Of a stretch of DNA of 64,000 bases, positions 1 through 64,000 are shown one piece after another (the stretch's first letter is position 1; every line of letters starts with the position of its first letter). Both the position numbers and the translations under genes were made by a program. The DNA comes from Advenella kashmirensis W13003. GTDB taxonomy: Bacteria; Pseudomonadota; Gammaproteobacteria; Burkholderiales; Burkholderiaceae_B. A model generated the notes under the pieces. That model was given only the letters and a program-made list of their open reading frames with translations, was not told where the DNA came from and did not search any database. The stretch lies in contig NZ_KI650979.1 in assembly GCF_000506985.1 (NCBI RefSeq), forward strand, positions 744,001 to 808,000, in the 5' to 3' direction.

Positions 1-1
1 G

Positions 2-1087
2 CTACAGAGAATCGTCACCCAGGGCAGCCAGCAACTCGGCCTGGCGCTCGGCAATGAGCGCGCCTGTCAATTCGTCCAGCGAGCCTTCCATGATTTGTGC
101 CAGTTTATACAAAGTCAGGTTGATGCGGTGATCAGTGACCCGTCCCTGAGGATAATTGTAAGTACGAATACGCTCGGAGCGATCACCCGTGCCCACCAGA
201 CTCTTGCGCTCAGCCGCTTCCTTCTGCTGCTGTTCCTGACGCTGGATATCGTTGATGCGCGCCGCCAGTACACTCATTGCTCGCGCCTTGTTTTTGTGCT
301 GGGACCGGTCGTCCTGGCACTCGGCCACAATCCCCGTTGGAATATGCGTGATCCGCACGGCCGAATCGGTTTTATTGATGTGCTGGCCCCCGGCGCCGCT
401 GGCGCGAAACGTGTCAATACGCAAATCGGCGGGATTGAGCACCACATCGGACACCTCATCGGCTTCCGGCAACACGGCGACCGTGCAGGCCGACGTATGC
501 ACACGTCCCTGTGATTCGGTTTCCGGAACCCGCTGCACACGATGCGCGCCGGACTCATACTTCAGGCGTCCGTACACGCCCTCGCCATCAATCCGGGCTA
601 TCACCTCGCGGTAGCCACCCATCTCGGATGCGTTCTCGGACATGATCTCCACTTTCCAGCCTTTCTCCTCGGCATAGCGGCTGTACATGCGGAACAGATC
701 GCCGCTGAAAATGGCGCTTTCATCGCCACCGGTGCCTGCCCGCACCTCCAGAAAGACACTGCGGCCATCGTCCGGGTCTTTCGGCAGCAATTGCAACTGT
801 AATTGCTCCTCAAGGTCCTCGATACGCGCTTTTGCCGTATCCAGTTCCTCCTGGGCCATATCGCGCAATTCAGGATCCGACATCATTTCAGTTGCCGTCT
901 GCAAATCGGCTTCGGTCGCCTCGTAACTGCGAAACAGCATGACCACCGGGTCGATTTCTGCGCGTTCACGCGACAACTTGCGAAAGCGATCCATGTCGTT
1001 GGCTGCATCGGGCTCGGCAAGCAAGGCATCTACTTCGATAAGGCGCTGCGAGATTTGCTCCAGACGGGAGCGCATTGAAGATTTCAT
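2..1087 (-). CDS. prfA: Peptide chain release factor 1 (RF1)
   Basis: RF1 reads UAA and UAG in the ribosomal A site and triggers peptidyl-tRNA hydrolysis in the cytoplasm. With the start used here the protein has 361 residues, the usual length. The stop-codon reading tripeptide is P-E-T at residues 188-190 inside a typical [10 protein letters not shown] context, and the catalytic GGQ is at 233-235. Both sit at the same numbers as in the E. coli protein. An in-frame start 63 bases upstream (1150) would add 21 residues unlike any RF1, so ATG at 1087 is preferred; no strong ribosome-binding site precedes it. It follows hemA by 84 bases on the same strand, the classic hemA-prfA order; prmC, expected next, would lie outside the window. 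Confidence 0.97.
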
Positions 1088-1171
1088 AACGAATATTGGA
1101 AAAGACGACGTGTTCAGGAAAAGGCGGCGCGAGAAGAGCGCCGCCGCCAATAATGACTGGCAAGAGCAACG

Positions 1172-2446
1172 CTAATGGTTGCTGTCCTGATACGGAAAGA
1201 GTTGAGGCAGCATATTCATGAGCGCGGCACGATCCTCGCCCTGGCTGCGATTGAGCGCCACCATGGGCGCATGCAAATATTTTTGCGTCAGGCTGTGCGC
1301 AAACTGCTCCAGAACCAGATCGGCATTCTCGCCTTTGGCCAGCAGTCGCCGCGCCCGTTCCAGCTCGGCCTGCATGACGGCGTCGGCACCCTGATTCAGA
1401 TTGCGGATAACCGGCACGACAGCGCGCGAGTCCAGCCAATGCATGAAATTCTGCACCCGGCTGTCGATAATGGCTTCCGCCTGGACCACAGCCGCCTGGC
1501 GGGAATCGCTGGCCATTTGCACATAACGCCCCAGGTCGTCGACGGAATACAGATAAACGTCGTCCAGTTGTGAAACTTCAGGTTCGATATCGCGCGGCAC
1601 GGCCAGGTCAATCATGACCATGGGCATATGACGCCGTGATTTGGATGCTTTCTGTACCAGCCCCAGGCCCAGGATGGGCAAGGAGCTGGCCGTACAGGAT
1701 ACGACAATATCAAAGTCGGCCAGGCGATCAGGCAGATCAGCCAGTTTCATGGTCTGCCCGTCAAACTGCGAGGCGAGCGTTTCGGCACGCTCTCGCGTGC
1801 GATTGGCCACGACCATACAGGATGGCTTTTGCGCAGAAAAATGGGTGGAACACAGCTCGATCATTTCACCGGCGCCGATAAACAACACGCGGGTTTTGGA
1901 CAGATCGCCAAACACGCGCTGCGCCAAGCGGACCGCTGCGGCCGCCATGGAAACAGACTGGGCGCCAATGGCCGTTTGCGTACGGACCTCTTTGGCGACC
2001 GAAAAGGTTTTTTGAAACAGCTGATGCAGCAGCGTTCCCAGCGAACCGGCTTCGCTGGCTGCACGCACGGCAGTTTTCATTTGACCGAGAATCTGGGGCT
2101 CGCCCAGCACCATCGAATCAAGGCCGCTGGCTACGCGGAAAGCATGGCGCACGGCCAGGTCTTTGTTATATTGATACAAATGCGGACGCAATTCGTTGGC
2201 TTCCAGCGAATTGAAGTCGGCCAGCCAGGCGGGAATGTGCTCAGCCACCTCGGACTGGGCCGCGCAATAGATTTCTGTGCGATTACAGGTGGACAGGATG
2301 GTTGCTTCCTGCACACGCGTGCCAAACGCAGAACGCAGGCCGTCAAGCGCCGGCCGCAGCAGCTCTGCAGGCATGGAAACCCGTTCGCGCACCGACACCG
2401 GTGCCGAATGATGATTCAAACCGAAGGTTAGAACGTCAAGTGACAT
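1172..2446 (-). CDS. hemA: Glutamyl-tRNA reductase
   Basis: This enzyme reduces glutamyl-tRNA(Glu) with NADPH to glutamate-1-semialdehyde, the first committed step of tetrapyrrole (heme) synthesis by the C5 route. The 424-residue length is normal. The nucleophilic cysteine is Cys54 in the STCNRTE motif, the substrate-domain motif [15 protein letters not shown] is at about 108-122, and the NADPH-binding glycine loop GAGEM is at 191-195. It is the first gene of a hemA-prfA pair and points away from the tRNA-Phe gene. A perfect TATAAT hexamer lies about 45 bases upstream of the ATG on this strand. Confidence 0.97.
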
Positions 2447-2491
2447 GGCCGTAATATCTTGAATTTTCTTTTATGATCTGGTATTAGTCTG

Positions 2492-2520
2492 ATTATAGAC
2501 CGTCCGGACTCTTTTTTGAA
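2492..2520 (-). promoter_or_regulatory. Putative sigma-70 promoter of hemA
   Basis: On the minus strand a perfect -10 hexamer TATAAT occupies 2497-2492. A 4/6 match to the -35 box (TTCAAA, 2520-2515) lies 17 bases upstream. The position fits transcription of hemA-prfA with a 5' leader of about 40 bases. This is a by-eye match only. Confidence 0.5.
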
Positions 2521-2548
2521 ATATTTATGCCGTCTTCGCTTCAAAATA

Positions 2549-2577
2549 TATACACAAGCGAAAAACTAGTGTATTAT
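2549..2577 (+). promoter_or_regulatory. Putative sigma-70 promoter of tRNA-Phe
   Basis: TATACA at 2549-2554 (4/6 to the -35 consensus) and TATTAT at 2572-2577 (-10) are separated by 17 bases. The -10 lies 13 bases before the mature 5' end of tRNA-Phe, a usual spacing for a singly transcribed tRNA. Confidence 0.45.
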
Positions 2578-2590
2578 TTCGTTCTTTGTT

Positions 2591-2666
2591 GGCCAGGTAG
2601 CTCAGTCGGTAGAGCAGAGGATTGAAAATCCTTGTGTCGGCAGTTCGATTCTGCCCCAGGCCACCA
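2591..2666 (+). tRNA. tRNA-Phe (anticodon GAA)
   Basis: A complete 76-base cloverleaf can be drawn. Acceptor strands are 2591-2597 and 2656-2662 and the CCA end is encoded. The D-stem GCTC/GAGC is intact, the anticodon loop TTGAAAA places GAA at positions 34-36, and the T-arm GGCAG-TTCGATT-CTGCC is perfect. Two details differ from the textbook molecule: the acceptor stem has an A-A mismatch at pair 5:68 (2595 and 2658), and the anticodon stem closes with a G-U pair. The gene stands alone and is followed 20 bases later by a terminator hairpin. Confidence 0.97.
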
Positions 2667-2686
2667 AAAACCTCTATATGTAAATT

Positions 2687-2711
2687 AGCCGCTTTTCGAA
2701 GCGGCTTTTTT
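2687..2711 (+). terminator. Rho-independent terminator of tRNA-Phe
   Basis: An 8-bp perfect stem AGCCGCTT / AAGCGGCT encloses a stable TTCG tetraloop and is followed directly by a run of T residues. It ends the tRNA-Phe transcript. Confidence 0.9.
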
Positions 2712-2959
2712 ATTGTCTGCAATTGCATCACTTCCCACCTCTCTGATTCGCTCAATCGAACACACCACCTACGTTGCCAAATAAGTGCACGTCGTATACT
2801 ATTGATCATAGTGCATTATTTTGCATTGACAGATGATTCTACTGAGTTTCGCAACCGCGCATGACGCTTTGCGGAACTGCGACGTGTTCGTACGTGAAGG
2901 CCTGCACTTTGCTGCCTGCCTCATCGAAACCTGACTAATCTAAGGCAATAGGAAGTTTC

Positions 2960-3973
2960 ATGATGTCGATAACACCACTCTTGACCCTTCTTAGCGAAGG
3001 AAAACTTCGAACTGCAGTAAAGGCGAATGCGCTTTATAAACCGTTCTACACGCTCGTTTATCTTGCGACTCTGAAAAATTGTGGCTTAATGGACCGGCTA
3101 TCGTCCGGCCCGGCACCATTCAATGATCTTGTCATGACCTACACCAGCGACATAAAAACCAAGGACGCATTGGAGAGCTGGCTGCAAATGGGCTGCCGGT
3201 TGAAGCTACTCGTTGTTACTGATCAGGGTTACGTTCTTACGGGATTGGCCGAAAAACTGTCGCAACCGCAGAACGACGCAACTCTGGCGCTGTTGCAGGA
3301 AGTAGGAAGCCTGCATTATCGCCTGATCACCGAAACCCCGGAAAGGATCGGCAAAGGCGAGTTATGGCAGCTCGACAACCAGGATGGTTCGCTCACAGCG
3401 CGATCTTCCCGCGCCCTGGAGCCGTTCGTATTGGAGGCAATCAAACGATACCTTCCCCATTCAAAACCCTGCAAGTTGCTTGAAATCGGCTGCGGCTCCG
3501 GGATCTATATTCGACATGCTGCTGAGCATAACCCGCTCTTGACCGCAGTGGGCCTGGAATTGCAGGAAGACGTAGCGCAGGTCGCCAGAAAGAACCTGCA
3601 TGATTGGGGCATTTCCGATCGTGTCGCCATTGACATTGGGGATATACGAACAATGCCTGTCACACCCCATTTCGATGTGGCTACGCTCCATAACAATATT
3701 TACTACTTTGCCGTTGACGAAAGAATTCAAATCCTTGATAGAATTCGAGGGTTTCTGAAGCCGGACGGCACACTACTGCTCACCACATGCTGCCAGGGCG
3801 GAAATATTGGCATGGAGGCCCTAAACCTTTGGGGTGCATCCAATCTGCATGGCGGGAGGCTTCCTGAAAAGATGGAGATGATTGACCAGCTACAACAGGC
3901 TGGATACGCAGACATTAATTCCATGCGATTGATTCCCGGTGACAGCTTTTACGCCTTCAGCGCTCGCAAATGA
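2960..3973 (+). CDS. SAM-dependent class I methyltransferase
   Basis: A 337-residue cytoplasmic enzyme expected to transfer a methyl group from S-adenosylmethionine to an unknown acceptor. The SAM-binding motif I is visible as LEIGCGSG at 174-181, followed by an acidic post-I region (VGLELQ, about 198-202). A winged-helix-like N-terminal part of about 150 residues resembles the dimerisation domain of O-methyltransferases. The ATG at 2960 follows an AGGAAG ribosome site; the next codon is also ATG. It lies 88 bases before a TetR-type regulator on the same strand, which may control it. The substrate cannot be told from the sequence. Confidence 0.85.
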   Translation: MMSITPLLTLLSEGKLRTAVKANALYKPFYTLVYLATLKNCGLMDRLSSGPAPFNDLVMTYTSDIKTKDALESWLQMGCRLKLLVVTDQGYVLTGLAEKLSQPQNDATLALLQEVGSLHYRLITETPERIGKGELWQLDNQDGSLTARSSRALEPFVLEAIKRYLPHSKPCKLLEIGCGSGIYIRHAAEHNPLLTAVGLELQEDVAQVARKNLHDWGISDRVAIDIGDIRTMPVTPHFDVATLHNNIYYFAVDERIQILDRIRGFLKPDGTLLLTTCCQGGNIGMEALNLWGASNLHGGRLPEKMEMIDQLQQAGYADINSMRLIPGDSFYAFSARK

Positions 3974-4061
3974 ATGGCGCTGCTCCTTGGCCTGCCACAG
4001 GAAAGAGCAGCACCTGACGAACAATCACACACAAAGCATATAATTCGGAAGGACTTGCGCT

Positions 4062-4700
4062 ATGAAATCCACACATGACGCGCCGGGGCGCCGCGAACGC
4101 AAGCTCAGGCAGATGATGGAACATATCGCCGGCACCGCAGCGACGTTGTTTGAATCTCTGAGCTACGAATCCGTGACAATGGAACGGATTGCCGAAGAGG
4201 CGGACGTCGCCAAGCGAACGCTATACAACCACTTCCCGACCAAAGAAGCCGTCCTTGCCTACTGGATTGACGCTGAGTTGAAACGAGACTTGGCGAGCCT
4301 GCAGAGCAGCATTGCCAGATGCAGAACGTTCCGTTCGCGTATCACATGTGTGTTACGCGCATCAGCTGACTGGTGCGAGAAACACCCGGACCATCTGATG
4401 GCCTATCTTCGGCATCGGCTCCTTGGCGCAGGTACGCGCGGCCCCCAGGAAGCCCGTTCGGACAGCAGCGACATCGCGCTCGTGTGGCAGCAACTCATCG
4501 CAGGCGGCCAGCAGACCGGCGAGATCAGCAAAGAGTCTCCCGCTGATCAGCTCGCCACTTGGTTTCATCACCTGTACCTGGGCGCCTTGCTGCGATGGCT
4601 GCATACACCCGGCCTGTCTCTGGAGGGCGAATTTCGTTCCATTACCAAGCTGTTTATCGAGGGAGCTGCTGCAAAAAGGTCAAGCACAGCGGCTCACTGA
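4062..4700 (+). CDS. TetR/AcrR family transcriptional regulator
   Basis: A 212-residue protein with an N-terminal TetR DNA-binding domain. The helix-turn-helix spans about residues 38-60 and contains the typical sequence MERIAEEADVAKRTLYNHF; an alpha-helical ligand-binding part follows. It sits downstream of the methyltransferase on the same strand, and directly upstream of a broken cytochrome c fragment that may once have belonged to its target operon. Ligand and operator are unknown. Confidence 0.88.
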   Translation: MKSTHDAPGRRERKLRQMMEHIAGTAATLFESLSYESVTMERIAEEADVAKRTLYNHFPTKEAVLAYWIDAELKRDLASLQSSIARCRTFRSRITCVLRASADWCEKHPDHLMAYLRHRLLGAGTRGPQEARSDSSDIALVWQQLIAGGQQTGEISKESPADQLATWFHHLYLGALLRWLHTPGLSLEGEFRSITKLFIEGAAAKRSSTAAH

Positions 4701-4737
4701 TTTCCGGGCTTTAATACTGAACTACAGATCGCACATT

Positions 4738-5034
4738 GTGCCGAATGTCATACGCCGCGCAATGGGTCTAGGCGGCCTGGATCTGAATCGCGCCCTGCAG
4801 GGCGGTGCCATGTCCGACGGCATCTGGTATGCGCCTGCGCTGACAGCGGATCAGGATGACGGGTTTGCACCCAGCACCAAGGCCAACCCCAAACCTTACG
4901 GCATGCCACCCTTTCGCCATTTTCTGAACGATATGCAAATTGCCGCAGTCGCCAGTTATGTCCGCAATTCCTGGAGCAACCAATCAGGCGGCGTCAACCA
5001 GCGACAGGTCAATCGTGTCAGGAATATTGATTAA
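4738..5034 (+). pseudogene. C-terminal remnant of a c-type cytochrome subunit
   Basis: Translation of this frame gives about 98 residues that end like the cytochrome c subunits of membrane alcohol or aldehyde dehydrogenases: GMPPFRHFLND near the axial-methionine loop, then IAAVASYVRNSW. The haem-binding CXXCH motifs, which lie further N-terminal in such proteins, are absent. There is no convincing start codon or ribosome site, and the frame runs back into the TetR coding region. I read it as the surviving 3' end of a deleted gene. The left limit is approximate. Confidence 0.6.
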
Positions 5035-5058
5035 GGGATTCTCCGACAATATTTAGTG

Positions 5059-5955
5059 CTAACGTGATTCGAAATGATACAAACGGGCCGGGTTAAATAC
5101 CAAAACCTGTTCCCTGCTTTTCTCATCAGGCAGCCAACGAGCCAGGGTGTTGAGCAGGACGCCATCGTCGGGCACTTGAACGGGTTCATAATAATTGATA
5201 TGCGGCCAGTCCGATCCCCATACGACCTGCTCGGGATTGGCCGCCACGATTTGCCGCGCAAACTCGTCAGTATCATCATAGTGGCCGTACCGGTTGGTAT
5301 TGCGATCGGCCCCTGATATTTTGGTCCAGGCGTCCCCGTCTTTCAACATGCGCAATAATTGCTGGAATCCTGGATCCTGAACGCCACGAGACGCGTTCAT
5401 ACGTCCCATATGATCAATCACCAGCGTGATATTCAAACGTAGTAAACGAGGAGCCAGTTGAACCAGATCCGGAGCATGAACCCAGATTTGCGCATGCAAC
5501 CCTAAATCACGCATCACCGGGGCGAGACGCTCCAGCGTATCGAGTCCTACCCCATTCCGATACACCGCCATCCCGTCTATGGCATATAAATTGAATCTCA
5601 AACCGGTAATACCCGCCTTGCGCCAACGAATCAAGGTGTCTCTATCCACATCGTCGGTGGTAACAGCAACACCCCGCAGTCTGTCAGGCTGCTCAGCCAG
5701 TGCATCCAGAATAGAACGATTGTCCGTCCCGCAAGCGCTCGCCGTCACCAGTACGCCGCGCGTAAATCCAATGCGTTGCAAGTGCGCCAGATAACGTTCC
5801 AGCGCGTTCTCCGGCGGCGTATAACTTCTGTCATCTGAAAGTGCATAGGCAGAGTAGGGGCCAAAAATGTGCGCATGACTATCGCAGGCGCGTTCGGGCA
5901 CCTGAAAAGTAAGAGGCGTAATGTGGTCTAGCGGGGCAAGGCAAGGTTTCGTCAT
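5059..5955 (-). CDS. Amidohydrolase family protein (PDC-lactonase-like)
   Basis: A 298-residue TIM-barrel hydrolase of the amidohydrolase-2 / COG3618 type, which includes 2-pyrone-4,6-dicarboxylate lactonase LigI. Likely metal ligands or active-site residues are visible: HxH at 27 and 29 (DSHAHIF), His182 in VIDHMGR and Asp249 in WGSDWP. It probably opens a lactone or hydrolyses a related ring compound in the cytoplasm. It is the last gene of a minus-strand set with a Bug receptor and a class II aldolase, 46 bases downstream of the receptor gene. It is related to the amidohydrolase at 18612. The substrate is not known. Confidence 0.85.
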   Translation of the reverse strand: MTKPCLAPLDHITPLTFQVPERACDSHAHIFGPYSAYALSDDRSYTPPENALERYLAHLQRIGFTRGVLVTASACGTDNRSILDALAEQPDRLRGVAVTTDDVDRDTLIRWRKAGITGLRFNLYAIDGMAVYRNGVGLDTLERLAPVMRDLGLHAQIWVHAPDLVQLAPRLLRLNITLVIDHMGRMNASRGVQDPGFQQLLRMLKDGDAWTKISGADRNTNRYGHYDDTDEFARQIVAANPEQVVWGSDWPHINYYEPVQVPDDGVLLNTLARWLPDEKSREQVLVFNPARLYHFESR

Positions 5956-6001
5956 GGAATACTCAAAAGTTTAAGGGTGTCAGCAATGACATTGCGAACC
6001 A

Positions 6002-6967
6002 TTAACGGGTTTTCAGCTTCCCGGCCTGATCCAGGCGGCGCGCCATCTCCGTTTCACTTGAAATAAGGTCAGTGAATGTCGCGGGTGTGGATGACTCTGC
6101 CATGCTGCCGATATTGTCCATGGCAGTCATAACCTTGCTGTCCTTCGATACCTGTACCACCGCATCATTCAATTGCTTGACGACATCCGCAGGCACGCCC
6201 TTGGGCAAAAGAATACCGGTACGTGTGGATTCGTCCAGCCCTTTTATGCCGGACTCTTCCAGCGTGGGCACGCCTTTGAGGGCCGACACAGGCTGTGCGG
6301 TCATAACAGCAAGCGCCTTGATTTTGCCGCCCGTGATCAAGCTCGTCGAACTGCTAAGCTGGTCAATGACCGTGTCGAGCTGGCCTCCTGCCAGATCGAC
6401 CAGAGCAGGCGCGGATCCCTTATAGGCAATGGGATTGAAAGTGCAATTGGTCATCTGCTGCAACTTGATCAACGCCACATAGTTAGTGGTTCCGATACCT
6501 GAATGGCCGACCGTCAGTTTACCGGGATTACGACAGGCATCCTTGATCAAATCATTAATGGAATGGTACGGGCTGTCCACCGGCACATCCACGACCAGCG
6601 GCGTGCTGGCGATCAACCCGACGGCTTGAAAGTCCTCTGGTTTGTAGTCAGTCGCTGCCATGAACGGTGCGACGGCAATCGCATTTGGTGTGGTCACGAG
6701 CATGGTGTAGCCATCGGGTGCCGACCGGGCGACCTGATTGGCACCAATAATACCGCCCGCGCCTGGTTTATTGACGACGACGATTCTGGCATTAAGGACC
6801 TTTTCCAGGGCCGGAGCCACGATTCTGGCTGTGATATCCAGGTTGCCGCCCGGCGAAAACGGCACGACCATGGTAATCGGTTTATCAGGGTAAGCGGCAG
6901 ACGCAGGTGCTGCGCCCAGGATAGTACAGGCGCAAAGCGCCCCCACAGCGAATTTTATCGATGTCAT
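6002..6967 (-). CDS. Bug/TctC family periplasmic solute-binding protein
   Basis: Bug proteins bind small organic acids or other metabolites in the periplasm, for tripartite tricarboxylate transporters or for sensing. This 321-residue member starts with a Sec signal peptide ending near Ala24 (PASA), followed by the family opening AYPDKPI and the ligand-loop VVPFSPGG at 34-41. The ATG at 6967 is chosen because GGAGAC precedes it; an upstream in-frame extension of 60 residues has no signal-peptide character. It is 29 bases downstream of the aldolase gene, so both are probably co-transcribed and the ligand may be the aldolase or amidohydrolase substrate. Confidence 0.93.
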   Translation of the reverse strand: MTSIKFAVGALCACTILGAAPASAAYPDKPITMVVPFSPGGNLDITARIVAPALEKVLNARIVVVNKPGAGGIIGANQVARSAPDGYTMLVTTPNAIAVAPFMAATDYKPEDFQAVGLIASTPLVVDVPVDSPYHSINDLIKDACRNPGKLTVGHSGIGTTNYVALIKLQQMTNCTFNPIAYKGSAPALVDLAGGQLDTVIDQLSSSTSLITGGKIKALAVMTAQPVSALKGVPTLEESGIKGLDESTRTGILLPKGVPADVVKQLNDAVVQVSKDSKVMTAMDNIGSMAESSTPATFTDLISSETEMARRLDQAGKLKTR

Positions 6968-6996
6968 GAAGTGTCTCCGATGTAATAATGTTTTAT

Positions 6997-7782
6997 TCAG
7001 GTACGGTAGGATGGATCCAGACGATCCAGTTTGCGCAGCAAAGCGGGCCATTCCATGACCCCATAAGGACGGCGAGTACCCGGCTGGTAATTGTTCCAGG
7101 TTTCTTCCAGGACACCGGCTCCCACCTCGGACAGAGGCGAATTGCATGCCATGGCGGCAAGCTGGGATCTACAGGCCAATTCCAGACGGTGCATCCAGTT
7201 GAACGCTTCTGCGATGCTAGCAGAAGCGACGAGCGCACCATGATTGCGCAAAATAAGCGCCTCACCTGCACCAAGATCCTGAATCAGAGATTTCTTTTCT
7301 TTATCGTCCAGCACCACGCCTTGATAATCGTGATATCCGATTTTCAAAAACCGCATGGCCGTCTGGTTCAGCGGCAACAGACCGCAAGCCAGCGATGAAA
7401 CAGCCATAGAAGCCCAACTATGCGTGTGAATAACACAAGCGACATCATGTCTTGCCTCATGAATTGCACTGTGTATCACGTAGCCTGCCCTATTGATGCC
7501 ATAGTCCAGGTCCCCGAAGTCAGGCTTGGCCAGGATATTTCCGTTCAAATCGACTTTAATCAGGCTGGAAGCAGTAATTTCTTCATACAGCATGCCGTAG
7601 GGATTGATCAGGAATGCATTCTCTTCACCTGGCACACTGGCTGAAATATGATTCGCGATCATATCGGACATGCCATACAAGGCGACTAACCGATAACACG
7701 CAGCCAGATCGACTCGCCGTTGCCACTCCTGTGCACTGCATTGATGTTGTATTGACGAAATTTTCAATTCATATCGGTTCAT
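6997..7782 (-). CDS. Class II aldolase/adducin family protein
   Basis: Zinc-dependent aldolase fold of the fuculose-phosphate-aldolase / ribulose-phosphate-epimerase superfamily, 261 residues. The zinc ligands appear as His119 and His121 (VIHTHSW) and His181 (RNHGAL), with a candidate catalytic Glu109 nearby. Such enzymes cleave or decarboxylate hydroxylated acids, but several members of unknown activity occur in catabolic clusters. Start: ATG at 7782 is preferred over a GTG 39 bases upstream, because family members begin near this point. It is first in an aldolase-Bug-amidohydrolase operon and diverges from the LysR gene at 8036, its probable regulator. Confidence 0.85.
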   Translation of the reverse strand: MNRYELKISSIQHQCSAQEWQRRVDLAACYRLVALYGMSDMIANHISASVPGEENAFLINPYGMLYEEITASSLIKVDLNGNILAKPDFGDLDYGINRAGYVIHSAIHEARHDVACVIHTHSWASMAVSSLACGLLPLNQTAMRFLKIGYHDYQGVVLDDKEKKSLIQDLGAGEALILRNHGALVASASIAEAFNWMHRLELACRSQLAAMACNSPLSEVGAGVLEETWNNYQPGTRRPYGVMEWPALLRKLDRLDPSYRT

Positions 7783-8035
7783 GGCGAGATCCAAAAAAAT
7801 GGCAAGTATTTCGGGAGGCACTGTGCCTGTTCTGCACTTATATCGGTAAAAGGCGCTTTAACGGGACGTAACGGTCTACGCTTCGCATTCTAAGAACACA
7901 TGTGCGTTTTGCCCAGTAGCGTAGAATCAAGAGCCCTTTAATTTAATTAAACACTTGTCATATCATAGATAGAGTAAGATCGGCAAACACGCCCGACTCC
8001 CTCAGGGTTGCCCCGGCTGGCAACAAGGAATCTAA

Positions 8036-8962
8036 ATGGAACTACGCCAAATTCAATACTTTATTCGGGTTGTGGAGTCCGGCAGCATGGGCAAAGCGGC
8101 AATGGCACTCGACGTCACCACCTCCACGCTCAGCCAGCAAATCAGCAAACTGGAAAGCGAGTTATCCACCCGGTTATTGCAACGGCAATCGACGGGCGTG
8201 ATACCTACCGGCGCAGGTCTGGAGTTTCTTCGACATGCCCGGGCCATTTGTCACCATGTCGAGCAAGCCTCCAGCGCCACGCGCAGCGAGCGACTCTCTG
8301 GTAAGGTCAGCATTGGGATGGCACCCACTACGGCGCTGAAACTCGCTTTACCTCTGCTGACAGAAATGCGCAAGCGTTACCCGAAAATAAAAGTTCAAAT
8401 AGTAGAGGGCTTGTCCGCCCATCTGACCACCCTGCTCGATACTCGCCGGCTGGATATGTCCATGCGTTTCGACATTGGCGAGGATCCCAGAATGAGCGCG
8501 CTACCTTTGTTGAAAGAAAAGCTTTTTGTCATCGGCAACGCCTCCCTGCCTGGTATGCCCCGTGGCAAACGCACTTCACTTGAACAGATTGCTGATCTGC
8601 CCTTGATTCTTCCTACGGGACGGCATACGCTGGTGAGTATTATCATCAATGCGTTCAACAGAAAAAACATCAGGCCTAATATTGTTCTTGAAATCGATGG
8701 TTTGAACACGCTTATGAGCGCCGTCCAACAAGGCATGGGAGCGACGATACATCCAAGTTCTGCAATGGCCCTGATTCAAAATGAAGATATCCTGTCGGTG
8801 CTGATCACGGACGAATCGCTCTTTCGCTGCACGATCCTGACAGCGCCATCCGACGAAGAACTTTCGCCGGCAGCCCTGGCCACTCGCGTGGTTCTGAAAG
8901 ACGTAGTGCGTTCTCTCATTCAAAGCGGGGATTGGGACGGAGCTATCCGGCAGTTTTCTTGA
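8036..8962 (+). CDS. LysR family transcriptional regulator
   Basis: A 308-residue LysR-type regulator. The N-terminal winged helix-turn-helix (about 1-60) includes GSMGKAAMALDVTTSTLSQQ, and a periplasmic-binding-like effector domain follows from about 90. The N-terminus (MELRQIQYFIRVVE) resembles the Nac/Cbl-like branch. It is divergent from the aldolase-Bug-amidohydrolase operon across a 253-base AT-rich gap that contains a TTTAATTAAA palindrome, so it probably controls that operon and itself. It is followed, convergently, by the acyl-CoA dehydrogenase gene. Confidence 0.92.
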   Translation: MELRQIQYFIRVVESGSMGKAAMALDVTTSTLSQQISKLESELSTRLLQRQSTGVIPTGAGLEFLRHARAICHHVEQASSATRSERLSGKVSIGMAPTTALKLALPLLTEMRKRYPKIKVQIVEGLSAHLTTLLDTRRLDMSMRFDIGEDPRMSALPLLKEKLFVIGNASLPGMPRGKRTSLEQIADLPLILPTGRHTLVSIIINAFNRKNIRPNIVLEIDGLNTLMSAVQQGMGATIHPSSAMALIQNEDILSVLITDESLFRCTILTAPSDEELSPAALATRVVLKDVVRSLIQSGDWDGAIRQFS

Positions 8963-9007
8963 GGAAGTCAGATGAGAAAGGCAGTTCTGGCGGATACCAA
9001 CACCCTA

Positions 9008-10174
9008 TTAATAAGACTTCGGCAACCCCAGCACCTTCTCCGCAATAAAACACAAAATCAGCTGCGGCGATACCGGCGCAATACGAGGCAGCATGGCTTC
9101 ACGCATATAGCGTTCAACATGATATTCCTTCGCATAGCCCATGCCCCCATGTGTCAGTACCGCCGTCTCGCAGGCATGAAACCCCGCCTCAGAAGCAAAG
9201 AATTTGGCCGCATTTGCCTCTGCAGCGCAGTTATGATCGTTGTCATACAGCCAGGCAGCTTTTTGATAAAGCAATGTCGCGGCCTCCAGCTCAACCCATC
9301 TTTCAGCAAGCGGATGCTGAATCCCCTGATTCATGCCGATCGGTCGATTGAATACAACTCGGTCAGCAGCATACTTTGCTGCCTTGCGTAACGCAGCTTT
9401 GCCCAGACCCGTTGCTTCTGCTGCAAGCAGGATTCTTTCCGGATTCATGCCATGCAGAATATACTGAAAGCCCTTTCCTTCTTCGCCGATCCTGTCTTCT
9501 ACCGGAATCTCCAACCCGTCTATGAACAACTCATTGGAGTCGACCGCCTTGCGTCCCAGTTTTTGTATTTCCCGTACATCAATTTTCGAACGATCAAGAT
9601 CGGTATAAAAAAGACTCAAGCCGTGCGTCGAAGAGGTCACCTGGTCTACAGGTGTTGTGCGCGCGAGCAACAAAATCTTGTGCGCCACCTGCGCCGTTGA
9701 AATCCAGATTTTCTGGCCGTTGACCACATAGCGATCTCCTTTGCGCTGTGCCGTAGTCTTCAGTTTCAATGTATTCAGACCCGTGTTGGGTTCAGTAACG
9801 CCAAAGCACGCTTTGGTTTCCCCATTGATGATTGGAGGCAGCCATCGCTGCTTTTGCTCATCTGACCCGAATACCACCACCGGATGCAAACCGAATACAT
9901 TCATGTGAACGGCAGACGCCCCGGAGAGCCCGGCCCCTGTGCCCGAGATGGTTTCCATCATCAGAGCAGCTTCGGCAATGCCTAAACCCGCGCCACCATA
10001 CGCTTCTGGCATGGCGATGCCGAGCCATCCTGCCTTGGCAATGGCTGCATAAAAGTCGTCCGGGAACCCTCCGTTGTTGTCTTTCGTGAGCCAGTAATCG
10101 TCGTTGAATGGCGCGCACAATTCTTCAATAGCCGATTGAATCGCAGCCTGGTCTTCTGTCAATGAAAAATCCAT
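9008..10174 (-). CDS. Acyl-CoA dehydrogenase family protein
   Basis: FAD-dependent oxidation of an acyl-CoA to a 2-enoyl-CoA is expected; 388 residues, with the FAD motif CFGVTEPNTG at about 123-132. The catalytic glutamate of medium-chain enzymes (YEGT position) is missing, replaced by IAPVSP. However, Glu246 in MNPERILL sits where isovaleryl-CoA and long-chain dehydrogenases carry theirs, so the enzyme should be active. It lies 25 bases after the CaiB CoA-transferase gene on the same strand and probably oxidises the thioester that transferase makes. It is a close relative of the enzyme at 50945. Confidence 0.92.
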   Translation of the reverse strand: MDFSLTEDQAAIQSAIEELCAPFNDDYWLTKDNNGGFPDDFYAAIAKAGWLGIAMPEAYGGAGLGIAEAALMMETISGTGAGLSGASAVHMNVFGLHPVVVFGSDEQKQRWLPPIINGETKACFGVTEPNTGLNTLKLKTTAQRKGDRYVVNGQKIWISTAQVAHKILLLARTTPVDQVTSSTHGLSLFYTDLDRSKIDVREIQKLGRKAVDSNELFIDGLEIPVEDRIGEEGKGFQYILHGMNPERILLAAEATGLGKAALRKAAKYAADRVVFNRPIGMNQGIQHPLAERWVELEAATLLYQKAAWLYDNDHNCAAEANAAKFFASEAGFHACETAVLTHGGMGYAKEYHVERYMREAMLPRIAPVSPQLILCFIAEKVLGLPKSY

Positions 10175-10199
10175 ATTACATCCGTCATTTAATCAATTA

Positions 10200-11438
10200 T
10201 TACGTAGAAGCGGCAAGACGATCCGTGGACACCGGTTGGCTCACGGCGCAACCCACAGAGCCCTTCTGTCTGAGCTGCGCAATATCTGTCTCGGAATACC
10301 CCAGGCTGGCCAGAATATCATCGGTATGCTCGCCATGCGCAGGCGGCGCAGATCGTATGGCATTACGTTCACCATTGAATCGCAAGGGTTGACTGATCAC
10401 GTTCAAGGCACTGTCGGTCCCGCTTTGCCATGTCTGAACCATGCCGCTTTCAAGCGTATGCGGATGATTAAGCATTTCTCCCACACCCTGAATCGATGCG
10501 CAGGGAATACCAGTACGCGATAATTGAGAAATCCAGTCATCCCGCGTACGCTGCAGCAATATCGCCTGTACCGCTGCAACCACCTCGCTGCGGTTTTCAA
10601 CGCGGCACGCGTTGGTCTTAAAGGCCGGCATGTCGGCAAGCTCACGTGCACCGGTCTCGCGACAAAATGTCTGCCACAAAGCGTCATTCGCGATCCCCAG
10701 CAGAATCGGCTTATCACGCGTCTCGAATGCCTGATACGGACACAGGGATTCATGGGCAGACCCCCAGCGTCGTGGCTCCGTTTTGCGCTCCCAGTAGCTT
10801 TGCGACATATAGCCCAGAAAGCCGACGGCAGTATCGAACAGCGACGCTTCAATAAGTGCGCCCTTGCCCGTGTGGCCATGCTGCACGACTGCGCCCAGAA
10901 TGCCGATAGCCGCATGCATGCCGGTTGCCTGATCCACGGGAGAAAACGGGCTGCGCGCCGGCATACCGTCCTGTTCGCCGGTTGTTGCCATCATTCCGCT
11001 GAAGGCCTGCAGAATCACATCGTATCCTTTCGCCTGTTTCAGCGGTCCGACACTGCCAAACCCCGTGATGCTGCAATAAATGATGTCCGGTTTGATTTTT
11101 TGTGCAGATTCATAGTCGATGCCCAGGCGGGCCGTGACGCCTGGCGCAAAACTCTCCACTACGACATCTGCACGCTGAATCAGTTGCCGCGCAATCACCT
11201 GTCCTTCCGGGGATTTGAGATCCAGCGCGATACTGCGCTTGTTGCGGTTCGCGCTCAGAAACACGGTGCCCGTTCCCTCATGAAAGGGCGGCCAGCTGCG
11301 GGTATCGTCGCCGCCGCCCACCGTCTCGACCTTGATGACCTCTGCGCCCATATCGGCGAGGTACTGCGTACACAAAGGTCCGGCAAGCACCTTGGAAAAA
11401 TCGACGATTTGAAGATGCTCCAGCATTTTCGTTTGCAC
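10200..11438 (-). CDS. CaiB/BaiF family (type III) CoA-transferase
   Basis: Type III CoA-transferases move CoA from a donor such as succinyl-CoA to a carboxylic acid through an aspartyl-CoA intermediate. The nucleophile is the Asp of PVDQATGM, residue 169 with the start used here, the same number as in formyl-CoA transferase. Start: the first ATG (11450) overlaps its own GGAGG ribosome site. That site serves GTG at 11438 at good spacing; ATG at 11426 is the other option. It is operonic with the acyl-CoA dehydrogenase and divergent from the enoyl-CoA hydratase gene. It probably supplies the CoA ester for this cluster. Confidence 0.92.
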   Translation of the reverse strand: MQTKMLEHLQIVDFSKVLAGPLCTQYLADMGAEVIKVETVGGGDDTRSWPPFHEGTGTVFLSANRNKRSIALDLKSPEGQVIARQLIQRADVVVESFAPGVTARLGIDYESAQKIKPDIIYCSITGFGSVGPLKQAKGYDVILQAFSGMMATTGEQDGMPARSPFSPVDQATGMHAAIGILGAVVQHGHTGKGALIEASLFDTAVGFLGYMSQSYWERKTEPRRWGSAHESLCPYQAFETRDKPILLGIANDALWQTFCRETGARELADMPAFKTNACRVENRSEVVAAVQAILLQRTRDDWISQLSRTGIPCASIQGVGEMLNHPHTLESGMVQTWQSGTDSALNVISQPLRFNGERNAIRSAPPAHGEHTDDILASLGYSETDIAQLRQKGSVGCAVSQPVSTDRLAAST

Positions 11439-11479
11439 CACTTCCTCCATTTAAATGGGACAACTTTATTTAAAATTCT

Positions 11480-11492
11480 AATGGTCTAACCG
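11480..11492. promoter_or_regulatory. Candidate FadR-type GntR operator (shared motif)
   Basis: AATGGTCTAACCG contains the inverted GGT-CTA-ACC and matches the FadR-subfamily pattern TNGTNNNACNA at all but the last base. It lies between the divergent CoA-transferase and enoyl-CoA hydratase genes. The same AATGGTC-AAC core recurs at 15893-15904, next to the FadR-type regulator gene. Confidence 0.45.
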
Positions 11493-11595
11493 TTGACTAA
11501 TTCAATATTATTATCTATTCTTTATCGTGTCAATCAACACAATTTGCCACTCCCGTAAACTTTACACCCCGATCTGCTATCGGTAAGGAATAGAC

Positions 11596-12372
11596 GTGTC
11601 CATCGATTTTCAGCTGGAAGACAATGGCATCGCCACGATCACGATCAATCGCCCTGAACGCCGGAATGCGCTTGACCAGGCCCACTACGATCTGCTTTCG
11701 CAAGCCTGGAAACGCGTTCGGGATGACCCGGCCATCCGCGTTGCCATCGTGACGGGCGCAGGTGATCAGGCCTTTTGCGCCGGCGCCGATATCAAAAGTT
11801 TTCTCACAACGGCCCCGCCGCTATCTGCACTGTTAAACACCCAGCAGGGCGAACTGCTGAATCGCGGGCTGGAGGTCTGGAAGCCCATTGTCGCGGCCGT
11901 CAATGGTTACTGCCTGGGCGGCGGCATGACATTGCTGCTTGCCACCGACCTGAGAGTGTGCACAACGCAGGCGCGCTTTGGCCTGTCGGAAGTGCAGCGT
12001 GGCGCTTTTCCGGCGAATGGCGGCACACAACGCATCAGCCAGCAGTTGCCGCACGCCATCGCCATGGAAATGCTGCTTATCGGAGATCAGTTCGACGCAA
12101 ATACTGCCGAACGCTGGGGCCTGGTCAATAAAGTTGTGGAGCAGGACGCCCTTATGCAATGCGCGCGTGACTACGCCTTGCGTCTTGCCGCCAACGCACC
12201 GCTGGCCGTTCAGGCAGCAAAAGAGCTGGCAGTCCGCAGTCGTGACGCCGATTTGGCCACAGGGCTGCGGATGGAACAGCTGTTTCTCAGAATTTTGCAG
12301 GAATCAGTTGATATCAAGGAAGGAGCCGACGCCTTTAAAGAGCGGCGCCCCCCGGTGTTCCGGGGCCAATAA
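11596..12372 (+). CDS. Enoyl-CoA hydratase/isomerase family protein
   Basis: A 258-residue crotonase-fold enzyme. Both glutamates needed for water addition in true hydratases are present: Glu132 in LSEVQRG and Glu158 in AMEMLL. The oxyanion-hole segments CAGADIKSF and CLGGGM are also seen. It should hydrate a 2-enoyl-CoA in the cytoplasm. Translation starts at GTG 11596 after a TAAGGA ribosome site; no ATG is better placed. It heads a plus-strand operon with the CitE-like lyase (23 bases downstream) and a Bug receptor. Confidence 0.93.
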   Translation: MSIDFQLEDNGIATITINRPERRNALDQAHYDLLSQAWKRVRDDPAIRVAIVTGAGDQAFCAGADIKSFLTTAPPLSALLNTQQGELLNRGLEVWKPIVAAVNGYCLGGGMTLLLATDLRVCTTQARFGLSEVQRGAFPANGGTQRISQQLPHAIAMEMLLIGDQFDANTAERWGLVNKVVEQDALMQCARDYALRLAANAPLAVQAAKELAVRSRDADLATGLRMEQLFLRILQESVDIKEGADAFKERRPPVFRGQ

Positions 12373-12395
12373 CACTACCTTAAGGAGTAGCCACA

Positions 12396-13268
12396 ATGAC
12401 ATTCCGATCATTACTTTTCGTTCCTGGCGACAGCGAACGAAAGATGGTCAAGGCAGAGACATCAGGAGCCGATGCGCTGGTCCTTGATCTTGAAGACGCA
12501 GTTGAAGTCTCGCGCCTGCCCGTTGCGCGGCAAATGGTGCATGATTACCTGAAGCAGCGGCAGGATCGTCGCCAGAAACTATGGGTGCGCATCAATCCCC
12601 TGGACACCGCACTGGCACTTGATGATCTGGCCGCCGTGGTCAAGGCCGCGCCCGACGGAATCCTGCTACCGAAGGGCTCCAGCGCGCAGGAGATCGTGCG
12701 ACTGGGCTTTTTTCTGGATGCACTGGAGGCCCGCGACGGTGTAGAAAAAGGTGCCATTGCCATCATGCCGGTCGCTACCGAAACCCCGTCCGCGCTGTTT
12801 TCCCTGGGCGGATACAAGGATTGCAGCCCGCGGCTGCACGCATTGACCTGGGGCGCAGAAGATCTGGCCGCCGCCATCGGCGCCAGTACCAACCGGGTGG
12901 AAAACGGCGAATATGAGTTTACTTACCAGCTCGCACGATCACTGTGTCTGCTGGGCGCGCACGCGGCCGGTGTACCGGCCATCGATACGGTCTGGTCCAA
13001 TTTCCGGGATAAAGAGGGCCTGGAAAAAGATGCCATCCGTGCCCGCAAGGCCGGATTCAGCGGAAAAATAGCCATTCATCCGGATCAGATCGCCATCATC
13101 AATCAGGCATTTACCCCCGATGCAGCCGAACTGAACTATGCAAAAGCGGTTGTAGAGGCATTTGAAAAGGCCGACGGCGCCGGTACCGTACAGCTGGAAG
13201 GCCAAATGCTCGATCGTCCTCATCTGAAACAGGCCATGCAGATACTTGCACGCATGGAGCAAGCCTGA
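12396..13268 (+). CDS. HpcH/HpaI-CitE family CoA-ester lyase
   Basis: A 290-residue lyase of the citrate-lyase-beta type, which cleaves acyl-CoA substrates such as citramalyl-CoA or malyl-CoA with Mg2+. Conserved residues are visible: DLEDAV at 31-36, Arg65, the Mg2+ ligand Glu129 in TETP and Asp156 in WGAEDL. It follows the enoyl-CoA hydratase by 23 bases. With the CoA-transferase and MaoC hydratase of this region the content equals the itaconate route (transferase, hydratase, citramalyl-CoA lyase). That would yield acetyl-CoA and pyruvate, but the exact substrate is inferred. Confidence 0.9.
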   Translation: MTFRSLLFVPGDSERKMVKAETSGADALVLDLEDAVEVSRLPVARQMVHDYLKQRQDRRQKLWVRINPLDTALALDDLAAVVKAAPDGILLPKGSSAQEIVRLGFFLDALEARDGVEKGAIAIMPVATETPSALFSLGGYKDCSPRLHALTWGAEDLAAAIGASTNRVENGEYEFTYQLARSLCLLGAHAAGVPAIDTVWSNFRDKEGLEKDAIRARKAGFSGKIAIHPDQIAIINQAFTPDAAELNYAKAVVEAFEKADGAGTVQLEGQMLDRPHLKQAMQILARMEQA

Positions 13269-13331
13269 AAACCAATGCAGTCAACGTACCAGCCCTGACC
13301 AGGGTTGCATAATGAAAGACAGGAGACAAAG

Positions 13332-14309
13332 ATGAACACCATCATCCAAAAAACGTTGCTTGTAACATGCCTGAGCGCGGTGGCGGGAAGCCAATCGGCC
13401 TGGGCCCAGGACACTTACCCCCAAAAGGAAATCCGTTTTATCACTGCCTTCAGCGCCGGCAGCGCCAGTGACATTGTCGCGCGCCTGCTGGCCGAACGAT
13501 TACAGAAGAATCTGGGGCAAACGGTCATCGTTGAAAACAAGCCTGGCGCCTCAGGACAGATCGCCGCTGATTATGTGAAAAATGCCAAACCCGATGGCTA
13601 CACCATCATGCTGGCAACCAATACCACGCATTCTGCCAATCCGTACCTGTTCAAGTCGCTGCGATATGATCCCGTGAAGGACTTTACCCCGCTGGCACAA
13701 ATCTGCAATTTCCCGTTTGTCCTGGCCGTCAGTGGTACGCTACCCATATCCAGCGTACAGGAACTGATCGATCACAAGAAAAAGGATGGCGCAGCGCTCA
13801 GTTACGCGTATGGAAACAGTACGGGCCAGATTGCCGCCGCGGCATTTGACAAAGCAGTTGGAATAAATGCGACTGCCGTACCCTATAAGAGCTCGCCACA
13901 AGCCATGACCGACATCATCGGGGGACGGGCCTCGTTCATGTTTGCCGATCTGGCATCGGCCGGTGCCTATATCGAATCAGGAAAATTGAAAATCCTGGGC
14001 GTCACCACCAAGAAGCGGTCGGTACTCGCGCCCAAGCTTCCAACGATTGCCGAAACAATCAATCAGCCCACGTTTGACCTGGCTGCCTGGGTAGGCATCT
14101 TTGGCCCCGCCGACATGCCCAAGCCTATCGTAAAGCGCCTGAGCGACGAACTGGTCAAAATCACCTCGTCTGACGATATGCAGCAGCGCCTGATAAAAAT
14201 GGGTGCCGAGCCGACAGCCGCACCGGCAGAAAAATTCGGCCCGTTCGTTGTAGATCAATTGAAAGTCTGGGGAGAAAAAGTCAAAGAGGCGGGAATCGAG
14301 CCACAATAA
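13332..14309 (+). CDS. Bug/TctC family periplasmic solute-binding protein
   Basis: 325 residues with a signal peptide ending near SAWA-QD and the sequence DTYPQKEIRFITAFSAG, in which the usual VVPF strand is replaced by FITAFS. ATG 13332 has AGGAGAC upstream; an in-frame ATG 27 bases earlier has none. It is the third gene of the hydratase-lyase operon, so its ligand is probably the acid this operon degrades. A strong hairpin follows the stop codon. Confidence 0.93.
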   Translation: MNTIIQKTLLVTCLSAVAGSQSAWAQDTYPQKEIRFITAFSAGSASDIVARLLAERLQKNLGQTVIVENKPGASGQIAADYVKNAKPDGYTIMLATNTTHSANPYLFKSLRYDPVKDFTPLAQICNFPFVLAVSGTLPISSVQELIDHKKKDGAALSYAYGNSTGQIAAAAFDKAVGINATAVPYKSSPQAMTDIIGGRASFMFADLASAGAYIESGKLKILGVTTKKRSVLAPKLPTIAETINQPTFDLAAWVGIFGPADMPKPIVKRLSDELVKITSSDDMQQRLIKMGAEPTAAPAEKFGPFVVDQLKVWGEKVKEAGIEPQ

Positions 14310-14311
14310 AT

Positions 14312-14347
14312 GAACCGGATAGTGGACACCTGGCCACTATCCGGTTC
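14312..14347. terminator. Hairpin between convergent genes
   Basis: A perfect 14-bp inverted repeat, GAACCGGATAGTGG and its complement, with an 8-base loop. It begins two bases after the Bug stop codon and lies between convergent transcripts. There is only a short TT after the stem on the plus strand, so it may act as a bidirectional barrier or protect the mRNA end. Confidence 0.65.
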
Positions 14348-14364
14348 TTACATAAGCGCCGGCG

Positions 14365-14392
14365 GGGTTACAAAACCCCGTTCGCCGTTTTT
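14365..14392 (+). terminator. Second hairpin with T-run
   Basis: The stem GGGGTT / AACCCC with a short ACAA-type loop is followed by TCGCCGTTTTT. It lies 18 bases after the first hairpin and gives the plus-strand operon a more conventional terminator before the convergent MaoC gene. Confidence 0.5.
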
Positions 14393-14398
14393 GGAGGG

Positions 14399-14863
14399 TC
14401 AGTTCACCTTGTGGGGAGCTCTGAGCATCAGCGCAGATCGTTTGCACACCGCAACCAGCTCATTGCGTTGATTGAAACCACGATGTTCGAATACAACGAT
14501 GCCGTTGTCCGGACGCGAACGACTGTCTCTCAAAGAGACAACTTCAGATTCCACGTGAATGGTATCGCCATGAAAAACAGGTCGCGGAAAGCGCACCTCG
14601 TCCCAGCCCAAATTGCCCACCGTTGTCCCCAGCGTTGTTTCGCCAACCGAAATACCGACCACCAGTCCCAGGGTAAACGCACTGTTGACCAGACGCTGAC
14701 CAAATTCGGTATGCTCCCGGCAATATTCCTCATCCAGATGCAAGGCTGCAGGATTGTGCGTGAGCGCAGTAAAAAATACATTATCCGCTTCCGTTACCGT
14801 GCGCCGGATCGGGTGGGAAAAGATCTGATTCAATTCAAACTGTTCAAAATACAAACCGGCCAT
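14399..14863 (-). CDS. MaoC family (R)-type dehydratase/hydratase
   Basis: A 154-residue single hot-dog protein of the MaoC family. Members hydrate enoyl-CoA esters such as mesaconyl-CoA or itaconyl-CoA. The region around residues 25-45 ([24 protein letters not shown]) carries the Asp/His typical of the R-hydratase site, and the [10 protein letters not shown] segment is standard for the family. It follows the BKACE gene by 31 bases in a two-gene minus-strand operon divergent from a FadR-type regulator. With the CaiB and CitE genes nearby it resembles itaconyl-CoA hydratase, but this is an inference from context. Confidence 0.88.
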
Positions 14864-14894
14864 GCCTCATCCCCTTGTTGAATGGCAAAGATAC

Positions 14895-15827
14895 TCAGAA
14901 CGCAACATTGTCTTTCCCCTTGGTCTGAAGCATCGCCCGCGCTTCTTCAGGAGTCGCGATTTCCAGCGACAACTCTTCCAGAATGGTTCGTATTTTGGTC
15001 ACCTGCTCCGCATTCGAACGCGCCATTTGCCCTTTGCCCAGGTACAGACTGTCCTCCAGTCCGACCCGGACGTTCCCGCCCAGTAACGCACTCATCGTCA
15101 CAAAAGGCATCTGATGCTTTCCTGCTGCGAGAACGGACAGGTAATAATCGTCGCCAAAGAGTTTGTCGGCAATGGCGCGCATATGCAGCAGGTTCTCCTG
15201 ATGGGCACCGATTCCACCCAGAATGCCGAAGATGCATTGCAGGAAAAAGGGCGGCTTGATCAGACCGCGATCTGCAAAATGCGCCACATTATATAAATGC
15301 CCAACGTCATAGCACTCGAATTCGAAACGGGTCCCCAGCGCGGACAACTGGCCCACGCCCTGTTCGATCTGCGCGAACGTATTGGACAAAATAAAATCTT
15401 TGGTCATCTCCAGATAAGGCGCTTCCCAATCATATTTGAAGGCATCGATTTTCGCGCCTGCGCCGGAAATATTGAAATTGAATGACCCCATATTCATGGA
15501 AGCGACTTCCGGTTCCGCCCACACTGCCGGCGCCAGGCGCTCCTCCAGCGTCATGCCCAGGCCGCCTCCGGTTGTAATGTTGATGATGGCGTCAGTCTGC
15601 TCTTTGATCACAGGCAGAAACTGGGCGAACAGTTTGGGATCCTGTTTCGGCTGACCGGTTGCCGGATCGCGCGCATGCAAATGGACCATCGCGGCGCCCG
15701 CCTGCACGGCTTCGATAGCGCCCTGCGCGATTTCATCCGGTGTAACCGGCAAGTATTGCGACATCGACGGGGTATGAATCGACCCCGTGACTGCACACGT
15801 AATAATGACTTTTTTGGACTGTCTCAT
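14895..15827 (-). CDS. BKACE (beta-keto acid cleavage enzyme, DUF849)
   Basis: A 310-residue zinc enzyme of the 3-keto-5-aminohexanoate cleavage family. BKACE proteins condense a beta-keto acid with acetyl-CoA to give acetoacetate and a new acyl-CoA. The family zinc motif HLHARD is at 49-54, the ITCAVTGS start at 9-16 and the TTGGG loop near 85. The keto-acid specificity is known to vary widely within the family. It is the first gene of the BKACE-MaoC operon and is divergent from the GntR/FadR gene across 136 bases, which hold a candidate operator. Confidence 0.93.
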   Translation of the reverse strand: MRQSKKVIITCAVTGSIHTPSMSQYLPVTPDEIAQGAIEAVQAGAAMVHLHARDPATGQPKQDPKLFAQFLPVIKEQTDAIINITTGGGLGMTLEERLAPAVWAEPEVASMNMGSFNFNISGAGAKIDAFKYDWEAPYLEMTKDFILSNTFAQIEQGVGQLSALGTRFEFECYDVGHLYNVAHFADRGLIKPPFFLQCIFGILGGIGAHQENLLHMRAIADKLFGDDYYLSVLAAGKHQMPFVTMSALLGGNVRVGLEDSLYLGKGQMARSNAEQVTKIRTILEELSLEIATPEEARAMLQTKGKDNVAF

Positions 15828-15892
15828 GTCTGCTCCGATTGAAGGTGGAGAAAAGATTATGTTTATTGCACAAGCATAATGTCTTTCTTTTC

Positions 15893-15905
15893 AATGGTCA
15901 AACAA
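15893..15905. promoter_or_regulatory. Candidate FadR-type GntR operator
   Basis: The 11-mer TGGTCAAACAA (15895-15905) matches the FadR-subfamily operator pattern TNGTNNNACNA exactly. With the two bases before it, it shares AATGGTC-AAC with the site at 11480. It sits between the BKACE operon and the regulator gene at 15964, a location suited to both autoregulation and control of BKACE-MaoC. Confidence 0.5.
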
Positions 15906-15963
15906 TTAATTTTTCAACTTTTGGTGATAAAATCGGAGCCGTATTATTAAACTGGACAAGAAA

Positions 15964-16734
15964 ATGAGTCGTTCCCCCTCTGCCTCCACCCCCAGACTAT
16001 CGCTGATCGATGTACCCAAATCCTGCGATATTCTGGCTTCCATGTTGCGCGAGCAGATCCTGGATGGAACAATCCCGGATGGCTCCATGCTGCCTGCAGA
16101 ACGCGAGCTGGTTGAACAAACCGGGCTGAGCCGCGGTTCGGTCCGCGAGGGCCTGCGCATTTTGGAAGCAGAAGGATTCATCAAAACCAGATCGGGGCGT
16201 TATGGCGGCTCCATGGCCACCCGCCCGACCGGGGCGATGGTATCGGAACAAATCAATGTCTTTGCCCGAATCAGCGGCATTCCATTGACTTCGATTGTCG
16301 AAGCGCGCGTCGCGCTGGAGCCCATGCTGGCCAGGCTCGCAGCCGTCAATCGCACCGACGAAGATCTGGCACAACTCGAAGCCATTTCAAAGCGGATTGT
16401 CGCCGCCAGTAACGACGTCCCCACGTATCTCCAGGAAAATGTCAATTGGCATTGCGCGCTGGCTCAGGCGAGTCACAACGAGTTGCTTCACACCTTCACC
16501 GTCTCCATTGCTCAGCTTATTCGCGAAGCAACCTCAATCAAAAACATGGCGCCGCTGGAGATCAGGATGATTGTCATCCAGGCCCACGACAAAATACTTC
16601 AGGCCATCGCAGACAAGGACCCGGAAGCCGCCGAAAGACGCATGTTGCGGCACGTGCAGGCCTACGCCGAGCATGTTAAGCAGCTCATGAAAAAAAGCAG
16701 CGCAACAACCGGCAAAAGCAAAAAATCAGCTTGA
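15964..16734 (+). CDS. GntR family regulator, FadR/FCD subfamily
   Basis: 256 residues: an N-terminal winged helix (about 20-90, with LREQILDGTIPDGSMLPAERELVEQTGLSRG arranged as in FadR-type proteins) and an all-helical FCD effector domain from about 100 to 230. FCD domains usually bind a carboxylic acid or acyl-CoA and often a metal. It is divergent from BKACE-MaoC. Because a related operator-like sequence also lies between the CoA-transferase and hydratase genes, it is the probable regulator of the entire 9.0-15.8 kb cluster. Confidence 0.92.
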   Translation: MSRSPSASTPRLSLIDVPKSCDILASMLREQILDGTIPDGSMLPAERELVEQTGLSRGSVREGLRILEAEGFIKTRSGRYGGSMATRPTGAMVSEQINVFARISGIPLTSIVEARVALEPMLARLAAVNRTDEDLAQLEAISKRIVAASNDVPTYLQENVNWHCALAQASHNELLHTFTVSIAQLIREATSIKNMAPLEIRMIVIQAHDKILQAIADKDPEAAERRMLRHVQAYAEHVKQLMKKSSATTGKSKKSA

Positions 16735-16798
16735 CCTGACTGCGCGGCGCAGAACCGGTTACCGCTACCAACCGACAAAACAACCATCCCTCAACGTT

Positions 16799-17038
16799 CT
16801 AGCAACGACCTTTCTTTGCCTGTCCGGGCGGACAGAAGTGGCCACGGCGATGTGACCGATGCTTTTTGTATTCCCGATGATGGCTGCGATGTCTGTAGTG
16901 ACTATGACGGTCATATTTTCGTTCGTATTTAGGCCCGCTGTATCTATATCCATCGCGATACCCCGAATGACGGTCATGCACAACGCAACCGGTCAAAAAT
17001 ACCGTTAAAAGACCAATAATCACAATCAACTTTTTCAT
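16799..17038 (-). CDS. Small His/Arg/Tyr-rich lipoprotein
   Basis: A predicted 79-residue lipoprotein. A short hydrophobic signal ends in the lipobox LTGC, making Cys18 the lipidated residue. The mature part is dominated by His, Arg, Tyr and Lys and ends in CPPGQAKKGRC, an ending seen in other small proteobacterial envelope proteins. GGGAGG stands just upstream of two adjacent ATGs; the second (17038) has the better spacing. Function is unknown; the basic, histidine-rich chain could bind metal or anionic envelope polymers. It stands alone between two catabolic clusters. Confidence 0.75.
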   Translation of the reverse strand: MKKLIVIIGLLTVFLTGCVVHDRHSGYRDGYRYSGPKYERKYDRHSHYRHRSHHREYKKHRSHRRGHFCPPGQAKKGRC

Positions 17039-17366
17039 CATTCCTCCCAACATAATTAACTTTGGCGATATTTTAGTGACGATGGGCCGTTTTTGTATTG
17101 CGCAGTTGTAAGCCAAATTTCAGTTTGGTACACAATATACGACGATGCGATCTTCAAACACCCGTTTCACTGTGCGGAAAGCTTGAAATCCGGCGTTGAC
17201 GCAATTTGCAGGCCACTCGTACACTGGCCCGTCCTGGCTTCCGGAGCTGTTTGTCATCCGCGCAGCGGTAACGTTACCAAGTAAAAACACCGCTCCACCC
17301 CGATGGCACCAACACGGCGCCAATAAAAGTATCAAAGAACCAATACCCAATAAAAGGGGGAGACTC
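17039..17366. other. Intergenic region between divergent genes
   Basis: 328 bases with no credible gene. It must carry the promoters of the lipoprotein (minus) and of the Bug receptor (plus). The only ordered elements I see are a small inverted repeat CCAAA-N6-TTTGG at 17113-17128 and the perfect palindrome at 17267-17278. Confidence 0.6.
17267..17278. promoter_or_regulatory. Perfect 12-bp palindrome, possible operator
   Basis: GGTAACGTTACC is a perfect palindrome with a central CG step, of the kind used by LacI-family repressors. It is 88 bases upstream of the Bug receptor start at 17367. No LacI-type gene is in the window, so the binding protein is unknown. Confidence 0.35.
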
Positions 17367-18353
17367 ATGAAAAACCTCGCACGATCACGTCGTTTTTTCA
17401 CAGCCGCTTTTGCTTTGTCCGCAGTCTTGTTCTGCAGCGCTTCCCGTGCCGATGACTACCCAAGCCGACCAGTCACCTTCGTCGTCGGCTACAGTGCCGG
17501 AGGAGCCATTGATCAGTCGGCTCGTCTGCTTGCGCAAGCACTATCCAAACGCTGGGGGCAAACCGTTATTGTAGATAATCGTCCGGGCGCGAACGGCACC
17601 ATTGCCGCGACCGCTGTCGCCAACGCCAAGCCGGATGGCTACACGATTCTGGTCACGGCAACAAGTCATAACCTGAATAAATTCGTCAACAAGGATTTGC
17701 GTTATGACGTCGAAAAATCATTTACTCCTGTGGCCATGACTGTCGACGTCAGCAATATATTGGTGGTCAATGCCAACTCTCCATACCAGAACCTAAACCA
17801 GCTGATAAGCGCCGTCAAAGCAGAACCTAACAAGTTTAGTTACGCATCGCAGGGAATCGGCGGAATTCCACATTTGGCCGGTGAAATATTCAAACAAAAA
17901 ACGGGAACCCGGATTACGCACGTTCCCTACAAAGGCGCCGCGCAAGGCATGACTGATCTCATCGGTGGAATCGTGGATATGTCGATTCCCTCGACCGGCA
18001 GTGTCATGCACTTTCTACAGCAGGGAAAACTACGAGCATTGGCGATTGCCTCAGATGAACGCTTCGATCAGCTACCGGACGTCCCCACTTTCACCGAAAG
18101 CGGTATACCGGACTTTATCGTCAGTACATGGCACGGGCTGTTGGCGCCGGCAGGCACCCCGTCCGACAGCGTGCTCAAGATCAATACGGCTGTAAACGAG
18201 ATAATCCAAACGGAAGCATTCAAAAAGGCCTTGCTGGCCCAAGGTAGTGTCGCCGCCAAACCCGTGACGCCAGAACAGTTTGGCCGAAGACTGGCAAGCG
18301 AACTCAAAACCTACGGACAAGTGGCAACGGCCATCGGGCTTGGTGCGCAATAA
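17367..18353 (+). CDS. Bug/TctC family periplasmic solute-binding protein
   Basis: 328 residues. The signal peptide (MKNLARSRRFFTAAF...) contains an Arg pair and ends near SASRA. The mature protein opens DDYPSRPVTFVVGYSAGG. ATG 17367 follows GGGGGAG; an in-frame extension of 57 residues upstream is not signal-like. It is first in a plus-strand set with amidohydrolase, flavin reductase and cupin genes; the next position downstream is occupied by a dead amidohydrolase gene. Confidence 0.93.
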   Translation: MKNLARSRRFFTAAFALSAVLFCSASRADDYPSRPVTFVVGYSAGGAIDQSARLLAQALSKRWGQTVIVDNRPGANGTIAATAVANAKPDGYTILVTATSHNLNKFVNKDLRYDVEKSFTPVAMTVDVSNILVVNANSPYQNLNQLISAVKAEPNKFSYASQGIGGIPHLAGEIFKQKTGTRITHVPYKGAAQGMTDLIGGIVDMSIPSTGSVMHFLQQGKLRALAIASDERFDQLPDVPTFTESGIPDFIVSTWHGLLAPAGTPSDSVLKINTAVNEIIQTEAFKKALLAQGSVAAKPVTPEQFGRRLASELKTYGQVATAIGLGAQ

Positions 18354-18375
18354 CAAGGTAAAACGGAGACGATAA

Positions 18376-18601
18376 ATGAAAACTTCAGCCTATTGCGATG
18401 GATTATCCGCCGAGTGCCTGGCACAAACCGGCACATGATGCGACTATGGAACAATACCTCTCTGTCCTTGACACACATGGTGTGCAGTTTGCCGTACTCG
18501 CCGCGGCCAGCATCTACGGCAACTACTCTGAACTGGACATCGACGACCTTTTTTTTGCCCCCTTTACACTCAATTTTTATTCCAACCTCATTTATCCGTG
18601 A
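18376..18601 (+). pseudogene. Remnant of an amidohydrolase gene
   Basis: A ribosome site CGGAGA and ATG at 18376 are intact, but the frame stops after about 20 codons. In the next frame, 18398-18532 encodes a recognisable amidohydrolase segment containing YPPSAWHKPAHDAT, then EQYLSVLDTHGV and VLAAASIYGN. This aligns with YTPPENALERYLAHL and GVLVTASACGTDN of the intact enzyme at 5059. The metal-binding HxH and the C-terminal two thirds are missing. It looks like an internally deleted, frameshifted copy standing just upstream of an intact relative. Confidence 0.65.
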
Positions 18602-18611
18602 GCTACACACT

Positions 18612-19466
18612 ATGACGCTAACACCGGGCAGTACTCCATCCTTTGCAGTCGATACACACGCCCATGTTTTTGATTTGACACGGTACCCGTTTCATGAAAG
18701 CAGCGGCTTTTCCATCCTGCCCAATGAAACCGGAACGGCCGAGCAATACACTGCAGTACTGGATGCGCACGGGTTCAGTCACGCGGTGCTCATCAATCCA
18801 CTGGGTGGGTACGGCATTGACAACCGCAATATGCTGGATGTGATTGCTGCATCCAATGGCCGTTTCAAGGGGATTGCCGTTGTTCCCCACGATATCTCTG
18901 AAACTGAGCTCGATGCGATGGTTCAGGGCGGGGTCGTGGGCATCCGTTTCAATTTGAGCTTTCCTGCCAGTCCCGCTATCGGCGGCCCCGGCGGGGCCCG
19001 TTTGCTGGCTTTGGCACAAGAGCGCGGGCTCATCGTGCAGGTTCACTACCATGACGAAGCTCATTTACTGGAAGCGTACACGATCTTGGAGAACTGTCAG
19101 GCGCCACTGGTCATTGATCACTGCGGCCGTCCCGTGCTGGATCAAGGGCCTGAGCAAGCAGGGTTTCAGGCCCTGCTGGAGCTGGGGCGCTCGCACAATT
19201 GCATCATCAAGCTCTCGGCCCTGTTTCGCTGTTCTGAACAGGGGTGGCCCTATCACGATAGCGACCCTTATGTCGAGAAATTGATCGACGCTTTTTCGGT
19301 AGACCGCTGTATTTGGGGATCGGACTGGCCCTTTCTTCGTGCAAAAGCGCGCATAGACTACGGCCCCGAACTCGGAGGCCTGTCCCGCTGGTTTGCCGAT
19401 CCCGAAGATCGAAGCAAAGTATTGTGGAAAAATCCTTCGCAAATTTTTGGCTTCAAAGGAGTCTGA
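18612..19466 (+). CDS. Amidohydrolase family protein
   Basis: A 284-residue amidohydrolase-2 type enzyme with HxH at 16 and 18 (VDTHAHVF), the VIDHCGRP motif in the middle and WGSDWPF near the C-terminus, the same pattern as in the protein at 5059. It probably hydrolyses a lactone or ring-derived acid. ATG 18612 is chosen since the fold begins right after it; longer starts would cover the upstream pseudogene. The following flavin reductase ATG comes directly after its stop codon, so the two are translationally linked. Confidence 0.87.
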   Translation: MTLTPGSTPSFAVDTHAHVFDLTRYPFHESSGFSILPNETGTAEQYTAVLDAHGFSHAVLINPLGGYGIDNRNMLDVIAASNGRFKGIAVVPHDISETELDAMVQGGVVGIRFNLSFPASPAIGGPGGARLLALAQERGLIVQVHYHDEAHLLEAYTILENCQAPLVIDHCGRPVLDQGPEQAGFQALLELGRSHNCIIKLSALFRCSEQGWPYHDSDPYVEKLIDAFSVDRCIWGSDWPFLRAKARIDYGPELGGLSRWFADPEDRSKVLWKNPSQIFGFKGV

Positions 19467-20102
19467 ATGTTTCTGGATCCCCTGTCGACCCCCGGCTTTA
19501 AGCGCTCTTTGTTCAATGCCATTGTCGCGCCCCGTCCGATTGGCTGGATCAGCACAATCAGCAACGCCGGCCAGGTCAACCTGGCCCCCTTTTCCCAGTT
19601 CAATCTGGTCTCAACCTCGCCACCGGTGGTGATGTTCTCATGCAATACGCCGGATGATCGGCACGAGAAAGACACGCTTGCCAATGTCAGAGAAACAAAA
19701 GAGTTTGTGACCAATCTGGTTTCATGGGAGTTGCGCGAAGCCATGAATTTGACGTCAACGCCCTGCCCTGCCGGTACCGATGAGTTCGAGCTTGCGGGGC
19801 TGGAAAAATCGCCATCGATAAAAGTGCGACCTCCCCGCGTTGCCGCCGCACCGGCCAATCTCGAATGCCAGCTTCTACAGATCGTGGAAATCCTGCCCGA
19901 GCACCCGGGAGAAACACGAAGCAGTGTCGTGTTCGGGCGTGTCGTAGGGGTACATATGGCACCAGAGTATTTGACCGAGGAAGGCCGCTTTGATTCGGTG
20001 AGCGTAAAACCCTTGACGCGCCTGGGGGGCATCGACTATGCCACTGTGGGCGACATATTACAAATGCCTGCGCCCTTTCGCCGGGCAGGCCAGTCCAACT
20101 GA
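19467..20102 (+). CDS. Flavin reductase-like (FMN-binding split-barrel) protein
   Basis: A 211-residue flavin-reductase-domain protein of the DIM6/NTAB type. The opening LFNAIVAPRPIGWISTIS is diagnostic, and the NLAPFSQFNLVSTSPP segment is the FMN phosphate region. Such proteins reduce or bind FMN for partner oxygenases, or act in one-component redox steps. No flavin monooxygenase is encoded next to it, so its partner is unclear. The start codon abuts the amidohydrolase stop and the bicupin gene follows 30 bases later. Confidence 0.88.
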   Translation: MFLDPLSTPGFKRSLFNAIVAPRPIGWISTISNAGQVNLAPFSQFNLVSTSPPVVMFSCNTPDDRHEKDTLANVRETKEFVTNLVSWELREAMNLTSTPCPAGTDEFELAGLEKSPSIKVRPPRVAAAPANLECQLLQIVEILPEHPGETRSSVVFGRVVGVHMAPEYLTEEGRFDSVSVKPLTRLGGIDYATVGDILQMPAPFRRAGQSN

Positions 20103-20132
20103 ACCGTATATTACCTGACAAGGAAAACGACC

Positions 20133-21002
20133 ATGCAACAAGCTCTCGAGCAGGAAATCAGTCCATTCAGTGTGCGAAAACGCAGCTTTCAAATCTTTGA
20201 CGACGCTTCATCGACGCAAATCGGGTCGGCACGACGGTGGCTGATGCGAGGCCAGAACTTTATCGTGGAGTGGCTGGAGGCTGGTTCGAACACCGAGACA
20301 ATCCAGATAGAAAGCGAATACGAAACGATGGTGCTCATGCCCGACAGGGGTGGCGTTATCCATCGTGCCGACAAGCCAGCCGTTCACGCTGTGGCGGGCA
20401 CGGTATGCATCGTACCCGCCGGTCCCTATTCGATTGCACTGGAACCGGGTGCTAGCTACGGTGTGATTGCATCATCACGCGCTGATATCAATATGGACGA
20501 CATATTGAACGCGCCGGCCTACGCCGATCCCGACCCGCGTATTGATCCGATCCGGACGCCGTATAGACGACAGGTTAACCAGGGCGACGTCCAGGTACTG
20601 CAGATGGACGACATTGCCTCGCCTGCCGACAAACCCCGACTCAAAATCATTCAAACCGAAACGCTCAGTATCAACTGGGTTGCTTACGAAGGCCCCCGCA
20701 AACGGTCTCAACTGAGTCCCCACAAGCACGCCAGCTACGAGCAGGGATCACTTGCCATACGAGGCAACTATCAACACCACCTGCGCGTGCAGTGGGGAAA
20801 CGATGCGAATCTGTGGCAGGAAGATGAGCACTGTGGGGCGCCCTCTCCCTCTCTTTTGGTCATCCCTGTACACCTCATCCATACAACCGAGGGAGTAGGA
20901 GACGAAGCGCATCTTCTGATTGACATATTTTCACCCCCGCGTGCTGACTTCATTGCCAAAGGGTGGATCTATAATTCTGGCGAATACACCTTGGAAAAGT
21001 AA
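20133..21002 (+). CDS. Bicupin protein of unknown function
   Basis: 289 residues with two cupin-like halves. The C-terminal half holds a probable metal site, His197, His199 and Glu203 (SPHKHASYE) with His247 or His250 in IPVHLIHTTEG. The N-terminal half lacks a clear histidine pair and may be structural. Cupins of this build include dioxygenases, isomerases and hydrolases, so the reaction cannot be named. It ends the amidohydrolase-flavin reductase operon, with an AAGGAAA ribosome site, and is convergent with the small NTF2-like gene. Confidence 0.75.
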   Translation: MQQALEQEISPFSVRKRSFQIFDDASSTQIGSARRWLMRGQNFIVEWLEAGSNTETIQIESEYETMVLMPDRGGVIHRADKPAVHAVAGTVCIVPAGPYSIALEPGASYGVIASSRADINMDDILNAPAYADPDPRIDPIRTPYRRQVNQGDVQVLQMDDIASPADKPRLKIIQTETLSINWVAYEGPRKRSQLSPHKHASYEQGSLAIRGNYQHHLRVQWGNDANLWQEDEHCGAPSPSLLVIPVHLIHTTEGVGDEAHLLIDIFSPPRADFIAKGWIYNSGEYTLEK

Positions 21003-21021
21003 CGCCCGATTCACCACAAAA

Positions 21022-21498
21022 TCAGCCTGTCGTTGGCGTTTCATCCCGAAATAAAGCAGTTAACGTGCGTTCGCTATAACGCCATGACTGATCAGGCTGA
21101 CGCACCAGGATTTCTGTTACCGCTGCGATCATGATGGGAGGCCGGGAGGGCAAGACCGGCTCTCCGTCCGCGGCATATAAGCTCATAATATAGTTGCATC
21201 GGGCCCGATTGTCGCTTATTGCCTCTGCCCTGAAATTTTGCACAATATGCAGGGAAACGCGAGCGCCCCGCTGTCTGCGTGAACGATAAAATTCCTGTAT
21301 CTGCATTTGGCCCCGACGCGTCTTCATACTCGTCGTAAAAGTGGCATCTTCAGTATAAAACTCGTGGGCATTTTCCCCCCAATTGCTGTCGACTTCATGC
21401 CAATAGTCTATGGCCAGCGCCTCGAACTCCTGGCGTATTGAAAGCGTTTGCCGCATCATATCCCCGTCTTGAAATAAATAATCCGAAAGAGCTTGCAT
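21022..21498 (-). CDS. SnoaL/NTF2-like small protein
   Basis: A 158-residue protein with features of the nuclear-transport-factor-2-like fold: an N-terminal helix ending in YWHEVDSNW, then YTEDATF and a C-terminal strand set with WRYSERTLTALF. Members are small enzymes (hydratases, isomerases) or beta subunits of ring-hydroxylating dioxygenases. ATG 21498 has AGGAG five bases upstream; upstream in-frame codons lack one. It lies alone on the minus strand between the bicupin and a Bug receptor. Confidence 0.72.
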   Translation of the reverse strand: MQALSDYLFQDGDMMRQTLSIRQEFEALAIDYWHEVDSNWGENAHEFYTEDATFTTSMKTRRGQMQIQEFYRSRRQRGARVSLHIVQNFRAEAISDNRARCNYIMSLYAADGEPVLPSRPPIMIAAVTEILVRQPDQSWRYSERTLTALFRDETPTTG

Positions 21499-21656
21499 GC
21501 TACTCCTGCCGGCGGCTCTACGCCATACATTCAAGCCGATATTTCGTCTGGCGGAAAGCTCGAATAGAGTGCTTGGTAAGGCATAACGGCATCCGTATAC
21601 TGATCGGCATAAAGCGGTGAGAATCAACATCAGAACAATTGATAAGGAGAGACATT

Positions 21657-22613
21657 TTGAATCTCATACGACATGCCATTGCGCTGGGCATTTCCTGGCT
21701 TCCATTGCTGGCGTTTGCGGGCGGCGACTATCCCATAAAACCGATTCGTGTCATCGTGCCCTACGCACCGGGCGGCTCCGACCTTTACATCCGGCCACTG
21801 CAAGAGCGGCTGCAGGAAAAACTCGGTCAGCCCATTGTCGTTGAAAATGTCGGTGGTGCCGGTGGTGTCGTGGGATCATCCCGGGTCGCGACCAGCAAGC
21901 CCGACGGCTATACGGTCCTGTTCGCGGGCAGCGGTGCAATCATTACCTCCCCTAAAGTCACTGGTGCAACATACACGTGGCGAGATTTCGCCCCGGTTGC
22001 CAATGTCATTTCCATCCCCTTTACCCTGGTCACTCGCAGTGGCACGCAGATCAAAAATTTTGATGATTTTTTGGCGCAAGCCAAAGCTGAGCCCGGCCAA
22101 ATAACTTATGCGTCGCCAGGGCACGGTACCTCCACGCAGATTGCAGCCGACGCCATGGCTAAGACGGCCGCGGTATCGATACAAGAAGTGCCGTATCAGG
22201 GGGGTGGGCCCGCCATCACCGCGTTGCTCAGCGGCATTGTCGATAGTGCGCTGGCCACGCCCAGCATCATCGTGCCACAAGTGAAGGCCGGCAAACTGAT
22301 TGCGCTGGCGGTCACCGGCGAACAACGCTTTGCACCATCCATGGAGGTCCCGACCCTGCGTGAAAAAGGGGTCGACGTCGCCGTTGTATCGCGCTACGGT
22401 TTTTACATGCCTCGCAATACGCCGCCTGAAATCGTCAGGAAATTTTCCGATGCGGTCCGGTACGCCGTGAAGGACAAACACTATGTTGACCTTATGCGTG
22501 AAAGCTACAACGAAATTGAATTTCTGGCTCCGGCCGATTATGAAAAAGCCATGCAGGCAGAAGACAGTTACTTCACCAAGCTCATGCAAGACATGGGCAT
22601 GAAAATAAAATAA
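21657..22613 (+). CDS. Bug/TctC family periplasmic solute-binding protein (TTG start)
   Basis: 318 residues. No ATG or GTG is near the signal peptide. TTG at 21657 lies six bases after AAGGAGA, which makes it the likely start and gives a normal signal sequence (NLIRHAIALGISWLPLLAFAGG). The mature protein opens GDYPIKPIRVIVPYAPGG, and DLYIRPLQ replaces the usual D..AR. The HpaI-type aldolase gene follows 53 bases downstream, which suggests a shared substrate. Confidence 0.9.
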   Translation: MNLIRHAIALGISWLPLLAFAGGDYPIKPIRVIVPYAPGGSDLYIRPLQERLQEKLGQPIVVENVGGAGGVVGSSRVATSKPDGYTVLFAGSGAIITSPKVTGATYTWRDFAPVANVISIPFTLVTRSGTQIKNFDDFLAQAKAEPGQITYASPGHGTSTQIAADAMAKTAAVSIQEVPYQGGGPAITALLSGIVDSALATPSIIVPQVKAGKLIALAVTGEQRFAPSMEVPTLREKGVDVAVVSRYGFYMPRNTPPEIVRKFSDAVRYAVKDKHYVDLMRESYNEIEFLAPADYEKAMQAEDSYFTKLMQDMGMKIK

Positions 22614-22666
22614 CGCCTGTCTGGCGCCAACCGGAATTATTGACAGCCTTTCAGAACGAGTGATCT

Positions 22667-23413
22667 ATGAAGTTATCCAAGCCTTCCTCCGACGCCCCGC
22701 AAATTGGGACATTCGTCAAAACCAACTCCCCACACGTGATTGAAATTCTCGGGCTGAGTTCGCTCGATTTTGGTGTACTGGATGCCGAACACGCGCCCCT
22801 GGATCGGTCGGCGCTTGACGTTCTGATGCTCGCCAGCCGGGCTGCCAAATGGCCTTTAATTGTGCGTATACCCGACACGACTGCAGCAACCATTCTTTCC
22901 GTACTCGATATCGGTGCCGCCGGACTGCTGGTACCGCACGTCGATAGCGCCCAGCAGGCGCAAGCGGTTGTAGGGAAAAGCCGATATATGGGAGGTGAGC
23001 GAGGCTTCTCCAGCTCACCGCGGGCTGCCCGTTACGGAACGCTGAGCATGAAAGACTGTCTGATCGCTGCCGAGGGCAGTCTGGTGATCGCCCAGATAGA
23101 AAGCGACACGGCGGTCAACTCAGTCGAAGATATATTGAACGTTGAAGGCATTGATGGCATTTTTATCGGCCGAGCAGATCTGGCCCTGTCCTTCGGACTG
23201 GATGACCCCAAACACGCACGCGTCTCGCAAGCGACTGAACACGCTTTAAAAAGCGCAACATCCGTCGGTAAAATTGCAGGTATCGCCGTGGGCAATGTCA
23301 CAGAACGCGATACTTATGCAGCCATGGGGGCTAACTGGATCGTGGTCGGATCGGACCAATCATTGCTGCGCCAGGCAGCACAATCAGCAGCACAGCCTTC
23401 CCCCGTCGTGTAA
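22667..23413 (+). CDS. HpaI/HpcH family aldolase
   Basis: A 248-residue metal-dependent pyruvate aldolase fold, like 4-hydroxy-2-oxoheptanedioate aldolase (HpaI) or 2-keto-3-deoxy-rhamnonate aldolase. Signature elements are VLDAEHAPLDR (39-47), the metal-ligand Glu in IAQIES and the Asp in FIGRADLALS. It would split a 4-hydroxy-2-oxo acid into pyruvate and an aldehyde, the last step of many meta-cleavage pathways. It sits between a Bug receptor and an IclR regulator on the same strand. Confidence 0.88.
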   Translation: MKLSKPSSDAPQIGTFVKTNSPHVIEILGLSSLDFGVLDAEHAPLDRSALDVLMLASRAAKWPLIVRIPDTTAATILSVLDIGAAGLLVPHVDSAQQAQAVVGKSRYMGGERGFSSSPRAARYGTLSMKDCLIAAEGSLVIAQIESDTAVNSVEDILNVEGIDGIFIGRADLALSFGLDDPKHARVSQATEHALKSATSVGKIAGIAVGNVTERDTYAAMGANWIVVGSDQSLLRQAAQSAAQPSPVV

Positions 23414-23509
23414 TATGATGGCAACCGCAGGGTCCAGTCGCATCGGCGGCTGGGCGTGCAACGCCTGTAAACACCGACACTGCGTCATATCGTCAATCCG
23501 GGAGCTGCT

Positions 23510-24322
23510 TTGGGCACATCTCAACCCGTTCGTTCCGTCGCGCGCGCCATCGATCTGCTGCAGGCAATGAACCGCCAGGCCGTATCAACCGTGGACATGT
23601 TGCACGCGCAGACTCGTCTGCCCAAACCGACTATAGTGCGTCTTCTGCGAACCCTCGAGAACCTTAAACTCGTACGCCATGCGCCTCAGCACGGCGCCTA
23701 TTATCTGACCTCAGAAGTTCGTACGCTGTCTGCGGGCTACCATAGCGAGCCCAAAATTGTCGAGGCAGCCATGTCGCTGATGGATGCAATGACACTGAAG
23801 GTTAAGTGGCCTATGGCGATCGCTGTTTTTGAGGACAACGCTGTTGTTGTCCGGTACAGCACCATCCCGCTATCGCCACTTGCGCTTCTGCATTCGTCCA
23901 TCAATATGCGCCTGAGCATGGCCAGCCGTGCGCTCGGTCGCGTCTACCTGGCATTTTGCGATAAAAGTGAGCAGCAAATCATGCTGGATGCGCTGGCTAT
24001 GTCTGACGATCCGGAAGATGCACCGGCTCGTGACCGTCTGGCATTCTGCTCGCTATTGGACGACATACGCCGCGCCGGCTATGCGACAAGAAACAAGGCA
24101 GTCCGCCCCATTTCCCAAACAATTGCGGTCCCGGTCATCGTTGGGAATCGCGTCGTCGCGTCGGTCGGCATCACTTTTTTTTCATCGATACTCTCGGAAA
24201 AAAAAGCGGTTTCCACTTATTTGCGAGATCTGCAGGAACTCGCGCACAACGTTAGCGTTCGCCTGCAACAACTGGACGATTCAGAGCGGATGGAGGCATC
24301 TCCCCTGGCCAATGCCGTTTAG
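23510..24322 (+). CDS. IclR family transcriptional regulator (TTG start)
   Basis: 270 residues: N-terminal winged helix (SVARAIDLLQAMN..., helix-turn-helix about 25-45) and C-terminal IclR effector domain. TTG 23510 is placed five bases after GGGAG and gives the usual N-terminus GTSQPVRSVARAIDLL. It is probably the regulator of the 17.4-23.4 kb cluster. Its stop codon overlaps that of the convergent Bug gene (24319-24322). Confidence 0.9.
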   Translation: MGTSQPVRSVARAIDLLQAMNRQAVSTVDMLHAQTRLPKPTIVRLLRTLENLKLVRHAPQHGAYYLTSEVRTLSAGYHSEPKIVEAAMSLMDAMTLKVKWPMAIAVFEDNAVVVRYSTIPLSPLALLHSSINMRLSMASRALGRVYLAFCDKSEQQIMLDALAMSDDPEDAPARDRLAFCSLLDDIRRAGYATRNKAVRPISQTIAVPVIVGNRVVASVGITFFSSILSEKKAVSTYLRDLQELAHNVSVRLQQLDDSERMEASPLANAV

Positions 24323-25287
24323 TTGAGCGTCACATTCGACGCTTTTAGCCGATCAAGGGCTTCTGCTCCCCGTTTTTGCACAAAATCCCCAAACTCCTTC
24401 CGCGAGCCGGAGGCTCTGACGATATTACCCTCGACAAGCAGTTTTTTACGCATCTCCTTATTCTGCAATGCAGTCTGCGTTGCGGCAAACAGTTTATCCG
24501 CAATCTCTGCAGGCAATCCTTTGGGTGCCAGCAAGCCGAACCATATTTCATATGTGAAGCCAGGCAGACCTGACTCGTTCAATGCAGGCAGGTCTGGCGC
24601 GATCGGCGAAGCGTGAGCCGACGTCACTCCCATCATCTTGTATCGATTGGCCTTTCCCAAAGGCAGAACAGACGCAGCCGTACCGAATGAATACTTGACT
24701 TCGCCGGACACAATCGCCGTCATGGAATCTGCACCGCCTTTGAATGGAACATGCAAAATTTCTTCGCCTACTGCTTTTTCAAACATCAGACCCGCGATAT
24801 GGGGTGATCCACCAATGCCGGACGACGAATAATTAAAGTTCTCGGGGTCTTTTTTGATCAATTCCTTAAGCTCACCTACAGTATTGGCAGGAATATCTTT
24901 ATTGACGGCAAGAATCAGCGGAGAGGACACCAACTGGCTAATCGGTGTGAAATCGTTCGGTGTGTATTTGACGCGATACAGATATTGGTCCACGCCGAAG
25001 GTATTTGCGGTGCCAATACCCAGGGTATAGCCGTCGGGCTTGGCGCGTGCCAGGTTTGAAGTGGAAATCGTCGCGCCCGCACCTGGCTTGTTTTCAACAA
25101 CAATTGTTTGATTCAGTGCTTTACCCAGGTTATCAGCAAACAATCTGGCCGTCAGATCGGCGGCGCCGCCCGCAGGATAGCCAACCAGTAAGGTGATCGG
25201 TTTTTCGGGATAGGCTGCCAATGCCGTAGATGCAGCCAGTATTGAGAGTGAAGCCAGCGTTGTTTTCAGCAAAAATGATTTTTTCAT
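24319..25287 (-). CDS. Bug/TctC family periplasmic solute-binding protein
   Basis: 322 residues with signal peptide ending near STALA and mature start AYPEKPITLLVGYPAGG. GGAGAA precedes the ATG. It is the third gene of a minus-strand operon after CaiB and a crotonase (20 bases from the latter). Confidence 0.93.
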   Translation of the reverse strand: MKKSFLLKTTLASLSILAASTALAAYPEKPITLLVGYPAGGAADLTARLFADNLGKALNQTIVVENKPGAGATISTSNLARAKPDGYTLGIGTANTFGVDQYLYRVKYTPNDFTPISQLVSSPLILAVNKDIPANTVGELKELIKKDPENFNYSSSGIGGSPHIAGLMFEKAVGEEILHVPFKGGADSMTAIVSGEVKYSFGTAASVLPLGKANRYKMMGVTSAHASPIAPDLPALNESGLPGFTYEIWFGLLAPKGLPAEIADKLFAATQTALQNKEMRKKLLVEGNIVRASGSRKEFGDFVQKRGAEALDRLKASNVTLN

Positions 25288-25307
25288 TTTTTCTCCATTG
25301 TTTTAAT

Positions 25308-26066
25308 TTATCGGCCCTTGAATGCCGGCTTGCGTTTTTCTGCCCAAGCCAATGCGCCCTCTTTGATATCGTCTGAATTAGCGGCAATTGCAATATCGCT
25401 TTTCAGTTCATCCACATCGAGTGCACCACGGGCGATGCTGTTCAGATGCTTTTTCATTCCCAGCAGCGCCAGCGGCGCCATCTGACCCAGGCGCTCGGTC
25501 AAGTTATTGACAGCGTCTTCCTGCGCGTCTGCGCTGACCAAATGGGTCAGATAACCAATCGACAGCATTTCATCGGCATCGATTTTCTCTGCAGTGAGAA
25601 ACATTTTTTTTGCGGCGTTCAGCCCCAAACGACTGACATAACGCTTGAGTCCGCGCTCGTAAAAATGCAGACCCAATCTTGCTGCGGGCATGAACATATT
25701 CACCAACGGATTGCCGATTCTGAAATCGCATGCCAGGGCCAGGTCGGTGCCACCGCCATAAACGCCACCGTTCAATACGGCGATTGTGACTGGCCGAGCG
25801 TCCTCCAGCATGTTTGCAATATCTTCAAAGGAATGTGTTTTCTTTCCGAAACCGCGCAAATCGTAGCCGCTGCAAAAATACTTGCCTGTACTTCTGACTT
25901 GCAGGACCTGGATATCGTCCTGCTGGTTAACCGTTTCGATATGCCTGGCAATTTCCATCAAATCATTCGAATCCAGGCTATTGGCTTTATGCGGTTTGTT
26001 CAATGTAATAACGGCAAGACGCCCATTGATGTCCAATCGCGGCAAAGTCGCTTCCGTGCTTGTCAT
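25308..26066 (-). CDS. Crotonase-fold protein lacking hydratase glutamates
   Basis: A 252-residue enoyl-CoA hydratase/isomerase superfamily member. The oxyanion-hole segments are present (FCSGYDLRGF near 64-73, GGVYGGGTDL at about 100-109), but both catalytic Glu positions of true hydratases are changed, to Ala128 (MPAARLG) and Lys154 (AAKKMF). It should still bind an acyl-CoA and stabilise an enolate, so isomerase, decarboxylase, dehalogenase or hydrolase chemistry is possible. Its start overlaps the CaiB stop as ATGA, so translation is coupled to the CoA-transferase. Confidence 0.87.
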   Translation of the reverse strand: MTSTEATLPRLDINGRLAVITLNKPHKANSLDSNDLMEIARHIETVNQQDDIQVLQVRSTGKYFCSGYDLRGFGKKTHSFEDIANMLEDARPVTIAVLNGGVYGGGTDLALACDFRIGNPLVNMFMPAARLGLHFYERGLKRYVSRLGLNAAKKMFLTAEKIDADEMLSIGYLTHLVSADAQEDAVNNLTERLGQMAPLALLGMKKHLNSIARGALDVDELKSDIAIAANSDDIKEGALAWAEKRKPAFKGR

Positions 26067-27256
26067 TGAATGACTCCTTTCTGTTTCATCTCTTCTATTT
26101 CTTTGGAATTAAATCCCATCTCTGCCATGATTTGCTCCGTATGCTCGCCATTATCGGGACCGGCGTGATGAAATTTTTCATCGTGAGGAAAGGCCGATAA
26201 ATTGATGGGGGAACGAACCAGACCGATTGTACCCAGTACCGGGTGCTCGGCAGGGGTCACCATTTTCAGGTGCCTGGCTTGTGGGTCTTCAAAGGCCTGT
26301 CCGATGTTGTATATCGGTCCGCAAGGGATTCCGGATGGATTCAATGCATCGATCAATTCACTGCTTGTAAAATTTTTTGTATGTGCTTCGATGATCGCAT
26401 CCAGTTCACTTCGATTTGCCTTGCGTTTATCCGGGCTGCTGAATCGCTCATCCGAACCATATTCAGGACAGCCAAGTTTGTCGCAGAGCATACCAAACAT
26501 CCTGTCGGTACTCGCGGCGATATTCACCAGTCCGTCTTTGGAGTGGAAGCTTCCCATGGGAGAAAGCGTTGGATGGAAATTTCCCGTTTGCACGGGTATT
26601 TCTTTGTTCATGGTATAGCGCGAACCCTGGAAATCCAGCTTGCTTAGCATGCTTTCCAGCAGCGAGGTATGAACCCACTGCCCCTGGCCCGTGATCTCTC
26701 TATGCAATAAGGCAAGCAGAATGCCCTGCCCCAGGAACATGCCAGATGTGGTATCGGAGATAGCGATCCCCGTGCGGGTAGGGCCTGTTGCCTCATCTCC
26801 CGTGACCGACATGAGTCCGCTCATCCCTTGCAGGATCTGGTCCAGGCCCGGCCTGTCTTTATAAGGCCCATCCTGGCCGAAGCCGGAAATACTCGCAAGA
26901 ATGATTTTGTCGTTCACTTGCCTGAGTTGATCGTAGCTGAGTCCCAGCCTTTCCTTGACCTCGGCGCGGAAATTTTCGACGACAACATCCGCCTTTTTGA
27001 CAAAGGTGTATAGAATCTCTCGCCCTTCCGGGCTTTTCAGATCAAGACAAATGCTTCGTTTATTTCGATGCAGATTCTGGCTGTCCGACCCCCTGTTCTT
27101 GCCGATGATTGAACCCCTGTCCCGGCGGACCGGCGGTTCGATCCTGATGACTGTGGCACCCCAATCGGCCAGCAAACGCACGGCAACCGGGCCCGCCCGG
27201 GCGACTGTCAGGTCCAGAACGGTATATTTGGAAAGAGGTTTATCCTGAGTATTCAT
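26063..27256 (-). CDS. CaiB/BaiF family (type III) CoA-transferase
   Basis: 397 residues with the nucleophilic Asp168 in IAISDTTSG and the N-terminal YTVLDLTVARAGP where most family members have a KVLAGP-like segment. ATG 27256 is used; a longer frame exists but adds 39 unlike residues. It heads the CaiB-crotonase-Bug operon, downstream of a LysR gene on the same strand. With the crotonase that lacks hydratase residues, the pair likely activates an acid and then rearranges or cleaves its CoA ester. Confidence 0.92.
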   Translation of the reverse strand: MNTQDKPLSKYTVLDLTVARAGPVAVRLLADWGATVIRIEPPVRRDRGSIIGKNRGSDSQNLHRNKRSICLDLKSPEGREILYTFVKKADVVVENFRAEVKERLGLSYDQLRQVNDKIILASISGFGQDGPYKDRPGLDQILQGMSGLMSVTGDEATGPTRTGIAISDTTSGMFLGQGILLALLHREITGQGQWVHTSLLESMLSKLDFQGSRYTMNKEIPVQTGNFHPTLSPMGSFHSKDGLVNIAASTDRMFGMLCDKLGCPEYGSDERFSSPDKRKANRSELDAIIEAHTKNFTSSELIDALNPSGIPCGPIYNIGQAFEDPQARHLKMVTPAEHPVLGTIGLVRSPINLSAFPHDEKFHHAGPDNGEHTEQIMAEMGFNSKEIEEMKQKGVIQ

Positions 27257-27414
27257 ATTGACGTATCTTGCAAAAATAGGCCGGCACCGAACAGACCATT
27301 CACCAATCCTGATGGAGGTTTGCGTGTGCCTGCCCATCCTCTTGTGAACGCTGCCCAGCGGCTGGGGCTGCATGATGATGGATAAGTCTAAGAAACTCTG
27401 GTAAATAAGTAAAA

Positions 27415-27457
27415 TCGAATTAATTGATTTTTATATCAGAAATATTGATGAATCAAT
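27415..27457. promoter_or_regulatory. Candidate LysR-type binding region upstream of CaiB operon
   Basis: Two dyads are seen in the AT-rich gap: ATCGAATTAATTGAT (27415-27429, one mismatched pair) and TTGATGAATCAA (27446-27457, perfect five-base arms). The second overlaps the LysR stop codon. They lie 160-200 bases upstream of the CaiB start. Confidence 0.3.
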
Positions 27458-28349
27458 TTTGATTTTCAATGATATGAGTGAGCGTGCGCATGAACGCATC
27501 GGCCGCGGGCGACCTGCTTCTGCCTTTGATGGAAGCAATACTGATCGTTCGGGACATACTCGGCTCAATCAGTTCCGAGCGCACCAGATTGCTCGTGAAC
27601 CCGGATATGCATGCATAACTTGGGACAATGCATATGCCCTTCACGGAAGAGGTCAACGCCATGACCGTCAGCCAATGATGGGATGCCAGCGTCGGGCGAA
27701 CAACGCGTTTGGCGGCATTCCAGAAGGCATGTTCGATCATTTTGCCGACGCTGCTGTCTTTGTCAATACCAACAATTTTCTTGTCCAGCAGTTCTGCCCA
27801 CTTTACTTTTTTCTTCAAACCGACAGATGGATGAGACAGCGCCACGAGACGATCATCGAATAAGGGGTGCATTTCAATTTCTGCAGCCCTGCCCTCAAAG
27901 GTACCGATAGCCAGATCGATTTCCCGCCGGGTTAACAGGGAAACCAGCGTGTGCGTGGATGCATCTTCTATGCGGATCGCAATACCGGGATAAAGCTCAT
28001 TGAATCGGGCGATGACCTTCGCCAGCAGCGTACTGCCCAGCAAGGGCGTTACACCGATGGAAACCGTACCGTTGGCGAGATCACCCAGCGCTTGCAGGTT
28101 GACGATATGCGAGTCCAGATCGTCCAGCAGTCGGCTGACTGAATCGGCGAAACTCTGACCCGCTGCAGTGGGAATTACAAATTTGGTTGTGCGATCGAAT
28201 AACCGCAACCCTACAATGGCTTCCGCTTCACGAATTGTCATGCTCAGATTGGATTGCGTTGTATGAAGATTTGAGGCCGCGACTGTGAAACTGCGCGCAG
28301 AGGCTAGTTCGCGAATAGCCAATAGTTGCCGGATGGAAAGTTTAATCAT
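27453..28349 (-). CDS. LysR family transcriptional regulator
   Basis: 298 residues with the typical N-terminal helix-turn-helix (RSFTVAASNLHTTQSNLSMT at about 20-39) and an effector domain beginning near 90. It lies upstream of the CaiB-crotonase-Bug operon in the same direction and divergent from the TauD gene, so it could control either side. The 29-bp palindrome in the divergent gap is more typical of a MarR site. Confidence 0.9.
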   Translation of the reverse strand: MIKLSIRQLLAIRELASARSFTVAASNLHTTQSNLSMTIREAEAIVGLRLFDRTTKFVIPTAAGQSFADSVSRLLDDLDSHIVNLQALGDLANGTVSIGVTPLLGSTLLAKVIARFNELYPGIAIRIEDASTHTLVSLLTRREIDLAIGTFEGRAAEIEMHPLFDDRLVALSHPSVGLKKKVKWAELLDKKIVGIDKDSSVGKMIEHAFWNAAKRVVRPTLASHHWLTVMALTSSVKGICIVPSYACISGFTSNLVRSELIEPSMSRTISIASIKGRSRSPAADAFMRTLTHIIENQN

Positions 28350-28425
28350 GATTCGCCACTATGAAAGTAAGCCCAGATTACATCATTGTGTCGATAATTT
28401 CACAAAGGGCTTTCCACTTCCACGC

Positions 28426-28454
28426 AATTTTAGTAAACTAACTTTACTAAAATT
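28426..28454. promoter_or_regulatory. 29-bp perfect palindromic operator
   Basis: Twelve-base arms AATTTTAGTAAA and TTTACTAAAATT are perfectly complementary around the 5-base centre CTAAC. The site ends 20 bases before the TauD start codon and directly precedes its ribosome site, so a bound protein would block transcription. The MarR-type regulator at 29594 is the best candidate; the LysR at 28349 is the alternative. Confidence 0.65.
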
Positions 28455-28474
28455 AAAGTTGATAAGGAGACCCT

Positions 28475-29503
28475 ATGAAGACGCCCATTTTGACTACACC
28501 CCTGTCTGGTCCGGCCACCTGGAAAGGCGCAGATTTGAACGAAGGTACCCAGTGGCTCTGTTACTTCTCCGAGCCCGAGTTGCAGGAAATTGACACTGCC
28601 GTCAAGGCGCTTACCGACAAATATGACACCACCCTGGAGATCACGCCGAAAGATCTCGATATGCCGCTGGTCAGCAGAAAATTTGATCGCATTCGTGATG
28701 AGCTCGAGAACGGCCGGGGGTTTCAGGTTCTGCGCGGGATCCCGGTCGCGAAGTATTCACTTGCACAAAACGAGCGTCTTATCTGGGCGCTCTCTTTGCT
28801 GTTGGGTGAACCCGAGGAACAGGATAAACAGGGAAATTTGATCCACAGTGTCCACGACAAAGGAAAAAATCTGACAGAAAACAGCGCTGCCCGGGGATAT
28901 GAAACGGATCAGGAGCTGACTTTCCATAACGACGGTGGAGATGCTTTCATGCTGCTTTGTCTGAAAACTGCTGTATCCGGTGGCGTGAGCAAACTGATGA
29001 GCGTCAACCAGTTATTCAATGAAATCCTGAGACGCAAGCCGGAATTGGCCAAAACGCTGCAACAGCCTTTTCATTTTGACACACGCGAACAACACCCCGA
29101 TGGCAGAAAAATCGAATCGGTTCCCATCTTCAATTTTTACGAGGGCAAACTCAGCGCATTGTACAAGCGTGCCTATATAGACATGGCCCAACGTTTTCCC
29201 GACGTTCCCCGATTAAATAACGATCAAATTGCCGCCTTGGACCTGTTCGACGAAATCTGCAATGAACCCGATATGCAGATGTCATTCTCCATGGAGCCTG
29301 GCGACATACAGGTCGGAAACAATTATTCCATTCTTCATTCCCGTACGAAATATCAGGATCATGATAAGCCCGAGGATAAGCGCAGGTTGTTGCGTACCTG
29401 GCTGACTTTGCCGAATGGCCGTGCCCTTCCACCTGTCTTTGCCGGCACCCGGGAATTTGTCCATTCTTACCGGCGCAGACAAGCACAGGAGCAGAGCGCT
29501 TGA
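28475..29503 (+). CDS. TauD/TfdA-type Fe(II)/2-oxoglutarate dioxygenase
   Basis: 342 residues. The iron triad is visible as His151 and Asp153 (TFHND) and His288 (ILHSRT), with Arg304 or Arg307 for the 2-oxoglutarate carboxylate. Enzymes of this group hydroxylate or oxidatively cleave small acids while converting 2-oxoglutarate to succinate. The primary substrate is unknown. The gene has a good AAGGAG ribosome site, stands directly behind a perfect palindromic operator and is followed by a MarR regulator on the same strand. Confidence 0.9.
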   Translation: MKTPILTTPLSGPATWKGADLNEGTQWLCYFSEPELQEIDTAVKALTDKYDTTLEITPKDLDMPLVSRKFDRIRDELENGRGFQVLRGIPVAKYSLAQNERLIWALSLLLGEPEEQDKQGNLIHSVHDKGKNLTENSAARGYETDQELTFHNDGGDAFMLLCLKTAVSGGVSKLMSVNQLFNEILRRKPELAKTLQQPFHFDTREQHPDGRKIESVPIFNFYEGKLSALYKRAYIDMAQRFPDVPRLNNDQIAALDLFDEICNEPDMQMSFSMEPGDIQVGNNYSILHSRTKYQDHDKPEDKRRLLRTWLTLPNGRALPPVFAGTREFVHSYRRRQAQEQSA

Positions 29504-29534
29504 TCGCACTCGTCGCATGCTGTGATCCCGATTA

Positions 29535-29575
29535 TTCCCTGGTCTTTGTTCTGCTAAAATTGAACGACCAGGGAA
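29535..29575. promoter_or_regulatory. Inverted repeat around the MarR promoter
   Basis: TTCCCTGGTC and its exact complement GACCAGGGAA are separated by 21 bases that contain a possible -10 hexamer TAAAAT (29555-29560). It ends 18 bases before the MarR start. It may be an operator flanking the promoter, or a transcript hairpin after the dioxygenase gene. Confidence 0.4.
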
Positions 29576-29593
29576 CGTCTACATCTACAACAC

Positions 29594-30064
29594 ATGGCCA
29601 CGCAACAAGAGCTTGAGCAATTAGAATCACTTCGTCCAAAAGGCCTCAGCCGTCTTCTGCTTTTGGCTCGCCGAAATTTCGTGATGGAAATTGCACGGCT
29701 CATCCAGGAAACAGGGCAAGCGCTTGTTCCTGATTCGTGCCTCATGCTACTGCCGCATATCGACATCGGAGGAACAAGAAGCACCGATATTGCGCGGCGT
29801 GCAGGTATGACTAAACAGGCAGTCACCCAGGTCATACAGCAAATGGAAAAAGCCGGGCTGGTTCAACGAGAACCCGATCCCGCAGATGCGCGCGCCATAC
29901 TTATTTCATTTACCGAGTTCGGCATCGGCTACTTGCGCGACATGCATGCTGTGATCGACCGCGTTGAGCTTGATCTGTCAAAACAACTTGGTCAAGAACA
30001 GATGAAGCAATTGCGCAGCACGCTGGATTTTATGGCCTATGACTGGCCCTCCATGAACAAATAA
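29594..30064 (+). CDS. MarR family transcriptional regulator
   Basis: 156 residues with the MarR winged-helix arrangement: recognition region RSTDIARRAGMTKQAVTQVI at about 59-78, then the wing QREPDPADARAILISFT. It lies 90 bases downstream of the dioxygenase gene and is probably its repressor. It is convergent with a Bug gene. Confidence 0.9.
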   Translation: MATQQELEQLESLRPKGLSRLLLLARRNFVMEIARLIQETGQALVPDSCLMLLPHIDIGGTRSTDIARRAGMTKQAVTQVIQQMEKAGLVQREPDPADARAILISFTEFGIGYLRDMHAVIDRVELDLSKQLGQEQMKQLRSTLDFMAYDWPSMNK

Positions 30065-30123
30065 TACGAACGGGTACAAAATGGAGCCTGCCACAGGCAC
30101 AATGACAGGCCCGCTTGACAAAC

Positions 30124-31080
30124 TTAGTTTTTATGAATGAGTGACGGGTTTTCTTTGACAAACCCCGCCGTCGATTTGGTTTCATGCTCCAAAAGAACGC
30201 GCAGTTGTTCTGCAGTGGAAGACCCTAACTGGTAACCCATGGGCTCAAGGTCCGCCCGCGTTTGCGGGTCATTCACAAATTGTGCCGTGACCTGGCTTAG
30301 CCGATTAACAATGTCAGTCGGCGTTCCTTCAGGAGCAAAGACGGCATACCAGTTTGAGATTATTGCGTTTGGCATTCCCAGTTCAACCAACGTGGGCACA
30401 TCGGGTAAGGCCACACTTCTTTTGGCCGACGTAATAGCAAGAGGACGCAGCTTGCCGCTTTTGACAAGGGTCTGCAAGACGGGAATATTTGCGAACACCA
30501 TATCAACCTGGCCGCCCGCAGCTTCCATCGCAGCCTGCGCGCCGCCTTTATACGGAATATGTCGCAAATTCAAACCCGTGTACTTCTGTACCAATCCGAC
30601 CTGCAAGAACAAAGAAGCGCTTGATATCGTGTACTTGCCCGGCTCCTTTTTCGCCATTGCAATCAGATCACTCATTTTCTCTCCCCCAAAATCAGCGTTA
30701 CTGGCAATCAACCCGGGGATGTGCGTGACCAGACTCACCGGCACCAGCGCTTTCCGGGCGTCAAATGGAGGCACCGGTCCTACGGAAGGATTTGTCGCAA
30801 GCGTATCTACACCGAAAAGAAAAGTGTACCCGTCTGGTTTTGCACGCACCACCTGATCTGCACCAATGTTTGTAGAAGCGCCGGGCTTGTTCTCGATTAC
30901 CACAGGCTGCTTCAGTACTTCCTGTACAAAACTCCCATATTTTCGGGCAATGGTGTCGGTAGAACCGCCCGGTGCATAGGGCACAACCATTTTTATGGGC
31001 TTGTCTGGCCAGGCCGCATGAGCAGGCGCGTACGCCCAAATTAAAAGGGCACTTGCCAGTAATCTGCCGGGTATATGCAT
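30124..31080 (-). CDS. Bug/TctC family periplasmic solute-binding protein
   Basis: 318 residues with signal peptide ending near APAHA and mature start AWPDKPIKMVVPYAPGG. ATG 31080 is eight bases after GGAG; two earlier in-frame ATGs overlap or precede that site. It is a single gene between a convergent MarR and a LysR gene that lies 55 bases upstream on the same strand. It is not clearly joined to any enzyme operon. Confidence 0.92.
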   Translation of the reverse strand: MHIPGRLLASALLIWAYAPAHAAWPDKPIKMVVPYAPGGSTDTIARKYGSFVQEVLKQPVVIENKPGASTNIGADQVVRAKPDGYTFLFGVDTLATNPSVGPVPPFDARKALVPVSLVTHIPGLIASNADFGGEKMSDLIAMAKKEPGKYTISSASLFLQVGLVQKYTGLNLRHIPYKGGAQAAMEAAGGQVDMVFANIPVLQTLVKSGKLRPLAITSAKRSVALPDVPTLVELGMPNAIISNWYAVFAPEGTPTDIVNRLSQVTAQFVNDPQTRADLEPMGYQLGSSTAEQLRVLLEHETKSTAGFVKENPSLIHKN

Positions 31081-31135
31081 TGACATGTCTCCAATCATTG
31101 TTTTGTGGCAATGTTAGAGATTTTCTTGATTTTAA

Positions 31136-32047
31136 TCAAGTAACTTTATTAATTATTTCACGCCATCCCGACTCAATTTTCTCCATAAACGCCCTGACCG
31201 CAGGCGACAACGAGCGCCCTGTCCTGGTTACCAGGCCGATCGGCCGGGTGACCGGCCCAACCAGCGGCACCGTCGTCAAGCCTTGCATGTCAAGCAATTG
31301 CAATGTGAGACGGGGCACTGCGGTCACGCCCAGTTCGGCCCGGACCATCGCGGCGACAGCAGGAATACTCGGATACGCCAGGCAGTCAGAGACATGAAGG
31401 CCCTGACCCAGTATGGCGGCATCAGTAAGTGGCCGAATGCTGCTGCGCGCCGTTGCGGGCAAGAAAGGCCGTTTTTCAAATACTGACCACTGAACGACGG
31501 GTCGGCAAGCCAGCGGGTCGTCATCACGGCAAAGCAGAACGAAGGGGTCGTCCAGCAAATGCGTGTAGGAAAAGGGCTCACTTCGTTTAGGCCTCATGGA
31601 GATCCCGAAATCCGCCCTCCCCTCTGCCACGGCTGACAGGATTTCCTGATCCTGCCCTTCAAGCAACGTAAACCCAACTTGGGGGAACATTTGACGAAAC
31701 GAGGCAACGGCGGGGGTGAGCAGCGCCACGCTGACAGACGCCAGCGTCATGGCCGTGATATGTCCCCGATGGCCATCGAGAAACTGTCCCAGTTCACTGA
31801 ATGCACTGTCGAAATCCTGCAGGATGCGTGTCGCGATCGGCAGCAGTTCCCGGCCTGAGGGCGTAAGCGCCACATGGCTCGTGTCACGGTCAAACAGGCG
31901 CGTCCCGATGGCGTCTTCTGCCAGCCGGATGGTCCGGCTAAGTGCAGGCTGGGATACATGCAGGTTATCGGACGCCTCCCGGAAATTGACGGTGCGCGCC
32001 ACTTCCACGAACGATTCCAGCTGCTTGAGCGTCAGGGATGTTCTCAT
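31136..32047 (-). CDS. LysR family transcriptional regulator
   Basis: 303 residues; the helix-turn-helix (VNFREASDNLHVSQPALSRT) is at about 20-39. It is divergent from the CaiB-lyase-Bug operon at 32144 across 96 bases, making that its likely target. It could also affect the Bug gene that follows it 55 bases downstream. Confidence 0.92.
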   Translation of the reverse strand: MRTSLTLKQLESFVEVARTVNFREASDNLHVSQPALSRTIRLAEDAIGTRLFDRDTSHVALTPSGRELLPIATRILQDFDSAFSELGQFLDGHRGHITAMTLASVSVALLTPAVASFRQMFPQVGFTLLEGQDQEILSAVAEGRADFGISMRPKRSEPFSYTHLLDDPFVLLCRDDDPLACRPVVQWSVFEKRPFLPATARSSIRPLTDAAILGQGLHVSDCLAYPSIPAVAAMVRAELGVTAVPRLTLQLLDMQGLTTVPLVGPVTRPIGLVTRTGRSLSPAVRAFMEKIESGWREIINKVT

Positions 32048-32067
32048 TGCAAACGTGATCCAAAAAG

Positions 32068-32085
32068 TTGATCAGACAGATCGAA
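32068..32085. promoter_or_regulatory. Candidate LysR binding site
   Basis: TTGATC and GATCGAA flank AGACA, giving a dyad of the T-N11-A kind in the short gap between the LysR gene and the CaiB operon. It is a by-eye match with one mismatched base in the arms. Confidence 0.35.
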
Positions 32086-32143
32086 TTATTCTAATTCCAA
32101 AATCAGTCTTTGGCCCCTAGAATGTCCTAAGGAGGAAAATGAT

Positions 32144-33295
32144 ATGAACAGAATACTCGAAGGCGTGCGAGTGCTGGAACTCGGGCAGGTGCTCGCCGGC
32201 CCCTTTGCTGGTGCAATTTTTGCCGATCTTGGCGCCGAAGTCGTCAAGGTGGAACGCGCCCGGGTAGGCGATGACGCTCGTCATATGGGCCCGGCATTTC
32301 ACGAAGGCGCAGCACTCAACTTCCACATTTTCAATCGTGGCAAGAACTCAATTGTCATTGACCTGAAGTCGCCCGCCGGGCTGGCCGAACTGGAGCGCCT
32401 TGCACAAGACACCGACATACTGGTTCACAATCTGCGCCCGGGCGTCACCGAACAACTGGGGATCGATGGCGCCAGCATGTGTGCGCGCCACTCTCGCCTC
32501 ATTTACTGCGCCATTTCGGCTTTCGGCCATCTCGGCCCCATGTCCGGTCAGCCAGGCTATGAGCCGCTGGTACAGGCATTCAGCGGGATGTCCAGCACCA
32601 ATGGCGGTCCCGACGACCCACCCATGCGCAGCGCGGCGTCATTATGTGACCAGGGAACAGGCATGTGGGCAGTGATCGGCGCACTTGCATTGCTGGAACG
32701 ACGACATCGAACTGGCAAAGGCGGGATCGTCCAAACCTCGCTCCTTGAGACCGCCCTGGCCTGGAACGCACAGAAAGCAGATGCCCATGTAAATGAAGGT
32801 CGTATGCCGGCTCGTCACCGTTCCGGGCATCCTGGTTTTGTACCTTATGAGTCTTTTGACACAGCAGACGATCCCATCCTGATCTGCTGCGGGAATGATC
32901 GACTGTTTGCCAAGTTATCGAAAGAACTGAACCGGCAGGACTGGGTAACCGACAGTCGGTTTAGCACCAATCGTGACCGGCTCACGCATAAAACGGAGTT
33001 ATTCGCCCAACTGGAGCCCGTGTTAAAGCAACAACCGCGCGCGCACTGGCTCACCCGCTTCGAACAGGCGGGCGTACCATGCGCACCGGTGAACACGATC
33101 CCTCAGGCACTGGCACACCCCCAAACCCAGGCGCTGGGCATGGCGCAACCGATTCCCGGGGAAGGCTTTACGCTTACCGCACTGCCCCTTTCCATTGATC
33201 ACGAACGCCCCTCGCTGCGCAGAACCGGACCACGGCTGGGCGAACATAACATTCAGTACGGCCTTGCCGAGCCACAAGGAGAGTCCGATGAGTAA
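32144..33295 (+). CDS. CaiB/BaiF family (type III) CoA-transferase
   Basis: 383 residues; the nucleophilic aspartate is Asp169 in SLCDQGTGM. The start follows a perfect AAGGAGG ribosome site. It overlaps the downstream lyase gene by eight bases, so both are translated together. The pair fits activation of a hydroxylated, methyl-branched dicarboxylic acid to its CoA ester, followed by carbon-carbon cleavage. Confidence 0.93.
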   Translation: MNRILEGVRVLELGQVLAGPFAGAIFADLGAEVVKVERARVGDDARHMGPAFHEGAALNFHIFNRGKNSIVIDLKSPAGLAELERLAQDTDILVHNLRPGVTEQLGIDGASMCARHSRLIYCAISAFGHLGPMSGQPGYEPLVQAFSGMSSTNGGPDDPPMRSAASLCDQGTGMWAVIGALALLERRHRTGKGGIVQTSLLETALAWNAQKADAHVNEGRMPARHRSGHPGFVPYESFDTADDPILICCGNDRLFAKLSKELNRQDWVTDSRFSTNRDRLTHKTELFAQLEPVLKQQPRAHWLTRFEQAGVPCAPVNTIPQALAHPQTQALGMAQPIPGEGFTLTALPLSIDHERPSLRRTGPRLGEHNIQYGLAEPQGESDE

Positions 33296-34229
33296 CCTGC
33301 CCAAACAGGTGTATATCAGTGAAGAAGGCCCGCGCGAGGGTTTTCAAATTGAAAAGGGCCCCATCCCAACTGCCGATAAGGTCCGCTTCGTCGAGGCGCT
33401 GGCTGAGACAGGGTTAAAAGAAGTTCAATGTGTCTCGTTCGTCAGCCCGACCCGAGTGCCTTCCATGGCCGACGCTGAAAAGGTGGCAGCGACTATCAAT
33501 CAAAAGAGCGGCGTGCGATACACCGGGCTGTGGCTCAATAAGCACGGCCTGCTTCGGGCCCAGGCAACGCCGCTGGACCCGATGGCCTGGGTCGGACTCT
33601 ATGCTTCCGAAACCTTCTCCGTGAACAACCAGGGCAAAGGTACGGCGGACCTCATCGCGTCACAGCGAGCGGTTCTGACCTATCTCGTCGAGCAGGCCAT
33701 TCCATTGGAATTTGGCATCATCATGACCGCTTTCGGCTGTAATTTCGAAGGAGATATTACGATCGGGCGCGTACTTGAACAGGTCGACCGCCTTCAAAGC
33801 CTGGTCGCCGAATTCAACCTGCACCTGCCTGTCCTCAAGCTTGCCGACACTGTAGGTTGGGCCAATCCGGATCGGGTAATGCGAGTGATAGGCGCGATTC
33901 GTGACAAATATCCCGAGCAGCGTCTTGGCCTGCATCTGCATGACACCCGTGGTACGGCCATGGCAAATGCATTTGCCGGACTGCAGATGGGCGTGGACTC
34001 TTTCGACAGTTCATGCGCAGGCCTGGGGGGGTGTCCTTTTGCGGGTCACGCCGGTGCAGCGGGCAATATTTGCACCGAGGATCTCGCCTTCATGTGCGAA
34101 GAAATGGGCATTTCGACCGGACTCGATCTGGATGCGCTCGTGGCGTGCGCGCACCTGGCCGAGGAAATCGTCGGGCATCCTCTGCCGGGCAAGTTGATGC
34201 GCGGAGGAACATTAACGCATTTTCGCTAA
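33288..34229 (+). CDS. HMG-CoA lyase-like protein (HMGL domain)
   Basis: A 313-residue TIM-barrel lyase. The catalytic-site signature is visible as EEGPREGFQIE (12-22, in place of the usual GPRDGLQ), SFVSPTRVPSMAD (50-62), metal-binding HLHDTRG (216-222) and the C-terminal loop GGCPFA with Cys249. HMG-CoA lyases cut 3-hydroxy-3-methylglutaryl-CoA to acetoacetate and acetyl-CoA; related enzymes act on other 3-hydroxyacyl-CoA esters. ATG 33288 lies inside the end of the CaiB gene behind AAGGAGAG. Confidence 0.9.
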   Translation: MSNLPKQVYISEEGPREGFQIEKGPIPTADKVRFVEALAETGLKEVQCVSFVSPTRVPSMADAEKVAATINQKSGVRYTGLWLNKHGLLRAQATPLDPMAWVGLYASETFSVNNQGKGTADLIASQRAVLTYLVEQAIPLEFGIIMTAFGCNFEGDITIGRVLEQVDRLQSLVAEFNLHLPVLKLADTVGWANPDRVMRVIGAIRDKYPEQRLGLHLHDTRGTAMANAFAGLQMGVDSFDSSCAGLGGCPFAGHAGAAGNICTEDLAFMCEEMGISTGLDLDALVACAHLAEEIVGHPLPGKLMRGGTLTHFR

Positions 34230-34272
34230 GTAGAGATTCAAACACTAAACAATTAAATTACGGAGACCAACC

Positions 34273-35247
34273 ATGCTGCCATCAATCAAAACAACAATCG
34301 GATTCACTTGTGCCCTGGCCTTCTGCGCCAGCGCACAGGCTGCATCGGGCCAAAGCTATCCCAACAAGCCGATCACAATCGTGGTTCCCTTTGCCGCAGG
34401 CAGCGGCACCGATCAACAGGCGCGCATCTTTGCACAGGCTTTGACAAGCGAGTACAAAGTGCCAGTCGTCGTGGATAACCGCGCAGGAGCCAGTGGATTC
34501 ATCGCATCCCAGCATGTCGCTCGGGCCGAGCCGGATGGCTACACCCTGCTCATGACGACCAATACCACACATGCAGCCAATGCGCATCTTTTCAAGAAAC
34601 TGCCTTATGACCCGGTCAAGGACTTCACGCCGGTCACGCTACTGGGCAAAGGCCAAATGATGCTCGTGGTGCAAAACGATTCACCGATCAAGTCCATATC
34701 GGACCTGCTCGCAGCCGCGCAGCAGCGTCCTGGAAAAATGAATTTCGGCAGCGGCAGTTCCTCGAGCCGGGTCGCTGGAGAAATGCTCAAGCAATTATCT
34801 AATATTGATGTGGTCAACATTCCCTATAAAAGCAATCCGATGGCGGTGACGGATTTGATGGGTGGCCAGGTCGACTTTATGTTCGCCGATGGTCCGACTG
34901 CGATTCCACAAATCAATGCAAAAAAACTGCGTGCCCTCGCCACCAGCGGCAGCCGGCGCCTGTCCATTGCACCATCAATTCCAACGGTGGCTGAAAGTGG
35001 CGTCAAGGGCTACGACATGACTTACTGGACAGGCGTGTACCTTCCTGCAAAGGCGGATCCCTCACTGGTACAACGCCTTAATGAAATGTTCATCAAGATC
35101 GCCGGACAGCCTGAGTGGAAACGCTTTCAAGAGACTACTGCGGGCGACGTAGCCACCACCACACCGGAAGGCCTTGCTCAGTTCCAGGCTGCTGAATCAC
35201 AAAAGTGGGGCCGGATTATCAAAGCAGCGGGCATCATTCCCGACTGA
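34273..35247 (+). CDS. Bug/TctC family periplasmic solute-binding protein
   Basis: 324 residues. The signal peptide ends near SAQA, and the mature protein begins ASGQSYPNKPITIVVPFAAGSGTDQQAR. ACGGAG lies upstream of the ATG. It is the third gene of the CaiB-lyase operon, 43 bases after the lyase. Confidence 0.93.
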   Translation: MLPSIKTTIGFTCALAFCASAQAASGQSYPNKPITIVVPFAAGSGTDQQARIFAQALTSEYKVPVVVDNRAGASGFIASQHVARAEPDGYTLLMTTNTTHAANAHLFKKLPYDPVKDFTPVTLLGKGQMMLVVQNDSPIKSISDLLAAAQQRPGKMNFGSGSSSSRVAGEMLKQLSNIDVVNIPYKSNPMAVTDLMGGQVDFMFADGPTAIPQINAKKLRALATSGSRRLSIAPSIPTVAESGVKGYDMTYWTGVYLPAKADPSLVQRLNEMFIKIAGQPEWKRFQETTAGDVATTTPEGLAQFQAAESQKWGRIIKAAGIIPD

Positions 35248-35255
35248 CTAAAGGC

Positions 35256-35282
35256 CACCCGTTCCGCCCAGCAAAACGGGTG
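35256..35282 (+). terminator. Hairpin after the CaiB-lyase-Bug operon
   Basis: CACCCGTT and AACGGGTG form an 8-bp stem with an 11-base loop shortly after the Bug stop codon. No T-run follows, so it may be a weak or rho-assisted terminator. Confidence 0.35.
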
Positions 35283-35378
35283 TACTCAATCGATGCAGTG
35301 CCCGGCCATGCAGATGAATTTAATCGTTAGCCCACCTATAATCAGTCTTCGGTTTCAATTTTATCAACAGGCTAATAT

Positions 35379-36347
35379 ATGAATAACATCTTCCGCGTCG
35401 GGAAATTTCTGGCAGGCTCGCTGCTGCTCATCGCGCCCTGCCTTGCAAGCGCAGCCGGCGATTATCCCGACAAGCCCATCAGTATCGTCGTGCCTTACGC
35501 CGCAGGCGGCACGTCGGATTTGATCGGGCGGGCGCTGGCAGAAAGCATGGGACGCTATCTGAAGCAAACAATCGTCATCGAAAACAAGCCTGGCGCAGCC
35601 GGATCCATGGGTGCGCAGGAAATGGTTCGCACGCGCCCCGATGGTTATAAACTGACCCTGTCGCCTCACGGTATTTTCAGACAGCCATATCTGCAAAAAA
35701 CCCGCTATGACCCGATCAAGGACCTGACCTATATTGCGTCTTTTTCCAATTATGATTTTGCACTGGCCGTAGACGCCAAGTCGCCCCTGAAAACAGTCCA
35801 GGAGTTTGTCGAGTACGCGAAGCAACATCCCGAAGAGATGACTGTGGGAACGCCCGGCCGCTTTACCGGTAATCAAATGGTCATGGTGGAACTCAATAAC
35901 GCCACCGGCGCCAAACTGACGCATGTCCCATTCAAGGGAGATGCCGAGGCAATTACCGCATTGATGGGCGGCCATGTGAAGGCTGTTGTCAGCACCAACA
36001 CGATCCTGCCATACTATAAATCGGGCACTGTTCGAGTCCTGGCAGTAGCTTCAAAAGACAGGCTGGCGGCATTCGACTCCGTACCCACCTTTACCGAAGC
36101 CGGTTACCCAGTTGTGATACCGTCACCGCTGGGTCTGGCCGGGCCCAAAGGCCTGCCGCCTGAAATCGTAGAAAAACTGGATGCGGCCGTGAAAGCGGCT
36201 ACGCAGGACCCGGTCTTTCTGAGAGCCATCAGCGAATACGGAATACAGACGTATTATATGGATCACAAGCAATACGCCGATTTTGCTGTCAAAACCTTTG
36301 CGGAAGAAAAGGACATTGTCGGCAAAATGAACGACGACAATCGCTAA
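35379..36347 (+). CDS. Bug/TctC family periplasmic solute-binding protein
   Basis: 322 residues with signal peptide ending near LASA and mature start AGDYPDKPISIVVPYAAGGTSDLIGR. It is 131 bases after the previous Bug gene with a hairpin between them, so it probably has its own promoter. It is convergent with a TetR gene. The two neighbouring receptors are not close copies of each other. Confidence 0.92.
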   Translation: MNNIFRVGKFLAGSLLLIAPCLASAAGDYPDKPISIVVPYAAGGTSDLIGRALAESMGRYLKQTIVIENKPGAAGSMGAQEMVRTRPDGYKLTLSPHGIFRQPYLQKTRYDPIKDLTYIASFSNYDFALAVDAKSPLKTVQEFVEYAKQHPEEMTVGTPGRFTGNQMVMVELNNATGAKLTHVPFKGDAEAITALMGGHVKAVVSTNTILPYYKSGTVRVLAVASKDRLAAFDSVPTFTEAGYPVVIPSPLGLAGPKGLPPEIVEKLDAAVKAATQDPVFLRAISEYGIQTYYMDHKQYADFAVKTFAEEKDIVGKMNDDNR

Positions 36348-36425
36348 ACGTTATCACCGAAGCGCAAGGCTGGGCTGGTTCATACATTACAGCCTGCCGT
36401 GCGCCCCGAACCATGATCGCCTTAC

Positions 36426-37127
36426 TTAATGAGTGCGAGCCGGGTCTGTCAACACTCCCGTCAACATCGCAATCACGAAATCGACATACTGACTGACCGA
36501 AATCGACTGATTACGATACTTACGCCGCTTGAGATACCAATCTTGCATAATCGCCTTTATGGTTGATGACAGCAACCTGGCATTGATCGGCAAAAAATGA
36601 CCTTTCTCAATTCCATCTGAAATGATATTGAAAAATATATCTTCAATTTCCTGCTCAACTGCAATGGCCGCCTTCATTTGCTTTTTCGGCAGACTTTTAA
36701 CTTCCATAAACGAAAAATAAAACCACGGCAACATTAATTCACTTAGAAAAAGATGAGAGGAGACTGCGGCCCGCAATTGATCAAAAGGAGCGACGATATC
36801 CTCTATGCTCTTTAAAAGAACGCGTTTGGTAAGCAAAAACCCATGCCCTTGTATCAGGACAAGCAAATCATCTTTATTGCGTATATACGCATATAAGCCC
36901 CCAATACTGAACCCCGAGTCGGCACACAAATCACGTAACGACATGGCGTGAAAGCCCTTGGAGCCCGCCAGCCGCAGAGTCGAATCGATGATACGCACGA
37001 GATTTTTAACCGCCACATGCTCCTTCTGAATCCGGATCATATCCCCGTGCTGCAAATATAATTCACGGCAAATATCCGCCTTGGTCAAACTTAAATCTGT
37101 CTTGAAAGTTTCAAAATCAATTTTCAT
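36426..37127 (-). CDS. TetR family transcriptional regulator
   Basis: 233 residues. The DNA-binding domain does not start at the N-terminus but lies at about residues 45-90 (LAGSKGFHAMSLRDLCADSGFSIGGLYAYIRNKDDL), after a 40-residue leader. It is the last gene of the long minus-strand run, 70 bases after the DUF6285 gene, and may regulate the kinase/dehydrogenase module upstream of it. Confidence 0.88.
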   Translation of the reverse strand: MKIDFETFKTDLSLTKADICRELYLQHGDMIRIQKEHVAVKNLVRIIDSTLRLAGSKGFHAMSLRDLCADSGFSIGGLYAYIRNKDDLLVLIQGHGFLLTKRVLLKSIEDIVAPFDQLRAAVSSHLFLSELMLPWFYFSFMEVKSLPKKQMKAAIAVEQEIEDIFFNIISDGIEKGHFLPINARLLSSTIKAIMQDWYLKRRKYRNQSISVSQYVDFVIAMLTGVLTDPARTH

Positions 37128-37197
37128 ACAATTGCTTCAGGTTGTGGCACGAACAATGTTCCGTACACGATACTTCGCAGGCAAGGGTCGTTCTTTT

Positions 37198-37572
37198 TTA
37201 CAAGCTCAAATATTTGGGATTGCTGATCTGCAGTTTGCGCCTCGTCAGCGCAAGCAACATCTCCGCTAAAGGTTGTTGCCATCTATCAGGAATGCTTCTT
37301 TGGCGGATGAGATCAGCAAGCATGGCCGCATTATCACAATCGACCTTTTGACCTGATTCAACGCCGACTTCAATTAAAAATAGTCCAAGCGACTTTTCTT
37401 CTTCCAGGTCTGACCGCTTTTCAGCATCCAGCTCGCGCGCAGCAATTCCCATGGCATTAGCCAACATCATCGTCGTGTAGCGCGACTCATCGGGCAATAT
37501 CGGCAGTATTTCTTCAAGCAACACGCGGCGCGCCGTAAGAAGCAAATTCTGCCCGTCTGGCTGATTACCCAT
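37198..37572 (-). CDS. DUF6285 protein, LvaB-like kinase partner
   Basis: A 124-residue all-helical protein of the DUF6285 type, with conserved-looking segments RRVLLEEILPILPDESRY near the start and MLANAMGIAARELDA. In the levulinate pathway of Pseudomonas putida a small protein of similar size (LvaB) is required, together with the LvaA kinase, to phosphorylate 4-hydroxyacyl-CoA. Its start overlaps the end of the kinase gene by eight bases, consistent with a two-protein complex. Assignment rests on gene order and on memory of that system, not on an alignment. Confidence 0.75.
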   Translation of the reverse strand: MGNQPDGQNLLLTARRVLLEEILPILPDESRYTTMMLANAMGIAARELDAEKRSDLEEEKSLGLFLIEVGVESGQKVDCDNAAMLADLIRQRSIPDRWQQPLAEMLLALTRRKLQISNPKYLSL

Positions 37573-38596
37573 CTGTATTCTCCATCGTCAAACACTGGTT
37601 AAGCACATCAAACTCCATTTCCGGCACCATCCGCCCTGTCAATGCAAGTTCCAGCGAAATTTCCTCACCCGAAAGATGCCGTTGCGCCTGTTGCAGGGCA
37701 ATAATTGCCCATCGAACCATTGCCATGACCTCCCAATACTTTACTCTTTCAGGCTCTACGTCTACACACGCAACATTTGCATAGCCGTCAAAAAGATCAC
37801 GCTTGTGACCCATCCCTCCGACTTCCTTGTCGACCTTCCCGAAGCGCCAGCTTCTCGCGCAAAGCCACCCCAAGTCTTCATACGGATCACTCCAGGCGGC
37901 AAATTCCCAGTCCAATATTCCGGTAAGTCGGCCCTCATAGACCATATAATTTCCTGTGCGGAAGTCGCAGTGACACAAGGAAAGTGGCAGCGGCGAAGGC
38001 ATACGATCTTCCAGCCAGTTCAATGCCCATTCCAATACAGGGTGAGGCTCGGATATGTCATCCAAGGCGGTTCTATAATTTCTAATACGCGCTGATGCCG
38101 CAGTCGGTTGAGGTATTTCCAAAAAGGAGAGATCTGCACTTTCGGGCTGAATGCGATGCAAACGAGCCAGCTCCCGCCCCAGAGAGCGCACAAGCGCGGA
38201 TGCTTCACCCTCCGACAATTCCTGCCTGACAAGCTGTCGTCCATTGGCCACTCCAGCAACCTTGCGCATGATGCAGAAGGGTTGTCCAATGACGGACTTA
38301 TCTGTGCATAACCAGAGTGGCTCCGGCGCCGTCACGCCCGCAGCATAAGCGCATTTGATCACCGCAAATTCCTGCTCACGGGTCAGAGAGGCAGCAATCG
38401 TCGACGGCGCATCACTGCGAACCACAAATGTGTGCGTACCGGGACAGCTTCCGCCATCCATTACAACAGAAAGAGCATGGTTATTCTGTATCGCTCCACC
38501 CGAAAGTTTGGTAAAGCCGGTGACCTGAATACTGTTTGCCCTGGTATTACCTGCGATGAAGTCTGCAATACGAAAGGGATCCGACATCTCGTCCAT
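37565..38596 (-). CDS. APH-type phosphotransferase, LvaA/ACAD10-11-like
   Basis: A 343-residue kinase with the aminoglycoside-phosphotransferase/choline-kinase fold. The catalytic loop is HCDFRTGN (209-216, Asp211 and Asn216), the metal-binding Asp229 is in ILDWEFA, and a nucleotide-loop region LSGGAIQNN is at 31-39. Relatives fused to or encoded beside acyl-CoA-dehydrogenase homologues (human ACAD10/11, bacterial LvaA) phosphorylate the hydroxyl of 4-hydroxyacyl-CoA. Its position three bases after such a dehydrogenase gene, and its overlap with the DUF6285 gene, argue for that role rather than antibiotic resistance. Confidence 0.86.
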   Translation of the reverse strand: MDEMSDPFRIADFIAGNTRANSIQVTGFTKLSGGAIQNNHALSVVMDGGSCPGTHTFVVRSDAPSTIAASLTREQEFAVIKCAYAAGVTAPEPLWLCTDKSVIGQPFCIMRKVAGVANGRQLVRQELSEGEASALVRSLGRELARLHRIQPESADLSFLEIPQPTAASARIRNYRTALDDISEPHPVLEWALNWLEDRMPSPLPLSLCHCDFRTGNYMVYEGRLTGILDWEFAAWSDPYEDLGWLCARSWRFGKVDKEVGGMGHKRDLFDGYANVACVDVEPERVKYWEVMAMVRWAIIALQQAQRHLSGEEISLELALTGRMVPEMEFDVLNQCLTMENTDG

Positions 38597-38599
38597 TGC

Positions 38600-39796
38600 C
38601 TATCCCCATTTCCAGAAATCAATCCCTTCATTCATCAAATTTTTGGACAAAACCATTTTATGTACTTCGGAAGCGCCATCCACCAAACGGGCCTGCCGCG
38701 CATAGCGATAAATCCATTCCAGGGGGGTATCTTTTGAATAACCACGTGCGCCACATAACTGAATGGCAGTGTCAACAGCCTTGTGCAGCGTATTGGACAC
38801 AACCACCTTGGCCATGGACACTTCCTTTCGTGCAAAATCTCCCTGGTCCAGTTTCCAGGCGGCATGCATGGTCAACAGGCGCCCTATCTGTATCTCCATC
38901 GCTGCCTCGCCGAGCAACCACTGTACGCCTTCACGATCAGCCAGTCGGAAACCGAAGGATTCACGATGAGAGACATATTCCGTGGCAATTTCCAGTGATC
39001 TCTTTGCCAGACCCAACCAGCGCATGCAGTGCGTCAACCTGGCAGGCCCCAATCTGATTTGAGTCAGTTTCAAGCCGTCGCCGATCTCCATCAGACGATG
39101 ATGATCCGGAATACGCAAGTCATTGAATTGCAATTCACAATGCCCTCCGTGTTCTTCGGGTCCCATAATCGGAATACGGCGGATGATCTCCCAGCCTGGA
39201 TCGTCTTTATGAAACAAAAAGGCACTAAGCCCCTTGCGTTTATCTTCGGATGTTTTCGCCATCAAAATGAAATGGCTGGCCACGCCCGCGCCTGTAATAA
39301 AATGCTTGCGTCCGTTGATGACCCAGTCATTTCCTTCTTTTGTGGCGGTAGTCAACATCATGGAAGGATCGGAGCCACTGCCCGGCGCAGGCTCGGTCAT
39401 AACAAATGATGATCGAACAGCGCCATCAATAATGGGCTGCAGCCATGTCGTTTTTTGCTCCTCGGTCGCGACCTTATTCAGCACCATCATATTGCCATCA
39501 TCCGGGGCGGCAGAATTGAAAACCACGGGGCCGAAAATAGAGCGATTCATTTCTTCATAGCAAGGTGCCATTTCAGCCATACTCAGCCCTTGTCCGCCTC
39601 GCTCCACCGGCATTTGCAGGGACCAAAGCCCCCGTTCCCTCGCCTTTGCCTGCATCTGCGCCAAAATTGCCGGCGCAATGTTCTCATGCTCATCATACGA
39701 GTCTGCCACTTTTTCCAGCGGAATCAGTTCATCGTCCACAAATTGGCGGATACGCTGCCTTAGCCGTTCTGTCTTTTCAGATAATTTAAAATCCAT
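38600..39796 (-). CDS. Acyl-CoA dehydrogenase homologue, LvaC/ACAD11-like
   Basis: 398 residues of the acyl-CoA dehydrogenase fold. It carries features of the ACAD10/11 clade, such as NSAAPDDGNMMVL (94-106) and RLGPARLTHCMRW (248-260). The base position of isovaleryl-type enzymes is Ala252, and the medium-chain position is Asp373 (LVDGASEVH), so neither known glutamate is present. In LvaC-type enzymes the substrate is a phosphorylated 4-hydroxyacyl-CoA from which phosphate is lost, leading to a 3-hydroxyacyl-CoA for beta-oxidation. It lies between the SDR and kinase genes with gaps of 10 and 3 bases. Confidence 0.88.
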   Translation of the reverse strand: MDFKLSEKTERLRQRIRQFVDDELIPLEKVADSYDEHENIAPAILAQMQAKARERGLWSLQMPVERGGQGLSMAEMAPCYEEMNRSIFGPVVFNSAAPDDGNMMVLNKVATEEQKTTWLQPIIDGAVRSSFVMTEPAPGSGSDPSMMLTTATKEGNDWVINGRKHFITGAGVASHFILMAKTSEDKRKGLSAFLFHKDDPGWEIIRRIPIMGPEEHGGHCELQFNDLRIPDHHRLMEIGDGLKLTQIRLGPARLTHCMRWLGLAKRSLEIATEYVSHRESFGFRLADREGVQWLLGEAAMEIQIGRLLTMHAAWKLDQGDFARKEVSMAKVVVSNTLHKAVDTAIQLCGARGYSKDTPLEWIYRYARQARLVDGASEVHKMVLSKNLMNEGIDFWKWG

Positions 39797-39806
39797 CTCT
39801 TAATCC

Positions 39807-40574
39807 TCACAGTGAAGAATGCAAATGACCGCCATCCACTACAATAGTGCTGCCCGTCATATATTTTGACGCCTCTGACGCCAGTAAAAGCAAAGCGCCG
39901 TCCAAGTCCTCAGGCTGGCCCAGACGCCGTAAGGGAACACGGTTGATTAGTGCTTTGCCGGCATCAGAGTCAAAAAACGCTCGGTTCAGCTCCGTCTCGA
40001 TGTAGCCTGGCGCCAAAGCATTGACCCGAATACCATAACGCGCCCACTCCAGTGCCAGCGCGCGAGTCATTTGCTCCAGCGCGGCCTTTGATGCCGTGTA
40101 AGGTATCACCGCGCCGGCGACACGATGCCCCAAAATCGAGGTGATATTGATAATCGAGCCCGGACAGTTCGCACCGATCAATCGCCTGGCCATTTCATTT
40201 GCAATGATCCAGCTGCCTTTTAAATTGGTGTCCATCACCGAAGAGAACTCTTCGACAGACATATCAATGGATTTCTTGTTGATCGCTATCCCAGCATTGC
40301 ACACTAGTAAATCCACCAATCCCAGACGGTCCTGGATCTGGTCCAGTCCGCTTCTGACCGATTCCGCGCATGTCACGTCCATGACTATCGGCATAGCTTC
40401 AATGGACTGCTTGACTAGTTCCACCTCCAAATCTTGCAGTGGCGACAGCCGTCTGCCCGCCAGTGCAACTTTGGCTCCGGCCCTCCCCAGCACATAGGCA
40501 AAACGACTTCCGAGACTTCCGGCCGCGCCTGTCACCAGAGCGATTTTTCCCGCCAGACTTAACGTCGCTTCCAT
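39807..40574 (-). CDS. Short-chain dehydrogenase/reductase (SDR), LvaD-like position
   Basis: A 255-residue classical SDR: cofactor motif TGAAGSLG at 15-22, NAG at 93-95 and catalytic Ser146, Tyr159 and Lys163 (YTASK). In the corresponding levulinate operon an SDR reduces the 4-keto group of the acyl-CoA to a 4-hydroxyl, supplying the kinase substrate; the same role is proposed here. It is preceded by a CACCTCC-type ribosome site on the minus strand and a 121-base gap after the GntR gene that could hold a promoter. Confidence 0.86.
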   Translation of the reverse strand: MEATLSLAGKIALVTGAAGSLGSRFAYVLGRAGAKVALAGRRLSPLQDLEVELVKQSIEAMPIVMDVTCAESVRSGLDQIQDRLGLVDLLVCNAGIAINKKSIDMSVEEFSSVMDTNLKGSWIIANEMARRLIGANCPGSIINITSILGHRVAGAVIPYTASKAALEQMTRALALEWARYGIRVNALAPGYIETELNRAFFDSDAGKALINRVPLRRLGQPEDLDGALLLLASEASKYMTGSTIVVDGGHLHSSL

Positions 40575-40695
40575 TTCACCTCCTATATGATGAATATAAA
40601 TTTCTGACTCCGTTTCGTCAAAATAAAACGAATGTTCTATTTATTTATAAAAAAACTCCTCTGATTCTTAATAATCTACGTGTTAACGAATAATT

Positions 40696-41496
40696 TTACG
40701 GTTTGAAGTGCTCGGACAAGTCAAGTTCGATACCGAAAAGATCACCCCTGTAGCTAGATATACCGTAGTAAACGACCCGATTGCGCTCATCGGTAAACAC
40801 ACGAATCGCATGAGCCACTGGCGCCGCCATAGGGATACGGAGCTTTTCCGCTTCATGAATATCGGCAGCAGCTACGGTGAAACGCTCTTTACCGCCCGTA
40901 ATCGGCATGGAAGAATACTTTTGCACAAGTCTGAAGAGTTTATATTTTTTTTCAGCTCCGGCCGGAAATTTCCTGGAAATTGCCTCGGCAACATATACAG
41001 TAGATTGGCAGTAAGGGCGACCATCATCGCTGTCGACTTTATCGATGCGAACGTACGAATCAAATGGCTCGCCGACCGCCCATCTGTTGTCGGGCAATGG
41101 CTGCCCCGTCAGGCGGGTATCGAGTTGAACACTGTACTTTTCCGGATCGGTATAGGACATCGTTGTGAGGGACTTGAACATGGGGAGCGTCTGTCGCTCT
41201 CCTGGAGAATGGATCACTTGCGTTCCCCGGCCACGTTCGACTGTGATCAGTCCTTCATCAGCAAGAATCTGCAGACCATGACTGACAGTGATCCGGCCCA
41301 GGTTATACGTTTTGCATAATTGGGCAATGCTTGGTAAAAGATCGCCCGGCGCGAATTCACCGCCCAATATGCGTCCCCGTAGCACGCTGGCGAACTGTGC
41401 ATATAAAGTGGTCGCCCCCTGCGTAAAGACCGGTGCAGGACGTGGAAATACACGATCTTCCTCGTGTTTTGGTTTGCTGCGAGTTGACGAAATCAT
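40696..41496 (-). CDS. GntR family regulator, HutC/UTRA subfamily
   Basis: 266 residues: N-terminal GntR winged helix (about 30-95, LRGRILGGEFAPGDLLPSIAQLCKTYNLGR) and a C-terminal UTRA ligand domain (about 110-260). A basic leader of 30 residues precedes the DNA-binding domain. It sits in the middle of the long minus-strand run, 38 bases after the iron-dehydrogenase homologue and 121 bases before the SDR. It is thus placed to respond to an intermediate of either half. Confidence 0.9.
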   Translation of the reverse strand: MISSTRSKPKHEEDRVFPRPAPVFTQGATTLYAQFASVLRGRILGGEFAPGDLLPSIAQLCKTYNLGRITVSHGLQILADEGLITVERGRGTQVIHSPGERQTLPMFKSLTTMSYTDPEKYSVQLDTRLTGQPLPDNRWAVGEPFDSYVRIDKVDSDDGRPYCQSTVYVAEAISRKFPAGAEKKYKLFRLVQKYSSMPITGGKERFTVAAADIHEAEKLRIPMAAPVAHAIRVFTDERNRVVYYGISSYRGDLFGIELDLSEHFKP

Positions 41497-41534
41497 AAGC
41501 TTTGTTTATCCCCATGGCACCCGATGGGCTTTTT

Positions 41535-42677
41535 TTACCACGCCGTTTCAATAATATCCTCTGGCTTGCCTGCCACGCCATTTGCAGCCGCAAACCAGTC
41601 ACGCTTCACATCGCATACTAGCGCCGGGATGCTCTCCCGAGGCACACCAAGATCGCGCAGACGGCAAGCATAGCCCAGCGCCGAAAAACCTTGCGCAAGC
41701 ACATCCGCGCATTCCTGCAGCGAGACATCGCGAGCAAGTCCGAGCGCACTTGCGATTAATCTTACCTGAGCCAAAGTAGCGCCATCATAGCGCGAAAGCA
41801 CAATAGGCAGCAATACGGCATGACAGGCACCATTGGAAATACCGAGACGGGCTCCAATCGCATGGTCAATCGCCGAACATACACCTCCACCCGCATGATC
41901 GGTCCCCTGCCCGCACAGGACTGCGGCCAGGGCCAGGTTCACACGCGCTGCAATATTCTCTGGATTGTCCTTCAATTGCGAAAGCATGTTCCAAGTCAGG
42001 TATAGAGCATGACTTAGGGTCGCATCGGAAAGGGGATGTGCCGTTGAGGATAGAATGCCTTCGATCGCCATACCCATAAGATGGATGGCAGCAGATGACA
42101 CCAGTTTAACCTCGGCAGTCATCAACAACTCAGGCTCTAAAAACACCGCTGCAGCACGTGTTTTCGGATCATACAGCGCAAGGCGCGTACGTGCTGACTC
42201 CTCCAGCACAGCACTGCCTGCTTTGGCGATGGCGGTACTGGGTACCGTCGGTACGACGAATATCGGCAACTTGGCTTTCATCAGTCGAGGACTGACGAGT
42301 TGACCGTCCCTGGCGTGGGTTGCCATCACAGGAAAATCATCTCCTTCAGCCAAGATGATGGCGGTGGCACGTGCGGTCACCATTGCGGAACCTCCGCCAA
42401 GCGCGATGAGGCAATCGCCCTTGACCGACCGGGTGAGTCTTGCCGATGCGCGTATTGTCTCGACAGGGCTGTGAGGGCGCACGCCACTAAACCACTGTGC
42501 AGGCTTGCCATCCAGCGCATGCTCGATCAATGCATGGACACGAGCGTTGCGATCTAATGTCGCGCCGCTTATCACAACGGGCCGCGAGCAGCCATGCCGA
42601 GCCAGTTCGGAACGAAGTGATTGAAGACTGCCTTCTCCATCGTAAATACGCTGCGCCGCGGAAAAATATCTGTTCAT
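41535..42677 (-). CDS. Iron-containing alcohol dehydrogenase/maleylacetate reductase homologue
   Basis: A 380-residue family III dehydrogenase fold with GGGSAM at 94-99 and the VVPTVPSTA segment. The residues expected to bind Fe2+ or Zn2+ (normally D-x3-H, H and H) read His199, Met203 (HLMGM), His272 and Asn282, and the Asp of GGGSxxD is Val100. Only one of the four usual ligands is plainly kept. It may bind a different metal, none, or catalyse another reaction. Its start overlaps the stop of the oxidoreductase gene as ATGA, so both are translated together. Confidence 0.82.
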   Translation of the reverse strand: MNRYFSAAQRIYDGEGSLQSLRSELARHGCSRPVVISGATLDRNARVHALIEHALDGKPAQWFSGVRPHSPVETIRASARLTRSVKGDCLIALGGGSAMVTARATAIILAEGDDFPVMATHARDGQLVSPRLMKAKLPIFVVPTVPSTAIAKAGSAVLEESARTRLALYDPKTRAAAVFLEPELLMTAEVKLVSSAAIHLMGMAIEGILSSTAHPLSDATLSHALYLTWNMLSQLKDNPENIAARVNLALAAVLCGQGTDHAGGGVCSAIDHAIGARLGISNGACHAVLLPIVLSRYDGATLAQVRLIASALGLARDVSLQECADVLAQGFSALGYACRLRDLGVPRESIPALVCDVKRDWFAAANGVAGKPEDIIETAW

Positions 42678-43663
42678 AATTTTATGATGGCCTTGCCAGA
42701 ATTCTTACCTTGAAGCATGGCGATGAATGCGGGTACCGCAAGATCCAGCCCCTCTTGAACCTCTTCGCGTATCGCGATCCTGCCCTCTCGATACCAGGCT
42801 CCCATATCACGCAGGAAATCGGGACGGCGGTTCGCATGATCGCTCAGAATGAACCCTCTGACCGAAAGCCGCCGCGCAAGAATATCAAACCAGCCTGGTC
42901 CGGACGCAGGGGAATCGTTATACTCGGATATCTGGCCGCAGACCACAATGCGTCCGTTACGATTCATCAGCGGCCAAGCGACATCCCTGACGTGGCCGCC
43001 CACGTTGTCGAAGTACACGTCTATACCTGCTGAACATGCTTCCCTTAGTGCTTCATCGAATGCCGCATCCTTGTAATCAACTGCAGCGTCATAGCCAAAG
43101 TCACGCCGCAGATGCGTCATTTTCTCCTGACCGCCGGCAATACCCACCACACGACATCCTTTGATACGCGCAATCTGCCCCACCATGGAGCCGACCGCTC
43201 CGCTTGCAGCAGACACGACCACCGTCTCCCCCATTTGGGGCAAGCCAAAATCGAGCAACCCGACATAGGCGGTCATCCCCGATGTACCCAACGCACCAAG
43301 CCATACCGTAAGCGGCGCGATATCGGACTCGACCTTCGTTACGGCGTGACCATCGGAAATCGAGTATTCCTGCCACCCTCCGTCTTGTATCATGACGACG
43401 TCGCCTTCACGATATAAGGGGTTTCGGCTTTTTAGTACAGTACCGAGCGCCTGTCCGTATATCACATCTCCGATCTTCATCGGAGCGCGATAAGAAGCAG
43501 CCTCTCCCATCTGAAGTCGGGCCGCAGGTGCCAATCCCAAATGGGTATGACGAATCAGCACCTCGCCTTCACCAGGCACCGGCACGGACGACTCGATCAT
43601 CCGAAAATTTTCGGGGCATGGCAATCCAGTCGGTCTGGAGGCAAGAATAATCTGTCGATTCAC
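42674..43663 (-). CDS. Zinc-independent MDR NADPH oxidoreductase (PTGR/CurA type)
   Basis: 329 residues with the cofactor motif VSAASGAVGSMVGQIA and the GIDVYFDNVGG segment typical of leukotriene-B4-dehydrogenase-like enzymes, which reduce the C=C bond of enones. GTG 43663 behind GGGA gives the family N-terminus (NRQIILASRPTGLP); an ATG 57 bases upstream would add a foreign leader. It lies between a Bug gene and the coupled iron-dehydrogenase homologue and may saturate a conjugated intermediate. Confidence 0.88.
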   Translation of the reverse strand: MNRQIILASRPTGLPCPENFRMIESSVPVPGEGEVLIRHTHLGLAPAARLQMGEAASYRAPMKIGDVIYGQALGTVLKSRNPLYREGDVVMIQDGGWQEYSISDGHAVTKVESDIAPLTVWLGALGTSGMTAYVGLLDFGLPQMGETVVVSAASGAVGSMVGQIARIKGCRVVGIAGGQEKMTHLRRDFGYDAAVDYKDAAFDEALREACSAGIDVYFDNVGGHVRDVAWPLMNRNGRIVVCGQISEYNDSPASGPGWFDILARRLSVRGFILSDHANRRPDFLRDMGAWYREGRIAIREEVQEGLDLAVPAFIAMLQGKNSGKAIIKL

Positions 43664-43767
43664 GAGAATTCCCAGTTTTGTTAGAAATACGCGGACATGC
43701 TGCTTGTGGTGCATATACACAGCATACTACCTCACGAGAAGGTCGCTTCCCCACGAACGAGAGCCGG

Positions 43768-44718
43768 TTATTGTGGCTTGATGTCAAGCTCCCGGATCAC
43801 CCCGGCCCATAATTTTTCATCGATACGAATCTGCTTTTCTAATGACTCCGCTGTACCCGGCCTGGGTGTCAGACCCATGCCGGCAAATCGTTTCTTGATC
43901 GAAGGTTGTGCCAACACCGTGTTCAGCGCTGTATTGTAGGCATCCACCACGTTTTGCGGTGTATTGGCGGGCAATAGCATTGCATACCAACCGTCCGTTA
44001 TAAATCCGTCATATCCCGACTCCGCGATCGTCGGCGTATCGGGAAAGTCTGCCATACGATCTTTGGAGGTCACGGCCAAGGCCTTTAACCTGCCTGCCTT
44101 CACTTGGGGAGCAGCAAATGCCACCGTGGACAGTGTGAAATCCACATGCCCGCCTATCACATCCGATTGCGCCTGCGATGAGCTCTTGTAATGCACCATG
44201 CTGACATCCACTCCTGTCTGCTTTTTAAGACGCTCCAGCATCAAGTGTTGGGGAGTTCCGAGTCCTGCCGACCCAAAGGTCACGGTACGTTTGTCCTTTT
44301 TAGCAAGCTCTATCATATCTTTCAGATCTTTGCCCGGCAAGTCAGGCCTGGCCACCAGGATGTAGGGTGTTGAGGCGATCATGCCAACCGCCCGGAAGCT
44401 TTTCACAGTATCAAACGGCAAATCGGGGAAAAGGCTTTTCGCCGCAGGGTGCGCGTTGTAAGTAATAAGCACCGTCTTACCATCCGGCGCGGCCTTTGCG
44501 ACGTGTTCCGCTGCAATATTGCTTGAGGCTCCCGGACGGTTTTCGACGATAAAGGTACGGTCCATCTGTTCACCCAGCACATCCGAAATGGCGCGAGTGA
44601 CACTATCCATGCCCGCACCTGGGGCACTGCCGATAATGATTTTGGCAACTTCTTTTGCCGGCACCACCGTATGTAAACTGATCGCGACCAGCGCAACGAC
44701 AACTCCTTTCCAATTCAT
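43768..44718 (-). CDS. Bug/TctC family periplasmic solute-binding protein
   Basis: 316 residues. The mature start is unusual, with KIIIGSAPGAGMDSVTR where most members have a YP.KPI.VVP segment. It is a clear paralogue of the next gene upstream: both share LGTPQHLM-ERLKKQTGVD, VDFTLST and DGWYAMLLPA. The signal peptide is short and ends near the AKEVA region. Confidence 0.92.
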   Translation of the reverse strand: MNWKGVVVALVAISLHTVVPAKEVAKIIIGSAPGAGMDSVTRAISDVLGEQMDRTFIVENRPGASSNIAAEHVAKAAPDGKTVLITYNAHPAAKSLFPDLPFDTVKSFRAVGMIASTPYILVARPDLPGKDLKDMIELAKKDKRTVTFGSAGLGTPQHLMLERLKKQTGVDVSMVHYKSSSQAQSDVIGGHVDFTLSTVAFAAPQVKAGRLKALAVTSKDRMADFPDTPTIAESGYDGFITDGWYAMLLPANTPQNVVDAYNTALNTVLAQPSIKKRFAGMGLTPRPGTAESLEKQIRIDEKLWAGVIRELDIKPQ

Positions 44719-44791
44719 GCTTATCTCCTATGATGCTTCTTATTAACGTTATATCGGTGTGAGGGCCCCACGATCCATCACAATCATGGTT

Positions 44792-45748
44792 TTAATCCGG
44801 TTTGATCCCTTGTTCGGTGATCACCTTTTTCCACTGAATGGCATCATGCTCAATGAGCTGGTCCAGCTCTCCAGGCGTTCCCGGAGACGGCGTCAGCCCG
44901 GCCGCCTTGAATTGTTTACGCAACGTATCAGTCGCAAGCACCTTATTCAAGGCAGCATTGTACTGCTGCACAATCGAATCCGGCGTCCCGGCAGGCAGCA
45001 GCATGGCATACCAGCCATCTGTCACAAAGCCTTCGTAACCTGCTTCCTTTATAGTTATGGCGTTCGGGAACTGCGGCAGCCGCTCTTCGCTTGTCACCGC
45101 GAGCACTTTCATTTTTCCCGCAGCGACATGTGGTTCGCAGAACGCGATCGTCGACAAGGTAAAGTCAACACGCCCTGCCATTACGTCTATCTGACCCTGC
45201 GACGGGTTGCTATACTGAGCCATGACAATATCCACACCGGTCTGCTTCTTGAGGCGTTCCATCATAAGATGCTGAGGCGTTCCCAGGCCGATTGAAGCAA
45301 AAGACAGTGAACGCCCGTCTTTTTTGGCCAGATCGATGGTCTCCGTGAGCGTTGAACCCGGCAGGGACGGGTTAGCCACGATGGCATACGGCGTGGTGGC
45401 AACTTTGCCAACAGCTCTGAAGCTGGTGACCGGATCGAACGGTAAATTGGGATGCAATGCGCCGGCGATGGGATGCACGTTGAAGGTGATTAAAACCGTA
45501 CTCCCGTCGGCTGGCGCTTTCGCGACATAGGCTGCAGCAATGTTGTAGGAAGCCCCAGGGCGATTTTCAACAACGATTTTTTGCCCAAGAACCGGAGCCA
45601 TACTATTTGCAAGCAATTGTGTAACATGGTCTACGCCGCCACCAGGCGCACTGCCAGTAACAAATTTGATATATTGCTGCGCATGCGCGCTTCCCATTCC
45701 AAGTACGCTCGATAGTGACAAGGCGAGAATGATTTCTCTGCATTTCAT
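44792..45748 (-). CDS. Bug/TctC family periplasmic solute-binding protein
   Basis: 318 residues with signal peptide ending at SAHA and mature start QQYIKFVTGSAPGGGVDHVTQ. ATG 45748 follows GGGAGAC; a 22-residue in-frame extension is rejected. It is the tandem paralogue of the receptor at 43768, 73 bases apart, both inside the long minus-strand run after the CaiB gene. Confidence 0.93.
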   Translation of the reverse strand: MKCREIILALSLSSVLGMGSAHAQQYIKFVTGSAPGGGVDHVTQLLANSMAPVLGQKIVVENRPGASYNIAAAYVAKAPADGSTVLITFNVHPIAGALHPNLPFDPVTSFRAVGKVATTPYAIVANPSLPGSTLTETIDLAKKDGRSLSFASIGLGTPQHLMMERLKKQTGVDIVMAQYSNPSQGQIDVMAGRVDFTLSTIAFCEPHVAAGKMKVLAVTSEERLPQFPNAITIKEAGYEGFVTDGWYAMLLPAGTPDSIVQQYNAALNKVLATDTLRKQFKAAGLTPSPGTPGELDQLIEHDAIQWKKVITEQGIKPD

Positions 45749-45837
45749 GCTGTGTCTCCCTATTTTTGTGTAATAACGTCGAATCCAGCCTGTACCTCCT
45801 GTCCCGAAAAACACGTTCTCCAGACGTGTAACCAGGA

Positions 45838-47091
45838 CTACTCATCAACCTTGGCCTCATCCTGCTTATGCGCCGGTGCCTGCAGCGTACTCTTGTGCCG
45901 GATCAAATTCTCGATCTCCTCATCCGTATATCCGACTTCTTTCAATATCTGACAACTATGTTCACCCAGCATAGGCGGCAAACGGTAATTTGTGGGCGGC
46001 GTCCCGTGCCATTCGCTGGGCACGCTCATTTCCCGGATTGTTCCGACAACCGGATGCTCCGCCTCGGAAAAAAAATCAATATCACGCAGGTGTGGATCGT
46101 CAAGCAAGCTCTCGGGCGTGTTCATCGGAAACACCGGTATATCGGCACTTTCAAGTGCCTTTTGCCATTCTTCGGCTGTGCGCTGGAGCATTTGTTCACT
46201 CACAAAAGCGCTCAGCTCTTCACTATGAGCAGTCCGTGTGGTCATTGTCGCCAGCCTGGGATCCGTCTCCCACATATCAGACCGTCCAATAACTTGCAGA
46301 AAGGCCTTCCAGTGATGATCATGGTAGATCGTGCAGCACACCCACGCGTCCTTGGTGCGAAATGGTGTGCGCGAGCGCGCCAGAATGCGCGGGTAGCCAA
46401 AACCACCCTGGGATGGAATAAATTTTTGCCCGTACAAATGATCGCCGAGCACATAAGGCACCATGGTCTCAAACATGGGAACATCCACCCGCTGCCCTTT
46501 CCCCGTTCGGTCTCGACTGTATAATGCAGCAAGAATGACGCCGAACGCATAATAGCCAACGGTGCGGTCTGCGATATTCACCGGGATATAGCGCGGGTTT
46601 CCATCGGTATTTTCTGCTACAACCCACGGCAGCGACGTTGCCGCCTGTATCAGATCGTCAAACGCCGGAGACCGCGCATAACGCCCCCTTTGCGAAAACC
46701 CCACCAGGCTGACATACACAATCTGGGGGTTGACTTCCGCCAAATCCTCGTAGGCCAGTTTCAGACGTTCCATTCCCTTGGGACGAACATTGGTCGTGAC
46801 AACATCTGCATCCCTGACCAAACGCAGGAAGGCCTCACGCCCATCCGGCTTCTTCAGATCCAGCACGATACTGCGCTTGTTGCGGTTGAGTCCCAAATAA
46901 AGCGGCCCCATTTTTTCATCGCCATGGGGGCCGATCTTGCGCACGGCGTCTCCATCGACCGCCTCGACTTTAATCACATCGGCCCCGAGATCCGCCAACA
47001 TCTGGGTGGTTGACGGTCCCATCAGTACTGCAGTCAGATCGATGATCTTGAGCCCCGCAAGCGGCCCGGAAAAATGCTGCTCTTTCGACAT
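45838..47091 (-). CDS. CaiB/BaiF family (type III) CoA-transferase
   Basis: 417 residues; the nucleophilic aspartate is Asp175 in NIADRTVGYY. Conserved N-terminal DLTAVLMGP and LNRNKRSIVLDLK are seen. It is the only CoA-activating gene in the 36-52 kb run, where no acyl-CoA synthetase is present, so it is the probable entry enzyme for both the beta-oxidation-like and the kinase-dependent halves. Confidence 0.92.
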   Translation of the reverse strand: MSKEQHFSGPLAGLKIIDLTAVLMGPSTTQMLADLGADVIKVEAVDGDAVRKIGPHGDEKMGPLYLGLNRNKRSIVLDLKKPDGREAFLRLVRDADVVTTNVRPKGMERLKLAYEDLAEVNPQIVYVSLVGFSQRGRYARSPAFDDLIQAATSLPWVVAENTDGNPRYIPVNIADRTVGYYAFGVILAALYSRDRTGKGQRVDVPMFETMVPYVLGDHLYGQKFIPSQGGFGYPRILARSRTPFRTKDAWVCCTIYHDHHWKAFLQVIGRSDMWETDPRLATMTTRTAHSEELSAFVSEQMLQRTAEEWQKALESADIPVFPMNTPESLLDDPHLRDIDFFSEAEHPVVGTIREMSVPSEWHGTPPTNYRLPPMLGEHSCQILKEVGYTDEEIENLIRHKSTLQAPAHKQDEAKVDE

Positions 47092-47197
47092 GATTTCCCT
47101 TTCAGCAAAATAGCGATTTGAATCTTAAATAACGCACAGGCAACCCGATGGAATCAAGGATCACGAGTCAAGTCTGATCGGCTTGTCCCGCTTGTGA

Positions 47198-48319
47198 TCA
47201 TGCATCCAATCCTGCCTTCTCCCGAAGCCCCTCGACAGTGTCTGCAAACTCCTCGAGCATGTCGTATATCACCTGGCGCACCGAGCTTTCCTGGTTAATG
47301 CTACCCACGATCTGACCAACCGGACATGTCATGTAATCAAGTGCGCGAGCCCGATCAATACGCAATCGGGCCTCCACATTCAGAACGCTTTGCCACGGCA
47401 TCGGCAATGGCTGAGGAGCATCAGCTTGTACCCATGCGTCGGTGAACTTGCTGCGCAGCATCCGGCCCGGCTTACCTGTTTTGGACCGCGTCTGAACTGC
47501 ATCACCGGAACGTGCCTTGAACAGCAATTGCTTCATTTCATCGGAAAGATCGCTTTCCCGTGTACCATGCCAGACCGAACCACACCAGATACCCTGGGCA
47601 CCCAGAGTAAATGCAGCCGCCATCTGGCGACCTCGGCCAATTCCGCCTGCAGCCAGTACCGGCATGGGAAACACAGCGTCCACTACCTCGGGCCATAACA
47701 CCATCGACGTCACGACACCCGTGTGCCCCGCCGCTTCGGTGCCTTGAGCAATCACAAGGTCCAATCCTGCCTGCTTGTGCTTAAGTGCATGTTCGACCTT
47801 TCCCGTCATGGCGCCGACCTTGATCCCATTGGCATGCAAGCGCTGCAAAATTTCGGGGGGCGGTGAGCCCAATGCGCTTACGACCAGCTTGATATTCGAA
47901 TGCGTCAACACCACGTCAAGCAGTTCATTGGAGAATTCGGGGGTCATATGCAGACGATCGAGTTCCTCTTTCATAAGGGCGTCACGTTCTTCTGCCGGCA
48001 GGGGTGGAATGCCGGCTGAATCCAGTAGTGAACGCTGCCATTGCACATGGGCCTTTGGCAACGCATCGGGATCCAGGGAAGTATCTCCGACAACGTCATA
48101 TTTTTGAGGCAGCAATAGGTTGACGCCATAGGGCTTGTCTCCTATCTGGTCATCAATCCATTTGAGCTCCATTTCAAGCAGCTCGGGCGTATAGTATGCG
48201 GTGCCCAGGCAGCCCAGCCCGCCGGCTCGCGTAATCTCCGATACCACATTTCTGCAATGAGAGAATCCGAATACTGGAATCTCAATGCCAAACATTTGAC
48301 ATAGCGCGTTGTTCATCAT
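47198..48319 (-). CDS. Nitronate monooxygenase-like FMN enzyme
   Basis: A 373-residue TIM-barrel flavoprotein of the NPD/2-nitropropane-dioxygenase family. The FMN-binding part shows AQGTEAAGHTG, then VLAAGGIGRGRQMAAAF and GAQGIWCGSVW. Family members oxidise nitronates, but many act as enoyl reductases or quinone reductases and are annotated only by fold. It is 15 bases before the AtuA-like gene in transcription order reversed (downstream of it), clearly in the same operon. Confidence 0.85.
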   Translation of the reverse strand: MMNNALCQMFGIEIPVFGFSHCRNVVSEITRAGGLGCLGTAYYTPELLEMELKWIDDQIGDKPYGVNLLLPQKYDVVGDTSLDPDALPKAHVQWQRSLLDSAGIPPLPAEERDALMKEELDRLHMTPEFSNELLDVVLTHSNIKLVVSALGSPPPEILQRLHANGIKVGAMTGKVEHALKHKQAGLDLVIAQGTEAAGHTGVVTSMVLWPEVVDAVFPMPVLAAGGIGRGRQMAAAFTLGAQGIWCGSVWHGTRESDLSDEMKQLLFKARSGDAVQTRSKTGKPGRMLRSKFTDAWVQADAPQPLPMPWQSVLNVEARLRIDRARALDYMTCPVGQIVGSINQESSVRQVIYDMLEEFADTVEGLREKAGLDA

Positions 48320-48334
48320 GTCTCGTCCTTTCCT

Positions 48335-50137
48335 TTAATTGGGGTAGCCACTGTCAAGCTCCGGGAGCCACGACTCGGGCACCTGGACCGGATGACTCAG
48401 AAGAATCTGGCCAAATGTTTTTCCCAGCGGATCGTTTCTCAATGAGGCTGCGCCGCCCCCTCCCAATGCCCGGGTCATAATATAGTTATAGGCGGAGATA
48501 CCCGGAACGTCGTACCTGGTGACGGTTCCGTCAACCAGATGTTCGAAGTATTTCTTGACTGCGGCAGCCGTCATCTGTTGGTCAATGCAAGCTGCAAACA
48601 TCGGCTTGCGCGCAATCAGGCAAAGATGCGCAACATCTCCCTTATCTCCGCTGCGTGCAACCGCAATTGACGACAAGGGCACCGTTCTGACTTCACCGTT
48701 CAATGCGTCAATATCATGGTATACGTCGCCATTCGCCTTCTCATAGATGCCTTTTGGCGCAGGCAAGGAAACCGGAATGCTCACACCATCTGTCCCGACG
48801 AGTGAAATCGGTACCCGTGATTTGGGCCAGAGAAAGGAAAACAAACGAAACACGGCTGACGGTTTTTGACGACCGCTGAACCCCGTCGTTCCTGCAGCAG
48901 CGGATGTTCCAAATGGAGCAATTTCACGGGAAAGAATGTGCAGTGCTTCGGCCTTATCATGCCGGACAGCTATGCGCAGAACCACCTCCCTCGCATCGGG
49001 CTTCGCAACGGCCCCGTAGGAACCCAGCTCGCTACCAAGAATCTCGCAACACGTATCCTTGTAATCGTCGAACCCGGCATCGTTCATCAGCTTCGCTGTC
49101 CGTCCCAGAATTGCTGCTGACAGACGTTTAGCCTTATCCACTGCATGATCCCCGACGATCGTCAACGTGGACGATAGCCGATACCCATCGAGCCAGGTGC
49201 CGCTCACCTTATAAGTATCGGTTGGCGGCCCGCCACGCGCACCGGCTATTCGCACTCTATCGGCATCCACCTGTTCTATGGTGACTGCCGTGAAATCGCA
49301 TGCCACATCCGGCAATAAATAGTTGGCCGGATCCGTAACCTCGTAAAGTGTTTGCTCGGCTGCCGATAACCGGCTGATCAAGCCACCGGTACTTTGGGGC
49401 TTCGTAAGCATAAAGCTGCCATCACTGCTACATTCGGCAATTGGAAATCCAACGTTTTCCCAGTCTGATACCCGCCACCAATCGGTAAACAGACCTCCCG
49501 TGGCTTGTGTCGTGCACTCAAGCAAATGCCCGACCAGACTGCCTGCCGCCAACCGGTCGTAATCATCTGGCAGCCATCCAAACTTGTGAATCAACGCCCC
49601 CAATGCAAGCGCACTGTCTGCACAGCGACCCGTGATGACTATATCGGCACCGCTTTCTATTGCCCTGACAATAGGAAAAGCGCCCAAGTATGCATTCAGA
49701 CTGGTCAACTCGGCCGGCAATGCCTCTTCTGAAAACATCTCTGTGACGCCCTCGGCACGAATTTCTTCTTGCACGGGAATCAGATCATCGCCTTCAACGA
49801 CCACTATCTTGAGCGCCACACCCGCCTTTTCGGCTATCGCACGCAATGCCTGCGCACACGCTCTCGCATTCATTCCGCCGGCATTACTCAATAGCCTGAT
49901 ATTCTTACTCTTGATTTCCTGCAATAAGGGCCCGACCGCCGTTACGAAATCAGTCGCATAGCCTTTGTCGGGATCCCGCGCCCGGGCACTGGCCATGATC
50001 GACAAGGTGAGTTCCGCGAGATAATCAAAGACCAGCACATCCACTTGGTCACCGTCCAAAAGCTGCCGAATCCCTTGACTGCTATCGCCCCAAAATGCAC
50101 TGGCCCCACCAATGCGCAACACATCGTTCGATTTCAT
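48335..50137 (-). CDS. AtuA family (DUF1446) protein, fused two-domain form
   Basis: 600 residues. The N-terminal 440 or so are an AtuA/DUF1446 domain (IGGASAFWGDSSQGIRQL at the start, VEGDDLIP, GRCADSALALG). The last 110 form the small AtuA-associated domain (VARSGDKGDVAHLCLIA). AtuA is required for growth on acyclic terpenes such as citronellol in Pseudomonas, but its reaction is not established. No geranyl-CoA carboxylase genes are near, so a different branched substrate is likely. Its start overlaps the stop of the enoyl-CoA hydratase gene by four bases. Confidence 0.87.
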   Translation of the reverse strand: MKSNDVLRIGGASAFWGDSSQGIRQLLDGDQVDVLVFDYLAELTLSIMASARARDPDKGYATDFVTAVGPLLQEIKSKNIRLLSNAGGMNARACAQALRAIAEKAGVALKIVVVEGDDLIPVQEEIRAEGVTEMFSEEALPAELTSLNAYLGAFPIVRAIESGADIVITGRCADSALALGALIHKFGWLPDDYDRLAAGSLVGHLLECTTQATGGLFTDWWRVSDWENVGFPIAECSSDGSFMLTKPQSTGGLISRLSAAEQTLYEVTDPANYLLPDVACDFTAVTIEQVDADRVRIAGARGGPPTDTYKVSGTWLDGYRLSSTLTIVGDHAVDKAKRLSAAILGRTAKLMNDAGFDDYKDTCCEILGSELGSYGAVAKPDAREVVLRIAVRHDKAEALHILSREIAPFGTSAAAGTTGFSGRQKPSAVFRLFSFLWPKSRVPISLVGTDGVSIPVSLPAPKGIYEKANGDVYHDIDALNGEVRTVPLSSIAVARSGDKGDVAHLCLIARKPMFAACIDQQMTAAAVKKYFEHLVDGTVTRYDVPGISAYNYIMTRALGGGGAASLRNDPLGKTFGQILLSHPVQVPESWLPELDSGYPN

Positions 50138-50934
50138 TTCGTTTCCTTATGATTCATGTTGATCCACGAAGGAGCCCGTCGTTCATTGAAAGCAGCCAAA
50201 CCTTCCCGCGCTTCGTCAGCCAGAATCATGGGGGCAATGGCCGTTTCTGCAAATGTCATTGCCTGCTCAAAATTCATTTCTTCCATGCGCCGAAGCATGT
50301 ACTTTCCGCGTCGCACTGCGCCAGGCGCGGCGGCAACCACGGCATTGACATAGGTGTTTACGCATGAGTCCAGATCATCGCGCGGAACCACGGCATTGAG
50401 AAGGCCGTATTCAAGTGCTTGTTGCGCACTGATCGGCTGACCCGTGATGCACATCTCTGCCATACGTCGCGGACCCAGAATGCTTTGCAGCAGCACGGCA
50501 ACCTGCAGCGGGAAAAGGCCTATTTTTACTTCGGGCAGCCCGAAGCGGGCTTCAGTCACGGCAACTGCAATATCACACATGCTCAGAATGCCCATGCCGC
50601 CTGCCATACAAACACCATTGACACGCGCAATCATCGGAAGGCGCGACGCCTTCGTATTACGAAGTAACGTGGCGTAGGCCGTTCCGATCTTGTTGAAATC
50701 CACTTTGAAAGGCGTGTCTCCTGGCGTCAAATCCGCACCAGCACAATATGCTTTATCACCCGATCCAGTCACGACAATACAGCGGATATCTGTGTCGTCT
50801 TCTGCTGCTACAATCGCATCCGACAATCGAAGGCAGAGCTCGTCAGTAATGGCATTGCGACGGTCAGGCCGATTTAATGTCAAACGCAGGACATGACCTT
50901 CACGTTCAACAATTAATGGGTTTTGCTCACTCAA
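50134..50934 (-). CDS. Enoyl-CoA hydratase
   Basis: 266 residues with both catalytic glutamates, Glu135 (LPEVKIG) and Glu160 (MAEMCITG), and the oxyanion-hole segments CAGADLTPG and CMAGGMG. It should hydrate the enoyl-CoA made by the dehydrogenase encoded ten bases upstream. It is translationally coupled to the AtuA-like gene (ATGA overlap). Confidence 0.92.
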   Translation of the reverse strand: MSEQNPLIVEREGHVLRLTLNRPDRRNAITDELCLRLSDAIVAAEDDTDIRCIVVTGSGDKAYCAGADLTPGDTPFKVDFNKIGTAYATLLRNTKASRLPMIARVNGVCMAGGMGILSMCDIAVAVTEARFGLPEVKIGLFPLQVAVLLQSILGPRRMAEMCITGQPISAQQALEYGLLNAVVPRDDLDSCVNTYVNAVVAAAPGAVRRGKYMLRRMEEMNFEQAMTFAETAIAPMILADEAREGLAAFNERRAPSWINMNHKETK

Positions 50935-50944
50935 GTCTCTCTCC

Positions 50945-52111
50945 TCAATATGATCGCGGCAGGCCCAGCACCCGTTCGCTTATGAAATTCAGAATCATCT
51001 CTGCACTCACGGGAGCAACTTGCGGCACCATAATCTCGCGAAAATAACGCTCAACGTCATACTCGGCGCCAAAACCCATCCCTCCCAGCGTACGAAAGGC
51101 CCGATTGCAGGCAGAGAAACCGGCTTCAGCGGCCAGGAATTTTGCCGCGTTAGCTTGAGCCGCGCACGACTTGCCTGCGTCATATAACGCGGCAGCCTGC
51201 CAGATCATCAGATCGGCCGCCTCCAGCTCCATCCAGTTGCGCGCCAGGGGATGCTGAATCGATTGGTTCTGTCCTATGGCACGCCCAAAAACGACACGTT
51301 CCCGCGCATAGTCGATGGCTTTTCCAAGCGCTCGCCGGCCTATCCCGACACACTCGGCGGCAACGAGAATACGTTCCGGATTGATTGCATCCAGCAGTAT
51401 GCGGAACCCTTCTCCTTCCTTGCCAATACGATGCTCCTGCGGAACGGGCAAATTATCAATAAATACTGAATTGGAATCGACAGCTGCACGCCCCATTTTT
51501 TGTATTTCAGTAGCCGTGACATAACGCCTGTCAAAATCGGTATAAAACAGACTCATTCCGTCAGTACGGCGCTTGCACTCAGAAAGTGGTGTTGTTCGTG
51601 CAAGGATCATCATTTTGCTGGCGTGCTGAGCCATTGATATCCATACTTTACGTCCATTAATGACATACCCGTCGCTCCCTCTCACCGCTCGCGTAGCTAT
51701 TCCTGTGGTATCAAGCCCCGCATCAGGTTCAGTGACGCAAAAGCATGGAATATCTTTCCCTTGTACCAGGGCAGGCAATATTGAACGACGCTGTTCAGGT
51801 GTGCCGTGAACGACAATGGCATGAGGCGCAAAGATATTGATATGAATGGAGGTGCAGGCAGCAAGCACGCCTGCTGAGTTCGCTACCGTCTGCATGAGTA
51901 AGGCAGCCTCGGTAATACCTAATCCGGCGCCGCCATACTCCACAGGCATCGTTATTCCAAACCAGCCTGCATCGGCCATGTCCTGTCGAAATTCAGATGG
52001 AAATTCGTGATTTTCATCTTTTTTTCTCCAGTAGGCATCGTCGTATTTATCGCAAATTGCTTTGACTGCTTCTTGTATTTGCTGACGCTCGGGGCTCCAC
52101 TCAACACTCAT
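50945..52111 (-). CDS. Acyl-CoA dehydrogenase family protein
   Basis: 388 residues, with CFCVTEPDAG (FAD region, about 123-132). The base is probably Glu246 in INPERILV, the isovaleryl-CoA-dehydrogenase position; the C-terminal position reads VAPVSAEM. This is the same arrangement, and the same residue number, as in the homologue at 9008. ATG 52111 follows GGAG at seven bases; an ATG 21 bases upstream lacks one. It is the first gene of the long minus-strand run. Confidence 0.92.
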   Translation of the reverse strand: MSVEWSPERQQIQEAVKAICDKYDDAYWRKKDENHEFPSEFRQDMADAGWFGITMPVEYGGAGLGITEAALLMQTVANSAGVLAACTSIHINIFAPHAIVVHGTPEQRRSILPALVQGKDIPCFCVTEPDAGLDTTGIATRAVRGSDGYVINGRKVWISMAQHASKMMILARTTPLSECKRRTDGMSLFYTDFDRRYVTATEIQKMGRAAVDSNSVFIDNLPVPQEHRIGKEGEGFRILLDAINPERILVAAECVGIGRRALGKAIDYARERVVFGRAIGQNQSIQHPLARNWMELEAADLMIWQAAALYDAGKSCAAQANAAKFLAAEAGFSACNRAFRTLGGMGFGAEYDVERYFREIMVPQVAPVSAEMILNFISERVLGLPRSY

Positions 52112-52468
52112 CCAAAATCTCCATTCATTCAAAGAATTAGAATTGCTACCGGATCGCTATTACCTTTGAAATACCTGCACTCCTCAGTATCGATATGCTC
52201 AAGTTAAAATGAGTCTATTCATATTCTAATGACCTGTCAATAGGATGTTTACGAAGATAATGTTTGCCTGATGCCGGTGCACGCTTTCACGAACTGTACC
52301 TGCCTGTTCAAGCGCAAACACCTGGACAAGGGCGCCTATTGATAGCGGCGTAGCCGTAAATAACAGGCAAAGAGACGTGCAACATCTCCACATGACAAAA
52401 ATATGAGAAGATGAATAACCGGATTCCGGTGCATTGTTTCATTCCAGTTTTTATACAGTCAGTTGACC
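52112..52468. other. Intergenic region, divergent promoters
   Basis: 357 bases without a convincing gene. It must hold the promoter of the 52-to-36 kb run and that of the sirtuin gene. I see AT-rich stretches around 52135 and 52205-52260 but no operator I would name with confidence, and no terminator. Confidence 0.55.
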
Positions 52469-53365
52469 ATGGACGCCAAAATAGACAAGACTCTAATCAA
52501 TAGAGCCGCTGCACTTATCAGTCAGGCCGACGGCTTGCTAATCACGGCCGGCGCAGGTATGGGTGTGGATTCAGGATTGCCAGATTTTCGCGGGGCCGAA
52601 GGTTTCTGGCGCCATTATCCGGCATTGCGCAGTCAGGGCATCATCTTTGAAGAAATTGCCTCTCCTGCCCATTTTCCGACTCATCCCCAGCTTGCCTGGG
52701 GGTTTTATGGGCATCGCCTGTCGCTCTACAGAAATACGCCCCCTCATGAGGGTTTCCATATCCTGCAGGATATAGCTGTGCGCATGCGTCATCAGGCCTT
52801 TGTGTTCACCAGCAATGTCGATGGACAATTCCAGAAGGCCGGCTTCAGTGAAGAACAGGTGGTTGAATGCCACGGCTCCATCCATCATTTGCAATGCGTC
52901 GAACACTGCCGGCAGGACATCTGGCCGGCCGACGCCTTTCATCCGGAAGTAGACGCGCAACGCTGCCTGCTTCTCAATGAGCCACCTCGCTGTCCGCATT
53001 GCAACTCGCTGGCCCGTCCCAATATCATGATGTTCAACGATTGGCATTGGGTCGATACGCGCAGCCGGATTCAGCACGAACGGCTGCAAGCCTGGCTAAA
53101 GAAAGTACGCCACCCCGTGATCATCGAACTGGGCGCAGGAACGGCGATTGCAACCGTGCGCTATTTTGGCGAACGTCAGAAAGCGCCGATGATCCGCATT
53201 AATATCCACGAAGCCGGTATGAAGAAATCGAAAAAAAACGTGGCGCTGCCCATGGGCGCACTGGCTGCGCTGCAGGCCATCCGCGACGCACTGCAGGATC
53301 CGTCTGTCGGCCTTCCGGCCACATCTGACGCGAGCTCTAGCGGATCGCCCGCTGGAAATCCTTGA
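52469..53365 (+). CDS. Sir2 family NAD-dependent protein deacylase
   Basis: 298 residues. Sirtuin motifs: GAGMGVDSGLPDFRG (28-42), TSNVDGQF (115-121), catalytic His135 in ECHGSIHH, and structural zinc cysteines 143, 147, 175 and 178; the first pair is C-x3-C instead of the usual C-x2-C. The RPNIMMFNDW segment follows. It removes acyl groups from lysines using NAD+, often controlling acyl-CoA enzymes. ATG 52469 is preferred to a TTG six bases earlier. The 3' end overlaps the convergent GntR gene by 29 bases. Confidence 0.92.
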   Translation: MDAKIDKTLINRAAALISQADGLLITAGAGMGVDSGLPDFRGAEGFWRHYPALRSQGIIFEEIASPAHFPTHPQLAWGFYGHRLSLYRNTPPHEGFHILQDIAVRMRHQAFVFTSNVDGQFQKAGFSEEQVVECHGSIHHLQCVEHCRQDIWPADAFHPEVDAQRCLLLNEPPRCPHCNSLARPNIMMFNDWHWVDTRSRIQHERLQAWLKKVRHPVIIELGAGTAIATVRYFGERQKAPMIRINIHEAGMKKSKKNVALPMGALAALQAIRDALQDPSVGLPATSDASSSGSPAGNP

Positions 53366-54122
53366 CCTGAATATTGTTATCCAGCGACGCATCGACCGCA
53401 ATATCAAAAACCACACGGTCGGCGCGATGCCAGGCAGTAAACCACTCCAGGGGCAGGCCATTCTGATCGTAATAACACGCGTGCAATTGCAGGAGCGAGT
53501 CGCTTTTTTTCACTTTCAGATAATCGGCCAGTGTTTTGTCGCAAGGCACGGTCTGGATCTGATTGCGACCCTGTTGCGGCTTGCGATTGAACCGCTGCAT
53601 CAGTTGCTGGTGCAACGACCGATTGGTCAGGTCCTCCCGGGTCAGGCTTGAAAATTCTCCGGGCAGCCAGGTCTTCACATATGAAATAGGATCGTCGTCA
53701 ATATAACGCACGCGTTCGAGCAGCAAACCATCCACCTGTCCGTAGAAAGCGGCGACTTCAGCCGGGAAAGCGCTACATTCCAGACGAATAATCGATGTTT
53801 GCAGCGCGGTTCCCTCCCGCTCCAGCTGCGCGTGCAGGCTGAGCGAATTCTGAAGATTGCGGCGATGCTTGGCGCGGGGTGCCACGATTGAGGCGCGTCC
53901 GGCCTGTTTCAGGATATACCCCTCATCAACCAGCATCGCGAGCGCCTGGCGCACCACACTGCGAGCCACATCAAAGTGGCCGCAGAGCGCGTTTTCACTC
54001 GGGATCGGGCTGCCCGCAGGCACCCGGTTTTCAGAGATGGCGGCTTTCAGGCTATGGGCCACCTGAAGGTACAAGGCCTCTTTACCTTTGTTTTTTTCGT
54101 CGATTTTTTTCAGATAAAGCAC
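53337..54122 (-). CDS. GntR family regulator, HutC/UTRA subfamily
   Basis: 261 residues: GntR winged helix at about 20-85 (LKAAISENRVPAGSPIPSENALCGHFDVARSV) and UTRA ligand domain at about 100-250. It is the last gene after the permease-kinase-dehydrogenase operon on the same strand. The doubled TGTACGTACA sequence upstream of that operon fits the HutC-type operator pattern, so it is the likely repressor. Confidence 0.92.
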   Translation of the reverse strand: MLYLKKIDEKNKGKEALYLQVAHSLKAAISENRVPAGSPIPSENALCGHFDVARSVVRQALAMLVDEGYILKQAGRASIVAPRAKHRRNLQNSLSLHAQLEREGTALQTSIIRLECSAFPAEVAAFYGQVDGLLLERVRYIDDDPISYVKTWLPGEFSSLTREDLTNRSLHQQLMQRFNRKPQQGRNQIQTVPCDKTLADYLKVKKSDSLLQLHACYYDQNGLPLEWFTAWHRADRVVFDIAVDASLDNNIQVKDFQRAIR

Positions 54123-54145
54123 GTTACACCCGCCAATTTAAAAAA

Positions 54146-55189
54146 CTATACCCCTTCAGACCGGGAAGCCGTTTCCCACACTGATGACCATCCCAGGGAC
54201 AGGCTGGCCGCACGTTCGGCCGCCAGAATCAGGCTTTCTTCGCGCGCAATATTCTTGCCGGCGATATCAAATGCCGTACCGTGGTCAACCGATACCCGCA
54301 CCACCGGCAGGCCCACCGTAATATTAACGCCATCGTCGCCATATACCGCCTTAAATGGCGCATGGCCCTGATCGTGGTAACAGGCCACCAGAAATTTCCA
54401 CTTGCCCCGCACGGCCTGCGGCCAGAGCGCATCCGCAGGGATCGGCCCCACCGCATTGATGCCGGCTGCTTTGGCCCGGTCGATGGCAGGCGTCAGAATA
54501 GCACTGTCTTCTGTACCGAAGATGTTGTTTTCCCCGGCATGGGGATTCAGGCCGGAGACGGCGATGGGCTCATCCTGTCGGTTGAGGGCTTTGGAGAATG
54601 CATGAACCAGCTGCAGGATATCGTCCATGCGCTTGGGATTCACGTCATCAATAGCCTGCCGCAATGATACATGAGTTGTCGCATGGAACACATACAGATC
54701 GCCAGCCGACAGAACCAGAGAATAATTTTTTACCCCGAATTCATGAGCCAGCAATTCGGTGTGTCCGGGCCATTTGTGGCCGCCCAGATGCATGGCCGCT
54801 TTGTTCAGTGGGGCAGTAACGATGCCATCGACTTCGCCCTTCCGAGCCAGATCACATGCCTTCATCACGAACAGCGCGGAACCGGCGCCGGCACGCGCAT
54901 CCAGCTTGCCCAATTCGACGTCTTCAAGAGAAGGGCCCACCTGAATGATTTCAATGGTGCCGGGCTCATTGGTTGCTTCTGCAGGAGACGACACTTCACG
55001 AACTTTGTTTACATCGCCATTCTGGCTGGCAACCGCCTTGCGCAACGCAGCGACATCGCCGATCACGACAAACTTGGCCATATCACGCAGGCGTGAATGG
55101 TTCATCAACATTTTGGCTGTAATTTCAGGGCCAATGCCGGCTACATCACCAATGGTCACCGCCAGCACGGGTAATCTTTTCTCAATCAT
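54146..55189 (-). CDS. pdxA2: 4-phospho-threonate/erythronate dehydrogenase (PdxA2-like)
   Basis: A 347-residue PdxA-fold dehydrogenase. The metal ligands expected from PdxA are His173 (TTHVSL), His217 (LNPHAGE) and His272 (YHDQGHAPFK). Beside a DUF1537 kinase it is better assigned to the PdxA2 group, which oxidises and decarboxylates 4-phospho-D-threonate (or erythronate) to dihydroxyacetone phosphate, than to vitamin B6 synthesis. Its start overlaps the kinase stop by four bases. Confidence 0.88.
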   Translation of the reverse strand: MIEKRLPVLAVTIGDVAGIGPEITAKMLMNHSRLRDMAKFVVIGDVAALRKAVASQNGDVNKVREVSSPAEATNEPGTIEIIQVGPSLEDVELGKLDARAGAGSALFVMKACDLARKGEVDGIVTAPLNKAAMHLGGHKWPGHTELLAHEFGVKNYSLVLSAGDLYVFHATTHVSLRQAIDDVNPKRMDDILQLVHAFSKALNRQDEPIAVSGLNPHAGENNIFGTEDSAILTPAIDRAKAAGINAVGPIPADALWPQAVRGKWKFLVACYHDQGHAPFKAVYGDDGVNITVGLPVVRVSVDHGTAFDIAGKNIAREESLILAAERAASLSLGWSSVWETASRSEGV

Positions 55190-56400
55190 TTGAATTTCCT
55201 TTCTCTCAGGGTCTCTGCAGCCTGAATCAATACATTTTCTGCACCAAAGCCACCAGCCTTGGTCACAATCGGCATGCCGGCATACTCGCCGCCAATCAGG
55301 GTGCCCAGCGGCACGCCGCCGGATACTTCATCAATCAGGCGGATACCGGTTGCCTGCAAGGCCGACATCACCTGCTCTGCCCCGTCACCGCCGGTCGCAA
55401 TCAACCCTCGCACCTGGCCGGTACGCACCACTTCAAGAGCAAACTGACCCAGACGGAGTGCGACCACCGCAGAGGACAATCCGGGCTGCTGCGCTACCGG
55501 GGCCAGAACGACCAGCACGGAATTGCTGCCCTGCACCAGCGTTTGCCCCGCCAATTGGTCACGCTGCCATTGCTGCCAGACGCTATCGTCGGCCAGGGCC
55601 TCGGGCTCCGGTGTCAACACCGTGGCGCCCTGCTTTTGCAGGGCCGCGACTTGCGCCCGGGTAGCGCTATGCTGCGAGGTCACTACGGCCAGCACGATTT
55701 CACCTGAAATATGACTGCCGGCCCATGCAGCAGCCATAGCCATGGCCAGCCCGCCTGCACCAACAGGAAGTGCACGCTCGCCCAGCAACACAATGGCCTG
55801 GGCCAGGCGCTTCAGATCAGCGTCGCTACGGGCGTCTACCACCACAATTGATCCGCTTTCACCGATTTTCTCAGCCAGGGATGCGGGCGTATCATCATAT
55901 TGCGGACTGATCAGTTTGCAGTCCAGCAGGGCCGGTACCGAACTTTCCGTCACGGGCGTGACCGGGTCGGTTCCAGCCGAGGTTTCCGTTACAGGCACAC
56001 CATTGACCAGCAACACGCCTTGTTCAACGGTTCTGCCGGTATCTGGATAGGCGGGGCATACGACGGCAATGGCATTTTCGTGCCATTGGCTTCGGGCCGC
56101 TTCAATTTCCGCAGCAAAGGCGCCGCGCAAGGTGGAGTCCACTTTTTTGAATACATGACGAACGTCATGCTTGCGAAAGGTCTGCATTTCTCGCGCAACC
56201 GCCTCTGCTGCGGCCTGCGGGCTCATGGCACGGCTGTTGCTGTTGACCGATACCACTTCTGCCTGCATATCGCCCAATGCAAATGCGTCTTCTGACCCGC
56301 CAACGTATAACTGGGTTTCCCAGCCACAGCGGACGAACTGGACAGCGGAATCGCCCGCGCCCGTCAGATCGTCGGCAATGATTGCGATCTGCGGTTTCAT
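55186..56400 (-). CDS. Four-carbon acid sugar kinase (DUF1537)
   Basis: 404 residues with N-terminal IADDLTGAGDSAVQF (substrate domain) and a C-terminal nucleotide domain containing IATGGDGAEQVM and GTLIGGEYAGMPIVTKAGGFG. The family includes D-threonate and D-erythronate 4-kinases (DtnK, DenK). Which C4 acid is used cannot be told. It overlaps both neighbours by four bases, so permease, kinase and dehydrogenase form a coupled operon. Confidence 0.9.
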   Translation of the reverse strand: MKPQIAIIADDLTGAGDSAVQFVRCGWETQLYVGGSEDAFALGDMQAEVVSVNSNSRAMSPQAAAEAVAREMQTFRKHDVRHVFKKVDSTLRGAFAAEIEAARSQWHENAIAVVCPAYPDTGRTVEQGVLLVNGVPVTETSAGTDPVTPVTESSVPALLDCKLISPQYDDTPASLAEKIGESGSIVVVDARSDADLKRLAQAIVLLGERALPVGAGGLAMAMAAAWAGSHISGEIVLAVVTSQHSATRAQVAALQKQGATVLTPEPEALADDSVWQQWQRDQLAGQTLVQGSNSVLVVLAPVAQQPGLSSAVVALRLGQFALEVVRTGQVRGLIATGGDGAEQVMSALQATGIRLIDEVSGGVPLGTLIGGEYAGMPIVTKAGGFGAENVLIQAAETLRERKFK

Positions 56401-57425
56401 AATTTGACCGGATCCCCGGCAAGCGTCTCATCTTCGTCGGCAATACCATCATCGACGGGCTTCAATTCACCTGCTCTTTTCAGGAAATAAGAGGCCAGCA
56501 AGGGAGCCATGATCGAGCTGATCAATACGCAAGCGGCAACTTGCGCTGTCGCGGTCTCGACATAAACCTGGAAGCGCGGATCGGCAGCAGCGACAATGGC
56601 CGGTGTAGCGATGGCATTGCCAGCGGTGGTTCCCGCCGCAAAACCGATACCGCTTTTGCCGCCGCGGCGCAGGATGAGTTTATATCCCATATAAACCAGG
56701 AACCCGGTAATGGGGCTGATCAGCAGGCCCAGGACAATCCCTGTCATACCGCCGCTGACAATGGCCGACAGATTGATGCCGGTACCCAGCGCGAATGCAA
56801 AAAACGGGATCACAATATTGGGAACCGGATCCAGGACTTTACGCCAGTGCGGATCCACGTTACCGACCAGTACGCCCAGCAGAAACGGCACCAGCGCAGC
56901 AACAAGGGCAATCAGCGGAATATCGCCCAGGCCAGATGCACCCAGGAAAAGCAGACTGAAGAAGGGACCGTCATTGACGGCGCTGGCCACATAGGCGCCA
57001 CGATCGCGGGCATCGCCATATTGACCGGTGAAGGCGAGCCACAGGCCGCCGTTGCTGTTGTCAAACGCGGCCAGCAATGCCAGGATGGAAATGCCCCAAA
57101 TACCATCGATACCGACAAAGCTGCCCAACAGAATGATCAAGCTGGCCGGAATAATGGTTTTGCAAAAGAGAATGGTACCTGCTGTCGCCAGGATCGGGCC
57201 GCCGGTACGAACATTGACCTGCGTGCCGGTGGCAAAAATCAGCAATGCAATCAAGGGCAGAGCGCTGTCTTTGAACAGCGCGGTCGTGAAACTGCCGATA
57301 CCCAGGGCTTCAGGTGCGAAGGTCCCGATTATCGAGCCGAGTATCAGGGGAATAAGCATCAATCCGCCAGGGATTTTCTGCATGGTTTTGAACATGGGAA
57401 ATAGGGAACGCTCTTGTGTCATCAT
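56397..57425 (-). CDS. 2-keto-3-deoxygluconate permease family transporter (KdgT-like)
   Basis: A membrane protein of about 342 residues with some ten hydrophobic segments. The N-terminal KIPGGLMLIPLILGS matches the KdgT family opening, and AAFDNSNGGLW and SAVNDGPFFSLLFLG are typical inner motifs. In this operon it probably imports a four-carbon sugar acid by proton symport. Start is uncertain: paired ATGs at 57425/57422, or ATG 57395 nearest to the family start; a TTG at 57479 is less likely. Confidence 0.87.
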   Translation of the reverse strand: MMTQERSLFPMFKTMQKIPGGLMLIPLILGSIIGTFAPEALGIGSFTTALFKDSALPLIALLIFATGTQVNVRTGGPILATAGTILFCKTIIPASLIILLGSFVGIDGIWGISILALLAAFDNSNGGLWLAFTGQYGDARDRGAYVASAVNDGPFFSLLFLGASGLGDIPLIALVAALVPFLLGVLVGNVDPHWRKVLDPVPNIVIPFFAFALGTGINLSAIVSGGMTGIVLGLLISPITGFLVYMGYKLILRRGGKSGIGFAAGTTAGNAIATPAIVAAADPRFQVYVETATAQVAACVLISSIMAPLLASYFLKRAGELKPVDDGIADEDETLAGDPVKL

Positions 57426-57518
57426 CCGGCCCAACCTTTTGGTCACAGGGGAGTAGTAAAGAAATGAATGGTCTCGCAAGTGGCTTTTTGATCGTGCTTC
57501 TTATCTTCGCCACAGCTC

Positions 57519-57541
57519 TGTACGTACAACCTGTACGTACA
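57519..57541. promoter_or_regulatory. Doubled TGTACGTACA operator
   Basis: The perfect palindrome TGTACGTACA occurs twice, at 57519-57528 and 57532-57541, 13 bases from start to start and so on nearly the same helix face plus a quarter turn. It matches the GT-N-TA-N-AC-like cores bound by HutC-type GntR proteins. It lies about 95 bases upstream of the permease start. Confidence 0.6.
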
Positions 57542-57626
57542 GGTGCGATTATTCTCTTTTAGAAAAGAATTGTCAACCCGTGATGGATGCGATTAATTAT
57601 TATGATAAGGACGATTGATTCGGCAC

Positions 57627-58439
57627 TCAGGCTTCGATGTCAAGCAGACGCAGTTTTTGTGATATCGCCTGGCAGGCAGCAATGAGGGGGTCAATGTAAG
57701 CCGTGCGACGGTCGGCCGCCAGACGAAACAGGGGAATACTGATGCTGACGCAGGCAACCGGTCGACCGATTTTATCGACAATGGCGCAGCCATAGCAGAA
57801 AATATCACGTTCGTTTTCTTCACGATCTTCGGCAAAGCCCTGGCGCTGAATATCAATGATTTCATTACGCAGCGCCTGTGCAGACAACAGCGTGGTATTG
57901 GTATATTTCTGAAAGCGGATCGCGCCAATCAAGCGACTTCTTTCACTTTCATCGCCCAGTGCCGCCAGATAGGCTTTACCGACCGAGCTTGAATAGAGCG
58001 TCACCTGACTGCCCAGTCGTGAATTCATGCGCACGGCCTGCGGGCTTTCCAGCTTGTCAATATAGGTCATGGCGCCGTTGACCGGCACCGCCAGGTGGAC
58101 CGTTTCGTTTGTCATATCACGCAGCCTGATCAACTGTTCCCGGCAGACTTTGCGAAGATCGGAGCTTTCCAGCGCCTGGCTGGCCAGACTGATCAGACGC
58201 GGTCCCAGCGTGAAAATCTGGCCGCCTTTATTGATCACCAGGCCTTCGGCCTGCAAGGCATCGACAATACGATACAAGGTGGGTTTGGGGTATCCGACCG
58301 CGTGGCTCAGATCCTGAATGGTGACGCCATGACCGGCATTGCTGGCGATCGCGTCCAGCACACGCATGAATTTGGAAAACGAAGCAGTGCCGGCCACTTT
58401 CTGGCCAGCCTTGTCCTGCAAGATTGTCGTCGTTGTCAT
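57627..58439 (-). CDS. IclR family transcriptional regulator
   Basis: 270 residues: winged helix with VTIQDLSHAVGYPKPTLYRI at about 39-58, and an IclR effector domain to the C-terminus. It is the last gene of the Bug-cupin-SDR-SDR operon, ten bases after the second SDR, and likely regulates that operon through the dyad at 61577-61608. It is divergent in function from the C4-acid operon that lies next to it. Confidence 0.91.
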   Translation of the reverse strand: MTTTTILQDKAGQKVAGTASFSKFMRVLDAIASNAGHGVTIQDLSHAVGYPKPTLYRIVDALQAEGLVINKGGQIFTLGPRLISLASQALESSDLRKVCREQLIRLRDMTNETVHLAVPVNGAMTYIDKLESPQAVRMNSRLGSQVTLYSSSVGKAYLAALGDESERSRLIGAIRFQKYTNTTLLSAQALRNEIIDIQRQGFAEDREENERDIFCYGCAIVDKIGRPVACVSISIPLFRLAADRRTAYIDPLIAACQAISQKLRLLDIEA

Positions 58440-58448
58440 GATGAAAAA

Positions 58449-59174
58449 TCAAGTTACCATATAGCCACCATCAACCGGCATGATAACACCCGTCATGAAC
58501 GAAGATGCGTCGGAGCACAGAAAAACCACCGCACGCGCCACATCTTGCGGCGTGCCCCAGCGTTTGAGCGGTGTTCGATCCAGAATCGGGCGTGCCCGGG
58601 ATTCATCGTTTTGCAGCGCTTCGGTCAAAGGGGTCGCGATCCACCCGGGCGCCACCGCATTGACACGAATGCTGTCGGCTGCATAGGCAATGGCCAGCGA
58701 TTTAGTCAATTGTGCAATGCCACCCTTGCTCGCACTATAGCCTGGCACCAGGCCGCCACCAAAAAAGCTGAGCATGGACGCCATATTGACGATGCATCCG
58801 CCAGATTGAGCCAGCGCGGGACGCAGGGCTTCGCACAAGCGCATGCTTCCGACCAGATTGACATCAATCACGCGTTCAAACACGGGCAGTTTGAACTCTT
58901 CCACCCGTGCAATAATCCCGGCACAATTGACCAGGATATCCACGTTCCCCAAGGACTGCGCGAACGCCCTGACATCCTCGTCGCTGGTCACATCCAAAAT
59001 CACTTCTTTTACGGTGGCGTGACGCCAGGCCTCTTCACCCGTCGCCGGCAGGCCGGCCGCGTAGACCTGCGCGCCCAGGCCGGCAAGTTCTGCGGCAATC
59101 GCACGCCCGATTCCCTGGGTTCCACCCGTGACCACCGCAATTTTTCCCGCAAACAAATCTGTCTTGAAACTCAT
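58449..59174 (-). CDS. Short-chain dehydrogenase/reductase (SDR)
   Basis: 241 residues: TGGTQGIG at 16-23, NCAG near 83-86 and catalytic Ser133, Tyr146 and Lys150 (YSASK), with a C-terminal GGYMVT. It is an NAD(P)-dependent alcohol or sugar-acid dehydrogenase of unknown substrate. It follows a second SDR by 18 bases, so the two may catalyse successive oxidations. Confidence 0.9.
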   Translation of the reverse strand: MSFKTDLFAGKIAVVTGGTQGIGRAIAAELAGLGAQVYAAGLPATGEEAWRHATVKEVILDVTSDEDVRAFAQSLGNVDILVNCAGIIARVEEFKLPVFERVIDVNLVGSMRLCEALRPALAQSGGCIVNMASMLSFFGGGLVPGYSASKGGIAQLTKSLAIAYAADSIRVNAVAPGWIATPLTEALQNDESRARPILDRTPLKRWGTPQDVARAVVFLCSDASSFMTGVIMPVDGGYMVT

Positions 59175-59192
59175 GGATTTTCCAAATAAAGA

Positions 59193-59936
59193 TCAATAGG
59201 TGGCGCGACCGCCGGACAGGTCAAACACGGCGCCGGTACTGAATGAACACGACCCCGACAGCAACCATAAGGTGAGCTCGGATACCTCATCGCACTCGCC
59301 CAGGCGCTTCATCGGGCTTTTTTCTATCATGGTCTGCACATGCGCCGGCGACATTTGCTGCAACAGTGTTGTGTTAATTGCAGCAGGCGCAATGGCATTG
59401 ACCCGCATCGCAGTCTGCGCCAGTTCCTTGCCCAGGGATTTAGTCAGGGCAAGCACGCCCGCCTTGGCCGCACTATACGCCGATGCATTGGGCGTGCCTT
59501 CCTTGCCCGCCAGCGAGGCGATATTCACAATGCGCGCGCCCGGAGCCTGCTTCATCACCGGCACGGCCACCCGGCAGGTGTTGTACACGCCCAGCAAATT
59601 GACCGCGATCACTTGCTGCCATTCCTGCGGATCGGTTTGTTCCAGCGGCAGCGTGGAGCCGGCAAATCCGGCGCAATTGACCAGCATATCAATCTTGTCA
59701 TATTGACCAACCACCGTTGCGCAGGCATTCTCAAGTGAGCCGATATCACACACGTCAACTTGACTGAAGCGCACCCTGTCTCCCTGCAAATCTTCGGGCG
59801 GCGCCCTCCTGTCCCAAATTGAGACCGTGGCACCGGCCGCCAGCAATCTGCGCGCGATATCCAGCCCAATACCGCTGCTGCCACCAGTGACAACAGCGCT
59901 ACAGCCTGAGAAATCATAATTGGCTTTGATACTCAT
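59193..59936 (-). CDS. Short-chain dehydrogenase/reductase (SDR)
   Basis: 247 residues: TGGSSGIG at 17-24 and catalytic Ser141, Tyr154 and Lys158 (YSAAK). It is distinct from the neighbouring SDR over most of its length, so this is not a recent duplication. The start lies two bases after the cupin stop codon. Confidence 0.9.
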   Translation of the reverse strand: MSIKANYDFSGCSAVVTGGSSGIGLDIARRLLAAGATVSIWDRRAPPEDLQGDRVRFSQVDVCDIGSLENACATVVGQYDKIDMLVNCAGFAGSTLPLEQTDPQEWQQVIAVNLLGVYNTCRVAVPVMKQAPGARIVNIASLAGKEGTPNASAYSAAKAGVLALTKSLGKELAQTAMRVNAIAPAAINTTLLQQMSPAHVQTMIEKSPMKRLGECDEVSELTLWLLSGSCSFSTGAVFDLSGGRATY

Positions 59937-59938
59937 AA

Positions 59939-60445
59939 TCAGCGCACGAACTGGTCAACATAGTCAGCCCCCAGGCCGACACTTTCATAGTGCTTGCGGC
60001 ACATGTCCAGTTTGGTGAACACGTCTTCGTAACCCGTGTGATTGCCTTCGCTGTCAACGTAATACATGATGCCATTGACCTGGAACATGGTAATCATTTC
60101 TTCCACGTCTTCAGGCACATACAGGGTGTGCGTTTCTCCCGGCGGCTCAAAGACGTAGCTGCCTTCGGTCGCCACCCAGTCATGCTCAAGATAACGCCAG
60201 GTGCCTTTGATCACATAACCATGCACCGGCTGGGGATGCCGGTGACAGCTTAATACGCCGGATTTGCGCACGCGCAGCAGATTCATCCAGTATCCCTGCG
60301 ACACGTTCAGGCACAGCGGGCGGAACCAGACGTTGGGCGCCTGTGGTACCCAGACGCGCTCATCTTCAGGAACGGCATTGGGCACAACGATATCCTTGAG
60401 CGCCTCTTTGGGATTGGGGTAACGATAAGGAGTGGGTTCGGTCAT
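59939..60445 (-). CDS. Cupin, 2,4'-dihydroxyacetophenone dioxygenase-like
   Basis: A 168-residue single cupin. Putative iron ligands are His68 and His70 (CHRHPQP) and His106 (GETHTL), with Glu104 nearby, the arrangement of 2,4'-dihydroxyacetophenone dioxygenase, which cleaves a carbon-carbon bond between keto and hydroxymethyl carbons. Many relatives have no proven substrate. It stands between the Bug receptor and two SDRs. Confidence 0.82.
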   Translation of the reverse strand: MTEPTPYRYPNPKEALKDIVVPNAVPEDERVWVPQAPNVWFRPLCLNVSQGYWMNLLRVRKSGVLSCHRHPQPVHGYVIKGTWRYLEHDWVATEGSYVFEPPGETHTLYVPEDVEEMITMFQVNGIMYYVDSEGNHTGYEDVFTKLDMCRKHYESVGLGADYVDQFVR

Positions 60446-60513
60446 GATAATTCCTTGGCCCCGACCAGACGGGGCGATATTTCAAGTGTGAAGGTGCGAA
60501 AGAGCCGGCCCGC

Positions 60514-61482
60514 TTATTTGATGTCCAGTTCTTTGAGCACTTTGCTGTAGCCTTCTGTCTCCAGCTTCATTTTCTGCTCAAACGCCTCGCCGTCGGCGTA
60601 CACGTAGCCCAGATTCTGCTGCCTGATCGACTTGATCAGCTCGGGGTCCTGAGCCACTTTTTCGAACGCCTGCTTCAGCATTGTGACGGCCTCGGCCGGC
60701 ATATTTTTTGGTCCCGCTACGCCACGCCAGGTACCGTAAGAAACATCGATGCCCTTTTCTTTTGCCGTTGGCACATCCTTGAACTCGGGCACGCGCTCGT
60801 CGTCCATGACCACGAGCAAGCGCATTTTGCCGCTGCGCACATACTCTGCCGCTTCAGCGGGACTGGTGGCTACGGCGTCCACCTGCTTGCCCAGCAACGC
60901 CAGCAAAGACGGACCCGAGCCCGGGTATGGTACATGCGTGACCTTGGTACCCGATTTGACTTCGAATGCACTCAGGGCAACATCGTACACAGCGCCGGTT
61001 CCCGGTGTTCCCACGTTCATGCCATCGGGATTCTGTCTGGCCGCGGCAAGGAAATCCTCAACGGTCTTATAAGCCGAATCATTGTGCACCACCAGCGTGG
61101 TCGGATCGGCATTCAACTGCACCAGTGGTGTGAAGTCTTTGTAGGAGCGATCAAACAGATTCAATAAAGGCAGAGTAACAAACTCGCCCGTTACGATGGC
61201 CAGCGTATAGCCATCAGGTTTTTGATTGAGCACATACTTCCAGCCCACGGCGCCACCGGCCCCAGACTTGTTCAGCACAATCATGCCCTTGGGGAAGTGC
61301 TTTTCGGCGGCCTTCGCAAAGCTGCGGGCAACGGCATCAGTGCCGCCGCCTGGCTGAAACGGAACCACAAGTGTAATTGGCTGGCTGGGATAGGCGTTGG
61401 CAGCAATCGCCTTGGTGGACAGGCAAGCCAGACTGGTACAGGCGATCAGCGAAGCCAGCAACACGCGACGGGAATACATCAT
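60514..61482 (-). CDS. Bug/TctC family periplasmic solute-binding protein
   Basis: 322 residues. The signal peptide carries an Arg pair (MMYSRRVLLASL) and ends near TKAIA. The mature start is ANAYPSQPITLVVPFQPGGGTDAVAR. Two adjacent ATGs (61482, 61479) are possible; an upstream extension of 18 residues is rejected. It is first in the operon with cupin and SDR genes and lies below an inverted-repeat operator. Confidence 0.92.
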   Translation of the reverse strand: MMYSRRVLLASLIACTSLACLSTKAIAANAYPSQPITLVVPFQPGGGTDAVARSFAKAAEKHFPKGMIVLNKSGAGGAVGWKYVLNQKPDGYTLAIVTGEFVTLPLLNLFDRSYKDFTPLVQLNADPTTLVVHNDSAYKTVEDFLAAARQNPDGMNVGTPGTGAVYDVALSAFEVKSGTKVTHVPYPGSGPSLLALLGKQVDAVATSPAEAAEYVRSGKMRLLVVMDDERVPEFKDVPTAKEKGIDVSYGTWRGVAGPKNMPAEAVTMLKQAFEKVAQDPELIKSIRQQNLGYVYADGEAFEQKMKLETEGYSKVLKELDIK

Positions 61483-61576
61483 GACAGGAACGGTCTCCGA
61501 GAATGGATTGAATACGAACAATGAACAGTTCGTCACGGACGCATGCTTCCATCGCCGATCATGATTCTGTTAAAAG

Positions 61577-61608
61577 TCCATAATATGGATTTATTTCTAT
61601 ATTATGGA
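61577..61608. promoter_or_regulatory. Inverted-repeat operator upstream of Bug-cupin-SDR operon
   Basis: TCCATAATAT (61577-61586) and ATATTATGGA (61599-61608) are perfect complements with a 12-base spacer. The left arm continues into a near-palindrome TCCATAATATGGA. The site is about 95 bases before the Bug start and is a good candidate for binding by the IclR protein encoded at the operon's end. Confidence 0.5.
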
Positions 61609-61691
61609 AACAGTGTATAGCGTTTGATAGCCCAAGCCAGCTAGGGATAACCCGAAATCACGAATGAAATGTTTACAAAAGAAATGAAAAG

Positions 61692-61708
61692 GCCATGCCC
61701 GGCATGGC
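61692..61708 (-). terminator. Terminator of the fetAB operon
   Basis: Read on the minus strand, GCCATGC and GCATGGC form a 7-bp stem with a three-base loop, followed by CTTTTCATTTCTTTT. It lies about 118 bases after the fetB stop codon. Confidence 0.5.
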
Positions 61709-61825
61709 TATATCAGCGGCAAGCAGTGCACCGTGGGGGACTTTCAATAAAGAGGAAAGCACGCCCCCTGCATGGCGGATCAGTTACGCCCAGATATGCG
61801 CAGTTTATGGGCGTGCCCGCATACT

Positions 61826-62626
61826 TTATGCCGGCTCGTGCAACTTCCAGTACAAGAAGTTATTCTGCGGACTGAATACCCGCCGGAACACCAGTAAAAC
61901 CGCCAATACACACGCGATACCCGATGAGGCGGTCAGCAGGAACATCAACAGAATCTGGTAACGGATTGCCTGTTCCGGATCCTGGCCAGCCAGGATCTGA
62001 CCCGTCATCATGCCCGGCAGGCTGACCAGACCGATCACCATCATGCTATTGATCGTCGGCATCATCCCTGCCCGCACCGCGTTCTGTGCCGGCTCGCGAT
62101 AGGCTTCCCATCCGCTGGCTCCAAGCGAGAGCATCATTTCCACATGGTCCCGTTTCTGGGTCAATTCGTTTGTAATACGATCCAGCCCCAGCGACACTCC
62201 TGTCAGGGTGTTGCCCATAATCATGCCAAGCACGGGGATCACATACTGCGGCGAATACCAGGGTTCAATACGCAGAATCAGCACCAGCCCGATGCCCATG
62301 GTCAACCACGAAGGAATCCAGATCGCAAACAGTGCATCGAACGGCATGCCCTGATAGCGTATGCGACTGCGATTGCGGGCCGCCAACCCTGCAATGACCG
62401 TCATGACCGCCATAATGGCAAGCACGATATACCATTTATCGGCGGCAAAAACCCACTTGAGTATCAGGCCGATGGCAAACAGCTGCACAACCATGCGAAT
62501 GGAGGCAATCAACAGCTGCTTTTCCAGTTTGAGCTTCAGAAAGACCGAGATCAGGCCATTGGCCAGAATCAGCAGCGCGGCCAGTCCGATCTCGCCAACC
62601 GATATTTCCATGTAGTCAGGATTCAT
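61826..62626 (-). CDS. fetB: ABC transporter permease, FetB/YbbM (UPF0014) type
   Basis: 266 residues with about seven hydrophobic segments. Family marks include MVVQLFAIGLILKWVF, then GNTLTGVSLGLDRI and VSLPGMMTGQILAG. In E. coli FetAB is linked to iron homeostasis and oxidative-stress resistance as a putative iron exporter. Its start overlaps the fetA stop by four bases. Confidence 0.9.
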   Translation of the reverse strand: MNPDYMEISVGEIGLAALLILANGLISVFLKLKLEKQLLIASIRMVVQLFAIGLILKWVFAADKWYIVLAIMAVMTVIAGLAARNRSRIRYQGMPFDALFAIWIPSWLTMGIGLVLILRIEPWYSPQYVIPVLGMIMGNTLTGVSLGLDRITNELTQKRDHVEMMLSLGASGWEAYREPAQNAVRAGMMPTINSMMVIGLVSLPGMMTGQILAGQDPEQAIRYQILLMFLLTASSGIACVLAVLLVFRRVFSPQNNFLYWKLHEPA

Positions 62627-63342
62627 GCATGCGCTCCTTCGCTATCGTCGGTGCTCAAATGGCCGTTTTCCATCAACCATATACGCTCGCCCACACGTGC
62701 TTTCTGCTGTTCATCATGGCTGATCCACAAGGTCGCGGTTTCATGACGGTTCACGGTCATCCAGTGGTCAATCAGTTTTTCCACGAGCTGCGCCGTGGCT
62801 TCATCCAGCGCCGAGGTGGGTTCATCCAGGAGCAAAAGACAGGGATCCAGTTGCAACACGCGCAAAAGACAGACCAGTTGCATTTCCCCGCCCGACAGAG
62901 CTCCAGACGCCTTGTCAAGAAATGACGAGGGACGGTCAATGGCCTGCAGAAATCGTTCTATTTTCTGCCGGTCATATTTTTTATCACGATTGACGGCCAG
63001 CCCGAAAGGAAATGTCAGATTGCCCTCAACGCTGGCATGCAGCAGCACCGGGCGCTGCCGGATATATGCCACCTGCGCACGATAGCGACTGCTGTCAGAC
63101 TGGCTGACCGTACGGCCACGCAGCGCCAGCTCGCCGGAATCGGGTTTATCAAGCAGGGCCAGCGTGCGCATGAACACGCTCTTTCCCGAGCCGGATGCGC
63201 CCGACAGGACGACACGATCGCCGTGCCGGATGATGCACGAGGCCGGATAAAGCAGCACATGATCACTGAGCGGATCTTTGCGAGTGAGATGGGTTGCCTG
63301 CAATAGTGCTGGCCGGGAGGAGGTCGAATGAACGCTTGCCAC
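62623..63342 (-). CDS. fetA: ABC transporter ATP-binding protein, FetA/YbbL type
   Basis: About 239 residues from GTG 63342: Walker A GASGSGKS, a Q-loop in AYIRQRPVL, signature LSGGEMQ, Walker B LLLLDEPTSALD and switch WISHD are all present, so it should hydrolyse ATP for FetB. The open frame goes on to 63483, but those 47 extra residues are Arg/Trp-rich and unlike the family. GTG 63342 has no strong ribosome site, so the exact start is unsure. Confidence 0.87.
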   Translation of the reverse strand: MASVHSTSSRPALLQATHLTRKDPLSDHVLLYPASCIIRHGDRVVLSGASGSGKSVFMRTLALLDKPDSGELALRGRTVSQSDSSRYRAQVAYIRQRPVLLHASVEGNLTFPFGLAVNRDKKYDRQKIERFLQAIDRPSSFLDKASGALSGGEMQLVCLLRVLQLDPCLLLLDEPTSALDEATAQLVEKLIDHWMTVNRHETATLWISHDEQQKARVGERIWLMENGHLSTDDSEGAHA

Positions 63343-63535
63343 AACTGTTTCATGCCAATGTTGATAGCGACGCCACCCGCATAGCCGCCAAAAAAAAGCG
63401 GCCGCAGGGCGCGTGACTGAGCCAGGGAAACGGCCGGAAGAAAAATGAATTTTTTCCCCGGACGAACTGCGCACAATATACACTGAAAGCGTGGCCAGGA
63501 CATGTCAAACGCCCTGCGAGGGAACGCGAGACCGG

Positions 63536-64000
63536 TTAAGTGTCCGCCAGCAACTGCGGAATACGCAGGATTACGTCCCGATCCTTTTGTTTTTCCGGTT
63601 CAGGCAACATGTCCCACGCCACCATGGAGGGATGGCAACGACGCAAATCATCCCGCTGGACGCCATAGCGCCAGCCGGCAAGATAACGCTGCGCGACCCA
63701 GCGCGCATGTTCTACCTGCGCCAGCCGCTCCACTTCCTGCGCAGTGAACGAGATGGGACGCGGGTCTCCTGCTATCTGTGCATCGGCCCCTGTCAGCTTG
63801 CCGCACATGGCCAGCTTGTAGGGAATATGATCGGCCTGTGCCCGGTTGGCGTCTTTCGCCGGCTCATTCAAGGCATCCCAGGATTGCTTATAGGCTTCAC
63901 TTTCACTGAGTGCACCACCATCCGGGGCCAGTTGCTGCAGGTAATCCTCGTGAATGGCACGCGCGATGGTGTCCAGCCGTTCCTTCGTGATCAGTTCCAC
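63536..64000 (-). CDS. RyR-domain protein (partial, runs off the window)
   Basis: At least 154 residues, open at the window edge, so the N-terminus may be missing. Two parts resemble the ryanodine-receptor RyR repeat: an N-terminal part with QSWDALNEPAKDANRAQADH, and a C-terminal part with VEHARWVAQRYLAGWRYG followed by RDDLRRCHPSMVAWDML. In bacteria RyR domains are found alone or beside Trk/NAD-binding domains and are suspected to bind nucleotides. Function is unknown. Confidence 0.75.
   Translation of the reverse strand: MELITKERLDTIARAIHEDYLQQLAPDGGALSESEAYKQSWDALNEPAKDANRAQADHIPYKLAMCGKLTGADAQIAGDPRPISFTAQEVERLAQVEHARWVAQRYLAGWRYGVQRDDLRRCHPSMVAWDMLPEPEKQKDRDVILRIPQLLADT

Follow-up and report, generated by a model that had tools for sequence, protein, structure and literature searches.

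In a section of PMC12440821, phosphorylation followed by elimination of the phosphate is presented as the major described entry of 4-hydroxy acids into β-oxidation. The lva core of Pseudomonas putida and P. citronellolis comprises a kinase (LvaA), LvaB, an acyl-CoA dehydrogenase (ACAD) homologue (LvaC) and an SDR (LvaD), encoded in the order kinase-LvaB-ACAD-SDR, with a PrpR_N/sigma-54 activator, an ActP-type symporter, and a dedicated CoA ligase and His-phosphatase in the cluster. The levulinate-induced cluster of P. citronellolis has the same layout (PMC6692424) as our reference locus L220, which holds genes for ALAD, an SSF symporter, DUF485, an AMP ligase, a PrpR_N/sigma-54 regulator, kinase, DUF6285, His-phosphatase, ACAD and SDR; the label lva-type is defined here by the gene content and order of such clusters, not by the sequences of P. 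putida LvaA-D. In ACAD10 and ACAD11 of mammalian 4-hydroxy acid catabolism the kinase domain is fused to the ACAD, and these proteins, like the bacterial 4hr3-like ones, share an R/H/R/Asp active site and a kinase-plus-ACAD logic with the locus described below. The 25-hydroxysteroid kinase (25-HSK) is likewise a kinase of the APH fold, activating a hydroxyl so that phosphate can be eliminated, although its substrate is a tertiary steroid alcohol; the gene for its partner lyase is said to be unknown in a part of the published account (PMC8449060).

The window, the whole stretch of DNA analysed here, is 64,000 nt of Advenella kashmirensis W13003 (NZ_KI650979.1, 744,001-808,000), and all positions follow window numbering. 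A four-gene unit of SDR, ACAD homologue, APH-type kinase and DUF6285 protein is confirmed on its minus strand at 37198-40574. The unit and the features around it are as follows.

36426-37127, minus strand: TetR regulator at the module end (233 aa; PF00440)
37198-37572, minus strand: DUF6285 protein, LvaB-like kinase partner (124 aa; PF19802, 53.5 bits, cut-off 28.1)
37565-38596, minus strand: APH-type kinase, LvaA-like (343 aa; PF01636 (APH), 141.5 bits, cut-off 23.2)
38600-39796, minus strand: predicted phosphate-eliminating ACAD homologue (398 aa; Pfam ACAD domains above cut-off)
39807-40574, minus strand: SDR, predicted LvaD-like ketoreductase (255 aa; adh_short_C2 PF13561, 192.1 bits, cut-off 27)
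40593-40621, minus strand: predicted sigma-70-like promoter before the SDR gene, TTGACG-17-TATATT (consensus scan, 10/12 matches)
40623-40640, minus strand: TetR-type imperfect palindrome ATAGAACATTCGTTTTAT, candidate operator, 48 bp upstream of the SDR start
45838-47091, co-directional with the module: CaiB (PF02515)

All four core ORFs are intact in the window ORF list and closely packed, with gaps of 10 bp between SDR and ACAD and 3 bp between ACAD and kinase, and an 8 bp overlap of kinase and DUF6285. The SDR carries TGAAGSLG from residue 15 together with S146, Y159 and K163, and the kinase carries HCDFRTGN from residue 209 and DWE from residue 229; PADLOC found no match among the four proteins. 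The families are the same four as in lva-type clusters and the SDR is 48–53% identical to theirs, but transcription runs SDR-ACAD-kinase-DUF6285, that is D-C-A-B, so the original prediction of a match to lvaABCD holds for family content and not for gene order. The module further differs from lva in having a TetR gene in place of the sigma-54 activator and in lacking both the CoA ligase and the His-phosphatase. Kinase and ACAD are encoded by separate genes, in contrast to ACAD10/ACAD11, and the kinase belongs to a clade distant from theirs.

The closest PDB relatives of the ACAD are 4hr3 and ACAD11. Its R248, H256, R259 and D373 are the equivalents of ACAD11 R626, H634, R637 and Asp753, which a section of PMC12440821 names as phosphate-elimination residues. 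Among ACAD rows of at least 330 aa, of which the most distant are aligned roughly, this signature is complete in 192 of 250 and in none of the other 58, and it is present in every one of the 104 rows that score as window-type, the window's own copy among them. P90 is the equivalent of ACAD11 Pro463, a position occupied by proline in only 146/192 signature rows and in 5/58 others. In a careful tree of 55 rows the window-type ACADs form a single clade (100/100), apart from the ACAD11/4hr3 type and sister to the lva-type ACADs (96/89), a join at which the tree program warned that two long branches meet. The window ACAD is about 42% identical to its lva-type sister clade and does not fall inside it; identities across the two types are 40–43%, as against at least 66% to the window-type rows compared. 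The preceding quick tree had 63 rows, including 22 of the 104 window-type and 24 of the 80 ACAD11-type rows; it still contained L071|4 (signature EIRG), which grouping by HMM score had placed among the lva-type rows, and seven further rows that were long or near-copies. With these eight rows in, groups R, N and M were mixed and the L105 ACAD grouped with lva-type rows; all eight were removed before the careful tree. Identity to 4hr3 is 38% for the window ACAD and 36–39% for lva-type ACADs. The published identity of LvaC to ACAD10/11, 56–62% (PMC11342911), is at odds with the latter values.

The kinase stands closer to the lva type. In a quick tree of 73 rows sampled from 150 called kinases, it belongs to a 27-row clade (99*) that includes five of the six lva-type kinases, and within it window-type and lva-type kinases interleave; identity to kinases of lva-type clusters is 46–49%, and the DUF6285 proteins of the window and of one lva-type cluster are 38% identical. 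Phylogeny had been proposed as a test that could refute the assignment: the kinase groups with lva-type members, the ACAD only beside them, and the reading survives. The predicted complex of kinase and DUF6285 is supported by gene arrangement, since among 120 DUF6285 genes (a count not dereplicated, a few genomes appearing under two locus ids) 94 directly follow a kinase gene, 64 of them overlapping it, and 23 are fused to one. A natural kinase-DUF6285 fusion is modelled with pLDDT 92.8 and pTM 0.92. The window DUF6285 protein is modelled as all-helical (pLDDT 90.7); its best fold match in the PDB had an E value of only 0.79, a sequence search of the PDB found no relative (best E 0.26), and a literature search on DUF6285 found no paper. 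Eight kinases adjoining ACAD11-side ACADs also have DUF6285, which is therefore not limited to the lva-type and window-type branches. In four loci (L067, L077, L078 and L082) the window-type ACAD is paired with a kinase from the ACAD11-side half, and DUF6285 is absent from the vicinity, which fits a shared phosphorylated substrate. L077, L078 and L082 are closely related to each other.

Conservation was assessed in 86 ACAD-anchored loci, the window included, from a scan limited to the 80 top-ranking of 178 relatives. Genes were first called as longest ORFs, a rule that picked antisense ORFs in GC-rich loci and was therefore replaced by a codon-model caller. Some genes are still truncated by this caller, among them GntR and Fe-ADH of the window and the L106 and L107 kinases, and the adjacency counts are approximate as a result. 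In this best-80 set the SDR gene is directly upstream of the ACAD gene in 59/86 loci, the kinase gene directly downstream in 60/86 and the complete four-gene order conserved in 33/86, a recurrence that shows the combination not to be due to chance. A TetR gene of the family of the window's regulator lies near the module in 32/86 loci, an AMP-forming ligase gene in 44/86, and a LIV ABC transporter, unlike the symporter of lva, in 21/86. The window-type branch occurs in Alpha-, Beta- and Gammaproteobacteria, and of the 78 window-type loci whose flanks were long enough, 12 lack a kinase gene up to five genes away. The locus had been described as a new context; this holds only in part, the core itself recurring in many genomes, often with a ligase nearby.

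The predicted absence of an adjacent acyl-CoA synthetase was correct: no window ORF of at least 80 aa was hit by a profile built from the CoA ligases of the relatives. The relatives' ligase also had no match in the organism's own genome at E<=1e-80, and the congeners G003 and G008 retain the module ligase, so it looks like a loss in this genome. The window holds no LivK-type gene.

The TetR protein is 62–78% identical to its counterparts in the seven best other loci, and TetR directly follows the core in L014 and L021 as it does here. Scored with a matrix derived from non-Advenella relatives, the palindrome ATAGAACATTCGTTTTAT ranks first in the window (19.0; runner-up 14.1), although 2 of 20 shuffled windows contain a better site; a genome-wide search with a pattern designed to cover the palindrome gave no further occurrence. 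Promoter-like sites show no enrichment in the region scanned (2 found vs 5.9 expected). With palindrome and promoter-like site just upstream of the SDR gene, the module appears to form a separate transcription unit, under putative TetR control.

Taken as a whole, the locus is likely to be a self-contained, TetR-controlled catabolic unit in which a 4-oxo- or 4-hydroxyacyl-CoA is phosphorylated and, after phosphate elimination, passed into β-oxidation. The SDR would reduce 4-oxoacyl-CoA to 4-hydroxyacyl-CoA, and the kinase with its DUF6285 subunit, judging by clade and motifs, would phosphorylate the 4-hydroxyl with ATP. In the FAD-dependent ACAD homologue, Asp373 would take the C2 proton and Arg248, His256 and Arg259 would hold the phosphate before its elimination, giving 2-enoyl-CoA and some 3-hydroxyacyl-CoA for β-oxidation. 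The residues are present in the window ACAD, and the chemistry is transferred from ACAD10/11 and LvaC; together with the kinase's clade the residues support the phosphorylation and elimination originally predicted. In many relatives the ligase beside the module could form the CoA ester; here, with the ligase seemingly lost, another enzyme would have to provide it. To our knowledge, no activity, substrate or product is known for window-type members.

A substrate other than levulinate is plausible. Levulinate itself, used by an lva pathway in other regulatory and transport wrapping, is a rather unlikely alternative: the SDR and kinase resemble lva-type proteins as much as they do some window-type ones (L004, L095 and L100; 51–53% and 47–48%), and the kinases of both types share one clade, but the ACADs part clearly, the two types have different regulators and transporters, and their ligases show only distant similarity. 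More doubtful still is a remnant whose ligase and transporter are gone and whose remaining genes have no pathway. The missing ligase, kept by two congeners, and the missing LivK-type gene fit such decay, against which stand intact ORFs and catalytic residues, an SDR comparison with a congener (dN 0.25, dS 1.4, for that gene only), retained operator-like and promoter-like sites, and a TetR position shared with two other loci. A kinase acting on another hydroxyl, like 25-HSK, beside an ordinary dehydrogenase is highly improbable; 25-HSK structures are among the top fold matches of the fusion model, but the sequence match is weak (E 7e-4, vs 6e-17 to 1e-10 for 9o56, 3dxp and ACAD11), and the ACAD has Asp at the catalytic position and the R/H/R cluster.

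It is likewise improbable that the module shares a pathway with the upstream block on its strand (40696-52132: GntR, Fe-ADH, enone-reductase-like MDR, two Bug receptors, CaiB, NMO, AtuA, ECH and ACAD), with CaiB providing the CoA ester as the original prediction had it. The single strand with gaps of at most 121 bp would suit this, the ligase loss would be explained, and L014 sits among Bug, CaiB and ECH genes. L014 does, though, encode a ligase belonging to the same broad cluster, at a greater distance and on the opposite strand. Comparison points the other way: no fetched locus contains a match to GntR or Fe-ADH, MDR is matched in just two (38–40% identity), the best CaiB match in any of these loci is 32% identical, and the GntR-to-CaiB block was not found with the module in other fetched loci. 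Fe-ADH has an E<=1e-70 match in 2/250 genomes of the order, its own counted, on plasmids the block is represented by short fragments only, and the module's own operator-like and promoter-like sites follow the GntR gene. CaiB as CoA donor gained nothing from these comparisons and is kept only as a rival.

If the catabolic reading is right, the locus reveals a second DUF6285-linked ACAD branch for entry of 4-hydroxy acids into β-oxidation. More tentatively, the window-type ACADs may be a third phosphate-eliminating lineage, for a 4-hydroxyacyl-CoA other than 4-hydroxyvaleryl-CoA, and DUF6285 a dedicated subunit of a broad acyl-CoA hydroxyl kinase family that also feeds ACADs with the ordinary glutamate base and other enzymes. 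DUF6285 gains a testable role as a kinase subunit, for which the natural kinase-DUF6285 fusions of relatives are single-chain constructs at hand.

The original prediction placed a levulinate-type module at 37198-40574, and four intact minus-strand ORFs lie at exactly that position. Their products match the short-chain dehydrogenase (SDR), acyl-CoA dehydrogenase (ACAD), APH and DUF6285 families, all above curated cut-offs, and the intergenic distances are 10, 3 and -8 bp. The lvaABCD gene order claimed for them has to be given up, since transcription runs SDR-ACAD-kinase-DUF6285, which is D-C-A-B and not A-B-C-D. The 4.85 Mb genome contains one match to the module kinase. Counting this genome, DUF6285 is present in 3/10 genomes of the genus, 15/300 of the order and 12/370 of the class; in the order of a Marinobacter genome it is present in 43/245.

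The best relatives of known structure of the window ACAD are 4hr3 (247 bits) and ACAD11 (2wbi, 8v3u and 8v3v; 229-234 bits), the next structure scoring 182 bits. PMC12440821 describes R626, H634 and R637 of ACAD11, near the catalytic D753, as residues that only ACAD10/11 and LvaC have in common; their equivalents in the window ACAD are R248, H256, R259 and D373. Across 250 aligned ACAD rows (247 of at least 330 aa from the loci and window region, 4hr3 and two window proteins), this R/H/R/D set is complete in 192, including 104/104 rows with window-type scores, and complete in none of the remaining 58, among them the window's second ACAD. With human ACAD11 anchored at Arg627 in the 2wbi alignment, Pro463 falls on a proline, in agreement with PMC11342911. 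The equivalent in the window ACAD is P90, but the position is not diagnostic because only 146 of the 192 signature rows have proline there.

A careful ACAD tree of 55 rows separates a window-type clade (22 rows, support 100/100), an lva-type clade (5 rows, 100/100) and an ACAD11/4hr3-type clade (22 rows, 97/93). The window-type and lva-type ACADs are sisters (96/89), at a join where the tree program warns of long branches meeting. The lva type is defined here by the gene content and layout of the reference locus L220, whose genus is inferred to be Pseudomonas, and not by P. putida sequences. On one side L220 encodes ALAD (323 aa), an SSF symporter (548 aa), DUF485, an AMP ligase (532 aa) and a PrpR_N/sigma-54 regulator (650 aa); divergent from the regulator are the kinase, DUF6285, His-phosphatase, ACAD and SDR (255 aa) genes. 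The same layout is described in PMC6692424 for a P. citronellolis cluster induced by levulinate (ALAD 323, ActP 548, ligase 531 and SDR 255 aa), and the ACAD of that cluster shares 78% identity with LvaC. The paper reports no lvaB homologue in it; in L220, DUF6285 sits between the kinase and phosphatase genes. The published identity of LvaC to ACAD10/11 (56-62%, PMC11342911) conflicts with that of the lva-type ACADs to 4hr3 (36-39%, with 50-54% positives). The sister relationship suggested by the tree would fail if the true LvaC sits in the ACAD11-side clade; the residue evidence would be unaffected.

The kinase tree (73 rows, quick method) has two halves of 18 and 55 rows, separated by 100* branches. 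In the smaller half, 13 kinases neighbour ACAD11-side ACADs, four neighbour window-type ACADs and one falls in neither group; 17 of the 18 have no DUF6285 nearby. Nearly all of the larger half have DUF6285, including eight kinases beside ACAD11-side ACADs. The window kinase belongs to a 99* clade of 27 rows, where lva-type kinases are interleaved with window-type ones. Four loci (L067, L077, L078 and L082, three being near-copies) combine a window-type ACAD with a kinase of the 18-row half, DUF6285 being absent nearby, a pairing to be expected if the phosphorylated substrates that the two kinases produce are alike in kind. On plasmid pHG1 of Cupriavidus necator H16 (L211, 8001-9227), an ACAD11-side ACAD has no kinase among its annotated neighbours, in an incomplete gene table.

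The fetched loci hold 120 DUF6285 genes: 94 directly follow a same-strand kinase gene, with an overlap in 64 cases, 23 are fused to a kinase and three are neither. Such fusions, 503-525 aa long, are found in L013, L016 and L017 (Alcaligenaceae) and in L021 (Yanghanlia). The AlphaFold2 model of the window DUF6285 is all-helical (pLDDT 90.7); its fold has no match in the PDB (best E 0.79), and no relatives were found there by sequence. The model of the natural 525-aa fusion of L017 (pLDDT 92.8, pTM 0.92) is consistent with DUF6285 being docked on the kinase in a fixed position. For the 12-kDa LvaB of P. putida, PMC6692424 reports a pulldown interaction with LvaA, citing 2017 work; no paper mentioning DUF6285 turned up in the library search. 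Elsewhere, kinase-DUF6285 fusions adjoin ACADs without the R/H/R/D set, which retain Glu at the catalytic position (L112, L116, L120-L123 and L148), which may represent a second use of DUF6285 kinases. Kinase-DUF6285 pairs also adjoin a class II fructose-bisphosphate-aldolase-like gene (L092, 9505-12048) and a DUF7064/DUF7065 protein gene (L138, 7115-10243).

Neighbourhoods were compared in 86 loci (the best 80 of 178 relatives from the contig scan, five plasmid records and the window), and the counts are lower bounds, as some contigs end early and the gene caller overlooks some genes. Among these 86, at least 59 have the SDR immediately upstream of the ACAD, at least 60 have a kinase immediately downstream of it, and at least 33 show the full four-gene order. 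A single ligase family is represented nearby in at least 44 loci (40 of the 72 whose downstream flank exceeds 4 kb), a single TetR family in at least 32 and LIV-type ABC transporters in at least 21. By the script's rule the core is followed by TetR in four loci, the window, L014, L017 and L021; L017 nevertheless shows a ligase ahead of its TetR, and L014 has one from the same broad cluster at another point of its sequence. In the congeners G003 and G008 the ligase sits between DUF6285 and TetR. Queried at E<=1e-80, the G003 ligase recovers itself and that of G008 (96%) and has no match in the window's own genome; the simplest reading is a loss in the window's lineage. A His-phosphatase-family gene recurs beside related kinases (L220:7638-8357, L100:9034-9738, L004:14620-17960, where it is seemingly split by an IS21-type element, and L216:11138-11842) and could possibly clear dead-end phospho-compounds; the window module has none.

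Two clusters flank the module:

40696-52132, minus strand: co-directional block of ACAD, ECH, AtuA-like, NMO-like, CaiB, two Bug receptor, curcumin-reductase-like MDR, Fe-ADH and GntR genes
32144-36347, plus strand: second CoA-transferase cluster, adjoining the module; CaiB-like, then HMG-CoA-lyase-like and two Bug receptor genes

Within 21639-45814, seven genes belong to one Bug/TctC-like receptor cluster, an expansion of tripartite tricarboxylate-type binding proteins. The upstream block, whose CaiB is an unlikely candidate source of the CoA ester, looks like a separate catabolic cluster, and none of the searched loci, genomes or plasmids showed it together with the module. A palindrome near ATAGAACGATCGTTCTAT precedes the SDR in many relatives, 41/59 upstream regions matching at the loose limit of six mismatches. 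With a matrix built from 22 unique non-Advenella sites, 40623-40640 ranks top in the window (19.0, the next 14.1), a score exceeded somewhere in 2/20 shuffled windows. This candidate operator is credible because it lies 48 bp before the SDR and both congeners have a site at 49 bp. A pattern made to include it has no second place in the window's own genome, and finds the module site plus one more in each congener. A promoter-like TTGACG-17-TATATT comes after it, and the TetR encoded at 36426-37127 shares 62-78% identity with its best relatives. From the operator-like and promoter-like sites and the TetR kinship, the module looks like its own transcription unit, apart from the GntR-to-CaiB block.

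The module differs from the lva operon in gene order, ACAD clade, ligase and regulator, and is therefore kept apart from lva operons. It probably works like the lva core, most of the likeness being evident in the residues, the clades and the way the genes pair; the substrate, product and CoA donor proposed for it are putative. Taken together, the two trees mean that the module has its kinase and DUF6285 partner in common with lva-type clusters, with the ACAD drawn from one or the other of two branches.
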